From Odiellus spinosus (taxonomy: Eukaryota > Arthropoda > Arachnida > Opiliones > Phalangiidae), in the NCBI GenBank assembly GCA_963920705.1, contig OY987230.1:11681320-11745319 (forward strand): 64,000 nucleotides of DNA, in the 5' to 3' direction. Below the pieces are notes generated by a model, which was given only the letters and a program-made list of their open reading frames with translations, was not told the DNA's origin and did no database searches. The position numbers and the translations under genes were made by a program. Of the stretch, positions 1 through 64,000 are shown one piece after another. Each line of letters opens with the position of its first letter. Positions within the stretch are counted from its first letter, which is position 1.

Positions 1-2119
1 AATCTGGGAATGAAACGGGAGTCATGGAAGTGAATAAATCAGTGGTTTTAAGGATATATAAGATAACCATAGTCTATTTCATCTCAAATTTACAGCACTA
101 ATTTCAGTGTCAACACATAATGTAGATATATACCCTAGGTTTGTACTTACTGCCAATTCGATATGAAATTGACTATGTACTTTCTTCATTCGCATACCTC
201 TTTCGTCTGTATGTCATAAAAATTCTTCCGCTGTAAAGTTTTGCTCCGGTTTTGCCTCATCAATTCTTCTCCCTTGAAGTTTATGCTCTTCACGTGATGG
301 GGGGCGCTCCCTTCCTTACTCGTGAAAAGAGGCGTATTTGTACCATTAATCCGAGTTCCGAGTGGCAACAGGAACTTGCAGTCCATACTCATCTTATAAG
401 CTATTAAATGATGCGGTTTGCTATTCATAATACGCGTTGTTTATCACCAGAAGGAAATGAAATGAGAAGGGAGGCGCTGTGTCTCTACCTATCCTTTAGT
501 TCTTTCCTGTAAAATCATATTTCATTCTGTACGGGTCTACTTCCCAGGTAACCCAGAAAAAAGGCGCCAAAATTTAATTCCTTAATTTGTGGTTTCTACT
601 AATAATGCCTCCAACTGTTCAAACCAAGTCAGTTATTATTCGTTCCTGAAAAGGTTTTTCAAAAGTTTATTCGTTAGTGGCACCCTTCACCTATTATCTC
701 CTTGTACCTGAGCGAGATCAAAATGTAAGAAAATTTCAAGAGGAGATGATACCGAGTTTAAAATTCATGTTCCTATATAATTTTGTCTTTAGTGAACCTT
801 CTCACTGTTTGTCTGGGCTTTAAACTGTAAAAGATATCAGTATGGGTTGACACCGAGTTTGAAACTAGTAAAACTAAATCGTTTTAAATATTATCCTTCC
901 CTGCTTTTTCGTCCAGTGAAAGCTTACGTTGAAATTTACGAAACTTTTAATGAAGTCTCCTTCGTTTACGTGATGAAAAGTTTTTCCTGACCATTTTTAC
1001 CTTAATGTTAAGAGAGTGTTTATATCACGAAGATAAAAAAAACGACCGGCTTTACTAAAAATGAGAAGGAGGAAGACTCTTAGCTTAATTTGGTACGGTT
1101 TGGGATGCGGGGAACAGTCATGGATGAAAGAAAAGTACTGAATATAATTCAGTATGACGTTTCAGCACGTTCAAAGATCTTGCATCTCACTTCGCTTTGT
1201 TCTAAGGTATACAGAGTGAAGGTGAAAAGGGAAGAAAAATATAAAGCTAGGCTCACATAATTTTCATGAATTCAAAATCGAAATTGAGTAGCATTTTTGA
1301 ACATTCTGTAAAAAAAACATTCGGAATATGTCATAGAAAACATTACCGCATACATATTCCGTTTTCGAAACTTAAAATAAATATTCCCCGCAATACTACG
1401 TCATCACTATGGTCACCTGCCTATTGTAGAGCCTACAGTTGACCCTCGCGCGTTCTGGCACGTGATAAAGTCGCTTTTGCGCCGTCTTTTTCGTAAAAGT
1501 ACTTAAATCCTTAAAGAGGAGTTCGTCAGATCGATCAAAACCATTTTTTTTATTTCATCTTCCCTTTAAAATAGCACATAGGTTTGCACATACTGAAACC
1601 TGAATCTGAGTTTGACTGTATACCATACACACTTTTATTTATTTTAAGCCCTTCCCCCTTTCTCGTTATTACTGGGGGCTTTGGTCTTTGTAACTACGGG
1701 GGTAATACTTGGTAATAGTATCTGGCTTTAAGAAAAAGGTCTTATTCTCGTTTCTTATTGCTCTCGATAAAGTTTCCTTGGCCCTTTCGCTGGCCCCCTT
1801 CGAAGCCTTAAGGCAGCACCCCGCTTTTACAAAGCTTTGATCCATAATTCATCACCCCCACATTCTCTCTTCTCTCATTTTCTTAACGTGCTGTTGTAAA
1901 AAAAAAGAGATTATCTTTCTCGTTCCGTTTTCTCTAAATCCCGTTTCTAATCCGCGTGCGCGGGAGAGAACAAGGTGGTTTGTAGGGTCACGGTAGTTCC
2001 GCAACTTGACTTGTTTTTGCGCCGAAGTCGGTAATTAAAACTGTTACAATTTTAAAAAATGTTGAAATCGACCTGCCAAAACGTCTGTTATCTATTTTTA
2101 ATCTAAACCTCGATCAACA
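1..2119. other. Intergenic or intronic DNA, no gene seen
   Basis: I see no supported gene here. An 80-codon open frame on the minus strand (186-428) matches no family I know and is within what chance gives in AT-rich DNA. The stretch around 1640-1990 is richer in C, T and CpG than its surroundings. It resembles other pyrimidine-rich patches of the window rather than a coding exon. A CACGTG E-box core lies near 1459, without other promoter motifs beside it. Confidence 0.6.
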
Positions 2120-2375
2120 AATTATCATTAACGTAATCCCAATCGATTTTAATCAATGAAATCAAAACGATATTTATATCGTTCGGAATCTTTTTAAGAA
2201 CCAGCTGTTCACATATATAATCTTCGTAATCCGATGTTTTATAGTTACAACTGTCGGTTGTTGAAGCCGAATCTTTTTGAAACTGGTTTCCGAAGCAGTT
2301 TCGATAAATCGATTCAAGAAAATTATTTTAAACCGGTTTGAATCGACTCTAGGGCCTAGTATGAATTAACGCGGC
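2120..2375 (+). mobile_element. Family A MITE, diverged copy
   Basis: This is an old copy of a short non-coding inverted-repeat element seen several times in the window. It shares with the copy at 8109-8390 the order of AATCGATTTTAATCA-like, CGATATT..ATCG, GTTCACAYAT, GTTGTTGAAGCCGAAT and GAAACTGGTTYCCGAAG blocks. It ends in GGCCTAGTATGAA followed by CGCGGC and then TA, the expected target dinucleotide. The left terminus is eroded, so the start is approximate. No transposase is encoded, so any mobilisation would have needed an enzyme from elsewhere. Confidence 0.75.
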
Positions 2376-3118
2376 TATGGTAACGAACGGATTCATATTT
2401 AATGGGAAATGGAGCGTTATCGGTTTAACGAATGGGAGTGTATTGTTTCGCCTTTGACAGTGATGGCGGGGTGGCGGAGTTAGCCTCATCTAAATAGTTA
2501 CGAAAAACTAGTTTTAGTGTAACTATAAAAGAACGCAATTTGATAACAATGGGGTGTAAAGGGGTGTCACGTATTAATACGGGAACCTTGAGCGTCAAAG
2601 CGGCTCTGAAATTTAAGCCCATGTACTTTATTTTTCAGACGTGTTGTTCTTAAATGGGTGATCCTAATTTTGTGTAATTATAAAAACTCTTTAACACCTT
2701 TATTTGACAGCAGTCGCGAAGTTAAGCTCTCTTTATCTCAAAGAAAACAAATTAGGGAGGGAAAGATTAGCTTGGGTTTGAACGTGTTGACATCAAAGAG
2801 AGGTGTTACAAATTGTGTAATCTGACAAATTTTTGTCTATGCTGGGAATAGGAATTGATGATAGTAGTTTTGATTCAGGATTTCAGTTCACTTTTATTAA
2901 TAACGTGTATGCATTTTATTTTAACACTGAGTTGAAAAATAGCGCGTTCGCTCGAAAGGCTCAACATTAATTAAAATAATTTAAATATTTATACCACGAC
3001 CACCACCATGGTTAATATATTTAATCTAAAGATTTAACGCGGGTAAATATTTACTCAAAATTGTTTGAATTATTTATTTTTTTGTTACAAGGAGATTTTA
3101 AATACATTCTCTATAAAT
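2376..3118. other. AT-rich spacer, no gene seen
   Basis: No supported feature. A 65-codon minus-strand frame (2425-2622) has no recognisable content. Confidence 0.5.
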
Positions 3119-3366
3119 TAATTTCATTCCCTAATTTAATTATTAATAAATTAAAATTGATTTCATTCCCTATAAATTATTACCATTATTAATAAAGAAA
3201 AATTAATTTCATTACCTATAAATTATTTACATTATTAATAAATTAAAATTAATTTCATTCCCTATAAATTATTTCCATTATTAATAATTTAAAATTAATA
3301 TCCTCAATAAATTTTGAATATATTTATAATTTAAAATTAATACCCTCAATAAATTTTGAATATATT
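3119..3366. repeat. AT-rich degenerate tandem repeat
   Basis: The core ATTTCATTMCCTATAAATTA recurs at about 3121, 3160, 3205 and 3251, giving periods of roughly 39-46 bp. Between copies runs ATTATTAATAAATTAAAA. The array then passes into two further units with the core CCTCAATAAATTTTGAATAT, at about 3302 and 3343. It is nearly pure A/T with scattered CCC and is non-coding. The spacing varies, which suggests slippage in an old minisatellite. Confidence 0.85.
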
Positions 3367-4302
3367 TATATTTATATAAGCATTGTTTCTATTTTTAAAA
3401 ACTTAAAAATGAACTGCAGCTACATAACTATATGAATGAACCATATTTGTTATAATGGTATAAACATGAAAGTTCTTAATTTTTCTCGTTATCGGATAAA
3501 TTGGAATCGGGGCCAAAATGTTATCTATATATATAGTGTTTTGTTTTATTCAACTTTGGTTTCTGTCTAAGATATAAAACGAAAGAAAGCATCTGGTTTT
3601 TGTCCTTCCTGCAGAGTAATATACTCACAATACTCTATATTGCACATATAGTTATGTAATATACTCCCCAGTTCTCTTAGCGCGCCGAACTTTTGTTATA
3701 ACCCATCTTTCTTTGATAACCCTGCTTTATTTCCGCCCCTGATCGTGGCTTCGATTCGACTCGGTCTCATCGGGCTTCTATTCGTGTATACTCCCATTTT
3801 TGCTCCGTAATATTTTCTTCCGTTTCGTACTATTATCCAGCCGGGGGTGTCGATTGCGCTTCTCGCTTGTTTCAATCTCTATCATAATATCGCGAAGGTC
3901 TTTTTCAAACTGGGTATGTAGTTTCTCACGAAGAAACACCATCTATTTCAAAGGTTAAGTCTTATCAATTTCTATCGATTGAGCCTTAAACCATTGAAAG
4001 TTTTAAAATGAGGTCAATTTCAATCCCAAGTTGGTCCAAAAATAAGAAAATTTTCGCATATAGATATTTATGTATGAATTCCTGGCCTATCTTAATGTGA
4101 AAGCTGCAAAAAGAGGCCAATTATATAGAAATTGACACACAAATTAGAAAGAGATTAGTCAGATATATAGATTTTAATTGATTGCCATCAAGTTCTAATT
4201 CATTTGCTTTATTTTGCTCAATTCGGAGAGAATTTCGGTAGGTTTCATTCCTTTTACTAAGAATACAATTATTGTTTTAAGAAAAGAATTTTCATTTTAA
4301 CA
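3367..4302. other. Spacer with a modest CpG-rich patch
   Basis: No gene seen. Around 3680-3900 the sequence is richer in CpG and GC than the neighbouring AT-rich repeats. I saw no long open frame and no coherent set of promoter motifs there. Confidence 0.5.
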
Positions 4303-4680
4303 TTTCCAATTGTTGGGGATTGAAAAATGGTTTCTTCATTGCTGTTCATGACATTATTACAACGCACCCATTAGTGTAAAGTGGTTTAAATTGGTACTAT
4401 TTCCTTATTTGGTTAATTCCAATTAATTAGTTACTGTTTTTCAATAAGGAGATTGGAAAATGGTTTCTACATTGCTGATCTTAACCAAATTACATTTACA
4501 ACAATTATTACAACGCACCCATTAATGGAAAAGGGTTTTAATTAGTACTATTTAATTCTTTTGTTAATTCCAATTAACTAGTGTCTGTTTTTCAATTGTT
4601 GGGGATTGGAAAATGGTTAATGCATTGCTTGTCTTAACCCAATCATATTTATAACCAGGGTTGATACAAACCTGTAATAA
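4303..4680. repeat. Tandem repeat, ~2.7 copies, period 133/153 bp
   Basis: Three successive copies carry GGGGATTGRAAAATGGTT (4315, ~4448 as a variant, 4601), a TTACAACGCACCCATTA block (first two copies) and TTAATTCCAATTAAYTAGT. The GATTG anchors lie at 4318, 4451 and 4604. The 20-bp period difference comes from extra sequence after CTTAACC in copy 2. The last copy runs into GTTGATACAAACCTG. A diverged single copy of this last unit, with the same GTTGATACAAACCTG end, lies at 21247-21370, so this is a dispersed element with an internally repeated core. Confidence 0.85.
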
Positions 4681-5068
4681 AAATATATATTTGTAAGCTC
4701 ATGGGTCTAAGGTGTCATTACTAACTTCAAAAATAGTATTCTTCAAAAATGAACTCTTTGAAAACCGCGAGAATTGTCCTTGAAGTAACTGTCAACCAGG
4801 ACCTCTGCTAAAACCATTTGATAGGCCTTCATAATCCATCTTCTAGTTCCGAGCTACGTTGAAGACTTGAAATAAGGCGAAGAAAAATATAGGATATGTT
4901 GTCGATATCATTCTTACGTAGAAAGAAGTTTGTTTGATTGTTTATATTCTTTTGACGCCACGTTAGACGACAATTTTTTCTTTATATCTTTAGTGTAGAA
5001 GGCTTGTTTTTTTATTCCTTGTTTTTTTGACATTTTCCATTGACAAATATCATCCGAAATCCAATACT

Positions 5069-5311
5069 TGGTTTTGTCAGTTGATGACTGATTCCTTCAA
5101 ATTCCATTTCCTTTATCTACGTTGCGTAAATACAAGATTATTCGCACTAGACTATGTCCTCCGAAGTTAAGAAACGTAACCTTCCAAATGGTTTTGTCAG
5201 TTGATGACTGATTCCTTCAAATTCCATTTCCTTTATCTACGTTGCGTAAATACAAGATTATTCGCACTAGACTATGTCCTCCGAAGTTAAGAAACGTAAC
5301 CTTCCAAATGG
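5069..5311. repeat. Exact 120-bp tandem duplication
   Basis: Bases 5069-5191 repeat without any change at 5189-5311 (period exactly 120). The left flank and the right flank differ after GG. No mobile-element ends are visible, so a recent segmental slip, unequal exchange or an assembly stutter are the possible causes. A 71-codon minus-strand frame (5217-5432) overlaps the second copy but matches nothing I know. Confidence 0.95.
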
Positions 5312-7547
5312 CCAAACCTGATTTATTAAAGTTGGCTGGTTCCAACACGTAGAGGATTGACAGCTCTTGATTCTGAAGAAGTAAACGAGGTGGGCCACGA
5401 ACAGCGGCGTATTTTGCACAAGTTGCACTCAACTTCCTGGGCCTAAGCTTGTAAACTTAAAGTCATCTATCGCGCGATTGGAAACAACATTCTCTTTCTT
5501 TTTTCGTCTACCAGGTGCTCTTACTTCCTTGGTTCTGATTAGCAACTATGCATGCCGGTAAATTTACAGTGCCAAACATAGGGGCAAGATCGCTGTACTA
5601 TTCATATCGTGTTTTCTAAGTCACGAATAACTTTAAGTTAAGTTGCCCGAAGGGAACCTTGAATCGAAAATCATTTCGATAATCCCATACGACTTATCTT
5701 CTATAATCCATATATAATCACGTTATTACAAATTCAGAGCACACCTTATGTAATCTCGCAAACAATTATAATATTTGCTAATTAGCACCCATATGATAAT
5801 TTTCTTTAGTAGATTTTGCGTCAACAATTTGACGAATCAATGGTTAACTAATTTTACTATAATTTTGAATAGTTCAGGCTATTTGGATAGCTTATAATGC
5901 CCTTGGGAAACGTGAGTATTGAAATCAAACCTTTTGGAATATTAATTGAACCGTCAATTTTTGAATTTTCCTCCGCTTCGATTCAAAACGATTATTTTTG
6001 TGAAAATATATGATTTAACGTCGATGGTGGGGTCTTTAGTTTTACTTATTTGCTCTATTCAGTCTCGGTATTTCGCAAAATGCAACCGGAATCGCCCTCA
6101 TCAATTTCAATTCAAATGAAACTCGAAAGTGAGAAAAGCTTTTTTTTGACAGGGCGCCAAGCTCTAGAGAGGGATCTAAACTTGAATGTTTTATCGATTG
6201 CGCCTCCCTTCCCTATATCCGGATGTGTACTCTTTATACCAATTTCCCCCGGTGTCGTATAGATGGCGAAACCGAGTTCTTTTTATTGGATTTTCCCTAT
6301 ACTGTTTCCCCATCCCTATACCCTCTCCTATTTCAGGACCTCGTTAAAAAACCAAAAAATTAGAAGAGTCTTTAGTGATCGCTCTCGTAGTCCGTCTTTC
6401 CATTGGTCTTTTCTAGCAAAATACACATTTTAAACTAAAATTACTAACTAGTATTATGGTTCTCTTGAAATTATTGTTGATATTAAATTAATTTCAATAA
6501 TTAAATTTTTATTAATCATGTAAGTTTTGCTATACAAAACAAAGGATTAGAGATTTTCAATCAATTCCTGAATTCCCAGCAATAATTACAAATATTAGAA
6601 TAAATTACAATAATGTTTTATTAAATTTAATTAACCATGGCGAATAATATATTTAAATAAACTTTAATTCGTGTTTGCTGGTTTCAAGAGAAGCATATGT
6701 TCTTGTCCTCGAAAAGCTACCGAAAAAATATTCAAGTTTTTAAACCATGAAATATCTGGCTAATTAACTAAAGTTAAATTAAATAAATTACAAGAAAATT
6801 TGCAATTTTAATTTAAATAGTTTTTACAAAAATCTAATTTTTCAACGTAATATTTTTACCTTGAACCATCTTGCAAATAAGTTGAATCAAAAGGGATTCA
6901 ATTTTAAGTTTTAAACCAGCAGGAATTTATACCTCCATACTATTAAGGTGGTATACATTTCTGATGATAGTTATAACACCGTGAGAATACCCCTTTTCTC
7001 CATAGAGCCTAGACAGACATCAAGGAACCTTAGGTCCGACTCTTGCCATTACTGTGTACTGTATTTGGGACTTTTGAGAGATTTGGAGATTTAAAAGCTA
7101 TTATTGGAGTGAGTTTGGGATTTCAATGTTAATTTCCAAAACGGGGATTTTGGCCGAAATGTACAGAATTATGGCCAGGGTCCAAACCTTGGTTTTGAAG
7201 CATACTAATACGCGTGGAATGACGTAACCATAAACATGTTTACATGATAATCTCTCATATTCTTGATTAAACCTTAAGTTTCACATTAAATTCTAAGATT
7301 CAGAGATATCTAATTTTGGCTCCTTGGTCACCTTGATCTTTAAGAAACTGGGAATACTTGTTACTAAAAAAAGGTGATAAATGAGGCTGGCGTTTGGTGT
7401 AATATTTGGCTTGGTTCACCAGCTCATCCCGGTTTTACATCCAAGTCAAACAAAAACCTCGTGTTTTCTTTGCGTATATATTACTATACTATAAGCGAGA
7501 GAGGGATATTGGGACGCCGAGGCACAAACCGCCGCTTAAACAAGTTC

Positions 7548-7550
<3 letters not shown>
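5312..7550. other. AT-rich spacer, no gene seen
   Basis: Only short chance frames occur, for example 70 codons on the plus strand at 6050-6262. No inverted-repeat element or tandem array was recognised here by eye. Confidence 0.5.

Positions 7551-7578
<28 letters not shown>
7551..7578. repeat. Poly(T) tract, 28 T
   Basis: An uninterrupted run of about 28 T is followed by a GC-richer stretch (7580-7660) unlike the DNA on the left. This would fit the poly(A) tail of a minus-strand retroposon whose body starts at 7579, but I recognised neither a body nor a target-site duplication. Two plus-strand frames (7374-7655 and 7406-7606) are stop-free here mainly because the T run reads as phenylalanine. 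Confidence 0.8.
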
Positions 7579-8045
7579 CAAGTCTAAAGCCCTTCGCGAT
7601 CCGTAACGGGTCGATTGACACTTTGGGGTCTCGCGAGAAGCTATTCCGGATATGACACACAAAGCTTGCTCAGACTATTCGTTGCTCTTTATTTTATTCT
7701 GTCAGAAAGAAACAGGCGCACCAAGAATAACATAAACTTATGAAAAACTGGTCTTGGTATTATTCCATCATCGTTATATGTTGGAGAATAGAATGTGGGA
7801 GTACGAAGATTTTGTAATCACTTAAAACGCTTAAAAAGACCCAAATATAATCATGATATAAGAAACTAGTTGAGAATGACTTAATTGTAAAAGAAACATT
7901 TTAATATCAATAGTCAGTTTTTTTGACAGAAACAAAATAGTCTGCTTTTATCGTAGTCATGCTTTTAAAAATCAAATATATAGTGACAAAAATTGATTAC
8001 ATTTTACCAAAAAAGTAATTAACGACCTCTGAGCGTTTTGGGGTC

Positions 8046-8453
8046 TAACACCATCTTCAGAAGAGGCGTAATTAGCCGGTTTAATCAGATTTAACCGAGG
8101 TTTACATAAGCTACGATCACACTAGCATTTCTTAATCGATTTGATTAAAATCAAACCGATATTCAAATCGCCAGGAAACGTTTTAAGGGCCATGTGTTCA
8201 CGCATTATCTTTATAAATCGATTTATTGTAGCTTCATCTATCGTTTGTTGAAACCGAATCGGTATGAAACTGGTTCCCGAAGTATTTTTGAGAAATCCAT
8301 TCTAGAAAAGACGGTTTCCCGTTCACACGACTCTAGCGAATCGTTTTTAATCGATTTAAATCGATTCCAAGGCCTAGTATGAACGCAACCTAACTAAACC
8401 TCGGTTAAATCTGATTAAACCTAGGTTAATTATGCTTCGTTTGAAGAGGGTAT
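8046..8453. mobile_element. Family D palindromic element, split by family A
   Basis: The left arm (8046-8108) has ACACCATCTTCAGAAGAGG, then GCCGGTTTAATCAGATTTAA and CCGAGGTTTA. The right arm (8391-8453) is its reverse complement with few changes, ending GAAGAGGGT followed by ATAAC. Without the insert the two arms would form a ~127-bp near-perfect hairpin with GAGGTTTA/TAAACCTC around a six-base loop. The family A element 8109-8390 lies in that loop with TA on both sides. A second, solitary left arm is at 53412-53470. Confidence 0.9.
8109..8390 (+). mobile_element. Family A MITE, complete reference copy
   Basis: This is a 282-bp element bounded by AGCTACGATCACACTAG on the left and CTAGTATGAACGCAACC on the right, imperfect inverted termini. 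It is flanked by TA at 8107-8108 and 8391-8392. A TA duplication is typical of Tc1/mariner-type insertion. Internally it is built from repeated ATCGATTT-like words and short inverted repeats, and it has no transposase. A 62-codon frame inside it (8194-8382) is an accident of this sequence. Other copies are at 2120, 15118, 15462 and 16748 (inverted); possible relatives are at 51358 and 55852. Confidence 0.92.
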
Positions 8454-9694
8454 AACAGTACTATTTCTGTTGCGTTTTTGGCCGTTTTGGTGTCCATTTA
8501 CTCGGTTAGCGACAGGAAGAAGTTAGAAAGAATCCCCGCCATGGACGTCAGCACCAAAGCAATAATGATCTTTTTCCTAAACATTTATTTTATGCGTAAC
8601 GTCCGATACCCATAGCGATCGACTCTATGGGGGAAAATCTGTTATACAGTCCGTAGTCTCTATCAGGTCGGTAGTGAAAAAAAGGTTATCGACATATTTT
8701 ATTATCCATACTTATGTTCAATATATTATTTATCTTATGGCATTACTAGCAGATAACGGATTTAGAAACCTTTCCCCTAAGGGTGATTTATAGACTTCTG
8801 ATACCACCAAAACATATAGAATTTCTATTTGTTCAAAGTGCTTGAGGGTTTTTAACCAAAAATAACTTTTAGACGTGGTAAAGATACATAGTTTAGGTTC
8901 TCAAGCATCGATTTTTTTTGTATACATCAGAAAACTTAAGAATGAAAAGTATCAGATGTAGTTTTAGGGCTCCTCCCCCACTTTTTCTCGTCCAGATATT
9001 TCTGGGAGATTGCGAGCTCATTTTTGATGATGGAGAAATGACGGGACTTCCTCCGTCGCTGGTGAGCGAGGCTTAAGGGCAAAACCATCCTCCCAATTCC
9101 GTTGGAAAGGAATAAAAACACCCACCCTCCCTGGTCATGATTAAGGTTAAAGGGAGACGAGAGAAAAATTACGGTTATCTCTCAAAACGTCCGTTCTGAT
9201 TTTGGTTAGACCCCCTTTGGGAAATATCGTAAATCACCCGTTTTAAAGGGATGTTGAAACCAAGAGGTCAGCTTCTTTGTGATTCGTTAAATCCTAGCTC
9301 GTTCGATTTAAGTATACGCTGAAATAAATCTTTCGCAATCTAGGTCAAATGTGTTAGCTTAAATGGAATATGAAAATGGTTTTATAATTGAAAAATTGCT
9401 TAAAGATTAGGCCTAGGAAAGAAACTATTTGAGCGTGGGATAAAATAATAATGTCTAGATTTAATTAGACCTATTAATAAGAAATTCCATGCTATTTTCG
9501 ACTAATTTAAATAGCTTAGATTTCTCAGAAACATCTGTTGAAGATTAAATATACTATCTGGAAATTATATCTGGCTCTTTGGTACAGATCCGTTTAATGA
9601 TGGTTATCTTAATCCTTTGAACTCGTGTATAGAAGTAGATATATGTTTATATCCTGTTCATAATTTGGAGAGTTAACTACAATGTTTAATTTAT
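8454..9694. other. Spacer, no gene seen
   Basis: No supported feature. A 61-codon minus-strand frame (8936-9121) is of chance length and unrecognised. Confidence 0.5.
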
Positions 9695-10297
9695 CAAAAT
9701 CCCAACAATTGTTTTGAAGTAGGCTTAGCAAAATCCAACAATTGTTTTGAAGTAGGCTTAGCAAAATCCAACAATTGTTTTGAAGTAGGCTGAGCAAAAT
9801 CCCAACAATTGTTTTGAAGTAGGCTTAGCAAAATCCCAACAATTGTTTTGAAGTAGGCTTAGCAAAATCCCAACAATTGTTTTGAAGTAGGCTTAGCAAA
9901 ATCCCAACGATTGTTTTGAAGTAAGCTTAGCAAAAACCCAATAATTGGTTTGAAGTAGGCTTAGCAAAATCTCAACAATTGTTTTCAAGTAGGCTTAGCA
10001 AAATCCCAACAATTGTTTTGAAGTAGGCTGAGCAAAATCCGACAATTGTTTTGAAGTAGGCTTAGCAAAATCCCAACAATTGTTTTGAAGTAGGCTTAGC
10101 AAAATCCCAACAATTGTTTTGAAGTAGGCTGAGCAAAATCCGACAATTGTTTTGAAGTAGGCTTAGCAAAATCCCAACAATTGTTTTGAAGTAGGCTTAG
10201 CAAAATCCCAACAATTGTTTTGAAGTAGGCTTAGCAAAATCCCAACAATTGTTTTGAAGTAGGCTTAGCAAAATCCAACCATTGTTTTGAAGTAGGG
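9695..10297. repeat. Minisatellite, 33/34-bp unit, 18 copies
   Basis: The unit is CAAAATCCCAACAATTG plus TTTTGAAGTAGGCTTAG. Units with CCC are 34 bp and units with CC are 33 bp. I count 18 copies, most nearly identical, with the most diverged ones in the middle (about 9905-9965). The variant GGCTGAGC followed by AAAATCCGACAATTG occurs twice, three units apart, which shows that blocks of three units were duplicated together. Each unit holds the palindrome AACAATTGTT. Where three consecutive units keep a length divisible by three, a minus-strand frame (9609-9797) repeats an 11-residue peptide; I treat it as non-coding. Confidence 0.97.
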
Positions 10298-11163
10298 TTA
10301 TCGACGTCGTCTGACTTTACAATTATGCTTAAGTTGTGAGAAAAAGCGTTTAAACGAATGATGAGTTTTACTCGACATTGTTCTTTTTATAATTTTTTGG
10401 TTTCATTCTTCCTTTAAAGATGAAATTGGTGTATAATGTACCGTTTTAGGATAGACTTTATAGATAAACTGTTCTTTCTTAAAAAGTTATATATTGACTC
10501 TTCTTGGTTCCTGATTTCGTATACATTTGATCCGCTTTTTCTTTATTATATATTTATCTTTTTCTTCCCTGGGGAGGAAACGGCGCAACTATTGGGGGTC
10601 GGTCATCCTTCTACGTAATACGCACTCCTTATCTAATGGATGTTAGAAACTGATAGATACTTTCTTATAGAAGTTTTTTTTTTTTGGGAACTTTGATAAA
10701 TAGACACGAAAGTCGTAAAACTTTTTATTTTTCATTTATTAAAAAAAGACTTCCTTTTATAGATAAGAGAGGATCTAGTATTTTTAATTTCAACATTTGG
10801 AGATAAAAAGGCTACTGTATCTAAATCACACACGTTTCAATTAAGTTTTAGGGTAAGAGGGTATGTTTTTATCTAAAATCTGAAATGTAAAATGTGTAAA
10901 AGGTGAAGAAATCACCAGGACACCAGTTCAAGGATTTTAGTAAATTTTATTTTTAAATTGTTTTCAATTTGAAACTTTGCTTATTGGAGACAATTTTGTT
11001 TGTAGCAAATTATATAATAATCGTTTATTATGCTTCTTACATTTGTTCGTCTATTTTTGACTAAAATTCACTTATAGATTCATAAAGAAATCTAAAATTT
11101 TAATTTATTGGTTAGTTGTGGGTTGATATTTTCTTAATAATGTATCTCAACGTCTTGTTTATG
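10298..11163. other. AT-rich spacer, no gene seen
   Basis: Contains a 12-T run near 10674-10685 and a 60-codon chance frame (10436-10618). Nothing else recognised. Confidence 0.5.
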
Positions 11164-11650
11164 TTGATAATTAAAGAGAAACGTGTAGCTAAAAATGGAA
11201 CACCTATTGAATTTATTTTCGGAATCACCATGTGCCGAAAAACGTATTCCAGAATTTTTCTAAATTTTTATACAATTATTAAATTAATTTCTGAAGTTTC
11301 GTAAAATTTGATGAAAGGTAAACATAATAAATCGTATTTTTTCAGCCTTCAACAACACTTGTAATGTCCTAGCATTAAAATAATAGGCCAGCGTTTGACC
11401 TTGAGTATCAAACGCCGGCCTGTCCATTTAATGTTACCACATTCCTAGCGCTGAAATAATATGGCCCGAATTTATATTTACTTTTTTCAAATTTTACCAA
11501 ACTTTAGAAATTAATTTAAACACCAAAACGTGCCTAATAATTCCGAAATCATTCTCGAATACGTTTTTTGGTACGGTGATTCCGAAAATAAATTCGAAAC
11601 GGTTACATTTTTGGCTCCAAGTTTCCCTTTAAGTATTAAATATACTTCAA
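11164..11650. mobile_element. Large foldback (palindromic) element
   Basis: The two halves are diverged reverse complements centred near 11407. Pairing blocks include AATTTATTTTCGGAATCACC (about 11209) with its complement near 11571-11590, AAACGTATTC with GAATACGTTT, AAATTAATTTCTGAAGTTT with AAACTTTAGAAATTAATTT, and GGCCAGCGTTTGA with TCAAACGCCGGCC around a nine-base centre. Arms are about 240 bp and clearly mutated, so the element is old. No transposase and no clear target duplication were found. The 62-codon frame at 11116-11304 lies mostly in the left arm and is not evidence of a gene. Confidence 0.88.
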
Positions 11651-12202
11651 AGTGCATGGTCATAGAACAGAATTAGATTTTAAATAAATTCGAAAATTCC
11701 ATTTATAATTATAATTTTAATTAATTTTCAAACTAGCGAAGCTGTGGCACAGTATTACACAATATTAAATCCCGTAGGAAGTACGTTTTTCGCGAATAGT
11801 TACTCTTGCACCAAAGAACAAAAATAGACTAATTACAAAATTTTATCTTAATCTGAGATTATATTCTTTTCACTGAATAATTTTCGTGTCGAAATTCAAT
11901 AAGAAAACATATTGAAATAAGTGTAATATTATCGCCAAGAGGCTTCGGTTTTCTCGAAGATTAATTTTAACTGTATCATAAACCCAAAACCGTAAAAATA
12001 TATATACAAATAATTTAATAGTCCTGCACTAATATCCAGGTGTGATGGGTAAATTTTAGTACCTGTTTATTATTCAATGTTTGGGTTCTCTCCGCTACAA
12101 AAACATTTCATATTCACTATATAGCGTCACTTTTTTTTAACGATCCCCTGGGTTTATTACGTGGCAGAGCGCGTCATAATAGTAGTGACTCACGGTATAT
12201 TT

Positions 12203-12218
12203 TGGGTCACGTGACCCA
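12203..12218. promoter_or_regulatory. 16-bp palindrome with a CACGTG E-box
   Basis: TGGGTCACGTGACCCA is a perfect 16-bp palindrome. Its centre GTCACGTGAC is the preferred site of bHLH-zip factors of the USF/MITF/TFEB type. A second inverted pair, CCCCTGGGT near 12145 and ACCCAGGGAT ending near 12223, surrounds it. Binding is inferred from the motif alone. Confidence 0.4.
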
Positions 12219-12569
12219 GGGATGAGTGTAAGTTAGTGTACGAACTTAGCGCATCGTTTAGAGCCTGTACGCCTGAATTCATTCTCACCTGCTCTGTGAT
12301 ATAAACTTCTTTCTTTTTTCACGAATGAATCAACTCTTTGAATTAAAACACACATTGGCGTGTGGATGAAATTGAAACACGAAGACAGCTGCGATGATGT
12401 GATTATGACTATACCACTGAATTTTAAATAAGTTACACCCGGTGTGTTTTTCTTTCTCTTTAAATGTATAGGGTATCGTTATAGACATTTAATTTTACAT
12501 ATCTATCATGCCCAAAGGCTGTAATCAGTTACTTAATCAAGTAATCGGTGTACAAATTTGTTTTTTACA

Positions 12570-12587
12570 CCCCTCTGAGAAGAGGGG
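12570..12587 (+). other. Perfect 7-bp hairpin with a GAGA loop
   Basis: CCCCTCT, loop GAGA, then AGAGGGG form an uninterrupted GC-rich stem in AT-rich DNA, followed by GGCGCTGG. I know of no RNA family that matches, and it may be chance. Confidence 0.35.
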
Positions 12588-14456
12588 GGCGCTGGCATTC
12601 TTGAATTCGCTGTTTAGGTCAACTTTGACCAAGTATTGAGTTCAAACTCTTGTGAACAGTTGACTTTAGCTTTGGTAATGCAAAGAGTTCAAACATTTTG
12701 TACACCCGAATTCAAACGCGTCTCGGAAATAATCTTTTGTAACTTTCTTGTCCTTCGAGATAATATTTTCAAGTTTTACGTAGATAGTCCTCATAATGTT
12801 GTCGTGCATGGTGTCGCCTCGTAGATTACATCCTACAAATTATTGGATATTTGAACTATTTTTTTTTTTAACTGTTCAATAATTTAGAAAACATTTTGAA
12901 GTTTCCTTAGTCATTGCTAGATTTTTTCTAATTTTGCTCAACAAAATAAGTAACAAAATTAAGGTTAAACTATAGTATTCGGGAAGAAAACATGTGAAAT
13001 CTTCTTCCAACGAGGTTTTAATTTTTTTTTAACCATGTGGTTGCGTAAAAAATTGAAATAAGTTTATTTAAAGAAACTAATTTACCCTTTTCATTTTAAA
13101 AGTACAGTCGAAATGGAGTGTGTGAGTATAGTTAATAGAATACTCTAGTTTTGGCATCTGGAATATTTTCTTTGCTAAGAATTTTTCGATTCAAATCAAT
13201 CAGTTTTTATGGTTGAGCAACTACAAAAATTCATTTTCAACTATACCTTATATAGAGACAAATTGCACCGTATTTCACCCCTATTATCTCTTCACTATTC
13301 GAAATATTTGTTAATTTTTCGTACAGAGCATCAGACTTTCATTTTGTTATTTTCGACCTATGCGTCTATATTAACGATAAGATAATTTATATATCTAGGA
13401 TAATTTTGGTAAAGAATATGTTGCAATTATCGCGTCACCGAGTTTCGCTTGGCGGCGTAATTCTTAGATCTCGGGAAAAATTACCTTAACTAACAATGTA
13501 CAAGATGTAATATTAAAACGAATATTTTAACTTTGGGCGAATAACAAAAACATACGGGCCTCTTCCTCCATTTAAATAATCCTGATCTTAAGACAAGGGG
13601 CCGAAGGGGGGAACCCTATATAATCTCACTTTATTCCATATCCCGAAAATGTATAGAATCAATCTAAACAAAGGCTTTTCTTTAACGTTATACTCGGTCT
13701 CTCGAGTGGGTACTGCGCATGCTACAAGATTTTCTCTCTTTTCTTTAAGGGGCCCCCAAAGCTTCGGTATTATTTTCTTTTTTTCTTTTCCGACTGCGAA
13801 TCCTATTTTTGGATCAAACGTTCTCCTATATATGTTTACGGTTTTTAAGGAGATATCCTTATCCGCCGCTCGAGCGCCCAGCTGAAACCAAACCCACATA
13901 CTAACCATGACAATTGACGTAATGAAACGAAGGCGGCAATCCCTATATCCGCTTCACTTTCACGTTAATCCGTCATCCCCGTTTTACTTTTTTTTACGTA
14001 AAGTCCACACGCGAGTTAAACAATATTTTAAAGGTTAATCCGAAATTTTTGAATAAATACGTAAAAAAATAGTGGAATATTTTTAACACGTCACCAATTA
14101 ATTTCGGAAACTTTACTACTAGTAAATTGATAAATTATGAAATTTTTATGAATTTATTTGACAAATCGTTTCAAACCTAGTGAGGCTATTTGACGATTAC
14201 ATTTAAATCAAATCTTAATTGTAGAAATCGAGGAGTAGGACAAGTAATGGCAAATCTTCGACTCCTTACTAGAAATTAAATCAAGCACTAAAATTAACTT
14301 AAATTCGTAAAAATTCATCTTGTTGATTCTAGAAATTATTTAAAAAAATGTTTTGAAGCTACTATTTTTGATTTAAGCTTACAATTGGACTTTTGAAAGA
14401 TGAATCCATCCCTTGGTCTTGGATTTACCCGTTACTAGGGGCAACGGATAAACGGG

Positions 14457-14506
14457 GCACGTGCTTAGCACACGCCAAAGAGGAAGCGACGATTTAGGCG
14501 GGAAAA
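14457..14506. promoter_or_regulatory. E-box plus E2F-like motif, promoter-like
   Basis: GCACGTGC (14457-14464) and GGCGGGAAAA (14497-14506, an E2F-like word) lie 32 bp apart in a short CpG-richer patch. No TATA box or coding frame could be tied to them, so the reading as a promoter or enhancer is weak. Confidence 0.2.
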
Positions 14507-15117
14507 GACTCGGGGGCGCTATAATCTCCTACCAGAATCTCCTGTCTCTGTATGAAGAGAGAAGTAGGAACGAACCATCGTTGAAACCCATTGATTATTG
14601 TTGTACGCCCAAAAAATAGCGTTTCATTCTGAAATTAATTAGTTTTGTATAAGTCTTATTACTCGTCTTCAACCACTTTCGCTTAGATTTATACAGCTCT
14701 ATCTCACTCTTGTCTGAATTTTAGGATTGGGCCTAATTTCCTACTCCGAAAACCCATTACCTTAATTTTACTCAGGGGGTGTATGGCTCTTTTACCTAAT
14801 CTATTAAGAGTAGCGTCTTATAATAATTAACTAGAGTATAATTAAACTTCCGAATGTTCATTAAGAGATGATTACGGAGACTACTTTTCTCTTTACGAGT
14901 TTTAACATGGTGTGTTATTGCGCTTAATTTATTTTTACTTTGAAAACTACTTTGATATGGAAGAATTTAAATATTTGAGAATTTAATTATGAAAATCGAA
15001 ACATTTCAACCAATATAGATATCTTATTTTATTCAATCATAATATTACTGTATATTGTCCAAAATTTTTTTATTGGTATAGTCTCATTGAGGGAGATTCA
15101 TGTTTTGGTTATTCTTA

Positions 15118-15290
15118 AGCTACGTTCACTCTAGCGTGTCCCAATCAATAAAATCAATTTAATCAAGCCGATATTTAAATCGATGAGAATCGTTTTAAGC
15201 GCCATATGTTCGCATATCATCGTTATAAATCGATTTAATGTAGTTTGATCTGTCGGTGGTTGAAGCCGAAACGATTTGAAACTGGTTCAA
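15118..15290 (+). mobile_element. Family A MITE, truncated on the right
   Basis: The left terminus AGCTACGTTCACTCTAG follows TA at 15116-15117. Homology to the 8109 copy continues through GTTATAAATCGATTTAAT, GGTTGAAGCCGAAA and GAAACTGGTTC, then stops near 15288. The right end is missing. A complete copy lies only 170 bp downstream in the same orientation. Confidence 0.82.
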
Positions 15291-15461
15291 AAAATGTAAC
15301 TCAACATACGGTTTACGTGTTTTTAAAAACGTTAAAATAAAATTGCAAAATATATAAATTTATTTTTTCTCTTGATGACGTAGAATGCGGGAAAATTTAT
15401 AAATTAAAGGCAGAACTTTCTTGGATTAAATATTAAAGCAAATCGTGATCAAGTACTATAT

Positions 15462-15719
15462 AGCTACGGTCACACTAGCATTTCTTAATCGATTTGAAAC
15501 AGTAAAATCGAACCCATATTCAAATCGCCAGGAATCGTTTAAAGCTTCATTTTCTCTATAAATATATTTATTGTAGCTTCATCTATCGGTTGTAGAAACC
15601 GAATCTGGTTCCCGAAACAGTTTCGAGAAATCGAATCATATCGATAGAGAAAAGACAGCTTCCTGTTAAACGTTTTGAAAAGGTTTAAATCGATTCCAAT
15701 GTCTAGTATGAACGCAGCT
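15462..15719 (+). mobile_element. Family A MITE, full-length
   Basis: It begins AGCTACGGTCACACTAG and ends CTAGTATGAACGCAGCT, a better-matched terminal pair than at 8109. TA follows on the right, and TAT precedes on the left. Internal blocks match the 8109 copy in order, including TTGTAGCTTCATCTATCGGT and a shortened CCCGAAACAGTTTCGAG segment. Confidence 0.88.
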
Positions 15720-16747
15720 TATTTTAAGCAAGTTGGCGAACGAGAGACGTATACCATTCTAAAATCCATAGATCCCCGTCTTCTACGAATCGATCCGTTC
15801 AATAATTACCTAATTTAAGGTTACGCTGTGGTACATAAACACCCATTCCTCTCTCCTTATTACAGTTCTTATTATCGTTTTCCATAATACTGCCAAGTTA
15901 CGTACGTTGGTAAGGAGGAGATTTAGTGGATAAGGGTGTCATACATCCGAACGGATGCTTAAGAATTCTGCGCGTTTTTTTGTTTCGTCTATACATACAC
16001 AGCCGAATTTTTCTGCCTTTCTAGGTTTCCAATATAGGCAATAGTATTTTCTCCCCACAGGCTACACTGTGCCACTAATAAATGTATTTTTTGTTACGTG
16101 GTTTCCTCGACGAAAGAAAAAAAGGTTTTTATTCACCCACACTTCCCTGGTGTTTTTGGCAGTTTTATGGAAACAGGGGCGAATATCAGTCAAAATCAGT
16201 TTTGTTTGCAATTCGTGGGAACTCAGGGTTACTAAGGGACCCGAATTTGAAACACTGAATTTTCGAATGGTTTCTAACTTGCAAAAGAAAATAATGTACT
16301 ACTGGTACACTAAAATATCTCCTCGCTCTTACCGTTTTCGAATTTTCATAGACAAATGGCATCCAATGTTATTATTTTAATAAAAGTTATAGGCTGTTCG
16401 TGATGCCATGAATTTTAAAGGAATGGTTTAAACCTATTAGATGAAAGAAACTGGCTATTACTCGTCAGTAATTACAGTTACTGAAATTACTCTTACCTAG
16501 GTTAATACACAATTACCTTTGATGGATGGCGACCACAGCTGTTCGAAACTGTGTTTTCCTTCACTTAAAGATAATTTAATTTACGAAACTAAATTTAACT
16601 TAAACGCTTGATAAACCTAGTAAAAAAGATTTAAATTCGCGCATTGGAAATTATAAAACTTCGCGGTTATGTATTCGTGTTCAAGGATAGATTGCGTGAA
16701 CTACTTTTCCCAATGAAGTTTAACATGTGCATCAGTTTGCTTCAGCT

Positions 16748-16856
16748 TTTCTCGATTTATAAGGATAGTGTGTGAACGCATGACGCTTAAAACGATCCCC
16801 GGCGATTTGAATATCGTTTTGATTTTACTGTTTCAAATGCTAGTGTGACCGTAGCT
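16748..16856 (-). mobile_element. Family A MITE, left-half fragment, inverted
   Basis: The reverse complement begins AGCTACGGTCACACTAG at 16856. It continues through CATTTGAAACAGTAAAATC, CGATATTCAAATCGCC and GTTTTAAGCG to ATAAATCGA near 16750. The GAAACAGTAAAATC segment is shared only with the 15462 copy, so those two form a subgroup. The right half is absent. Confidence 0.82.
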
Positions 16857-18181
16857 TTTGTTTTATTCGGAATTAGTTTGAAATTTTTGTTTTGTGTACA
16901 ATTCTGTACACTGCAAGCTTTTCTACATCTAAGATGTTGGTTAACCGGATTGGAAAGAAAGTTTGTAGACCACAATTACCATCTTACATGAATAAATGTA
17001 TCTATCTCAACCATTTCACCGTCCTAACTTTATAAATTGTTATTTTACGAGCCTCTTTTTGGATTTTATTCGATTGTTTTGGGAGTGGAGATTCCTTTTC
17101 AGTTTTTCCAAGTCTATCGTAAATCAAAGCCTTTTTCTGTTATATACCTGCACTTGACACGCGAGCTTTACATTCTATTTTTACTATTTACACCCACAAG
17201 TATGCATATACCGTCTATGGAGTGGAAATTTTATTGAATCTTTGTCCGATAAATTTTATTTTGGGCACACCTCCCGTAACAAAGGAATGGGTGTAGGCTG
17301 TTATATTGTCCGTGGTTTGAAACATTTAACTTGAAAACACGTTTCAGGTCATTTTTAAAATGAAATACTTGTTTTCCTACTTCAGTGTTAACCACTTTCA
17401 TAAAGCTGACAAAGACCTTTTCATGTGGGCTTGGCCATCTTGTAGTCCCTCAAAATGTTTATATTTTTACTCTCTAAAATCTATCTCTCTTTGGAACACT
17501 CTAGTGTTGGTCAATAGTACCAAAACCATTCTAGTTTTGGTCATAGTACCAAAATATTATTAGTTTTATGGAAATTTTAATTTCAAAACAATTTTCACTT
17601 TATTTTTGCATAGTTTTGTAGTTCGAATACCATTTGCACCATCTTTTTCACTATATCTTTAACTTTCTCCCACAGTTTATTTTTGACTTAATAACTCAGA
17701 GAGCCAAGACGTAGGTATTAATTTTGTGTGGGAATTTGGTAATATTGACAAGATATTTAAACTAGAATATCCACCGATATTTGGGCACGATAAGTGTGCC
17801 AGGCTTCAACAAGTACTATGCTTTTTTCTAAGCGCGTATAGTCCAACAAATTAGAGACCTTCAAAAACCCTAAAATCGCCCCAGACTTTTGCGCACCAAA
17901 TAAAACAGCCTTGAAAAAGGGGTCCTCCTACACAATTTTTTTTACCCAAACACTGTGTGGCGAATTTTAAAAGAGTCGAGTTAAAAACTAGCGTGGTGCG
18001 TTTTCGCCCAATTTCATTTTTGACAAGGCATCAATCGAAGGGGCCCCAGTCTACTTGTTTTGAAATCAAAGTGAAAATCAAATTGAATTTTTAGGTTTAC
18101 AAATATTATTTCAATCTTTTCGCTGTGTGAGCGAAAAAATGAAAAAATCAAGGAAAAATACACCGCAAAATAGTTTAGTTG
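16857..18181. other. Spacer, no gene seen
   Basis: No supported gene. A short imperfect duplication of CTAGTKTTGGTCAWAGTACC is present at about 17500-17555. The frames at 17037, 17360 and 18127 are 66-69 codons and unrecognised. Confidence 0.5.
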
Positions 18182-18596
18182 AAGGGAGAATGCAACCTAA
18201 CAACAAATGTTTTTTATCGATTCCTTATCGTTTAAATATTCCTAATCCATACCCAACAGTAAAAAAATTACAAATATTAAACAGAAATAATTTTAAAACT
18301 TGCCTTCAAATAGGCTTAGCTGGATTCATGGACTAGCGACCAATGACATTGATTATGGAGATCTTACATTCCCCATATAAAAGCCATCGATCAATTTGAT
18401 TGGTCGCTAGTCCTTATATGGGGCAGTTCAGGATATCTCCAGGATTCCAGCTAAGCCTATTTTGATGGTAAGTTTTAAATTTATTTCTAGTTTAATATTT
18501 ATTGTATTTGTAAATTTTTTACTGATGGACTAGGCCTATTTCAACGATGATTAATCGATAAAAAAACCACTTGTTGTTGATTTGCATTCTCCCTTT
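18182..18596 (+). mobile_element. Family B foldback MITE, complete copy
   Basis: The element runs from AAGGGAGAATGCAACC to GCATTCTCCCTTT, inverted termini. Further inside, ATCGATTCCTTATCG pairs imperfectly with its complement, AATAGGCTTAGCTGGATTC pairs with the block ending near 18462, and the exact 14-mer GACTAGCGACCAAT (18331-18344) pairs with ATTGGTCGCTAGTC (18399-18412). The element can therefore fold over most of its 415 bp. It has no coding capacity. The flanks are TTGA and TTAA-like, so a TTAA target is possible but not shown. Confidence 0.92.
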
Positions 18597-21246
18597 AACA
18601 AACGAAAAAACAAATGAATATTCCTAGAAGGAATGCTTAGTTGTGTAATTAGAGTCCGCCAAACTTCCCTGTAATATTGGCTTTTCTCTTCTATGGGTCT
18701 GCTTTCCTGGGTAAGCCTGAAGGAAATCCAAAAAAGTAGTTGGTGATGATTTTCTACGTATTTCTAATCAACTAGAAAAAGAAAAAGAAAAGCAATTAAG
18801 CTAGAGATCAAATAACTTACTATGAAAATAGGCTTAACTATAATCCATGGAGAGTTTGATAAATATAAACTATGCACTGCTTATAATTAGATTAGAGGTG
18901 AATTTTACTTCTCCTGCTTCCCAAAACGGCTAATTCATTTATTTTAGGTTGTTATTTTCCTTTAAGTTAGAGAAAAAATATTCAGTCCGAGAAAATTGAA
19001 ATAACTTTATAGAACTCTGAAATAATTGATATATAGATAAAAAGCCGCAACCGTGTGTACTTGTCAATATTATTGAAACATAATGTAATCCAATTTTGAT
19101 TTACGAGCTCGAAATTATGGGTTGGAAAAGTAATCGAATAATAATTTAATTTCGAGGAGGAGATGGGTAATCATTTTTTGGAGTTGTAGTCGCTGTAAGG
19201 AACAAGCCCCTTTTTATCTCTGCCCTATAATAGATTTCGTTGTAGACTAGTTATCATCAAAGCAGGCGGCGGGAGAAAGAAGATTCATGGAATGTTTCTA
19301 AAACACAGACCAGAGAATTAGATTTAAAGAGAAAGTGAAACTGAATGTTTTTTATATTATTTATTTTTAATGGAATTAATTTGACCCTCTAGAAAATATT
19401 GATGAGATTACTGACGTATCATCTTCCCTTTAAACAGCTTTCTCCGGCGAACCTACTCTACCATATGTTCCAAAAGAAATTAGTCGAGCGGGTCAAAGAA
19501 ATTCATTTCAACTGAGGTTTTTTTTTTCTTTCTTTATTTCGTTCTCCGCCTCTTTGAGTTTTGTTTCAATGTATATGTTTAATCAATCTTGGGAGTAGCG
19601 TTAATTACTTTTGGATAATCTGTTTTTCTACAGGAATTTGAAACCCTTTTAAGGCTGTAATTGAGTATAAGAATTTCCCAAATTCCCACGCATGTCCTCT
19701 AGAATAAATGTAATGGAGATGCAGGGAACGATTTTAAATCTCCTATGAAGTTCTAGATTGCTGCAATTTTATTAACTGTAATTTATCGACCCAAAGTGTA
19801 GCGAATATGCTTCCATTGAATCCATTCACAGGGCTAATTGCCAGAATGAGAATAGCTGATACGGGGTCGTGGAATGATACGCAATATCAAAACCTTATTG
19901 CATTACGCAGCGTGGGGGCAAGATTATTCTAAACTATTAATCAAGTCCTTGATATAAATTCATCGAAATGTTTTAAACCCAAAATAGTAAAATGAAATCC
20001 GGTGAAATCCTTAAAGTAGACACGCAACCTGATTCGATTCGGACCTTGTAAAATTGATCTCGCGCCAATTTAAACTTCACAAAAAGAAAAAAAAGTTTAT
20101 CCATGTTTATACGCGTATTGTGGTCTGTTTTTGGTTGAAAGTAAATGATTAACACCACTTAATTTTAATTTTCTCCCCGTTCCCCATACATCAAGCTTAT
20201 TACCCTTTTCAGTTTAAATCCCAAAACCAGTTCCGTGAAATGATCATAGTAAAAACCACTGTCATCTCCCTCAAGTTCAAATCTTCTTGAAGCTAGCGGT
20301 TTCCCTAATTACCCAACATTGCTTCTAGTTTGGTTAACAAAATATAGAGATCTATTTTATTTAATAAAACCCGTATAATCCCTATATTAGGGGTATAACA
20401 TTGTCTCAAAAAATGAAGTAATGGAAGAGTAATCTTTCCAGTCTTTTCTCCGATAGAATAAATTTGGTAAACCACGCTTTTTCTTTCGTTACTTCAATTT
20501 TCTCGGACATGAAAATTGTACATCTATACTAGAAGTAGGCCTATATGGCCACTAGAGCGGACTTTTGCCCGGGGTGCCCTCTTGAATGTCTCGGTGAGCC
20601 CGTGTTCTTGATGGATGTGATGGGGAGCTCCGAGAGACGTCTAGCGGAAGAATCTTTAACTCCCCGCTTCACTCACGGGTCCTGTTTTTGCTAGTTCCTC
20701 ATCTACCCTACCCTTATGTTACATCATAGCGTATATGGGACGAAAAAAATCGTCATTTTTTTACCCTATCTATGTTCGCGTTCGAGAGGAGTTAGTAACG
20801 ACTATTTTTTTCATATATGGCGTAATTTTGTATATCAATACGCCGTATCTTTTCCCACACTTCCAACTCCTCGTTAAAATACGTAAGGAATGCTTTAAAA
20901 CACGAGGGGTTCCCCATTTTATAACGGTTTCATAGGCTCCTTTCTTTCGAGTTGATTTGAACGACTTGGGATTTTTTTTTCTTCTTTAGCTTCAATCTCC
21001 TCTCTCTCATACATATATGTCCTACGGAATATTGGCTAGTTTTTACAGGGTTTTTATTTCCGCACGATGTACTGGAAGTATTTTTTCTCTCGTGGATCTA
21101 TTGCTATATAGCCTTTGGGGAAGTTTTCAACTTCAAACTTTGTAACTGGTATTTTGAAGTGCATTTAAAAGTGACATTACAGTCGAATGTGTGCCAATAT
21201 GGACATAGCAATGGTTGTTGTAATTTTCGTTTATTGGATATCAGCT
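18597..21246. other. Spacer with one GC-rich patch
   Basis: No firm gene. The patch at 20545-20700 stands out by composition and is given its own entry. Minus-strand frame 19973-20158 (61 codons) and plus-strand frame 20735-20935 (66 codons) look like chance. Confidence 0.5.
20545..20694 (+). CDS. Weak candidate: 49-codon frame in GC-rich patch
   Basis: An ATG in a fair context (TATATGGCC) opens a 49-residue frame ending in TAG. The product begins MATRADFCPGCPLECLGEP and is cysteine-rich (CPGCPLEC near residue 8, CFC at the end), with a charged stretch SSERRLAEES. The patch is clearly richer in GC than its surroundings, and none of the minus-strand frames is open across it. The family is not recognised. 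The frame is short enough to be chance in GC-rich DNA, so this is a lead only. It could equally be part of a CpG-rich regulatory patch. Confidence 0.15.
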   Translation: MATRADFCPGCPLECLGEPVFLMDVMGSSERRLAEESLTPRFTHGSCFC

Positions 21247-21370
21247 GTTAATTACTAAAATAGGAAGGTTAACCACCGTAAGAGACTTGACTGTTTTTCA
21301 AGTTGTGGGGTTTGTATATTGCTATATCTTAACCGAATCACCATTACAGCCAGTGTTGATACAAACCTGG
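21247..21370 (+). repeat. Diverged single copy of the 4.3-kb tandem unit
   Basis: It shares the order TTAATT..CTARTG/GTAAG, CTGTTTTTCAA, TTGTGGGG, ATTGCT, CTTAACC, AATCA and GTTGATACAAACCTG with the last unit at 4560-4677. This shows the 4.3-kb array belongs to a dispersed family. Confidence 0.65.
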
Positions 21371-21610
21371 AATACTCAGAAATGTCAGGGAATCAGAATG
21401 TTTGCGGAAAATCAGGGAAATATCTGGGAAACTCTTAGAAACTTGGCATAAATTCTGAAGAGAAATCGGGGAAATTTGACGAAGTGCGAGCACTTGACGC
21501 TATATATCGTTGTGATCTCAATTAGCTAAAACTAAATCAGTTGGCGCACCTGGAAAAATCAGGGAAAATTCGCTGGAGAGAAATTGGGTTTTCAATTTTA
21601 TCTGAAGCAT
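21356..21610. repeat. Family E dispersed repeat (ACAAACCTGG / CAGGGAAA)
   Basis: The stretch starts TACAAACCTGG and carries repeated TCAGGGAA/ATCAGGGAAA words, then GGCGCACCTGGAAAAATCAG and AAATTGGGTTTTCAATTTTA. The same words recur in the same order at 56141-56360: TACAAACCTGGGAAAC, GATGCACCTGGAGAAGATCAG, AAATTGGCTTTCCAAAGG. It is non-coding and old, and its boundaries are uncertain. The overlapping frame at 21541-21813 is not treated as a gene. Confidence 0.65.
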
Positions 21611-24600
21611 GCAGTGAACTTAAAAAATTTACCGCGAAAATTTGTATTCATTTATTCACGCGAAAACCAGCAGAGATTACTAGTGTAATATTTCGCAACA
21701 AGTACATATATTTATTTTATTTAAAGTTTAAATTTATTGTGTCCAATCTCTTAATTCTAAATTCATTTTTAACGGTTCCAATTGAAACCTGGAATTATTT
21801 AAAAAAAATTTAACGCGATATACTTATATTTGTTTGATTATTTTTGTCATCATCAAAATTCGCGTACTATTTAGACCCTCAAAAAATATCAAATCTTGGG
21901 TCTAAATTCTTTCTCTGTCACTTATCTAATCTTTGGTATTTACGAGTTTTTCGTATTCTCTAAGTACTTATGTTTACGAGCATTGTGCCAAAAATCAAGG
22001 CGTATTGATACAAATAATTTAAATATAGTTCTTCAGACTGTTAATTTTGAACAACTTGTATCTATCTGATATGCGTGATAAAGACATTTGAAAAAGGTTC
22101 ACCCTAGACCATTTTAAAAAACTTTGCGACATATAGTTTAAGTGTATAATGTTCTCATATTCAACACTATGGGAAAGCCTACTTCGATTTTTATCAACCG
22201 TTTCAAACTAACTACACTTATAGAGAGTGACAATTACGTACATTTCAAGTCCGTTTCGAATTTCATTTTTTGCGCTCCGACATATTTTTACTCCTCCCTC
22301 CTGCCTCTTTCAGTATGTAAGGATCTGGAAAAAAAAATTCTTAAGCTTTCTGAAAGAGATCTTATAAGTTTAATTATATATATTTCTTTTTTTTTTTTTT
22401 TTTTCGAAATGGCAGTCTATGAGGGCCTCCTAGCTTCTTGTAGGGATGTTGAAGTTGGTTTCATATCGTTAAAATATGTCTAATTCAGAAATAAAAACGA
22501 TTACAAAGGAACTAGGCTTAACAAGGGACAATGGAGACTGTACCCTATGTAAGGCCAATCATGCAAAATATACTATTTATTTTCTTGACCATATCTTTCA
22601 CAATATATAATAATTAATGTTTTATTTAATTTTGAAATTAGATCTATAGCTTTTACAATGTTTTACTCGTGATATAATTTATGTCAAGGTATTCTTCCTT
22701 CGTCAAATATTTTAACCTGAATATATACCCAATATTACTTAAAATGGAATCAGAATAACATCTTGCATATTGACTTTAAAATATCAAAATTTTGGAATCT
22801 TAATTGACTTTCTTCCGAAAAGTACTGTCTATTTTGGGGAATAAGGAGCCTCTTATTTCTTATAAATCAAAAGAAATCTCCCTTGGCGCATCTTGTCGCG
22901 CGCATACTCGATTTAAAAAAAAAAAAAAAAATCAAATTTTTTTCTCTTCAAGTGTTCTCCATCCCTTTGAAATAATGAGTCTGCTCTAGAATAAAATGGG
23001 AAGACTAAGTTTTTTTCTCCTTTTTTCTTTAATAACATTTTTAAGTCACGGAAGAGTGGTTGGTTGTAGAGGGGAGCTTCTTTTGTCTAGGCCTTGAACT
23101 CGCCAGTTGTCCAATTAACCATAGTGCAGTTGAAAACCAGTTCTTTTTCCAACCCTCATGAGCTATAATTTCGCGTTTCTCGCCGTAACGAAAGGGGATA
23201 AGACTTTTTTTTAGCGCAGCGGACGTGCTTCGCTTTGCTTTACTTAAATTTTCTTTTTTGGTAGTCTAGAAAAGAAACAACGAAAATATATTTAGAAATT
23301 AGGGAAAATTCGTTATTAAATTCAAATAAACTAAGAAAAAATGTAAAGAGCATATTAGGCAATATTTAGTCTATAATAGTATCTTCTTTGTTTATAATAA
23401 TGTTTAAATCAATAAATATTTACGAGAAGAGAAGTTCAACGACAGTCTTGTAGAAGATTCGAATTAAAGATATAAAATGGTATAGTTTGATACCGCATTT
23501 AATTTCAATTAGCAGCCGAGGGGTAAAACACACCGCACCTCCTGCAATGAAAGGAAAGCTGAGAAAGAGGTGTAGAATTTTCTTTTGTCCATTTATCGAA
23601 AACTATGTATAGAAGTTTTAATTTTGATTCTGAATTCAGATAAGGACGGTTTTTCTAATGATTTAATGAGTCAGGTTTTTAAAATCATTAAGAAACGCGT
23701 ATTGTATTGACGTCAGTGCTAGCGTTCTTATATCTGTTTATAGTGCCATCGTTTAAATTAATCCCAAATGTCGTTGTTTCCAAATTTCCCCCGACCGGGA
23801 GAATTGTGGACGCCACGCGTTTAATCGTGTTTCAACTCTCGAGAACTATACTTAATTTTCCAGTCGAGTTGTCTCCTAATAAAGGGTGCATCTCGGAACA
23901 AAACTCCCTACATCAGAAACCTTGAAATGCTGCAATAAAAAAAGAAAGAGAGAGAAAGAAATAAAGAAAGGAAACCCTTAGTTCAATGTTGACCCATCTT
24001 CTAGAGTAGCCTCCGGAGAAAAGTAAATTCGCGCTTGACTGCACCACACGACTGGTTCACTATGTACCATAAATCCGTGAAATTGTATTACCCTATAAGT
24101 TGGTCAACACCGTGAAACATCTCCCATAAACTTTATAGGTCGGGCTTTGTTCTCCTACCATGTACAGATCTAGAATCTGCCAACACTGCTATCCTGGCCC
24201 GTTAACCACCTATCTATAGTCTGTTTCAATCAACCCCGAGCATACAGTGTTAGCGAGCAAGATTCCTACTGCAGCAGATCGTAGGGCATAAAAACAGGAG
24301 ACAAATTTTAGATTGATGGTAATATAACTATTTTGTAGGAATAGGACCTAGAACTCAAGATAACACTTATGAAAACTATATCTGAAATAATGCACCTCTC
24401 ACTGATTGTATTTCCAAGTCCGGTAAAGTCGTCTACATTACCCCAGTAGGGACATTACCATTACCCGTCTTGGAGGTTACATTGGAGGTTATGTAAATCG
24501 AAGATAAAGATAGAATATGAGTTATGGGAATTATAGATAAAGATATAAGTAACATTATGGAAATTACAGATAAATATTAAGTATAATGGCGAATTATGGT

Positions 24601-25230
24601 TTTGCTAATTGGACATAACTATTCCGAACCTCAAACTTTTCAGTAATGGACGTTTAACTTATAGAATATTATCCACTTATGGATCCACGTATAGAGCAAA
24701 TGAGGATTTTATTTCTTATTTTTTCTTTTTTTTTTTTTTTTGTATGTTACCCAAGTCCTTATTTAACCTCGACTTAGAAACTCGGAGCCGCGGAGTTAGA
24801 GCACCCTTTTTTTGGCTTGTTCACTGGGCTGTAACCTTTTTGAGGTTTTTGCGGGGTGGGCAGTCTCTAGTCCGTTCTTTACTATATTAGAGTCAATGGA
24901 GTGGTATACTTTAGAGGATGGGGCGAGAGAGGTCGTGTTTAAGTCTTACACTACATTCTATGTGGCGAAAGAACTCCTGCTGCTGCTCTGTGGTCAGATC
25001 TATTAAGACTTAGATGTTTCGTCGGAGTTAGAGACCGTTAGACTGCTATTGGGATTGTTCTTTAGTAGATCCTTTACTATACTATACTTTAATTCATATG
25101 AGTTGATCATGTTTAAAGCAATAGGAAATAGAAAGCAAGCCTGATCACAGAGACCCAATCACCCAACCTACATAATGCATACAAAAGCAGAGCAACTTTG
25201 CTTCACGTTGGACATGTTATATATTATTAA
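21611..25230. other. Spacer with homopolymer runs, no gene seen
   Basis: T- and A-runs lie near 22389-22404, 22915-22930 and 24728-24740, and a purine-rich GA/AAAG tract at 23936-23971. Open frames of 60-113 codons (22142-22483, 24609-24890 and others) cross T-runs and give low-complexity phenylalanine stretches. None resembles a family. Confidence 0.5.
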
Positions 25231-25382
25231 CAATGGACACATATGTAAATGAAGATGAATAAGGGCAAAAGTGGGAACCTACAAAACCACGTGCGTGGCT
25301 GATATGGGTAAAAAATAGTCAAACGCTCACTTGATTTTGTTACTCTTTTTCCCACTGTTTTCCTTTAGAGGACGCTTATGAA
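25231..25382 (+). mobile_element. Family C MITE
   Basis: Blocks GGGCAAAAGTGGGAAC, CTACAAAACCACGTGC and GGCTGATATGGGTAA match those at 59162-59215 in order. The right end AGAGGACGCTTATGAA (25367-25382) is the exact reverse complement of the left end of the 59136 copy, so the two copies between them show both inverted termini. There is no coding capacity. The left terminus here is eroded. Confidence 0.75.
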
Positions 25383-26854
25383 CCGCGGATCTTGTAATTC
25401 GTCTTCCCTCTATTAAGATAGGTGTCAATTGCTAATAGTCTGAAAGCCCCAACTAAATAATTGCGAGCAGTTTTGTTTGCGGTGGCTTCTCCCTTTAAAA
25501 ATGAATAAATTTTTATTGTTTTTTAACCAAATACATAGGATTATAATTGGTTTTATTACATTCAAAATACAGTCAAAACTTACAAATTGAATCACCCTAG
25601 ACGCCTGTAGTGACATAAATGTTCGGCTATTGAATTGGTGAAATGCTTACATGCCGATATCTCTGAGTGCGTGTTCGTATAACTTGGTTATATTATTGAT
25701 AACCTTTTGAACGAATCAACTCAATGGAACCTTTAAGGTTTAACGTTTTTCACGTGAAACCCCTAGTCTTTTGTATGTTGGGTTGCTTTTATAAGAGCTC
25801 TATAGATGAGAAGGTATAGCGAAAAGCCTCGGGGATGATGGTAGACTCATTAGGAACGGCTAAGTACACGAAGCGTAATGAAGGACCTTGAGAATTTTAG
25901 CCCCTGACTGACTGAGGGAAGGGTCAATTGGGAGAAAGAGCTAAAGCTATAGAAATGCCTAAGAGAGGGTATTGTCTTCTTTTTAATGGTCTTCAAGGGG
26001 ATTGGGCAAGGAAAAGAGGCCGATTGTTTTCGATGTTTCACGTTGTTATCCGGTTAGTCACTGTAATATCATTTGGGTCTCCCTCCACCATTTTCCTAAA
26101 TGATATACCACCTAAGTTTGCACCGTATACGAAGTTGTAGACTCAGTTCCAACCTTGAAAATCGAAGTCAGGGTATATCACGTATGGATCAACAAATTTA
26201 ATGAAAACTGCTCTAGAACAGAATTATAGGTATAATGGGAAAAGAACCGCCCTTCGTCGTTCGCTCATTTGCTCCACATTTGAGTAGCGGGAGCAAATGA
26301 TTTCGATTCGCTTTTCTTCGGCATTTAGCTTTAATACAACCTATATGTTTGTTGGGGAAAAGGAACCATTTGTCATCTAAGAAGATCTGTAATTGAGACG
26401 TTCGTGATTGCAACCTAAGAATGGATCTAAATGTTATCACGTGACTGAAGTACTCTCTTCGCGTATACGTACGCGTTCCGAGAACGATTTATCAATCTAT
26501 ATAATGTTATTTCGTCTCTAACTTTTATAACATCCTGGACCGTGTCTACGAATTCGTTTTGTCATTATTTCGGAGACGCCTCGGTAGCTTTTGGACAAGC
26601 TTTAGAGTTTTGTTATACTGGGAAAAGTTATTACAGAGACAAGAGTTTGTTTGCGGTGGTGCAATGTCTTGAAAGACTCGTTTTCCTATGACCTTAATTG
26701 AAATAAAACGGAAAATTATTTTCCAAATGGTTAATTGTAGGGGTGATATATTTGTTTGCGAAATTAAATTATTGCAAACGTCAGTAATGAGAAAATATAG
26801 ATTAGTTAATAATTAAACTTAATTATGCCACGATTACGATTTCCCATGATAATG

Positions 26855-26903
<49 letters not shown>
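26855..26903. repeat. Poly(A) tract, 49 A
   Basis: This is the longest homopolymer of the window, followed directly by CGGATTACTGAGCGTGGGCGG. It could be the tail of a plus-strand retroposon, but I found no recognisable body upstream and no matching target duplication. An expanded microsatellite is equally possible. Confidence 0.85.
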
Positions 26904-26904
<1 letters not shown>

Positions 26905-28716
26905 GGATTACTGAGCGTGGGCGGTGGTTGGTTTAAACTCAGTGGCATGTTGTCCAACAGTAGTTTCTGTTTCAGGAAGAAAAACCTTGATTCTCGTTAA
27001 ATTCTAGTTAGTTTTGTCTAACCAGTTTTCGTGTTAGTAATCTACTAAAGGGTGTTACTTTATTCATAAAGCAAACATAATATAGATTTATATAAGCCAC
27101 ACCTGATTTGGGAAAGATCATCATTCTTATACCCAATTAAAATCGCAAATAACGTTTTTAAAAGATGCATTTGGCGCACGCCTTTTTTTGTAAGTTAATT
27201 CTCTTCAGAACGTGATACAATCCTTCTTAATTAACTTTAAATGCCCCAGAGGTGTTTTTGACTTTTTTCCATCTTCATATTACAAGCCTAATCATTGTTT
27301 CGTAGCGAAACTATACATGTATAAAACTCTACGCCCTTCACTTGAATTTTTTTTAATAAGAAAACTCATCTTTCGTAAAATGATGAGGTTCCTCCGGGGT
27401 CCCTCACTTTCCTCATGCACTTCGTCTCCTCGAAGTCGGAGATTTCAACGCGCTTGAAGCTGAGCTTCCGTGAATCTCCCCGATTTCGTTTCTTACGAAG
27501 TTAAAAGGATGACTAGATTCAGGCGTGAAGAAAACCGTGACTGATTATGACTTTATTCGTTTGAATATGTGATCAAAATGACGCCTTTTATCCGCTCGTT
27601 TCGATGCTTGCCGTAAAAATAGTTTATTTTTAAAGGATAAATCTCATAGTTAAAATTCAATATTTTAATATTCCAATATGCGTTCGAAGCGCCGACCTAC
27701 TGGCATAAAAATAATTTCACTTTGATATTTTCATTTGCGGGAGACGGAAATTACCTCGTGCACTATTTGTCCCTTGAAAACGTAACTTTAACGCAGGGAC
27801 AAAATTACCCAAATGACCCCTATAAATAAAGCGGTATATATCAATATTAAGGAAAGTTTAAGATTTCAAATATTCTTGAATTAAACATTTAAATGACGCT
27901 GACCATATTCTATATCTATGGTAATTTGATGCCATTTTGTAGGGGGGAAAGATTCTAACAGATTCACACTAAAATCCTCTTGGGGAAAATGACTTATTCA
28001 ATGGTTAAGCGGATTATAAAAAACAATTTCGAGTGACATATCTCTAGATTCAATCATGGTTAGAAGGTTCCGTTTGATCCGAGTTTTCTTGCCTCTTCTA
28101 AATCTCTCCTTTTCCCACTCTGTTCAATTCTCCTTGATTTAATCATCTTTGAAATTACTCACTTTCTTTATTATTTGATAACCGCTTTCTTTTGCGCATG
28201 ATCACAATTTGAAGCTCTGTTTTACCTACTGATACAAAGGTGAATATTCAGGAGGCATGTCCTTTAAAATTTGAGTCCACCATGTCTATATTTTAGCTAT
28301 GTAGCTCTTGTCAAGTTCAGCTCGAATGCGTTTTTCGCGATACCGCAACGAAACGGCTCGTAACTATTTTTTCTTCGCTTCTTATTTTCACCCCGTATAC
28401 GTGTCTCCCCCCATACTACCGTATAATTAGTCTCATCTCTCCTTTGGCACGCTGACACTCGCGATAATGGGCTATCGCGCCCCGATGATTTTCTTAACTT
28501 TTTCATTATTTTTTTTTTTTTTTATTTTGGGAGGCTTAGAAGGCTATAGTTATATCAAGGTTCTGTTTCACAAAAGTTTGCAATAATGGTTTTATCTCCT
28601 TTGAGGTTTAACATCGTGTATTACACCGCTCCAGTTTTCCCTAGTTTGTAAAAAACGGCCCCCTTGAATAAAAATTCTAGAAGGAGGATGAAACTTTCGG
28701 TCTGTTCATTGTTTCG

Positions 28717-28732
28717 TCTCTCTCTCTCTCTC
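28717..28732 (+). repeat. (TC)8 microsatellite
   Basis: Eight uninterrupted TC dinucleotides after GTTTCG. Confidence 0.8.
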
Positions 28733-30253
28733 TTGGACCTGGGCGTGATATATACTGACTACACCTTCTAGCTGCAATCTCCTTTGTGTCAGTGGGATGT
28801 TTATGTTTAAGGAAAAAAACATGTTTAGTCCACTAGGAGGATATACAGTTTAATCAGAGATGGAGGTGAAGTTTTGATGGGAATTCTCAACTTGAAGTTG
28901 AAATTTTTAAGTATTAAATGGTTAAATGTCGCATATGACCACTGTAGCTAATGAATTTACTCTGTGGAAAGTTTAAACTGAAATTTATATTCTCTTTAAA
29001 CGCAAAACTGAAATTTCAATGGGGCCCCGCAAAATTTGGTTATGGGCCCCTTCATATGTATTTCCTTTGATTCCCAAAAAAATTCAAAAAAGGACCAATC
29101 GCTACGCCAGCGAGATTTTCACCGAAATGAAAACTATAGGTCATCCATGAATCCAAGTTCAAGCATGTTCTAGATTTTATCATATTTCCTTTATTTCATT
29201 TAGAAATATTCAAATTAGTTATTAAAATATTTAATTTCAACTCCACTACAAGGTATTAGCAATCCTTGCTATGATAAAGAAGATTAAATAAAAGCTGTCG
29301 AAAACGTACTTATTTCCAGCGAAAGTTCTTAAATTGTTTGAAAAAAATTGAGAGAAGTGTATCATTTCCTACAAGTAATTGTTTCCATTTCAAGCGAGTT
29401 TTTGTTTTCTTTCGCGTTTTCTTTAAGGTTGAATAACATTTAAGGCGTTGCCTCCTCTGAGTCTCTAGAAGAATTATCCACGGAGTATCGTCCAGTTTAA
29501 TTTTGCGTATCATTTTGGATTAATTCAAGTCTTTTTCTTTTCTTTCTTTCTTTTTTGCATTCTTTTCATTATTTTTTCGAGGAGAAAGTAATTTATTTTT
29601 ACTTTAAATGTGGAGAAAACGAAATTACCATTTTTTTCTAGCGTTCATCACAAGTCGTTGCGTGTTGAAATGTATAAGCCTTCTATGGAAACATTTTTGT
29701 CACGCTTAAATGCTAGTTAATATATATAGTAGAGAAAATTAGCTTGAAAATCTTATAACTTGGCCTTTTTCTTCAAATTTTAATAATGTTTATATATTTA
29801 TATTCGGTTTTATATTTTATTTCGAGGCTATTAGCCTTTTATTTTCATTTTTTGTTCGATCCTTAGTGGTTATACCGACACGTTTTCTCCCATGCGAAGA
29901 ACTTATTTCGAAATAATGAAAAACGCGGCAAATAATACATATTTATTAAATTTTAATGGTTTTTAGAAAATATTTGTAGACGGCCTTCCATTATAAATAT
30001 AAATTTATTTCATGTTTTGATGATTATGTTTAGAAGAAAATGTTTATATTATTTAGCTCATTTAATTATCTTTTAGACTAGCTTCTTGAGGTCTTGACCC
30101 TATTAAAAAGTTTGATTCGGCCAGAGGAAACCAAAATAAAACAACTTATTTGTTTTTTAGAGATATCATTTTTATATTATTCCATTGAAAGATACGATTC
30201 TATCACGTGCATGGTCAGTTTCCAAAATATCACTTCATTTTCAAAAAATCCTT

Positions 30254-30645
30254 AAAGGGAGAATGCAACCTATACAAGTGAATATTTATCGATTCCTTAT
30301 CGTTTAAATAGATCTAAGTCACCAGTACAAATATTAATCTAGAAATAAATTTAAAACTTACATGGAAAATTTCTTCCTACTGATGGGTCAGCCTCCAATC
30401 GAATGTTATTGGAAGTCTAGTGGAGATCTTGTCGTAACGACAGGCCTTTGCTCATTGGTCGCTGACTCTTCCAATGCGAAGAAATTCAGGATCTCCATGA
30501 GTTCAACTAAGCCTATTTTTAGGGTAAGTTTTATATTGATTTCTAGTTTAATATTTGTTTGTTAATTTTTTTGCGGGTGCAATAGATCTATTTAAACGAT
30601 AAGGAATCGATAAAAAATCAATTGTAGTTGGTTACAGTCTCCTTG
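30254..30645 (+). mobile_element. Family B foldback MITE, diverged copy
   Basis: It begins AAAGGGAGAATGCAACC after CCTT and ends in GTTACAGTCTCCTTGA, a mutated inverted terminus. It shares TATCGATTCCTTATCGTTTA, TCTAGAAATAAATTTAAAAC, ATGCGAAGAAATTCAGGATC and AAGCCTATTTTTAGGGTAAG with the other copies. A 67-codon frame (30362-30565) lies inside and is not a gene. Confidence 0.88.
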
Positions 30646-33159
30646 AAGTTCTTTTCATTATGAAAATTGAATGCATTCAAACAAATTTTAAATTTAATAT
30701 TGTCTCTCAATTCTATACTTTAACCAACAAAAGTGATATTGTTTTTAAAATTCTTCGAAGCTCATATTTTCTTTTTTTATTTTCGCTTTATTACCAATTT
30801 TAAATTATTTTAATTTACACTCGCGCGTAATATTAATCCAATCAATTTTTCTAAACAAATTAACTTTAAGTGTATAAGATTGAAATTTCAAAAGAGGTAG
30901 GCGGTGTAAAGAAATTCGCCCAAATTGCTTCAGACGTGAAAGTAAACAATTCCTGTCTGTCTAGTAAAATTTGTATAAAACTCCACATTGTGTACGTTTC
31001 ATAGTTCTAACAATCTAAATCCATTGTGAGAGCTTATCTGGAACGTATATAACAGGGTTTTTCCCTCAGGTGCCTGACAAGACCATGCAGGTACAAAATT
31101 TCAACTTAAAATCGTACCATGGTACAAGATATACTTTGCAGACTAGTAATACCAGAATAATATAAGAGGGGAAGTGATACACTGTTGCGTAACGAGAGTC
31201 GACAGAAACTTCCGTGGCCCGTTGGCTTCCTTTCGCAGTCGAGAGGGAGTGGTTTTTGATACACTTTTAGTATTTTAAATTTTTCGTAAGTTATAACTTT
31301 AAATTTAGGCATTTGGAAAACCGATAGACAGTATTTCAAACTTTGCAAAACAAATCTAACTTAAATATAATTATAATTTAATGAATTTAAATGAAATTCA
31401 AATTCAGAATTCATATGTATCGTTCAAATTGAACCATATTTTGACTGAACTTGTTTTTACTTCTACTCGAGGTTAATCAAGATACCTTTCCTAAAATATA
31501 ATTGTTTAATTATGCTGTTAACGAGTCAAATTTAGTTATTCCAAAATTTTCCATTTCAATAAAATCATCTCGATTTCTGACTAAATAACCCTACACTCGT
31601 GAAAAATGCAATGTGTTGCATGATTGCTTGCCCACTTTGCTTCGCATTGATAGGAGAAAGACTCGGACATGAAAATCTACATTAACATTTACTTATAACG
31701 ACGCCAAACACGAATACTTATTGAAAATTAGACTAGCAGACGATTTAAAAGGTTAACTTTGACCTCTTTTAGCCATTTTTTTCAGTTTTAATCCAAAAAG
31801 TTTTCAATTATAAATTTCTTAAAATTTTATGGGAGCAAACTGTAAATTATACCATTGCCCTGGTAATTTACAATGTTCATTACCAGGGTAACTTACCAAT
31901 TAAGAACTCTATCCTTCTCCTTTTATCTCCTTCTGATAAAAGCTCTCTTTAAACATCGTTACCACCCTCCATATCCAATGGGCATTTTACCATTCTCCAT
32001 GGCACCAACCTAAACATAGATCTAGGAGCACCCATCATGATAGTCAGTTCGCTTTAGGGAGACTTCGAGTAACCTGATATTTTTTCGTTCTCTTCATATA
32101 CGCCCGCCGGAGGTAGTAGATATGGCGAACCATGGCCATTATTTGTTTGGTGGTGATCGTCTACACACACGCTCCAGGTGTTGCCCGTACGTTTTTCGAT
32201 TGCCACGCGCGATCAAGTTCCCGCCAAAAAATTTTACTCTTCGAAAAACGGTAGAATATATATATTTTTTTTGAATTGCTGGCGTAGACGTGATTGGAAA
32301 ATCAATCTCACCTGCCTGTCTAGTCCTCGGTAAAAACCTCTATAAATGGCCATCAACCTCGACTAACCATTCCGACACTCGTATACGTTACGCGAAACGT
32401 AGAAACAGGGGCTCTGTAATCTTGATTTTCAATCTGTATAACTATTATAGTCGCGTGGCTAACATCTGCCATTATTTTTTAGTTTAGAAAGCTAACTTAG
32501 CTAAGGCGGGCACTCGATGCCTATAAAGCAGGTGGTGTTTTCTCGAAATCTTTAAGATTTAAAGGTCCGCTCTTTTTAAAGAACAAGTCTAACGTATTAA
32601 AAATTAGGGTGTAGAATAATTAATATTATCTATGAGATTTCAATATGATTTCCATTAAGCCCTGATTTATTAAAGAGTTTTATCAAACCCTTCGTAGAAA
32701 CAGGAACTTCTAATCCATCCCTTGGTTTGACGTTCAGAAAAAGGTTTTACCTAAAAAATAATCTTCATGAAACTGTAATTTAAAGGGAGCTCAATGGATA
32801 AGATCATCCATTTATTTTATAGCACAAGATTTTCAGGTTAATGAAAAGGTTTACGTTATAAACAGGATTTTGGATGTTGACAAATATATTCACTGAAATT
32901 CTAAACATGCGTTATAAATCAGGAACATTTTTAAGTGTGCATTTAAGCAGCTGCAAATATCTGGAAAATTCAGTGGAAAAACCCTAGTTCATAAATCAGA
33001 TGAGAAATAAGACAATTACCAATTAACAATTATAGAAAACAACGTTTATTATTTTAATTTTTAGAAAAATTTAATAAAAACTTATTTCGTGAGATATTAA
33101 ACAGGTTGTGAAATAGTTCTTGGAATACTACGTGCACTTCAAGCTATTTTTATTGTTTT
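30646..33159. other. Spacer with a CpG-rich patch at 32.1-32.4 kb
   Basis: No gene is supported. At 32090-32430 the DNA is richer in GC and CpG and holds a ~50-codon frame starting ATGGCGAACCATGG near 32122, whose product I do not recognise. Also present are GTACCATGGTAC (31114-31125), a perfect 12-bp palindrome, and the hairpin listed at 31858. Confidence 0.45.
31858..31888. repeat. 10-bp inverted repeat with 11-bp loop
   Basis: CCCTGGTAAT and ATTACCAGGG are exact reverse complements 11 bp apart. The TACCATTGCCCTGG words around them suggest a local inverted duplication of about 30 bp. Function unknown. Confidence 0.6.
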
Positions 33160-34700
33160 TGGTCACGTAGTTACTAATGACATTCGTATTGTTGAACTTT
33201 TCTTCAAGTAGCCGTATCGCGTTCCCAATACTTTTGCTCAATCTCTTGAACGTTAGAGACGTCTATCTCTCGTCGGGTGTTCTTTCCCCTTGGCCATTCG
33301 CCCCTTTCCCTATACTTGATAGCACTTCCGGCTTATTTTTGAGAGCTTTCCAAATCTTAACCCCCCTTGAAAAATTGCTTATACTTTTTTGAATATCGAT
33401 TTTGTTGTAAATGGGATCATTTTAAAGCTTATAATTATCTGTATCCGAATAAATATTTATCTTAATATAGAGATTTTTCTTGTAACATTCACGACTTGTC
33501 CTTTAAGATAGCTTCAGGGGCAACGCGTTACACTCTTCATAAAACGGGTAGATCGCTCTCTTCGCGTATGCTGGACGTGTTTGTAAAAGTTCTTATACTC
33601 ATTCGGACCAAATGGGGGTCCACTGCACTGTACTGGGCGTGCTATAGGTGTAGTAGCCGTAGGGCGAATGGTAACCCGACATTATCTAGTTAAGTTGTCC
33701 TCATTGATTAGGCTTTCCCCTCTTATTTAGAGGTTTCGTACGGACAAGTTTTCCTGCGATGATCTGAGCCCCGTTTCCTTCTTTGGACTGTTGGAGAGAG
33801 CCAGGTGTTCGAGGTTTTTGTATAAACGCGCGTATTCCCTATAAGTTATAGTTAAATAACCGCAGTAAGGGTTCCATGCTCTCAATAGTACGATTCTTAA
33901 TCCTAACATTCCACTAATAGCCTTGGAAAAACTCTATCGTGCCTATTTTATTATATTGAAATTTACGAATGAGATGGTTGTAACAGATTGTAGGTTCAAT
34001 GCCGTGAAAGATATAATCTGGATTTATTTCTATTCCAGTCTTGGTTTAGTTTTAATCGAATCTTTAAGGTGGGATGAATTTTTAAGGCCAATCCGATATT
34101 ACCGAGGTACCGGGGTTCTTCTATTCTACTGTTAGGCCTAGTAGTTTTCTATTCATACTCTTCATTCCTTCACCGTACTTGAAGTCGAAACGACCTGAGT
34201 TTTTTTTTGTATATCAACTTGTTTAGTTATAGACGCTACGCGCTATATAACCGGTATGGTTCGTCCAACGGGGTCTTTTTAATTCCGGAAGTTGCGCCCT
34301 ACCTCGTCTATAAACTACTTCCGTTTTTATATCTAAACTTTCTCATCATCGGTTTAGTGGAAGTTATCCGAGAGTATCGCGAACAACGTCGAGAAAAAGT
34401 TATCTACATTTTTTTTTTTCCAAATCTTTCGCGTATCATTGAATGGTTTTTACAATTCCAAGTTGTGTTTTTTCTCAAGAAATGTGATATATATTATATA
34501 TCTTTCGATTTTTGCATCAGTAGAGACTCTCTAACAACATCCAGCGTCTTCCGTGAGTGCTATATACAAGGACCTAAGGACATATTTTTCGGTTTATTTT
34601 CTTTATGGAATAATATATACCAAGGTATATATTTTTCTAGAGTTTCTTCTGATATCTATAAAGAAATAAGTATAACGCATTCGCCAAAAGTTTGATGGTT
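33160..34700 (+). other. Pyrimidine-rich block with stop-poor plus strand
   Basis: Four plus-strand frames follow one another (33177-33392, 33496-33693, 33923-34135, 34207-34695), the last with 162 codons, the longest of the window. The block is rich in T and C on the plus strand, and stop codons are purine-rich, so long frames are expected there. The 162-residue product starts MYINLFSYRRYALYNRYGSS and is dominated by F, Y, I, L and S. It shows no domain I recognise, no convincing signal peptide and no splice pattern that would join the four frames. I therefore do not call a gene. The chance of a frame this long by composition alone is low enough that it deserves a search. Confidence 0.4.
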
Positions 34701-37700
34701 TTTCGTCGGAGGAAAATGACTCTAGATTTTATATTTTCGTACCACGCGTATTTCCCACTTCCAGTGCTTTTCCATTTGGCGAAGTAATTTTACTTCAATG
34801 CCACGGAATATTTCAAACCGTTATAAGACTTTCTTTTTTTCTCTTGGAAAACTACCAAATATCGATTTTCGTTTCATTTTCATTTTAAAAACGCTAGGCA
34901 GCTCGTTTATTCGGGGTGTCATGTAAAACTAGAACATATTTGGCAATTTGTTTTTTTGGAACCCTGTTTGCGTGACATTATATTCAACTTATAATTGTGA
35001 TTGAAGATAGTTATTACGCGATCACGAGACGTTTTACTTTGATTAATTATATACTGATATAGAGTTCTGTGGTGAAAATTATGAGAGTAAGGAAGAATAA
35101 AGTGTTTGGTGGATGTTTTGGTGAAGCTGATGATGAAGTAAGAATAAATTGATTTTTTTTAATATTTTTGATTTTTTTTAAAGGTTTTAAATTGTAGTTA
35201 TCTTCTTAAAGTTTGCGATGGAAATTGTCGCCCTTATCGTAAATACGTAGAAAAATATCATATTTACAAATATAAATTAAATTAGAATTCATTTAATAAA
35301 AAATAAATTAATAATTAAATATTTAAATAATAATGGAAAACTGAGAGAAGCTGAAAAAAAGGAAATAATAATATAATTAAGATCACGTCACAATCGATGT
35401 TCAAATTAAGTATATAGCTTTAACTGTACTAAACTAATTACGTATTTAGTATTACCAAACGCGGTAACCCATCCTAATAAACTCAAACATGGATTAAATA
35501 ATTCAATAGGTTAGATGGTTTGTTAAAATTTAAATATGATTAATAGTTGCAATATATTTTCGATTATAGTCGGGAAGGTTTGGATTGATGTTGAATCATT
35601 AATTTAAGATCTCAAATTTTAGAATAGAAACACGTACGCAACATAATTTAGCATAATTTAAATCTCAATTATTCGAGGTAATTTCTTTAAATTTTAAAAT
35701 ATGAGTCGTTATTATCGAAAGGTTTTTCTGTGAAGATTATTAAATATTTTTTTATAATCATGAAAAATAATGTCATTTTAAAATTTGTTTTAATGGAAGT
35801 ATATTGTGGGACCACCGCTCCTTCATTTCTGAGAATTTTAGCTCCGGTTAGTGTTTTATTATGATAATGAAGCTCGTGCAAGTTATGTTAAATACTCTAA
35901 TTAATCTAGAAACGGGAATCGTTCAAATAAAATTTAAAATGCGGTAACTCACATAATCTTTCAAAACTTTTCCCTTCTCTACTTCATATATTTTTTTTAA
36001 ATTATCCTTAAATTCATAGAAAATTACCCACGGTACTGGTAAATGCAAGCTTGTTTTTAATTCATATAGGGAAGTACCCTACGTTGTTTTCACTTTTTAA
36101 ATAATTAATCCAATTACAATTCAGAAACTAAATTAATAATGGATAATGGGTCGAAGTAGGATTTCCACTTTCTCCGCTATAAATGTATATAAATTTTTGC
36201 TAGAGCATCACGGAAATGTATTGTTATAACCCAATTTTCATCTAGAACATTAACCTTTATTCCGATCACGTTTTATTCATTTTATCTCATTATTTGTTTA
36301 CGCCGTATATTGCCTAAAAGCGAATTGCTTTTCCGTCGAGGTAAATATCTAAAGCCGTTATTCGTATCTCTAGGGAATTGAAGCGCACGCCAAAGTTATT
36401 AGAGTTATATTCAAAAGCCTTGAGATATCCTATTCACTTTTAAATATATCGAAATAATTGATAGAGATAATTATAGCCAGGTGATAGCTTTTCAAACCTT
36501 AATGGCTTTTCGTACCGGTAATCTTTTTTATTATTAAATATCTATTGTATATGTATATATAATCGTACTAAGGTTTAAATATTAATTGGGATAATATTTC
36601 AATTATTTAAATCATCTGTTTCGATTTAAACACTCTTTTCAAATAATAATGAAACATTTTCTAGCCTGTTAAAACGAAAATTAGAAACATCTGGATATAT
36701 ATGGTGTAGAGAAAAAACATTTGCCACGCGCCAAGGATAAAATATAAGATATTTTTCTTACATTAGATTTAACTAGCGCAATCTGCTCTGTGGGCTGATA
36801 TGCAAATTTACAAGTTTTTTTTTAGTTTTTTTTATGACTTGTTAATAAAGTTTGGAAAGGCCAAATTGAGTAAACTTAAAGTAAGGCTGTCATGAGCTCC
36901 GAATAGAAATTGAGTACTTAATCTAGAAAGCCCTACTTTCCTTATGAAAGTTATCGTTAATTACGTTGCAGAAATAAATTGCGTCATATAGACCTATCGT
37001 AAAAAAATTAATCTGTATATAATTGTTTGACAGTTTAATTTTAAAGTTTCTTAAAAACCCGTCATCCGAGAGGTGTAAAATTTTGAATATGGATAATTAA
37101 TAGTATAAATAACCCAAAAATATAATCCCTATGTCTTCGGAAAAAATGATGAGAGATTCACTTTAGTAATTCGACACTTCATGCTTTAAAATAATTTTAT
37201 TAAAATTACTTAGCTTCTTTTTACCCTATACCATATTTAGGGTCATTTTATAAAACCTTTTTCAAACAGAAATGTAATAAGAATTTAGAATTTGATATAA
37301 ACCAAAGAATTTCTTTGCAGTATCAAATTTTATTTTTAAATTTAATATTTTATGAAAATATATATCGACTCATCCTGAAAATATTACAGCCTCACTGCGT
37401 GATAATTATCTGTAACAAAACGGCTCCTTTTCCAAAGAAAAAAATCTTGAAATATAATTCATTTTCAAAATTTTAGAAACCACTGTGTCTCCGCGTTAAT
37501 TTTTAATATATCTTTAAAGAAATACTGACGTGATACATTTTTTTCCAAAATTATTCTAAACCCTACAATGGAGAAATAACAAGCTCCATTTCAAATACAA
37601 TAATTATAAGTTTAAATCAGAAATGAAACCGACTTTTTATTTATGTTAGTAACGCTTTAAATATACTATTCTATTCCATTACTAGTTATAAATTATACAC

Positions 37701-38331
37701 ATCTTTCTCCCTTTCTTAAAACAAATGAGGTATAAAATTCATACTATATTATTTAACCATGGTAATTATTCATTAGCATGGTCTGTTGCTTATGACGTTT
37801 TCTGTATAGAAAAAACCTTTTTTTAGATTGTTAAAATTAAATTGGGTTGACGACGATTTAGTTTTCCGATAATTTTTTAAGGGATCCACCCGTTACTTCA
37901 CGGTCAACTGACTTCTCAAGTTCTCATCTAAAAACCGCTTTTAATGAGCAGTGTATTTTTTTTCACCTTAAAAATGTGTTAGTAGTGAAGAGCGTCTTAA
38001 ATTTTTCAACCTCTCTATAGTTTTAATTTATAATTAGATTTTTTTTTAATTGTATTTCTCTTCTCGTTCGAAATCGGTTGTTTCCAAGCGTATATAATTT
38101 AAAATTGCTGTTATTTTTCTCTGGAAAATTTCGGTTGTCTGGGTCTCTGTTATAATCTTCCCTGGAAGGGTGAATATCGCAACCTTGCCGATTTTAGTTG
38201 AAATATTTGATTACTTCTTTGCAAGGTATTTCTGTCCTTTAGCGATGAATTCTATATTATGCAAATTCTAATCTCCGAAGCGCGTCGTTTACAAGGAAAC
38301 TGTTTTTCAGAATGGTTTGCAAAGAAACACT
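34701..38331. other. Very AT-rich spacer, no gene seen
   Basis: This is the most AT-rich part outside the tandem repeats. Stops are dense in all frames, and I saw no repeat family in it. Confidence 0.55.
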
Positions 38332-38741
38332 AAAGGGAGAATGCAACCCAATAACAAGTGATTTTTATTGATTCCTTATCGTTTAAATAAGCAATTAAAT
38401 ATTAAACTAGAAATAAATTTAAAACTTACCTGGAAAATAGGCTTAGTTGGATTCGTGGAGATCCTGAATTTCTTCGCATAGGTGGGTCAGCGACCAATGA
38501 GAAATAACCCATCGTTATGGCGAGATCTCCATGAGATTTTCAATAACATTCGATTGGTCCCTGAACCATCAATGCGAAGAAGTACAGGATCTCCATTAAT
38601 CCAGCTAAACCTATTTTTCGGGTTTTATTTCTAGTTTAATATTTGTTTGTCCATTTTTTTTTACTGGTGGATTAGGTCTATTTAAATTAAATGATAAAGA
38701 ATCAATTAAAAAATCACTATTTTCGTTGTGGCTAGCCCCTG
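38332..38741 (+). mobile_element. Family B foldback MITE, right end decayed
   Basis: The left terminus AAAGGGAGAATGCAACCC is intact. The right terminus has decayed to GTGGCTAGCCCCTGGG. The internal inverted repeat pairs CCTGAATTTCTTCGCAT and GGGTCAGCGACCAATG with ATTGGTCCCTGAACC and ATGCGAAGAAGTACAGG. It shares TTTAAAACTTACCTGGAAAA with relatives; the CTTACCTGG word looks like a splice donor in reverse but is part of the repeat. Confidence 0.88.
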
Positions 38742-41439
38742 GGAAAGATTCTGTTGATTCCCTTATAACATTTACATCTAGGGAAGAGTAAATACGGTGG
38801 GAGGAAACACTAACATCTTTGCACTAAACCACAATTAATAAATTAGTTTTTAGTGTACGTATATACTCGAAATCTTTCAATGCCTCGATAAACCAAACAA
38901 TTTTGATTTTTACAAAACTGTTTATATTCTATATATTCAGGTGAATAAACTTCTCGCTATTTCAATAGTTCGCTTTAATTTGGACGCGCGATCAATCGCA
39001 ATTTTGCCTTCTAGAGACAAACTTATCTTGACTAGCAAACTTTTGATCTCATTGAAACGCAATCCTCCCCAGAGATTGTGATATGTAGAACCGTTTTTGA
39101 TATACAGCGTAAAACGGGAAGTTTAAATTTCGCATTCAAGGCGAGCGTGATGTGAGGAAGTTGAAAGTTTTGGGGAACGAGTTTTTTAGAGAGGATATTG
39201 TACGTATGTACTATAAAGCGTAACATTTCAACGCGCGCGTGCGGCAGCTAGACGTATATACTATATTAAAGGGGATGAGTGCTTAGAAATTGAAAAGGAG
39301 AGAAAGGGAGGGAAGGAAATTGGTCAATTTGCATAGACGGATATTTCAAATTGGACGTTTTCCCAAAAAAAAAAGGGGGGATGACTCTCAGCGTTGCTCT
39401 ATAGTTTCTCGCGTGACAAGGAATACTTTGGGTTTGCTTCGCGTGTATCGCGTGTCTGTGGAAACACGAATTTCACTCTGAAATGGAAGCGGATTCAAAA
39501 CTAAATTTTACACTTTTTCTATGAGTCCATGATTTTTGAATATTGAAGATAGATAGCGTCGTACGCGCTGATATCTAGGATTGAATTGAACTTATCGAAA
39601 TACGAGCAGTATCATTCAGAATCATCTTAAAGTTTCAGCGCGATTAAACCCAAGTACCCCGCTTAGCCTCTATAAACCTGCCTTCGTAAAGGATCGGAAA
39701 GCTGAACTTTTCCCTATCTAATACATTGTAAATTTCAAGCTCTCCGAATACAGCCTAAGATATTAGGAAAGTCGTATCTTTAACCTTGCACGTGCTACAA
39801 ACTCAAGCTGATACGTGTAATGTATATGTAGGTAAAGAGGGCCAGCAGCTAGGGCCTCCTCTGATCCTGTTTGCTTCTCACTTTCCATTTATCCACGCGA
39901 TAGCCTTCCATTTTTTGATCGTTTGCAAAAACCTGGTGTGGATAGAATTGGATAAAGGCGAGGGGCTCCCCTGATTTTGTTTCACAAATGTTCTATGATT
40001 CGCCGCCGTTCTCAAAGTGGTAGCGATTTTATTTCTACTCCATTTACGCCATATTAGAGTTAAATTTTGAAACAGTTTTTCCTCACGACTATAATTTAAC
40101 AAATAGCGATACAGCCTGGAGTAAATTGTCCAATTCATTCAATTGTGACGAACAGAACTCTTTTGTCATCCAAATAAACTGAAAAGTTAGCGAAATTGTA
40201 TCTACAGGTATATAAATACGTAAAAAAGGTGACCTTGTCTGTTGAGAAATCCCTGAAAATGTCTGTGAAGTTTTAATACAAGTTTGTTTTGAACTTTATG
40301 ACATTTTATAAAAGCGATTCAGACACCATTTTTCGAGGACCCATGGATAATATTTATAATTATATTTTTTTCATATATATACAAAATTTTACACTTTATT
40401 TGAGTTGACGTGTTTTTAAGAAAACACGTTTTTAAAGATATAGCCAGCCAATAAAAATCAACTTCGATGAGGTAATTTTTCCCCGTGTATACCCCGAGTC
40501 TGAAGGCTCACGGTCTAGCATAGGCTGAGCGAAGAAAAGTTATTCCTCTTCTCTCCATGCCCGCTGACACAAACTATTTTGGTAGGTACGTTATTCATCC
40601 AGTGAATAGGCGAGTGGGATGGAACAGAAGCCGTACTCCTTGGGGGACCTGTCCTAGATTTTTGAATTTTTATTTATTCTTTAAATCACTTTAAACCGAT
40701 GTAATAATGCAAAATTGATCTTCGAGCCTTCGGTGTTAACCACTTCCATTAAATATGATCACCAATTACGTGCTTACCTAACTGACTACAGCCTTTGATA
40801 ATGTTAAATACGTAGACACTTTAGTACAGTCAAAGTTTACAGGCTTGTACACCATTTACGTGGAAACCCATTGTAATGGAGCCTAATGTAACACTCATTG
40901 AAGTTAGTTTTGTGTTTGATCGCGTAAGTAATTATCATTTCCAGATTAATCTTTTCTTCTAGTTTATTTTGGCGGAATACGAGGTATACTCGTTTAACAA
41001 TGGATATCTACTGAATAGAGTATAAAGAACTATAGAATTTACTATAAAATTTAATGAAAGGCGTATCGGGGTGGCGCCCGTCTAGTCGCTAAAGTATAAA
41101 ATAGAGTAGAGGGGCCACGCGACGTGTTTTTAGGATATACACTTTATTTCTACCCAGTATACTCTTTTAAGATTATCCCCAAGAGATCTCCTCACCCCAC
41201 CCCGATAGGTTTATGTAAGAGAGTAAGTTTTAACCGTCCAGGGCCTCTTTGCGTTTCTTTTTCTTTTTTTTTTTTTTTTCACAAAAAGGGACACAGGGTG
41301 CCTTTTCTTATTCATGGCTTTTCGGCGGCTGGAAGATATATACAGGGCTACATTATGTACCAAACTGAGACTTCAATGTGTTGCAGCCTTAGTGAGAGTA
41401 TGAAGAAGAAAAAATAAATATATTTTTACTGATTCCTTT
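38742..41439. other. Spacer, no gene seen
   Basis: Overlapping frames at 39786-39974 (plus) and 39878-40138 (minus, 86 codons) and a 63-codon frame at 39290-39481 are unrecognised. An 11-bp inverted pair TATCGGGGTGG (41064-41074) and CCACCCCGATA (41197-41207) lies 122 bp apart and may mark the ends of a small unidentified element. Confidence 0.5.
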
Positions 41440-41710
41440 AAAGGGAGAATGTAAAGTCTAAAAACAAGTAATTTTTTTATAGATTGCTTATCGTTTAAAT
41501 AGGCCTAATCCACCAGTAAAATAATTTACAAACAAATATTAAACTAGAAATAAATTTGAAACTTACTATCAAAATAGGCTTAGCATGGTGATTCTGAATT
41601 AGTGAGTGACTAATGAGCAAAAGCCCGTCGTTAAGGCGAGATCTCCACGAGACTTTCAATAACATACGATTGCTCGCTGACCCATCAATGCGAAGAAATT
41701 CAGGATCTCT
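41440..41710 (+). mobile_element. Family B foldback MITE, truncated
   Basis: It begins AAAGGGAGAATGTAAAG after CCTTT and shares GATTGCTTATCGTTTAAAT, AATATTAAACTAGAAATAAA, AAAATAGGCTTAGC and ATCAATGCGAAGAAATTCAGG with the other copies. It stops after CAGGATCTCT, so about the last 130 bp, including the right terminus, are lost. Confidence 0.87.
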
Positions 41711-42588
41711 AGACTAATTTCAATCGATTGATTTTATTCATTTTGATTTCACAAGAAAAGTTTGCACTCATTGCATTTTATATATGACACAATATATTTT
41801 ATTTCACTGTGAAAATACAATGGATTAAAAACCTGTGCACCTTAAGGGTTTTAAGGTAATATTAGTTTAGCTTTCTTGATATATCTTTCTCAAGATGAAA
41901 CGAAGTTTCCTTCGGGCGACTTTCTATTTAGGGAACCTTTTTTTTTTTTTTAATCCCTAGTTTCTCTTTCATGAAAATTAAAGTCCATTTCACTTATTTA
42001 AGGGATACGTGGAAAGCTATAGCTTCGTTTAACACTTAAATATTAATAGCCTTAGTTAAAAGAGGTATTGTACCTATGGTTGTATCGTAAACTGCGTTTG
42101 AACTCGTCTAAGTCTAGACCGATTCTCCATTTAAGAGATTTTTCCACCATCTTTTCTCTCTTTAGTGATTTCTCCGTTTGAGGAAATGAAACTAGTGGGT
42201 TATAAGGCTCGGGATTAGGAATATAAACATGAAATAAAAGATATACTTGTAGGTTAAACCTTTATTAGTTTTAATTTATCAGGCACTAGAATATTTCCGA
42301 TTTTACTCTCCAATAACTCCATAGATTTATTTCTTTCAGGCGTAAGTTTTTCAGCCCCAAGGATTTAAATAGATTTCACTTTTTTCTTCCCTGAGAAGGT
42401 TTTTAGTGAATTCTTAAAAATCACACTTTTGAGAGAGAAGTGGGAATAGATACGATATTTTTGTATCTCGTGTCTATAAATTTGAGACGATTTGCTGAAG
42501 AAATTTAAAGTGAATTCCATTGATACTATTTAAAAGGGTTATTGAACCCCACAAATAATTAATCATTACATTTTTAGGTGTATTATTA
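41711..42588. other. Left flank of the 2.36-kb array
   Basis: No gene seen. The last bases before the array are TATTATTA, whose final ATTA matches the separator found between units. Confidence 0.55.
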
Positions 42589-42860
42589 GGATAAACACGT
42601 TCGTGTTTATCCCTTTATCTGAACTCGAATTTCATCAGAAACCGTAATGTCTTTTCCAATGGACCCGCGGCGCTTGATAACTGAAAGCGTCGTCGTCGTC
42701 GTCGTCGTCGTTTCCCTCTTCCCACCGTCCACTGAATTCGAATTAATACAGACAAAGGTACTTTTGAAAAAATTTGATAAGACTTCGATCAGGTACAAGA
42801 GTATCTCTAGTTAAACACAGATTTCAATAATGAAATGTTGATTAAGTATACGAAGTAATA

Positions 42861-43258
42861 GAAAGTAAGGTACCTGAATGGGTTACAAAAGGGTGAAATC
42901 TTAAGCTTAGCCGAGCTTTACTAATTGCTTCAAAATGAATAAACAAAAATTTTATTTCTTAAACAGTAGAATGATAAGGAATATCCATCGAATTCGAGTT
43001 CATAGAAAGTAAGGCGCCTGAATGGGTTACAAAAGGGTGAAATCATAAGCTTAGCCGAGCTTTATTAATTGCTTCAAAATGGTAAACAAAATTTTATTTC
43101 TTAAACAGTAGAATGATAATGAATATCCATCGAATTCGAGTTAATAGAGAGACAGATGCCTGTATGGGTGACGAAAAGGGTAAAACATATAACTAGCCGA
43201 GCTTTATTAATTGGCTTTAAATTGATAAACAAAAATTGATTTTATTAAACAGTTGATA
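42861..43258. repeat. Three ~143-bp subrepeats in unit 1
   Basis: Copies begin at 42861, 43005 and 43147 with GAAAGTAAGGTACCTGAATG or variants, and share GGGTTACAAAAGGGTGAAA, CTTAGCCGAGCTTTAYTAAT, CAGTAGAATGATAAKGAATA and CCATCGAATTCGAGTT. The third copy is the most diverged and lacks its end. The same trio lies at 45222-45619 in unit 2 and 47587-47984 in unit 3, so the subrepeats predate amplification of the unit. Confidence 0.93.
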
Positions 43259-43470
43259 AGTTTTTTTTAATGGCATTTTTTATCGTTAACGGAAAATTGC
43301 ATTTATTGGGTTCTTTTACTAGGGTAGCCCTCTTCAGCCGTCTAATTTTGACTATTATGTCATATCATGAGTATCCCATTATATTCACCCTAATTCACCG
43401 TAATTAAAAAGTTGGAATGATTTTCTTATCATTTGATTTTTTAACTTTAATAATATATCTCTTCTCGGCC

Positions 43471-43671
43471 TATATAAACGAGATTTGCATATTCAGTACT
43501 CACAGATGCACTGTACCAATGCGTGGTTTACGTTAGCGTTTAAAATTGTGGCGAGCCCTCTCGTTTGTGCAATGGTGACGTCTTCGATTGTTTAGGCAAT
43601 CGTTTCTCACCTATATTTCGGTGATAAGAGACTCATTTCTCACGATCTTTTGGGTAGAGTACTCGAATAAA
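43471..43671 (+). promoter_or_regulatory. Promoter-like segment with hairpins in each unit
   Basis: TATATAAA (43471-43478) is followed by the octamer ATTTGCAT (43483-43490) and a TTCAGT initiator-like word 24 bp from the TATA box, slightly closer than usual. A 29-codon frame (43506-43595) begins MHCTNAWFTLAFKIVAS. It is kept in unit 3 with a synonymous change but frameshifted by the 25-bp deletion in unit 2. Two hairpins follow: CGATTG/CAATCG (43585-43602) and CTCACC/GGTGA (around 43606-43624). An AATAAA sits at 43666. The parts are suggestive of a small transcription unit, but no function is claimed. Confidence 0.3.
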
Positions 43672-44165
43672 CCGAAGCGATTGAATGTAAATCGCCTTAC
43701 CTAGAAATGTGGCCAATATAATATAGGAAGTCACTGTAAAAACATTTCACAATGAGAGTTCTAGGGATTAAATATCACTCGAGTTGGACTTCATATCCTG
43801 CCAAAGTGCTCGGTTACACATGAAATTTATAGTTTAACGTTTTCAATCTCTACTTTATTTTTTAAAATACTTGAGTTTTGCGACTAGGATGTGCTTTAGA
43901 TCCACATTACAACTACGTAATAACGTTGCTATTAAGTAGTTGACCAATTATTGAAGTCTGTATCTAAATCACGTCTAACTCAATTATAATAAAAAATAAA
44001 GATTTAGAATTTTAAATAGGATATACGAAACGGAAATTGATGTCGGCGAGTTAAATAAACGGCCACATACTTCTGGTCTCCAGAATTATGTTCTCATGCT
44101 GCTTTAAAGAATTGTTTCGCTTTCCATGCTCATTTTTTGTCGATGCGATTCAATATTATAAATTT

Positions 44166-44636
44166 AATCTCTAGCTCGGTCTAGCCCGTCCCTCTTGTAA
44201 TATTTTAGGTAAGGCTAGGTTAGTTAATCCCTCGACCTCCCCCGTCCATCTGGTAATCTTTAAGGTGAGGTTAGGTTAGTTAATCCCTCTAATTAGCCAA
44301 TCCTTCCAACTAGTTAATCCTTAGCTCGGGCTATTTGTAATATTTTAGGTAAGGCTAGGTTAGGTTAGTTAATTCCTCGAATTAGCCCATCGTTCCAACT
44401 AGTTAATCCCTCGGGTTACCCATTAAATCAAGTAATCTTTAAGGTTAAATTAGGTTAATTAAACCCTGGAAATAGCCCATCCCTCCAACTAGGTAATCCC
44501 TATAACTCGGGCTAACCCGTTCCTCTTGTAGTATTTTAGGTAAGATTAGTTTAGGTTAGTTAATCAATTGAACTAGCCCATCCCTGTTTTACAACTTAGG
44601 TAAGGTTAGGTTAGTTAATCTCTGCCTTTCGAGATT
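44166..44636. repeat. Six degenerate TTAGG-bearing subrepeats in unit 1
   Basis: Units of about 60-100 bp each carry a version of TAATATTTTAGGTAAGGCTA or its AATCTTTAAGGT variant, then GGTTAGTTAATCCCTC and AGCCCATCCCTCCAACTAG. Several contain GGTTAGGTTAG, two copies in tandem of the arthropod-type telomere word TTAGG. The same block is at 46501-46971 (unit 2) and 48901-49371 (unit 3). Confidence 0.88.
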
Positions 44637-44955
44637 TGTACCAGGGTCTCAATTACGAATAGATTGAAGCCTCAATTAAACGCTTTAATTTTTATTCAGC
44701 ATTAGTAAGAATTAAAGTTCAATAAACCTATAAAGCAAAATAGTGAAATGTGGAAAAGGTGTATATTTTTGGAGAAAAAAGGACAGAAATTATACAAAAA
44801 AGAGGTTGCTTCGCACCCTTAAAAAAACTCTTTATCTAACTCGAATCAAACCCGTGAAGGGACAGAAATTATTTGTTAGAGAAAGAGCAATTTCATATCT
44901 TTAAAATTATAGTTAGTAGATTTAGTCTACTACTTCAAAGATTTTATTACTATTA

Positions 44956-47286
44956 GGATAAACACGTTCGTGTTTATCCCTTTATCTAAACTCGAATTTC
45001 ATCAGAAACCGTAATGTCTTTTCCAATGGACCCGCGGCGCTTGATAACTGAAAGCGTCGTCGTCGTCGTCGTTTCCCTCTTCCCACCGTCCACTGAATTC
45101 GAATTAATACAGACAAAGGTACTTTTGAAAAAATTTGATAAAACTTCGATCAGGTACAAGAGTATCTCTAGTTAAACACAGATTTCAATAATGAAATGGT
45201 GATTAAGTATATGAAGTAATAGAAAGTAAGGTACCTGAATGGGTTACAAAAGGGTGAAATCTTAAGCTTAGCCGAGCTTTACTAATTGCTTCAAAATGAA
45301 TAAACAAAAATTTTATTTCTTAAACAGTAGAATGATAAGGAATATCCATCGAATTCGAGTTAATAGAAAGTAAGGTGCCTGAATGGGTTACAAAAGGGTG
45401 AAATCATAAGCTTAGCCGAGCTTTATTAATTGCTTCAAAATGGTAAACAAAATTTTATTTCTTAAACAGTAGAATGATAATGAATATCCATCGAATTCGA
45501 GTTAATAGAGAGACAGATGCCTGTATGGGTGACGAAAAGGGTAAAACATATAACTAGCCGAGCTTTATTAATTGGCTTTAAATTGATAAACAAAAATTGA
45601 TTTTATTAAACAGTTGATAAGTTTTTTTTAATGGCATTTTTTATCGTTAACGGAAAATTGCATTTATTGGGTTCTTTTACTAGGGTAGCCCTCTTCAGCC
45701 GTCTAATTTTGACTATTATGTCATATCATGAGTATCCCATTATATTCACCCTAATTCACCGTAATTAAAAAGTTGGAATGATTTTCTTATCATTTGATTT
45801 TTTAACTTTAATAATATATCTCTTCTCGGCCTATATAAACGAGATTTGCATATTCAGTACTCACAGATGCACTGTACCAATGCGTGGTTTACGTTAGCGT
45901 TTGTGCAATGGTGACGTCTTCGATTGTTTAGGCAATCGTTTCTCACCTATATTTCGGTGATAAGAGACTCATTTCTCACGATCTTTTGGGTAGAGTACTC
46001 GAATAAACCGAAGCGATTGAATGTAAATCGCCTTACCTAGAAATGTGGCCAATATAATATAGTAAGTCACTGTAAAAACATTTCACAATGAGAGTTCTAG
46101 GGATTAAATATCACTCGAGTTGGACTTCATATCCTGCCAAGTGCTCGGTTACACATGAAATTTATAGTTTAACGTTTTCAATCTCTACTTTATTTTTTAA
46201 AATACTTGAGTTTTGCGACTAGGATGTGCTTTAGATCCACATTACAACTACGTAATAACGTTGCTATTAAGTAGTTGACCAATTATTGAAGTCTGTATCT
46301 AAATCACGTCTAACTCAATTATAATAAAAAATAAAGATTTAGAATTTTAAATAGGATATACGAAACGGAAATTGATGTCGGCGAGTTAAATAAACGGCCA
46401 CATACTTCTGGTCTCCAGAATTATGTTCTCATGCTGCTTTAAAGAATTGTTTCGCTTTCCATGCTCATTTTTTGTCGATGCGATTCAATATTATAAATTT
46501 AATCTCTAGCTCGGTCTAGCCCGTCCCTCTTGTAATATTTTAGGTAAGGCTAGGTTAGTTAATCCCTCGACCTCCCCCGTCCATCTGGTAATCTTTAAGG
46601 TGAGGTTAGGTTAGTTAATCCCTCTAATTAGCCAATCCTTCCAACTAGTTAATCCTTAGCTCGGGCTATTTGTAATATTTTAGGTAAGGCTAGGTTAGGT
46701 TAGTTAATTCCTCGAATTAGCCCATCGTTCCAACTAGTTAATCCCTCGGGTTACCCATTAAATCAAGTAATCTTTAAGGTTAAATTAGGTTAATTAAACA
46801 CTGGAAATAGCCCATCCCTCCAACTAGGTAATCCCTATAACTCGGGCTAACCCGTTCCTCTTGTAGTATTTTAGGTAAGATTAGTTTAGGTTAGTTAATC
46901 AATTGAACTAGCCCATCCCTGTTTTACAACTTAGGTAAGGTTAGGTTAGTTAATCTCTGCCTTTCGAGATTTGTACCAGGGTCTCAATTACGAATAGATT
47001 GAAGCCTCAATTAAACGCTTTAATTTTTATTCAGCATTAGTAAGAATTAAAGTTCAATAAACCTATAAAGCAAAATAGTGAAATGTGGAAAAGGTGTATA
47101 TTTTTGGAGAAAAAAGGACAGAAATTATACAAAAAAGAGGTTGCTTCGCACCCTTAAAAAAACTCTTTATCTAACTCGAATCAAACCCGTGAAGGGACAG
47201 AAATTATTTGTTAGAGAAAGAGCAATTTCATATCTTTAAAATTATAGTTAGTAGATTTAGTCTACTACTTCAAAGATTTTATTACT
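44956..47286 (+). mobile_element. Array unit 2, with 25-bp deletion
   Basis: Same order of parts as unit 1. Differences: (CGT)6 at 45055-45072, and loss of 25 bp at about 45902 between two CGTTT words, the signature of slippage or end-joining at microhomology. The deletion breaks the 29-codon frame present in units 1 and 3. The 24-bp palindrome at its start is intact. Confidence 0.6.
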
Positions 47287-47314
47287 ATTAGGATAAACAC
47301 GTTCGTGTTTATTA
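47287..47314. repeat. Duplicated partial start palindrome between U2 and U3
   Basis: ATTA, then the first 20 bp of the unit start (GGATAAACACGTTCGTGTTT), then ATTA again before unit 3 begins. The start palindrome is thus present one and a half times. A false start of replication or strand slippage in the hairpin would explain it. Confidence 0.9.
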
Positions 47315-49686
47315 GGATAAACACGTTCGTGTTTATCCCTTTATCTAAACTCGAATTTCATCAGAAACCGTAATGTCTTTTCCAATGAACCCGCGGCGCT
47401 TGATAACTGAAAGCGTCGTCGTCGTCGTCGTCGTCGTTTCCCTCTTCCCACCGTCCACTGAATTCGAATTAATACAGACAAAGGTACTTTTGAAAAAATT
47501 TGATAAAACTTCGATCAGGTACAAGAGTATCTCTAGTTAAACACAGATTTCAATAATGAAATGGTGATTAAGTATATGAAGTAATAGAAAGTAAGGTACC
47601 TGAATGGGTTACAAAAGGGTGAAATCTTAAGCTTAGCCGAGCTTTACTAATTGCTTCAAAATGAATAAACAAAAATTTTATTTCTTAAACAGTAGAATGA
47701 TAAGGAATATCCATCGAATTCGAGTTAATAGAAAGTAAGGTGCCTGAATGGGTTACAAAAGGGTGAAATCATAAGCTTAGCCGAGCTTTATTAATTGCTT
47801 CAAAATGGTAAACAAAATTTTATTTCTTAAACAGTAGAATGATAATGAATATCCATCGAATTCGAGTTAATAGAGAGACAGATGCCTGTATGGGTGACGA
47901 AAAGGGTAAAACATATAACTAGCCGAGCTTTATTAATTGGCTTTAAATTGATAAACAAAAATTGATTTTATTAAACAGTTGATAAGTTTTTTTTAATGGC
48001 ATTTTTTATCGTTAACGGAAAATTGCATTTATTGGGTTCTTTTACTAGGGTAGCCCTCTTCAGCCGTCTAATTTTGACTATTATGTCATATCATGAGTAT
48101 CCCATTATATTCACCCTAATTCACCGTAATTAAAAAGTTGGAATGATTTTCTTATCATTTGATTTTTTAACTTTAAAAATATATCTCTTCTCGGCCTATA
48201 TAAACGAGATTTGCATATTCAGTACTCACAGATGCACTGTACCAATGCGTGGTTTACGTTAGCTTTTAAAATTGTGGCGAGCCCTCTCGTTTGTGCAATG
48301 GTGACGTCTTCGATTGTTTAGGCAATCGTTTCTCACCTATGTTTCGGTGATAAGAGACTCATTTCTCACGATCTTTTGGGTAGAGTACTCGAATAAACCG
48401 AGGCGATTGAATGTAAATCGCCTTACCTAGAAATGTGGCCAATATAATATAGTAAGTCACTGTAAAAACATTTCACAATGAGAGTTCTAGGGATTAAATA
48501 TCACTCGAGTTGGACTTCATATCCTGCCAAGTGCTCGATTACACATGAAATTTATAGTTTAACGTTTTCAATCTCTACTTTATTTTTTAAAATACTTGAG
48601 TTTTGCGACTAGGATGTGCTTTAGATCCAATAGCTTCGTCATTACAACTACGTAATAACGTTGCTATTAAGTAGTTGACCAATTATTGAAGTCTGTATCT
48701 AAATCACGTCTAACTCAATTATAATAAAAAATAAAGATTTAGAATTTTAAATATTATATACGAAACGGAAATTGATGTCGGCGAGTTAAATAAACGGCCA
48801 CATACTTCTGGTCTCCAGAATTATGTTCTCATGCTGCTTTAAAGAATTGTTTCGCTTTCCATGCTCATTTTTTGTCGATGCGATTCAATATTATAAATTT
48901 AATCTCTAGCTCGGTCTAGCCCGTCCCTCTTGTAATATTTTAGGTAAGGCTAGGTTAGTTAATCCCTCGACCTCCCCCGTCCATCTGGTAATCTTTAAGG
49001 TGAGGTTAGGTTAGTTAATCCCTCTAATTAGCCAATCCCTCCAACTAGTTAATCCTTAGCTCGGGCTATTTGTAATATTTTAGGTAAGGCTAGGTTAGGT
49101 TAGTTAATTCCTCGAATTAGCCCATCGTTCCAACTAGTTAATCCCTCGGGTTACCCATTCCATCAAGTAATCTTTAAGGTTAAATTAGGTTAATTAAACC
49201 CTGGATATAGCCCATCCCTCCAACTAGGTAATCCCTATAACTCCGGCTAACCCGTTCCTCTTGTAGTATTTTAGGTAAGATTAGTTTAGGTTAGTTAATC
49301 AATTGAACTAGCCCATCCCTGTTTTACAACTTAGGTAAGGTTAGGTTAGTTAATCTCTGCCTTTCGAGATTTGTACCAGGGTCTCAATTACGAATAGATT
49401 GAAGCCTCAATTAAACGCTTTAATTTTTATTCAGCATTAGTAAGAATTAAAGTTCAATAAACCTATAAAGCAAAATAGTGAAATGTGGAAAAGGTGTATA
49501 TTTTTGGAGAAAAAAGGACAGAAATTATACAAAAAAGAGGTTGCTTCGCACCCTTAAAAAAACTCTTTATCTAACTCGAATCAAACCCGTGAAGGGACAG
49601 AAATTATTTGTTAGAGAAAGAGCAATTTCATATCTTTAAAATTATAGTTAGTAGATTTAGTCTACTACTTCAAAGATTTTATTACT
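47315..49686 (+). mobile_element. Array unit 3, with 10-bp insertion
   Basis: Same order as unit 1, with (CGT)8 at 47414-47437. A 10-bp insertion ATAGCTTCGT follows GATCCA near 48629, and a few substitutions are private to it. It is followed by ATTA and then by DNA not present in units 1 and 2. Its last 163 bp, with the following ATTA and flank, are repeated in inverted orientation beyond a spacer. Confidence 0.6.
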
Positions 49687-50030
49687 ATTATATATTTTCC
49701 AAAAAACGGATAAAGACGACCTAGTTAACCATCCTCTCCCATTGATGTTTATTTTAAATTCTATCAGTATCACTAATAAAATTAGCTAAAGATGGAGTTC
49801 CTTTAATGTATATATATTTATCATTAGTCCTAGGTCGTCTTTATCCGTTTTTTGGAAAATATATAATAGTAATAAAATCTTTGAAGTAGTAGACTAAATC
49901 TACTAACTATAATTTTAAAGATATGAAATTGCTCTTTCTCTAACAAATAATTTCTGTCCCTTCACGGGTTTGATTCGAGTTAGATAAAGAGTTTTTTTAA
50001 GGGTGCGAAGCAACCTCTTTTTTGTATAAT
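49524..50030. repeat. Perfect 201-bp inverted duplication at array end
   Basis: Bases 49524-49724 and 49830-50030 are reverse complements without a mismatch, separated by a 105-bp unique spacer (49725-49829). The left arm holds the last 163 bp of unit 3, ATTA and 34 bp of flanking DNA ending CCTAG. Because the arm includes flank, the inversion happened after the unit reached this place, or the structure is an assembly foldback. The arms could form a large hairpin. Confidence 0.97.
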
Positions 50031-51357
50031 AGTCTTATCTTTAGGTTTTTGTCACTCTATTTGAGCTCTGACATTATGATCAAATAAATTTCACAATGTA
50101 CTGTTGCTCTAATCTGAAAAATAATTACCTATGAGTAAAAATTATTTTTAAAAGTGATGCTGCCATGGATTTTTCTTGAGTTTCAAAGAAAAATGACCAC
50201 ATGTAATGTTTTTGGAGTTTCTTAAAAACAATTTGTTTAAAATTTTGAATGTGGCATTTAAATATTATGAAAAAACTAAAAAACATTACGTTATAGGGCT
50301 TCGAAAAAATGGTGATCAGCATCACTTTAAATGAAATTAATGCCAATTAATGACAGTTTCATGGTTTAAAACTATATTTAGATCATTTTTAAAGAAACCA
50401 GTGTCTTTTCAAGTCTCAAGATGACATTATAAACTCTTGAAAGTCAAATAAGCGGGGACTGCCTAAAATAATGAAAAAAAGGTCGTTGAATTTCATTCAA
50501 AACAATCCTGAATTTATAATTTTGTATCAAAATTGACAATGGTTAACCATATAATTTCAAATTAATTTATTAAATAATGAACTTTTTTAAATAAGTAATT
50601 TAGGTCTTGAACTAATCTCACATTAAAAACGTTCATTAAATCTCATTTGGCCCTCCCTTTCATATCTTCGCAATTGAAAATCAACTTCTTTTGATAGATT
50701 TTTAACGAGTTTTTTTTTCTCCGCATGTAAGGGGGTACGAAATAATTTGAGATAGGCAAAATTGGGGTGCGCGGAGTTAGGAACCGACCGGAAACGGTTT
50801 CTAATCAGTTTGACATTCGCGCAACTTCCATCTCCCATTCTGCAGCCACGCTCAAACCAACCCCCTGCTGCAATTTAGATCCATACTAATTTTAAACCTA
50901 GCCACCACGCATCGAAACCTAGCCACCCACGCAATTGAGTAACATTTCATCCGATGAAATAAAACCAATGAAGTTATAGCGCGTAAATGCGTATATTGTT
51001 CAATGGAAAAAAAATCTCCCCCTTAAAGCCTTGTTTCTATTGATTTTTAAATTCTCTAACAAATGTACTTCCCCAAATAACTCATCGCCACATCAAGTGA
51101 ATCCTAGAGAATGAAATCAATATAAGTTATAAATGAAGAACATCGTATTTGGTAAAATATAGGTAAAATAAATTATATAACTTTAGCATTTACTTTTACA
51201 AGCAATCTGAAATGTGGAATTATAAGGCTGATGAACATTTGATGTCAGATCCGTTTTCATTGTAATTTTAGTTTTCTCCTGAAGAAAGCGTAATTGTCAT
51301 CACATTAATTAGTGATACGTTAATTAATATTTTAGCCTGTACAATTTGCAACTAAAT
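50031..51357. other. Right flank of the array, no gene seen
   Basis: Minus-strand frames of 73 (50125-50346) and 71 codons (50623-50838) are unrecognised. No repeat family seen. Confidence 0.5.
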
Positions 51358-51530
51358 CCGTGTTCACACTAGAGACTTTGAAATCGTTTTAGAAAGGTCA
51401 AATTATAAATATTTTGGGATCAACTGTAAAGATCATTTCGCAAAATATTATAATTATTATCTTGAAAATTTGATTTGGAAGATTTATAACGGTTTGAAAA
51501 CGGATTCAAAGTCTCTAGTGTGAACGTAGC
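51358..51530. mobile_element. Short TIR element related to family A ends
   Basis: GTTCACACTAGAGACTTTGA on the left pairs with TCAAAGTCTCTAGTGTGAAC on the right, giving ~27-bp inverted termini. Inside, GAAATCGTTTT pairs with AAAACGGATTC. The right edge reads GTGAACGTAGC followed by TA, as in family A, but the interior is different, so this is a related family sharing the terminal motif. Confidence 0.8.
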
Positions 51531-51536
51531 TATAGT

Positions 51537-51562
51537 GACGCTTATGATGGTCAGTTTTTGTT
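51537..51562 (-). repeat. Family C terminus, remnant
   Basis: GACGCTTATGATGGTCAG and the following TTTTTGTT match the right end of the 59136 copy (GCGCTTATGATTGCCAG). Only the terminus is preserved, directly beside the element ending at 51530. Orientation is ambiguous because the ends are inverted repeats. Confidence 0.45.
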
Positions 51563-53411
51563 GTTGCTCTATTTCTATTGAGGTTAGTAAAATATTCATG
51601 TTAAAGATAGGTAGATGCTAACGTACTCCTTCTTAGCTTGATTTCTCAAACTGTCTATATTGTTTTCCCGCGTTTTTAGTTTAAAGTTCTTTCCTGGGCT
51701 ACAAATGTGTGGAACCTTTTTAGACGATAGATACAACATTTTAACACAACTAGTTAAATGACGTGTTACATTTTTCTAACTCATCTATAGTTTAGTTTAA
51801 AAGAATCGTCGTTCCCTTGAATTTTGAAGAATACGTGTTAAAATTATATATATTTAGTAATTATATCAGAAATTCTGATTTGACCCCTAAAATAAATAAA
51901 GTTGAACTGAGAACCAGGCCATCTCCCCTTTATTTGTATTATTGTATAGCCACTATTACTAAATCTAGCTGGCATTGATACGCAAGACTCCCAAATCCCT
52001 CGTTGATGTCACTAAACTAACAAAGGTTAATAGGGAATTAAAGGTGACATTTCTATTTCATTGACTTTGACTCTCCCTTGTATATATATTCTGTTGGTTG
52101 TATATGAAGACAAAGTATATATTACCGGACGTAATTGCTATTTCGATGTGTGCTGGTTTGAATAGGGCGATAATAATGATATGGAGTTAAATCAGTCCTA
52201 AGAATACGATACAAGCTTCAGTACCAAATTTCTGGTATTCCCAGATTGGAGTTTAAAATTAAACTCGCGATTTAAATTTGGTGTGATTGTGATACGAGAA
52301 CTATCTGGTACAGCCAAGTCTGATCATTCAAGGGGAAAAAAATCGCGATTTCCCCACCTCTGACGTGTACATCCTCATGCACGTTGTAGAGACTTAAGGG
52401 TTTAGGATTTTCATTTTGAAACCATGTTTACCTCTCTCCTCGCTTCCCCTCTATTATAACACTCTTTACGAACAAACGGTATAGGTTTCCGTGTGTCAAG
52501 AATCCTTCTATTTCTAATTCCACTCTCGCTCTCACTTGACTCACTCTATTTCGTAGCCTCTGAAATATATAAGCCAATTTGTAAGTTTCTAATTAATACC
52601 AAATTTTCCCCGGCCTTCTCTGTATATATTCAAGAAAGAATTAGTCAAAACTACTTCCTTATCTACGAGGTTTAACATTTTGTAGTAATCCGCGTTAATC
52701 CGGCTGTGGTTTGCAAATTGGTGAAAAATAAGTTTATGTATACGTGTATTGAGTCTGCTGTCCTGTCGTGTTTCTCGCCAAGACATTTGAGACACTTCTC
52801 TCCCATTCGCCTCTTTGTCGACTCATTTCGACATAAGTTTGAACCCTCGGGTTCAACTCAATACCTTTAAGCTCCAATCACGGGGAAAGGTGTTTATTAT
52901 TACTAGACTCACAAAAGTCAATTCAAAATGAAGCTGCCAGAGGAACTACGTAAGTTTAATTAAGATTGGATATAACGGAACTTTGAAGCGTGTCGAGCTG
53001 GCAGTCGTACTAACGTAGGATAATGTTTATAAGGAAACCAATTAAGATTTTCAAGACTAAAATTGATTCCAAGGATTTAAATCAATAAGGGAACGTGAAA
53101 ATGAAAATATTCACATTTGGATTAAATTTTACGGTACTAAATTAATTCCAAATATCGTTTTCATCAAGACATCTGTGAGGCACCTTAATTTGAAACTACG
53201 CGCCTTTATTTAATTTAAAACTGCGCTAAGCTTAAATCTCGAAATAAGTATTTAAATTGTTCTCAAGACTTCGTGTTTTTTTATTGAATTATCCGTTTAT
53301 AAATTAGGCCCAAATATTTAGTTATGTTTATTGCCAAGACATATTTTCAATTTAATTTAATTTCAAACTCCGCTAAGCCAAACTCTCTCAGTAAGTATTT
53401 AGATTGTTCTC
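51563..53411. other. Spacer, no gene seen
   Basis: Frames at 52493-52675 and 52589-52795 overlap on opposite strands and match nothing. No repeat recognised. Confidence 0.5.
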
Positions 53412-53470
53412 TAATACTCTTTTCAGACGAGGCATAACTAGCCGGTTTAATCAGATTCAACCGAGGTTTA
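53412..53470 (+). mobile_element. Family D element, left arm only
   Basis: TACTCTTTTCAGACGAGGC, then AACTAGCCGGTTTAATCAGA and TTCAACCGAGGTTTA, match the left arm at 8046-8104 with few changes. The right arm is absent, so this is a half-element. The minus-strand frame 53347-53544 overlaps it and is not called. Confidence 0.8.
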
Positions 53471-55851
53471 ATTTCTAGTAAATTGTTAATAAATTTTTTC
53501 GAATCTCCTAAAGCACCACATATATTAATTAAACAAATATTCAATTAACTGACGATTGTCAGTGTTTTAAAGGGTCATTTGGTGACTAATTACAAACATT
53601 ATTTTCCATTTCACCCTTCCTTCAATAAATTAAAATTTTTGTTATTTCAATTCATTTCATACGCCCTTTAACTTTCATTATTTATTATTCTTAGTCGCTC
53701 AATACAGTTTCAATGTTTATTTCGTCTTATATTATTGGAATTAATTTATATTATAAATAATGCATTTTATATAGTTAGGTATATAGTGTATGCTGGAGCT
53801 ACGAAATAGGGTTCACTCGAAAACCCTTTTAACTTTTAAGTTTAAGAGAGGAAGCGGAAATTTTGATGGATATATTTTCAATGCTTTCGTAATTTCGTAT
53901 TATTTGAGCTAATAGAGAAATGTTTGGGGAAGGAGAAAATTGAGGTAGTCCAAACCTTTTATGAAAACTATTCCCAATGACTTAGGACCAATGACTCAGT
54001 ATGAATAAAACTAACCGTGCACTTTATAATCGGAGTCTGTTTAGCTTCAAAAACATCAAAAAGCTTCGTTCTCTAATTCGAAACTATATTCTCGCGGTTG
54101 AAGAGTATTTTCTTGAAGTTTTAAATTAGCGACTTAAAAGCCTAAAGTTTCGTTGTAACACTCTAAAGCGGATTAAAATTACTAAATTAGGTTTGAATTC
54201 CTTCAATACTGCGTAATTTAATAACATTTCGGAAAATTATGAAACTCGCCAAATTCTTCAATTATTTACCGAATGACTATGGGCAAAAGTTTATCAATTT
54301 ATTCCATAAAAGTAAACAATGCCCCGTAGCTCAATACTATCAGCAAAGGTCCAGTAAAATGTACTGGCAGATTCTGATTCGAGACACTCTAGCGACAACA
54401 GTCGCCGTGTAAATAGTGAAATCGGAAGCGCCACTCTTTGGAGCAATTTCCGAGTTGGGAGGGAAGACCTTAGTCTTACTGGGTACTTTTCTCGGGTAGT
54501 ACTCTCCAGCCCCTACAATTTTGATTATTCTAATATATGTATTAATATTATTAATCTAAAAAGACCATAATTTTCGACGAGTAACAGCTAATAATTGGCA
54601 TAATAGCCCACTAATCGTGCCTTACTACCCAACGTATCTTATATTCACTGACATAATCGCCTCGATTCGATTTTAAAATGGCTTAAAACATTTTATCTTA
54701 ATAATACTTCATCCGATTTCATCTTGAAAGTGAAAAAAAAATAAATAAAAAAAAAGCCAGGGATTACTGTAATGCTTATCTCGCCATGATATTAAAGTTA
54801 ATATCGCATAAACACATCTATAAAGTTTCACTATCAAATCGTATTTTTTTTTTTCACGAACATTTTATAAGTGTTTTTCGTCCATCTATGCCTTGACTTT
54901 ATTTGACACAAAGAGGAAAATAAGAAAATATAATATTTTATATTCCCGTTGAACGCTTTCGATTATATTCAATCGTTTCTACACGGTACTCTTGTCATTA
55001 AAACCAAACCTACGCGGATGAATAGCTTACGTTTTTTCTCATAGAAATAAAATAAGTCTTATGACAACTTCAAGAGGGGGTACTTTCGATTGTATCGAAT
55101 CGTTACAGGATTTCTGTGCAATGTATTTTAACTTACTCGATGGGATACCTCTATATGTTTTGCCATTGAAAGAAATAGTACTCTAAGACAACTATGAAAT
55201 GATGTACCTACTTTCGGTTGTATTGAATCGTTCCCACATATCTTGGCACTGTTACTAGACTTACGCGGTGTGATACCTTACTACGATTTGTTATTGAAAA
55301 AAAGTAGTACTCTAAGACAAGTTTACGAAAAAGTAGATACTGTGTTGTTCCTTCTCGATATCTTTTTATAGAAAGTGGTTTATTTTATAGTAGCTCTTCT
55401 ATAAATGGACAACCATTTGGCAGCTCTACGTCGATGACACGATATAAACTCTATGGAGCTTGAAAAACATAGACATTCCTTCTTCACGTTCTTACGCAGC
55501 GTTGTAGTATGACAAGACTTTATCGAGGGTTTAATTTAAAAATGGCCCGCAATGGGGGGAGGATGCGTGTAACTGTTTATTGTGTTGTCTTTATTATTTT
55601 CTTTTCAACGTAATTCTTTATACAATAACCGACTAATAGCTAAATCAATTTCGCAGTTGAAATTCCTACGTAATCGTTCAAAGTACTTTAGGACGGTTAT
55701 GTTGTTTTTCTTTATGCTAACTGCTCTTCATCATGAGTATAAATCTTTAACAAGGAAATGTTCCATAATCTCAAATAGAAATAATAATAATAAATAATAA
55801 TAACAATATATATTTTTTTGAGGTAGACTATTTGGTATCCTTAAGCTTCGT
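53471..55851. other. Spacer with two short dispersed matches
   Basis: No gene seen. Bases 54301-54339 match 57087-57125 at 34 of 39 positions, and 54477-54529 resembles part of the array unit (43303-43357). A short AAT repeat lies near 55779-55804. Confidence 0.5.
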
Positions 55852-55975
55852 TCACACTATCCACTTTAAAAATACATTTAGAAATTTGTAGTCAACTGGA
55901 AAGATAGGTACACTGTGAAAAAAATGGAATACTTAACTTTGAAGAATTATGGTTTCAAAATATCTAGTGTGTGGT
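55852..55975 (+). mobile_element. Short TIR element, family A-like left end
   Basis: The left end AGCTTCGTTCACACTATCC follows TTA. A partial right end, TTTCAAAATATCTAGTGTG, lies near 55970 before a GTGTGCGTGTGTGTG run. The interior does not match family A, and the right boundary is uncertain. Confidence 0.5.
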
Positions 55976-56140
55976 GTGCGTGTGTGTGAAGAGCTAAATG
56001 CAGACCGCACTCGTAGACATTAGGTACAAGCAACCATAATTATTTCCCAAACACTAATAATTTATACGAGCTTATCCTCGCAGCCTTGGATACCAAAATT
56101 TTGAGAAAATATTGCTTGAAAAATTAAGGGAAAACGTAGT

Positions 56141-56360
56141 TCATACAAACCTGGGAAACCTAAAAAAACTCTTTGCCATAACTTATTTATGATTATTTGA
56201 TTGTACGACCTCAGTCAGATAAATTCAGAAGTTTTTTCAAAACATTTGATGCACCTGGAGAAGATCAGGGAAATTTAGGGAAATTGGCTTTCCAAAGGTT
56301 TTATGAATCCTGAAAAAATGTCGGGAAAAATTGTGGGAAATATTTGCTGAAGGGTAAAGG
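56141..56360. repeat. Family E dispersed repeat, second copy
   Basis: It starts TCATACAAACCTGGGAAACC, carries GATGCACCTGGAGAAGATCAG-type words and GGGAAA steps, and follows the same order as 21356-21610. The minus-strand frame 56237-56434 lies within it. Confidence 0.62.
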
Positions 56361-59135
56361 CTTCGGGGAAAAATGGTACACCAACAATTTCTACTTTTTA
56401 GAGCGAGGCCAGACATACCATGATTATACTTCACTATAATTTCACTTCTATGGTTTGTACCTTAATTTTTTACCATACTAAACTGAAAAAAGGAAGTGTC
56501 TTAATTATAGCATTAAATTACGTTTATTAAAATATCAAGGAGAATGAAATGATAGTTTACAATTATATTTTGGAGTTATGCCATCAGTTGAACACTCTGT
56601 TAAAGTGAATTATCTTTCACTGAACGCAAGTTTCCTCTTGAACACAAATGCATGGTTGTTGAAACAATTCTACAGGGGAAATTTTAAGAAAATCGCTAGT
56701 TTTCTACCATATTTTCCAAATTTAAACTCAAAAACTATTTTTAATAATAGTTTTAATATTATTAAATTCCATTGGAACGTTTGGGCTCTATACATATCAC
56801 AGCCTTCGTCAATTCAAATAAAAAAAAAATTAGAGAAGCATCGTGTAATTTAACTCTGAACGAAAGAAAGATATTGTTAAACTAAATCAAATCATAACTT
56901 CCATAATAGTAGGCTATCATACGGTATAACAGGGTAGGGGTTTTTCCATTATATAGTTTTCAATAAAAAATATGCATAAAAAACGCAAATCAATAGGGGA
57001 ATATAAAGCACTCTTATTAATTTAAAGGACAAGTACAGACTAAACTGGCGACGATGAATTAGTTCGAAATTAATTTTTTCTTACAGATTCCATAAAAGTT
57101 AACAACGCCTCGTTGCTTAATACTAGTCTTGCTGTAGGGTTTGCAAGGTTTGAATTTTTATTCAAAATGATTAAATATGGTATTAGATTCTGCCTGTTAT
57201 ACTTCACCTTTAAAGGGCATACATTTTTGTCAGCTAGAAAAGCCAGCCAGTCGGGAAAAAAATTAAAGTTTTTCATAAATAAAAAAAGTGTTTTCCATTG
57301 GATGAGGAAGATTAGCGCTGAATAAAAGGGAGAGGGAAAGCTCCGAAATCAGTTTTCAAACTACGCGTTGCGAAAGTTGAGGCGGATTCGTACAGAATGT
57401 AAAACTTCATATACGATAAAAGTAGTTTTCAGAAACTTCTCGTGAACTAGAGTATAGGCTATCCATTGTATTTCGAACCCACTATAGTGAGTGGAGACCC
57501 AGCGAAGCTGAGCGAGCGACAGAATAAAAATGCACGGAGGATGGATGGATTACTTTGAATTTTTTCGGACAAAAGAGAGTGGTCCCAAAATAATGAAAGC
57601 GACAGGCACATCCCAGTGCAACCATCGTGGATGTACGCGGGAGGAACACTGAGTGTCCCAGTGCGGGTCAGGAGAGAGCTAACGCACCCTAGTTTTAAAG
57701 AGACAGTAAAGTTTGAAATGAAATTGGTAAAAATAATTGTGATGATTCTTCATTAGCGTATATACTAATTAATTTAAATAATCATGCTCATAAAGTCTTG
57801 TGTCAAAGATGAAAATATACGGGTAAATTAAGCCAGAAAATTATGAAAATGTCAATAAATTTCAAAATTTGGTCGAAATATCAGAAACTGTAAGCTAGGA
57901 GGTCTGTAAAATGTCAGATAACTTGAAAAATGTCCAGAAGCTTATGTCAGGAAAATGCGAGGGGGTAGAAACGTGCTCGGGAATGCTAAGTTCGTAAAAG
58001 TTTGAACTCAATGCACCACAAAACTGAACTTGGTGAACTCGGATGTAGAACTAACTAGAAAGTTCTTCCTTCTCTGAAAAATGTCAGAATTCTTTCAATA
58101 CGAGTAGGAAAAAATTGGTTAATTGGATCTTAGAACAAATTTTAAATGTCAAACTTTCTAACAATGATGTAACTGTAAAGTTACTTTCGCATTTCATTGT
58201 CCCTTTAGGTTCAGTATGAGCTAGAGTTTTTCAAAAAGGAAAAATTGCATATATTCCACTTCAGCCTGTAAGCTGACTCACTAGCATGGCCTATTTTCCG
58301 ATTTTTTTCAAGGGATTCATGTTAGGGGGGACGTGTCAAGTTTTCTTTATATTAGCCGAATTAAAGCTAAAGCACGCTCGCCAATCTTTAGACGCTTGTC
58401 AAGCGCTTTTTTTCGTTGATAAATTTATACAAAAAAATTTACTTATTATAAAAGAAAGCTCTTAACCTAAATTTCGGTTGTTTTGATATGACATTTTTTC
58501 GTACTAACCCCTTTTTTATTTTTTATTTAACGTTGAACTTTGATTCAAACATGTTTATAACATACTGTACATTACGTACTCGACCGGAAATGGCATATAT
58601 ACCATATTTCCGTTTTCGATTTCACGTCGTGTTTATATGTTTATGTTTAAGTAGATCAGGAAACTTGTATACTTCGTTTCGATAGTATTTATACAACTAT
58701 CGAAAGATATGGCGGATTAATACGTAATATTAATTCGTTATAGGAGAAAAGTAGTCTCGTTAACTATTCTTGATATAAAAGTATAGGTTTAATTATATCG
58801 AAGCTCAGTTAAGCAGGCAAAAAAAAAAATTCCCTTCCAGAATAATATTGGAATTTGTAATCTGGATTATAAGCCTGTCACTTTATAATAATTTTTCGAA
58901 TAGATTAAATTGTAGATCTTTACTCTTCCACTGTTGGAGATTTTAAAAGCCAAGTTCATGATTCAAGAAAGTTAATTTATTTAGTTAACATTTCCGTTTC
59001 AAAATATAAGCGTATATAATTTATTAAACAATTATTAAAATGATAAAGTATCAGTATTGTCCTCGCTTGAACATCTACCATCTAGGAATATTAACTATCG
59101 ATTTAATAGATAAAGAGGTATTACAAACCATGGCG
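56361..59135. other. Spacer with one GC-richer patch
   Basis: No firm gene. Frames at 56578-56853 (91 codons) and 57070-57325 (both strands) are unrecognised. The patch at 57480-57700 is given separately. Confidence 0.5.
57530..57652 (+). CDS. Weak candidate: 40-codon frame in GC-richer patch
   Basis: The frame starts MHGGWMDYFEFFRTKESGPK and ends in a stretch with Cys, His and charged residues (CNHRGCTREEH). The surrounding 57480-57710 patch is GC-richer than its flanks and holds the exact 10-bp palindrome CACTATAGTG (57480-57489) and an imperfect CACTG/CAGTG stem near 57645-57665. This could be a decayed retroelement or exon piece, or nothing. I recognise no family. Confidence 0.1.
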   Translation: MHGGWMDYFEFFRTKESGPKIMKATGTSQCNHRGCTREEH

Positions 59136-59284
59136 TTCATAAGCGTCCTCTTACGGCAAACACAGCGGGCAAAAGTAAGAACTAACAAAACCTCGTGCCT
59201 GCTGCTATGGATAATGTATATTCAGATGCTCACCTGAACATGGTTTTGTTAGCTCTTAGCCTCTGTTTGCGCTTATGATTGCCA
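59136..59284 (+). mobile_element. Family C MITE, more complete copy
   Basis: The left end TTCATAAGCGTCCTCT and the right end GCGCTTATGATTGCCAG are imperfect inverted repeats. CTAACAAAACCTCGTG inside pairs with CATGGTTTTGTTAG. It matches the 25231 copy block by block. The 65-codon frame at 59040-59237 overlaps it and is not called. Confidence 0.8.
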
Positions 59285-62200
59285 GATTTTGTTATTTCTT
59301 TTTAACATAGATAGGTGTCAAGTAGTTATGTCCTAGCTGTCATGAACCATTCTCCCAATATTTTTCATCAGCAAGATACAGGCGTGTGTGATGACTGTCG
59401 TCATGACTTTGCACACACGAATAATTAAAAATCTTACAAATATTTCTAGAACTCTGAAAGAGTTTATCGTAAATGTTAATAAAATGTCCAGACAAGAACA
59501 ATATAATTTTAACACTATTTTTCAGCCATTATATTTGGGAGAACACGTCAAAAGCATGTAGTAGCAGTCTCGTTAATAATTAATTTTAATAATACTTTAG
59601 TTTAATCACCATTATTTTTGGGAGTGCTTTTTAGTATGGTTTCCCCTTTTATACATTATGCACTTTTCGCAAATTAAAATCCAATAAATCTCCAATTGCG
59701 TGTAATTGTTTTCCCATATAAAAAATTCTCATTTTTTATTTTATTTTTTTTTATCATTATTTTCCTCCCCGGACTCAGAATTCCATCTTTGTTCCTGCAG
59801 CATCTTCCCCTTATAAATTTACATCTTTTTATCCGTGTGGGAGGGAATAAGGGTCGGTTCCTGCAAACTTTTTTTACGCGAAGTACGAAAAAGGATTTTA
59901 AGCAAATAATTTTTGGGTTGGTGGCTCTGATGCTATTCCAACGCTTCTTTCAATTTCTTCAATCGATTTTGGATGGCACGCCGCGTGAGGCCCAGTTGGT
60001 ATAGTTCCAGCACTAGTTCTAGTTCGTTCTAGCTCGTTTCCGCACGTTACTATCCAAGCTAGCCTCTAGCGCAGATTCGATTTATTTTTTGTTTCTTTTC
60101 GTATTCCATAAAGAAGCTGATGGGGTTCGGAAAAATAAAAGGGGGTTGGAGGTTTAGAGGAGGGGTGCGAGTCACGAGGGACCAAATGGGGTATTGTTTT
60201 ATGGGCTCTCTCGGCATTAATTTTCAATGGAGGCAACCAGGGGTGAGTTTATATATTACGAACTATCTAGAAGTGTATAGAAAAGAATGCCGAGATTGTT
60301 AAGGTATCGTGTTCAGACTATACAAGTGTTTTTTATCGTGTTTATAAGTTCTTAAGGCATATTTTTTACACTTTTTTGGCTAGATCGACGCGCCTTGCGA
60401 CTTTCAAAAAGTAACTATAATGGGGTGGATAAAGAACTGAACTGAACTAGTCATGCAGGGTTGAACATAAGTTGAACGTATCAACTTGGATGAGAGAACT
60501 ATTATTCTGAAACGTAAGAGACGGGGTCATCTGCGACTCAATAAAATTGCAAGCAGGACATACTTTGGTCAGACGTCGCCACGTGGCACATGAAGCTTAC
60601 GTCCGATCTAAAACCATTGTTTTCTAGTTAATTTACTTTGCCATAGGTGGGAAAGGCCTCGCGTGTAAGTGGTATACAGTTTTCACTTACTATACTTCAT
60701 AATACTAAGTTATCTCCTCCAAGATAGCAATGTCCAACATACGTTAAGCCATGTGTCTAGTTGGATTTTAGCTGGACAAAACATTGACATTTCCAAATTA
60801 TAATCTTCTTAAGCGACATAGTTTTAGTAGCGGAAGATGTCTAAATTGTAGGTCTTCGACTCCATTTCAAAGTCTTTTCTAGACTCATATGGAAATACTA
60901 TTTAATTTATTTGAAAAATATAACTATTGTTATAGTCTGAACGAATCTTTAAATCGAAGAAAGTTTTTGGAATCTTCAGTCCGTGCACGAAGAAAAAGGG
61001 GTGAGAAATGTATCTGTGGGTATTTCGGAAAACCCTGCAAATATTCTGGGAACAACTTTCACGTATATACTCGTAAACGGTCCATTTTTCACCGTAATCG
61101 TTTACTATAACCGAAGGCGAGTATCGATGCATTTCTAATCTCAATTTAAAACCCCGATTATCCTCCTTTCTCACCAGTACCCATTCATCTTGAAAAACAA
61201 TACAAGGTTTTTGGCTTAACCCATGCATTCATGCGCCACCCCTGTAAACCTTTAGTTTTCGGAATTAAGTTCAATATGCATCACCTACAAATCTATCCTC
61301 CTCTTATCCAAATTGTTTGGTTCCAATGAGCTTGCAGGTTTAAGGGAAGCGTATAGGTTTTGCGCCAATTGAAAACCAATACTATGTACCTTTAGCTCCT
61401 TTCAAATCCGTTTTTCGTGTTTCTCCGAGGTTGACCCTCTAGAGAGTATACCCCCTAAACGGGAACTAGCGCAGAAGCCCTGATTTTCCTTTTTCCGCCC
61501 ACCTTATCCCGCCCACCCTCGGCACCCTGGCCTAGAAGGCTAGAGTGCGTGATTCTCCCAACTTGGTCCTAATAATGTCGGAGCGATTCGGGGCCCGTGC
61601 GTAAACCCCTCCTTTATGGTCCAGATGTAAGCGGATCTCCATACCCAGTATAATAACGTCCCAATGAACAAGGAGTTGCTGATCTACAAAATTCTCAGTT
61701 CGAGAATTCACTAGGTAGCGAGTTAGACCTAGACCTAGCTATACAAGACCAAGGAAAGATAAGGGCAGGGTGTAGCTTTATACGTATTGCAAACTCTAAA
61801 CTGATTTTGTTTAAATTATGTACGCCTTTTTCATTTAATGTCTACAAATCTGGGAAGGTGTGGGTTAAGTAAGAGTTCTTCTGACGGCGTTTTCTAATTT
61901 CCTATAATATCACTGCATTGATTCTAAGAAGTCGAACAAAGATGTAGCTTTTTTTTCAAGTAAAGTTTAGGCTATGAATAAAGCTTTCGCGGATTGATAC
62001 ATAATGTAAAGCCTTATAAAATAATAAGTAGTATTACCAACTCCTTTTGAACAATATAATTCTGACTCTATCAGTCAGGGAGAAATGACGCTTGACGCCC
62101 ACGTCAGCTTTTATATTAATTCTTCAGTGCATATATGAAGCCAAAGATACCCCTTGATCTCACGAAACTGTAATATAGCGATAGAGGGGAGCCTAGTTTT

Positions 62201-63889
62201 GTCCTTGCTTCAACATTAAACCCATTTTGACTTTAGAAACCCGTGCAGACGTCGTTTGCTAGCATATAAAAATATGGAAACAATAGAGATTCTTGGAAAA
62301 TAAACGGCTTAATATTATTAGCGTGAAATTGAGTTATATTCCACTCTACTTTATTACGTAAAGCGTAGTTTAATAGTTTAATATCAAATTAGTTTATTAA
62401 AATTCGGCGTCTTTCAGACCAGCGTATCTTTCAAATGGTTTTAAAGGAGATGCGAAATGACGTAACAAAATTGATTTCAATGTTGCATCGCATCAATCAA
62501 TTTAAAATTGAAAAAAGCCTCGAGATTATTTTGGAATTTGTACATAAGCAGACGACAGTTTAAAGCTAACATTAAATTGCCCCATGATTTCATAGCATAT
62601 ACAAACTACTTCTGTAGCATTACCACTTATCTCTAAGACCTATTAGCTAAAGCTTAGACTATTAGCTAAAGCTTGTCCATGCTGAAAATAATAATCTAGG
62701 TGGAATTTTAATGGAAAATTTTGGGGGCCATCGATGCTAAGAAACTATACTTCTGTTTAGGCGGTGTTGGTAAAATTGATAATACTGTGGCGAATTGCTA
62801 CACAATGCTAACCCTCATAACGAAAAAACTAACATATCATCCACTCTTCTTCAATAAGGTACAAAAAAGTTTAATTTTAGAAAGTCTTCTCATCCATCAC
62901 ATTATTTTTTCTTTATACAACATAACCTTGAATCTTCATTGCTACAATGATAATCGAACTTATTTTTACACTTCATCTTCCCTTTATTAAATTGGGAGGA
63001 ATCTGAATCATATAAAAGATTCTCCCGGTCATCACCCCAAAGGCCCAAAACTCAGTTGGACCACCGCTGTTACTTTTCGAATATAAATTGGGGGTGGGTA
63101 ATTTTATTCGGCTCTATTTCCCCCTTCTCTCTTCTCTCTCAAGTTTCTACTTTACAACGTTCGAAGTACTTCCCAAGTAGAGCCAAATCTTCAAATCCCT
63201 CTCTGGGAGATCTTTTCCCATCCTCCCACTAAGACAAGAGATGATGGGGTTAACTCAAAAAGGCTTAAGACAAGCAATTTTAATTCAAAGATGTGGACAT
63301 GTAAAATTTGGCTATTTGAAATTTGAATCCAAGTCCTTTGTGCATTGAAAATTAACTGTAACTTCCTTTGGGTTATTGCGAAATATCAAGTTTAATCCGG
63401 TTTGAATATAGGCTTTGTTTTAAATTTGCAATAATAACTAGTACAACAGTCGAGTGGAAATAATACAAAGAAACTCTATTTTTGGTCATGAATTTTTATT
63501 TAGGCTTAGCTAGTTGTTTTACCACTTTTGCGTTTGTAAATATTCCTTAGAAATAAATATCGCCAGCGCAATTTCCGGATTTCCCGTTAGATAAGACCTC
63601 GAGCTTTCATTATCCAGAAATTAACATGAATTCAAATTACGATTAAAATATTTAATTTTTTTTTTTGTATTAAAATATAACATTTAGTATGACGGAATTG
63701 GTTCCTAAAATGGCCCAGGGTTATTAACTCTTTCAACCTTTTTCTAATAAGAATAAGGACCCGGGCTTAAACCTGATTTGCTAGCGTCAAAATTCTCTTC
63801 AAATTCCGCCCCTTATTTCTTTTATTATAGTAATAAATTTTAAAACTGTGTAGAATAAGACTTGAAGGCTTTGTAGACGGCCCCTCTAT
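59285..63889. other. Spacer leading to the promoter-like right edge
   Basis: No firm gene. GC-richer DNA at 61430-61740 has a stop-to-stop minus-strand frame of about 68 codons that includes VHWDVIILGMEIRLHLDHKG; it has no ATG near its start and no family match. TATAAAAG occurs near 63019. Frames at 60902-61228 (minus, 108 codons), 60889-61110 and 62721-62990 are unrecognised. Confidence 0.45.
59933..60028 (-). CDS. Weak candidate: terminal exon with basic helix
   Basis: The stop-to-stop minus-strand frame of 31 residues ends in LYQLGLTRRAIQNRLKKLKE, then ALE and TAG. The pattern of Leu, Arg and Lys is strongly amphipathic and reads like the recognition helix of a Fis/HTH-type DNA-binding domain (compare LGxSRRTLQNRLKKL in bacterial HTH_8 proteins). 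A minus-strand AATAAA is available near 59745, so a last exon with a short 3' UTR is possible. No strong splice acceptor is visible upstream, and the frame is short. The overlapping plus-strand frame (59696-60004, 102 codons) would then be its shadow. This is an inference from residue pattern only. Confidence 0.15.
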   Translation of the reverse strand, partial: NELELVLELYQLGLTRRAIQNRLKKLKEALE

Positions 63890-64000
63890 TTTTCTTCATC
63901 TCCATCTCCACGGCTTCGTTCCTAACCAATGGAAGGAGGTCGCTCGCGTCACGTGACGGAAGTCTAGATCCGGAAGCCACCTCTAGCAAACTTTCTCTCT
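63890..64000. promoter_or_regulatory. Promoter-like cluster: CCAAT, E-box, ETS motifs
   Basis: Within 51 bp lie CCAAT (63926-63930), TCACGTGA inside the palindrome CGTCACGTGACG (63947-63958), ACGGAAG (63956-63962) and CCGGAAG (63970-63976). NF-Y, USF-type bHLH-zip and ETS sites of this kind cluster at housekeeping promoters of animals, close to the start site. The DNA here is CpG-richer than the rest of the last 3 kb. The gene itself is not in view, and its direction cannot be told. Confidence 0.45.

Follow-up and report, generated by a model that had tools for sequence, protein, structure and literature searches.

Structure of the composite element

The three long repeats in the window (the whole stretch of 64,000 nucleotides of Odiellus spinosus DNA analysed here) are parts of one 7,444-bp composite element, located at 42586..50029 on the minus strand. 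The best explanation of the whole, which we consider likely, is a non-autonomous Helitron-like (rolling-circle) element of composite structure, shaped by self-nesting, by unequal exchange and by movement of the array. The usual explanation for tandem Helitron arrays and long satellite monomers is readthrough or local amplification; here, in contrast, an array can itself be mobile and need not have arisen where it now lies. Joints, empty sites, a nested locus and copies of the array were all found in one genome, and much of the order of events can therefore be read.

A sequence-only reading of this region had described three units of 2363, 2331 and 2372 bp, differing by four indels and few substitutions. 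The array is real and the lengths were exact. The indels measured 6, 25, 1 and 10 bp, and the unit pairs differed by 8, 13 and 20 substitutions (0.34%, 0.56% and 0.85%), corresponding to identities of 99.2–99.7%. Each of the three units opens with the 11+2+11 palindrome GGATAAACACG-TT-CGTGTTTATCC, as also described, and this palindrome marks a true element boundary. When the window was scanned for perfect stems (at least 10 bp, loops of at most 6), the three palindrome copies and one unrelated 10-bp stem were the only sites. The range initially proposed, 42589..49690, contained the units and missed one end of the element. Beyond the array come 35+105+35 bp and an inverted copy of the last 163 bp of the unit, ending at 50030, so that the units make up no more than a part of the element. 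On the minus strand, a 5' hairpin head is followed by three bodies, each closed by a complete 3' terminus. The element begins with A|TTATAC and a 200-bp perfect hairpin, and ends with the palindrome followed by TAA|T, the 24-nt palindrome finishing 3 nt before the 3' terminus. The units are devoid of the 342-bp 5' head. The features are as follows:

42585..42585: host A on the left of the A|T target (same rule at 44/44 external 3' ends found)
42586..50029, minus strand: the complete composite (7,444 bp), with its 5' end at 50029 (TTATACAAAAAAGAGG) and its 3' end at 42586 (...GTGTTTATCCTAA)
42589..44951, minus strand: unit 1 (X), outermost body, bearing the outer 3' end
42589..42612: terminal 3' palindrome, with further copies at 44956-44979 and 47315-47338
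42613..42630, plus strand: subterminal inverted repeat CTTTATCTGAACTCGAAT, 3' side
42856..43253, 45217-45614 and 47582-47979: 142-bp internal repeat, present in all three units (2.8 copies)
44952..44955: joint between units 1 and 2, ATTA; 3' end CTAA joined to the internal site TAGTAATAAAATC
44956..47286, minus strand: unit 2 (Y), apparent crossover mosaic, the left part resembling unit 3 and the right part unit 1
47287..47314: 28-bp joint between units 2 and 3, made of ATTA and a partial palindrome of 24 bp
47315..49686, minus strand: unit 3 (Z), innermost body, adjoining the 5' head
49524..49724: inner hairpin arm at the 5' end, with 100% complementarity to its outer partner
49830..50030: outer hairpin arm at the 5' end, preceded by a 105-nt spacer; the last base, 50030, is the host T
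49973..49989, minus strand: subterminal inverted repeat CTTTATCTAACTCGAAT, 5' side
50030..50030: host T on the right of the A|T target (gapless empty sites at three other copies)

No open frame longer than 67 amino acids was present in unit 1, and the element is therefore considered non-autonomous. Searches of the window against Rfam (gathering threshold) and for tRNAs returned nothing, nor did a Pfam search of five frames, three from locus L029 and two from elsewhere in the window.

Dispersed copies and insertion sites

The genome contains at least 73 matches to the unit, each unit and fragment being counted, on many contigs; this is a lower bound, as 38 of 3410 candidates were scored. The palindrome was found at 521 sites in forward reading (0–2 mismatches), and the reversed control at none. 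The single copies that were fetched consist of the unit, the loop and the inverted 163-bp end within differing flanks, except for L019 and L038, which have a common flank, and L013 and L032, which lie within copies of one repeat. In a check of whether the ends of dispersed copies coincide with the palindrome and ATTA, the palindrome followed by TAA|T closed all 44 external 3' ends found in the window and the fetched loci, an outcome that favours the sequence-only reading. All 44 read CTAA|T, in a search whose text itself included CTAA, so that diverged ends would escape it. The base that followed was either A or T in 45/45 cases.

Gapless empty sites were identified for three copies (L013, L019 and L032), with 0–4 mismatches per 55 positions and no target site duplication (TSD); the other 16 of the 19 joined-flank queries gave no spanning match within the fetched DNA. 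The suggestion that ATTA might be a target duplication was therefore rejected: the empty sites show only A|T, TTA being the terminus of the element and the A alone coming from the host. Insertion at A|T without TSD, together with CTAA ends, is Helitron behaviour with non-canonical ends.

The long perfect inverted repeat at one end could evoke a TIR or fold-back transposon whose inverted ends would be the 200-bp hairpin arms. We regard this as extremely improbable and rejected it, because both arms are located at one end of the element and the other end carries an unrelated palindrome, and because the three empty sites show no TSD. Furthermore, the fetched loci included no copies bounded by two arms with a target duplication. 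Among 38 heads compared (76 readings, both strands), the two arms were identical to each other in most heads, yet differed between loci. This tentatively suggests that the 5' hairpin may pair as a single strand and be repaired during movement.

Joints between units

All units had been said to be separated by ATTA. This holds for units 1 and 2, whereas the 28 bp between units 2 and 3 comprise ATTA and a partial palindrome of 24 bp, a remnant of the kind that self-insertion in the 3' palindrome would leave. Four internal sites received a 3' end (element positions 342, 348, 385 and 2684) and two received a 5' end (1920 and 2684). All five distinct joint sites are A|T, AT representing 266/2707 dinucleotides (9.8%). 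In the window, the 3' ends are joined to the internal A|T sites 342 and 2684, not to a 5' end.

These joints bear directly on the proposal that the units were amplified by a rolling-circle or replication-linked process. In a rolling-circle concatemer, the polymerase or helicase would round a circle past the 3' end and produce full copies head to tail, joined 3' end to 5' end. One exact joint of this type exists in the genome (C8:6422788), as against 20 array joints into site 342, all exact. In addition, the units lack the 342-bp head, and different subfamilies occur as neighbouring bodies in several arrays. A concatemer origin is thus improbable, and for the window array it is already disfavoured.

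One locus (L056+L038) carries a complete nested self-insertion in the palindrome: the outer body is cut at GGGA|, a complete inner element follows, and then TAAACACGAACGTGTTTATCCTAA|T. The 24-bp tail of this locus was also seen at the 3' ends of other copies. Two further composites, L042 and L043, carry a 5' end inside a body. Ordinary two-ended self-insertion therefore occurs in this family.

A different route would be one-ended joining, in which the free 3' end (CTAA-OH) of one transposition intermediate would be transferred, with no 5' insertion, to an A|T site in a second intermediate or in a resident copy, giving head-body-body in one step. The two routes of array birth predict opposite outcomes for one joint sequence. 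The intermediate predicted for the main array site (the outer head ...ATATATAA followed by the inner 5' end TTATAC) had no exact match in the genome, and two matches with 2 mismatches; this counts against the self-nesting route. One-ended joining predicts this absence as well as the A|T joints; against it stand the complete nested locus, with both ends inserted at the palindrome site, and the 5' ends inside the bodies of L042 and L043. We consider it rather unlikely. The 20 joints into site 342 without an exact intermediate may come from few events or from another route. The partners share 1–3 nt (A or TAA) at the joints, so that joining by short homology is possible.

Movement of the array and relationships between bodies

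The three-unit array is also present on contig C2, within different flanks (L009). The bodies of the two arrays differ by 0/0/0 substitutions at corresponding positions, as compared to 8–20 within each array, and over the full element there are 0 substitutions and four indels. The triple block was copied whole to one further genomic location at least. It follows that the array was not amplified at its present site, and in-place rolling-circle amplification was rejected on this ground. Of the earlier proposal of a recent rolling-circle amplification rather than an old satellite, the youth, the dismissal of an old satellite and the Helitron-like behaviour of the element are retained. Array-specific bodies are also common to L010, L011 and L012 (0–3 differences per body) and to L033–L037 (0–7 per body).

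Neighbouring bodies differ at 72–78 positions in L018, L023 and L033–L037, and one body of L039 differs from its neighbours at 74. Differences of this size fit the joining of two subfamilies, rather than a local duplication. Close neighbours exist too, with 2 differences between two bodies of L039 and 8–22 in the window, L009 and L010–L012; for these a local duplication is possible, given such small differences.

Over 16 sites, unit 2 is similar to unit 3 at the first five and to unit 1 at the next 11, and the chance of this order is 1 in 4368. The count leaves out five sites, three of which (77, 1142 and 1218) break the pattern; the changes at these three are absent from L010–L012 and are read as later private changes. 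Unit 2 is best explained as the product of unequal exchange between two older units, a recombination step which fits the middle unit better than the amplification first proposed. A pure unequal exchange predicts the 24-bp remnant at both window joints; it is present at one only, and the loss of one remnant must be assumed. The one-body locus L028, equal in length to unit 3, was considered as its precursor and rejected, the units nearest to it, at 8 substitutions, being those of other single copies.

A purely local origin, by tandem duplication or by satellite growth through unequal crossing-over only, predicts the mosaic middle body and agrees with the 2 differences between the two L039 bodies. 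It covers one step only, leaving the CTAA|T joints and the neighbours of different subfamilies unexplained, and the second insertion on C2, within different flanks, refutes it as a full explanation. We hold it to be very improbable.

Proposed mechanism

We propose that an autonomous Rep/helicase element would supply the enzyme. The array would originate in the insertion of one copy into an A|T site of another. Later, mobilisation would begin at the inner 5' end, run through the inner 3' end and stop at the outer 3' end, producing head-body-body. A two-body composite similar to L010–L012 would then gain its middle body through unequal exchange between its two bodies, and the resulting three-body composite would transpose whole. 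More tentatively, and short of what we would call probable, the family may build mobile multimers by self-insertion in the head region and the 3' palindrome, the unused terminator being passed and the arrays spreading as single, lengthening units. If true, which we put at somewhat less than even, a transposon would assemble its own satellite-like array before jumping.

Matches to the Rep domain PF14214 numbered at least 150 in the genome (184 candidates, 150 scored) and were found in none of 14 control genomes. At the two best-scoring Rep loci examined (L057 and L058), no PF14214 match was tied to the ends of the element. These loci carry a hairpin 7 nt before CTAG|T, the end being placed where their shared sequence stops; they were rejected as the autonomous partner, as their ends differ from those of the element. 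Among the palindromes listed (exact matches on C1 and on part of C2), the nearest Rep match was approximately 21 kb away. L045 (C280) and L027 (C17) lie approximately 5 kb and 9 kb, respectively, from a PF14214 match located outside the element.

Comparison with known systems

According to PMC4067079, canonical Helitrons (Helitron1) insert at A|T without TSD, end in 3' CTRR, possess a 3' palindrome, have non-autonomous copies and have been reported in tandem arrays. The present element shares all these traits, with A|T insertion without duplication at three empty sites and CTAA as CTRR. It differs by its 5' TT (TTATAC) instead of TC, by a palindrome that stops 3 nt short of the 3' terminus, where about 11 nt (10–12) is canonical, and by the addition of subterminal inverted repeats and a 200-bp 5' hairpin. 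The 5' TT and the A|T insertion resemble those of the proto-Helentron of Phytophthora infestans described there. The subterminal (asymmetric) inverted repeats, the hairpins at both ends and the internal tandem repeats are akin to those described for Helitron2 and HINE/DINE-1 in PMC4067079 and PMC5148889. As in Helentrons and HINE/DINE-1, a subterminal inverted repeat (17–18 nt) accompanies a 3' palindrome; in contrast to the TT-dinucleotide target of Helentrons, the three empty sites and the five internal sites all show A|T. The 3' end is CTAA, not the CTAG (proto-Helentron) or T-runs of the proto-Helentron/Helitron2/Helentron group, and the 5' hairpin reaches 200 bp. The 5' subterminal repeat lies 40 nt inside the element, rather than 2–4 nt as in mite HINEs.

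PMC5148889 describes composite Helitrons formed by self-insertion in Fusarium, as well as a tandem triple in Metarhizium acridum, and proposes self-insertion followed by mobilisation through a mixed pair of ends. L042 and L043 match the type of composite described there, with several 5' ends and one final 3' end. The window type is the mirror case of that description, with one 5' end and several 3' ends, which implies that the inner terminator was passed. Compared to the Fusarium and Metarhizium cases, 20 joints of one array type are present here, and given arrays recur at several sites.

Structure of the element in the window and of its relatives

The repeat in the window is a composite Helitron-like element that is young and mobile, and it was not amplified as an array at this place. 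The repeat itself is real: its three units, arranged head to tail and 2363, 2331 and 2372 bp long, were found where the sequence-only reading had placed them. Each begins with a 24-nt palindrome, which was confirmed as the true element boundary that this reading had taken it for. Pairwise comparison gave 8 substitutions between units 1 and 2, 20 between units 1 and 3 and 13 between units 2 and 3, with four indels among the three; an additional 24-bp partial palindrome, absent from the sequence-only reading, lies at the joint of units 2 and 3. The longest stop-to-stop frame of unit 1 was 67 aa. Rfam at gathering thresholds gave no matches in the window, and a tRNA search of the window found none.

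To the right of the array lie, in this order, 35 bp, a spacer of 105 nt, the same 35 bp inverted and, also inverted, a copy of the unit's last 163 bp. Together they form a hairpin with 201-nt arms that are 100% complementary. At least 73 unit matches were present in the genome (443 Mb and 286 contigs searched; 38 of 3410 candidates scored), and 37 stretches were fetched around the best of them. Those that include the right side showed, exceptions apart, a constant order of one to four units, loop and inverted 163-bp end, and because of this shared order the window element was delimited as follows.

42586–50029, minus strand: whole element, 7,444 bp
42589–44951, minus strand: unit 1
44956–47286, minus strand: unit 2
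47315–49686, minus strand: unit 3
49524–49724 and 49830–50030: arms of the 5' hairpin

The exceptions were loci L029–L031, with a different sequence in place of the inverted 163-bp end, L041–L043, with partial bodies, and L044 and L045, with an internal rearrangement; L035 additionally contains an old, diverged copy. The three composites L029, L030 and L031 (contig C7) have 1 kb or more of another sequence in common at the 5' side (positions 1–1000) and are 99.9–100% identical when aligned over the whole 4.7 kb. This 5'-side sequence contains short open frames and perhaps an intron, and it may have been captured from the host; a Pfam search with three of its frames gave no matches.

The window also holds partly palindromic related elements of about 0.3–0.4 kb (18175–18602, 30238–30642, 38316–38728 and 41438–41709), a tandem repeat of 18 copies of 34 bp at 9691–10300 (second period call, 101 bp) and a perfect 120-bp tandem duplication at 5069–5311.

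Movement of whole arrays

Corresponding units of the window and of locus L009 showed 0, 0 and 0 substitutions, whereas within each array the bodies differ by 8–20. The full elements were likewise free of substitutions and had four length differences, two in unit 2 (6 and 25 bp) and two at the palindromes where units 2 and 3 meet (5 and 1 bp); the other listed differences are flank at the edge of the alignment. The left flanks were equal, ungapped, at 137 of 500 positions, close to chance, and the right flanks were different on visual comparison. One two-body array is common to L010–L012 and another, with bodies 72–74 positions apart, to L033–L037. Amplification of the array at its present place was not borne out. 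Local duplication may also occur, since two bodies of L039 are only 2 differences apart. On contig C15 (about 3.34–3.36 Mb), L010 and L011 are two copies of one two-body array that lie roughly 10 kb apart and are inverted relative to each other, with a further array joint between them at C15:3350177.

Ends, target site and internal joints

Read on the minus strand, the window element begins TTATACAAAAAAGAGG and terminates GTGTTTATCCTAA. In the window and the fetched loci, T directly followed the external 3' end in 44 of 44 cases, and the second base, scored in 45 cases with L056 included, was always A or T; diverged 3' ends are uncounted here because ends were located by an exact text containing CTAA. 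The outer ends on the right are GTATAA|T except for rare variants: L018 and L032 have GTAAAA|T, and in L043 the end is altered. A subterminal inverted repeat of 17–18 nt is set back by 27 nt from the 3' end and by 40 nt from the 5' end. When 19 joined-flank queries were compared with the fetched DNA, three found gapless empty copies, in which no bases were duplicated or lost at A|T (mismatches over 55 positions: 0 for L019, 0–1 for L032, 3–4 for L013); the other 16 had no spanning match within that DNA. The elements of L019, L038 and L056 are embedded in tandemly repeated sequence with a period of roughly 0.38 kb.

The 3' ends without flank after them enter the element itself at four sites: 342 (16 rows), 348 (6), 385 (2 rows for a single joint that two overlapping loci share) and 2684 (20). 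Internal 5' ends lie at sites 1920 (3) and 2684 (1). All five distinct joint sites are A|T, a dinucleotide that makes up 266 of 2707. Since the partners have 1–3 nt in common at each joint, joining through short homology may be an alternative. Genome-wide, allowing up to 2 mismatches, the site-342 joint occurred 20 times, each exact. The joint of 3' end to 5' end occurred once, exact, at G000 C8:6422788-6422817; it is a real head-to-tail pair or else the result of insertion immediately next to a copy. The joint of outer palindrome and inner 5' end had one exact occurrence, at L038, and three 2-mismatch matches, which correspond to the joints at site 1920 in L042 and L043; that of outer head (the 342-bp 5' part absent from the units) and inner 5' end at 342 had no exact occurrence genome-wide and two 2-mismatch matches.

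Site 2684 lies within the 3' palindrome and is the source of the 24-bp remnants. L056 and L038 combined give a nested locus: the outer element is interrupted at GGGA| by a complete inner element, after which come TAAACACGAACGTGTTTATCCTAA and the flank. Mobilisation that starts at the inner 5' end and stops at the outer 3' end would yield a copy with a 24-bp tail; such a tail is present at the outer 3' ends of L016, L018, L020, L021, L022, L028 and L033. L019 has the flanks of the nested locus without the inner element, and simple allelism is not claimed because both lie in tandemly repeated flank sequence.

Probable exchange between units and correction between hairpin arms

Units 1 and 3 of the window differ at 21 sites. 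At the 16 where the two-body arrays of L010–L012 already differ, unit 2 reads first five times as unit 3 and then eleven times as unit 1, the order that would be expected of one unequal exchange; its chance is 1 in 4368, somewhat higher should two pairs of adjacent sites each represent one event. Among the five sites left out, which show no difference in L010–L012 (77, 416, 1142, 1218 and 1897), three (77, 1142 and 1218) go against the pattern, as would match later private changes of one unit. Unequal exchange would also put a remnant of 24 bp at the joint of units 1 and 2; none is present there in the window, so its later loss must be assumed. That such joints change is shown by L009, 5 and 1 bp off the window at the palindromes between units 2 and 3.

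Correction from arm to arm of the 5' hairpin is common, because the arms are identical in 32 of 38 heads, yet vary between loci, and because six variants (alignment positions 2, 6, 32, 71, 90 and 132) are present in both arms of their heads. These are substitutions or one-base insertions, one old, diverged head of L035 being set aside. Variant 71 is in one arm only in L041, and other single-arm variants occur in L012, L018, L022 and L032. Such correction might take place in single-stranded intermediates.

Comparison with known systems

A source of Rep is present in the genome, as indicated by 150 PF14214 matches. Two Rep loci, L057 and L058, were considered as a match for the element; their common sequence stops after the hairpin CCCGCCC-GTA-GGGCGGG, seven nt and CTAG|T, a spaced hairpin and terminus as in canonical Helitrons, and these ends do not match those of the element. 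Copies L045 (C280) and L027 (C17) have a PF14214 match at distances of about 5 and 9 kb, respectively.

In the literature searched (titles and abstract beginnings, subscription papers mostly outside), we found no paper that traces arrays as mobile composites having a single 5' end but several 3' ends, which does not prove that none exists. PMC5148889 proposes self-insertion as the origin of composite Helitrons in which several 5' ends go with a single 3' end, and a tandem triple of Metarhizium acridum is left undecided there between two self-insertions and rolling-circle replication. PMC4067079 attributes reported tandem arrays to a bypassed terminator, defines canonical Helitrons, describes Helentrons, and gives the proto-Helentron a 5' TT, a 3' CTAG and insertion at A|T. 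The element has a mixture of features; among those tested, it differs from canonical Helitrons in two, the 5' TC and the hairpin spacing, and from Helentrons in one, the TT target. We place it as Helitron-like, nearest to the proto-Helentron and Helitron2 kinds.
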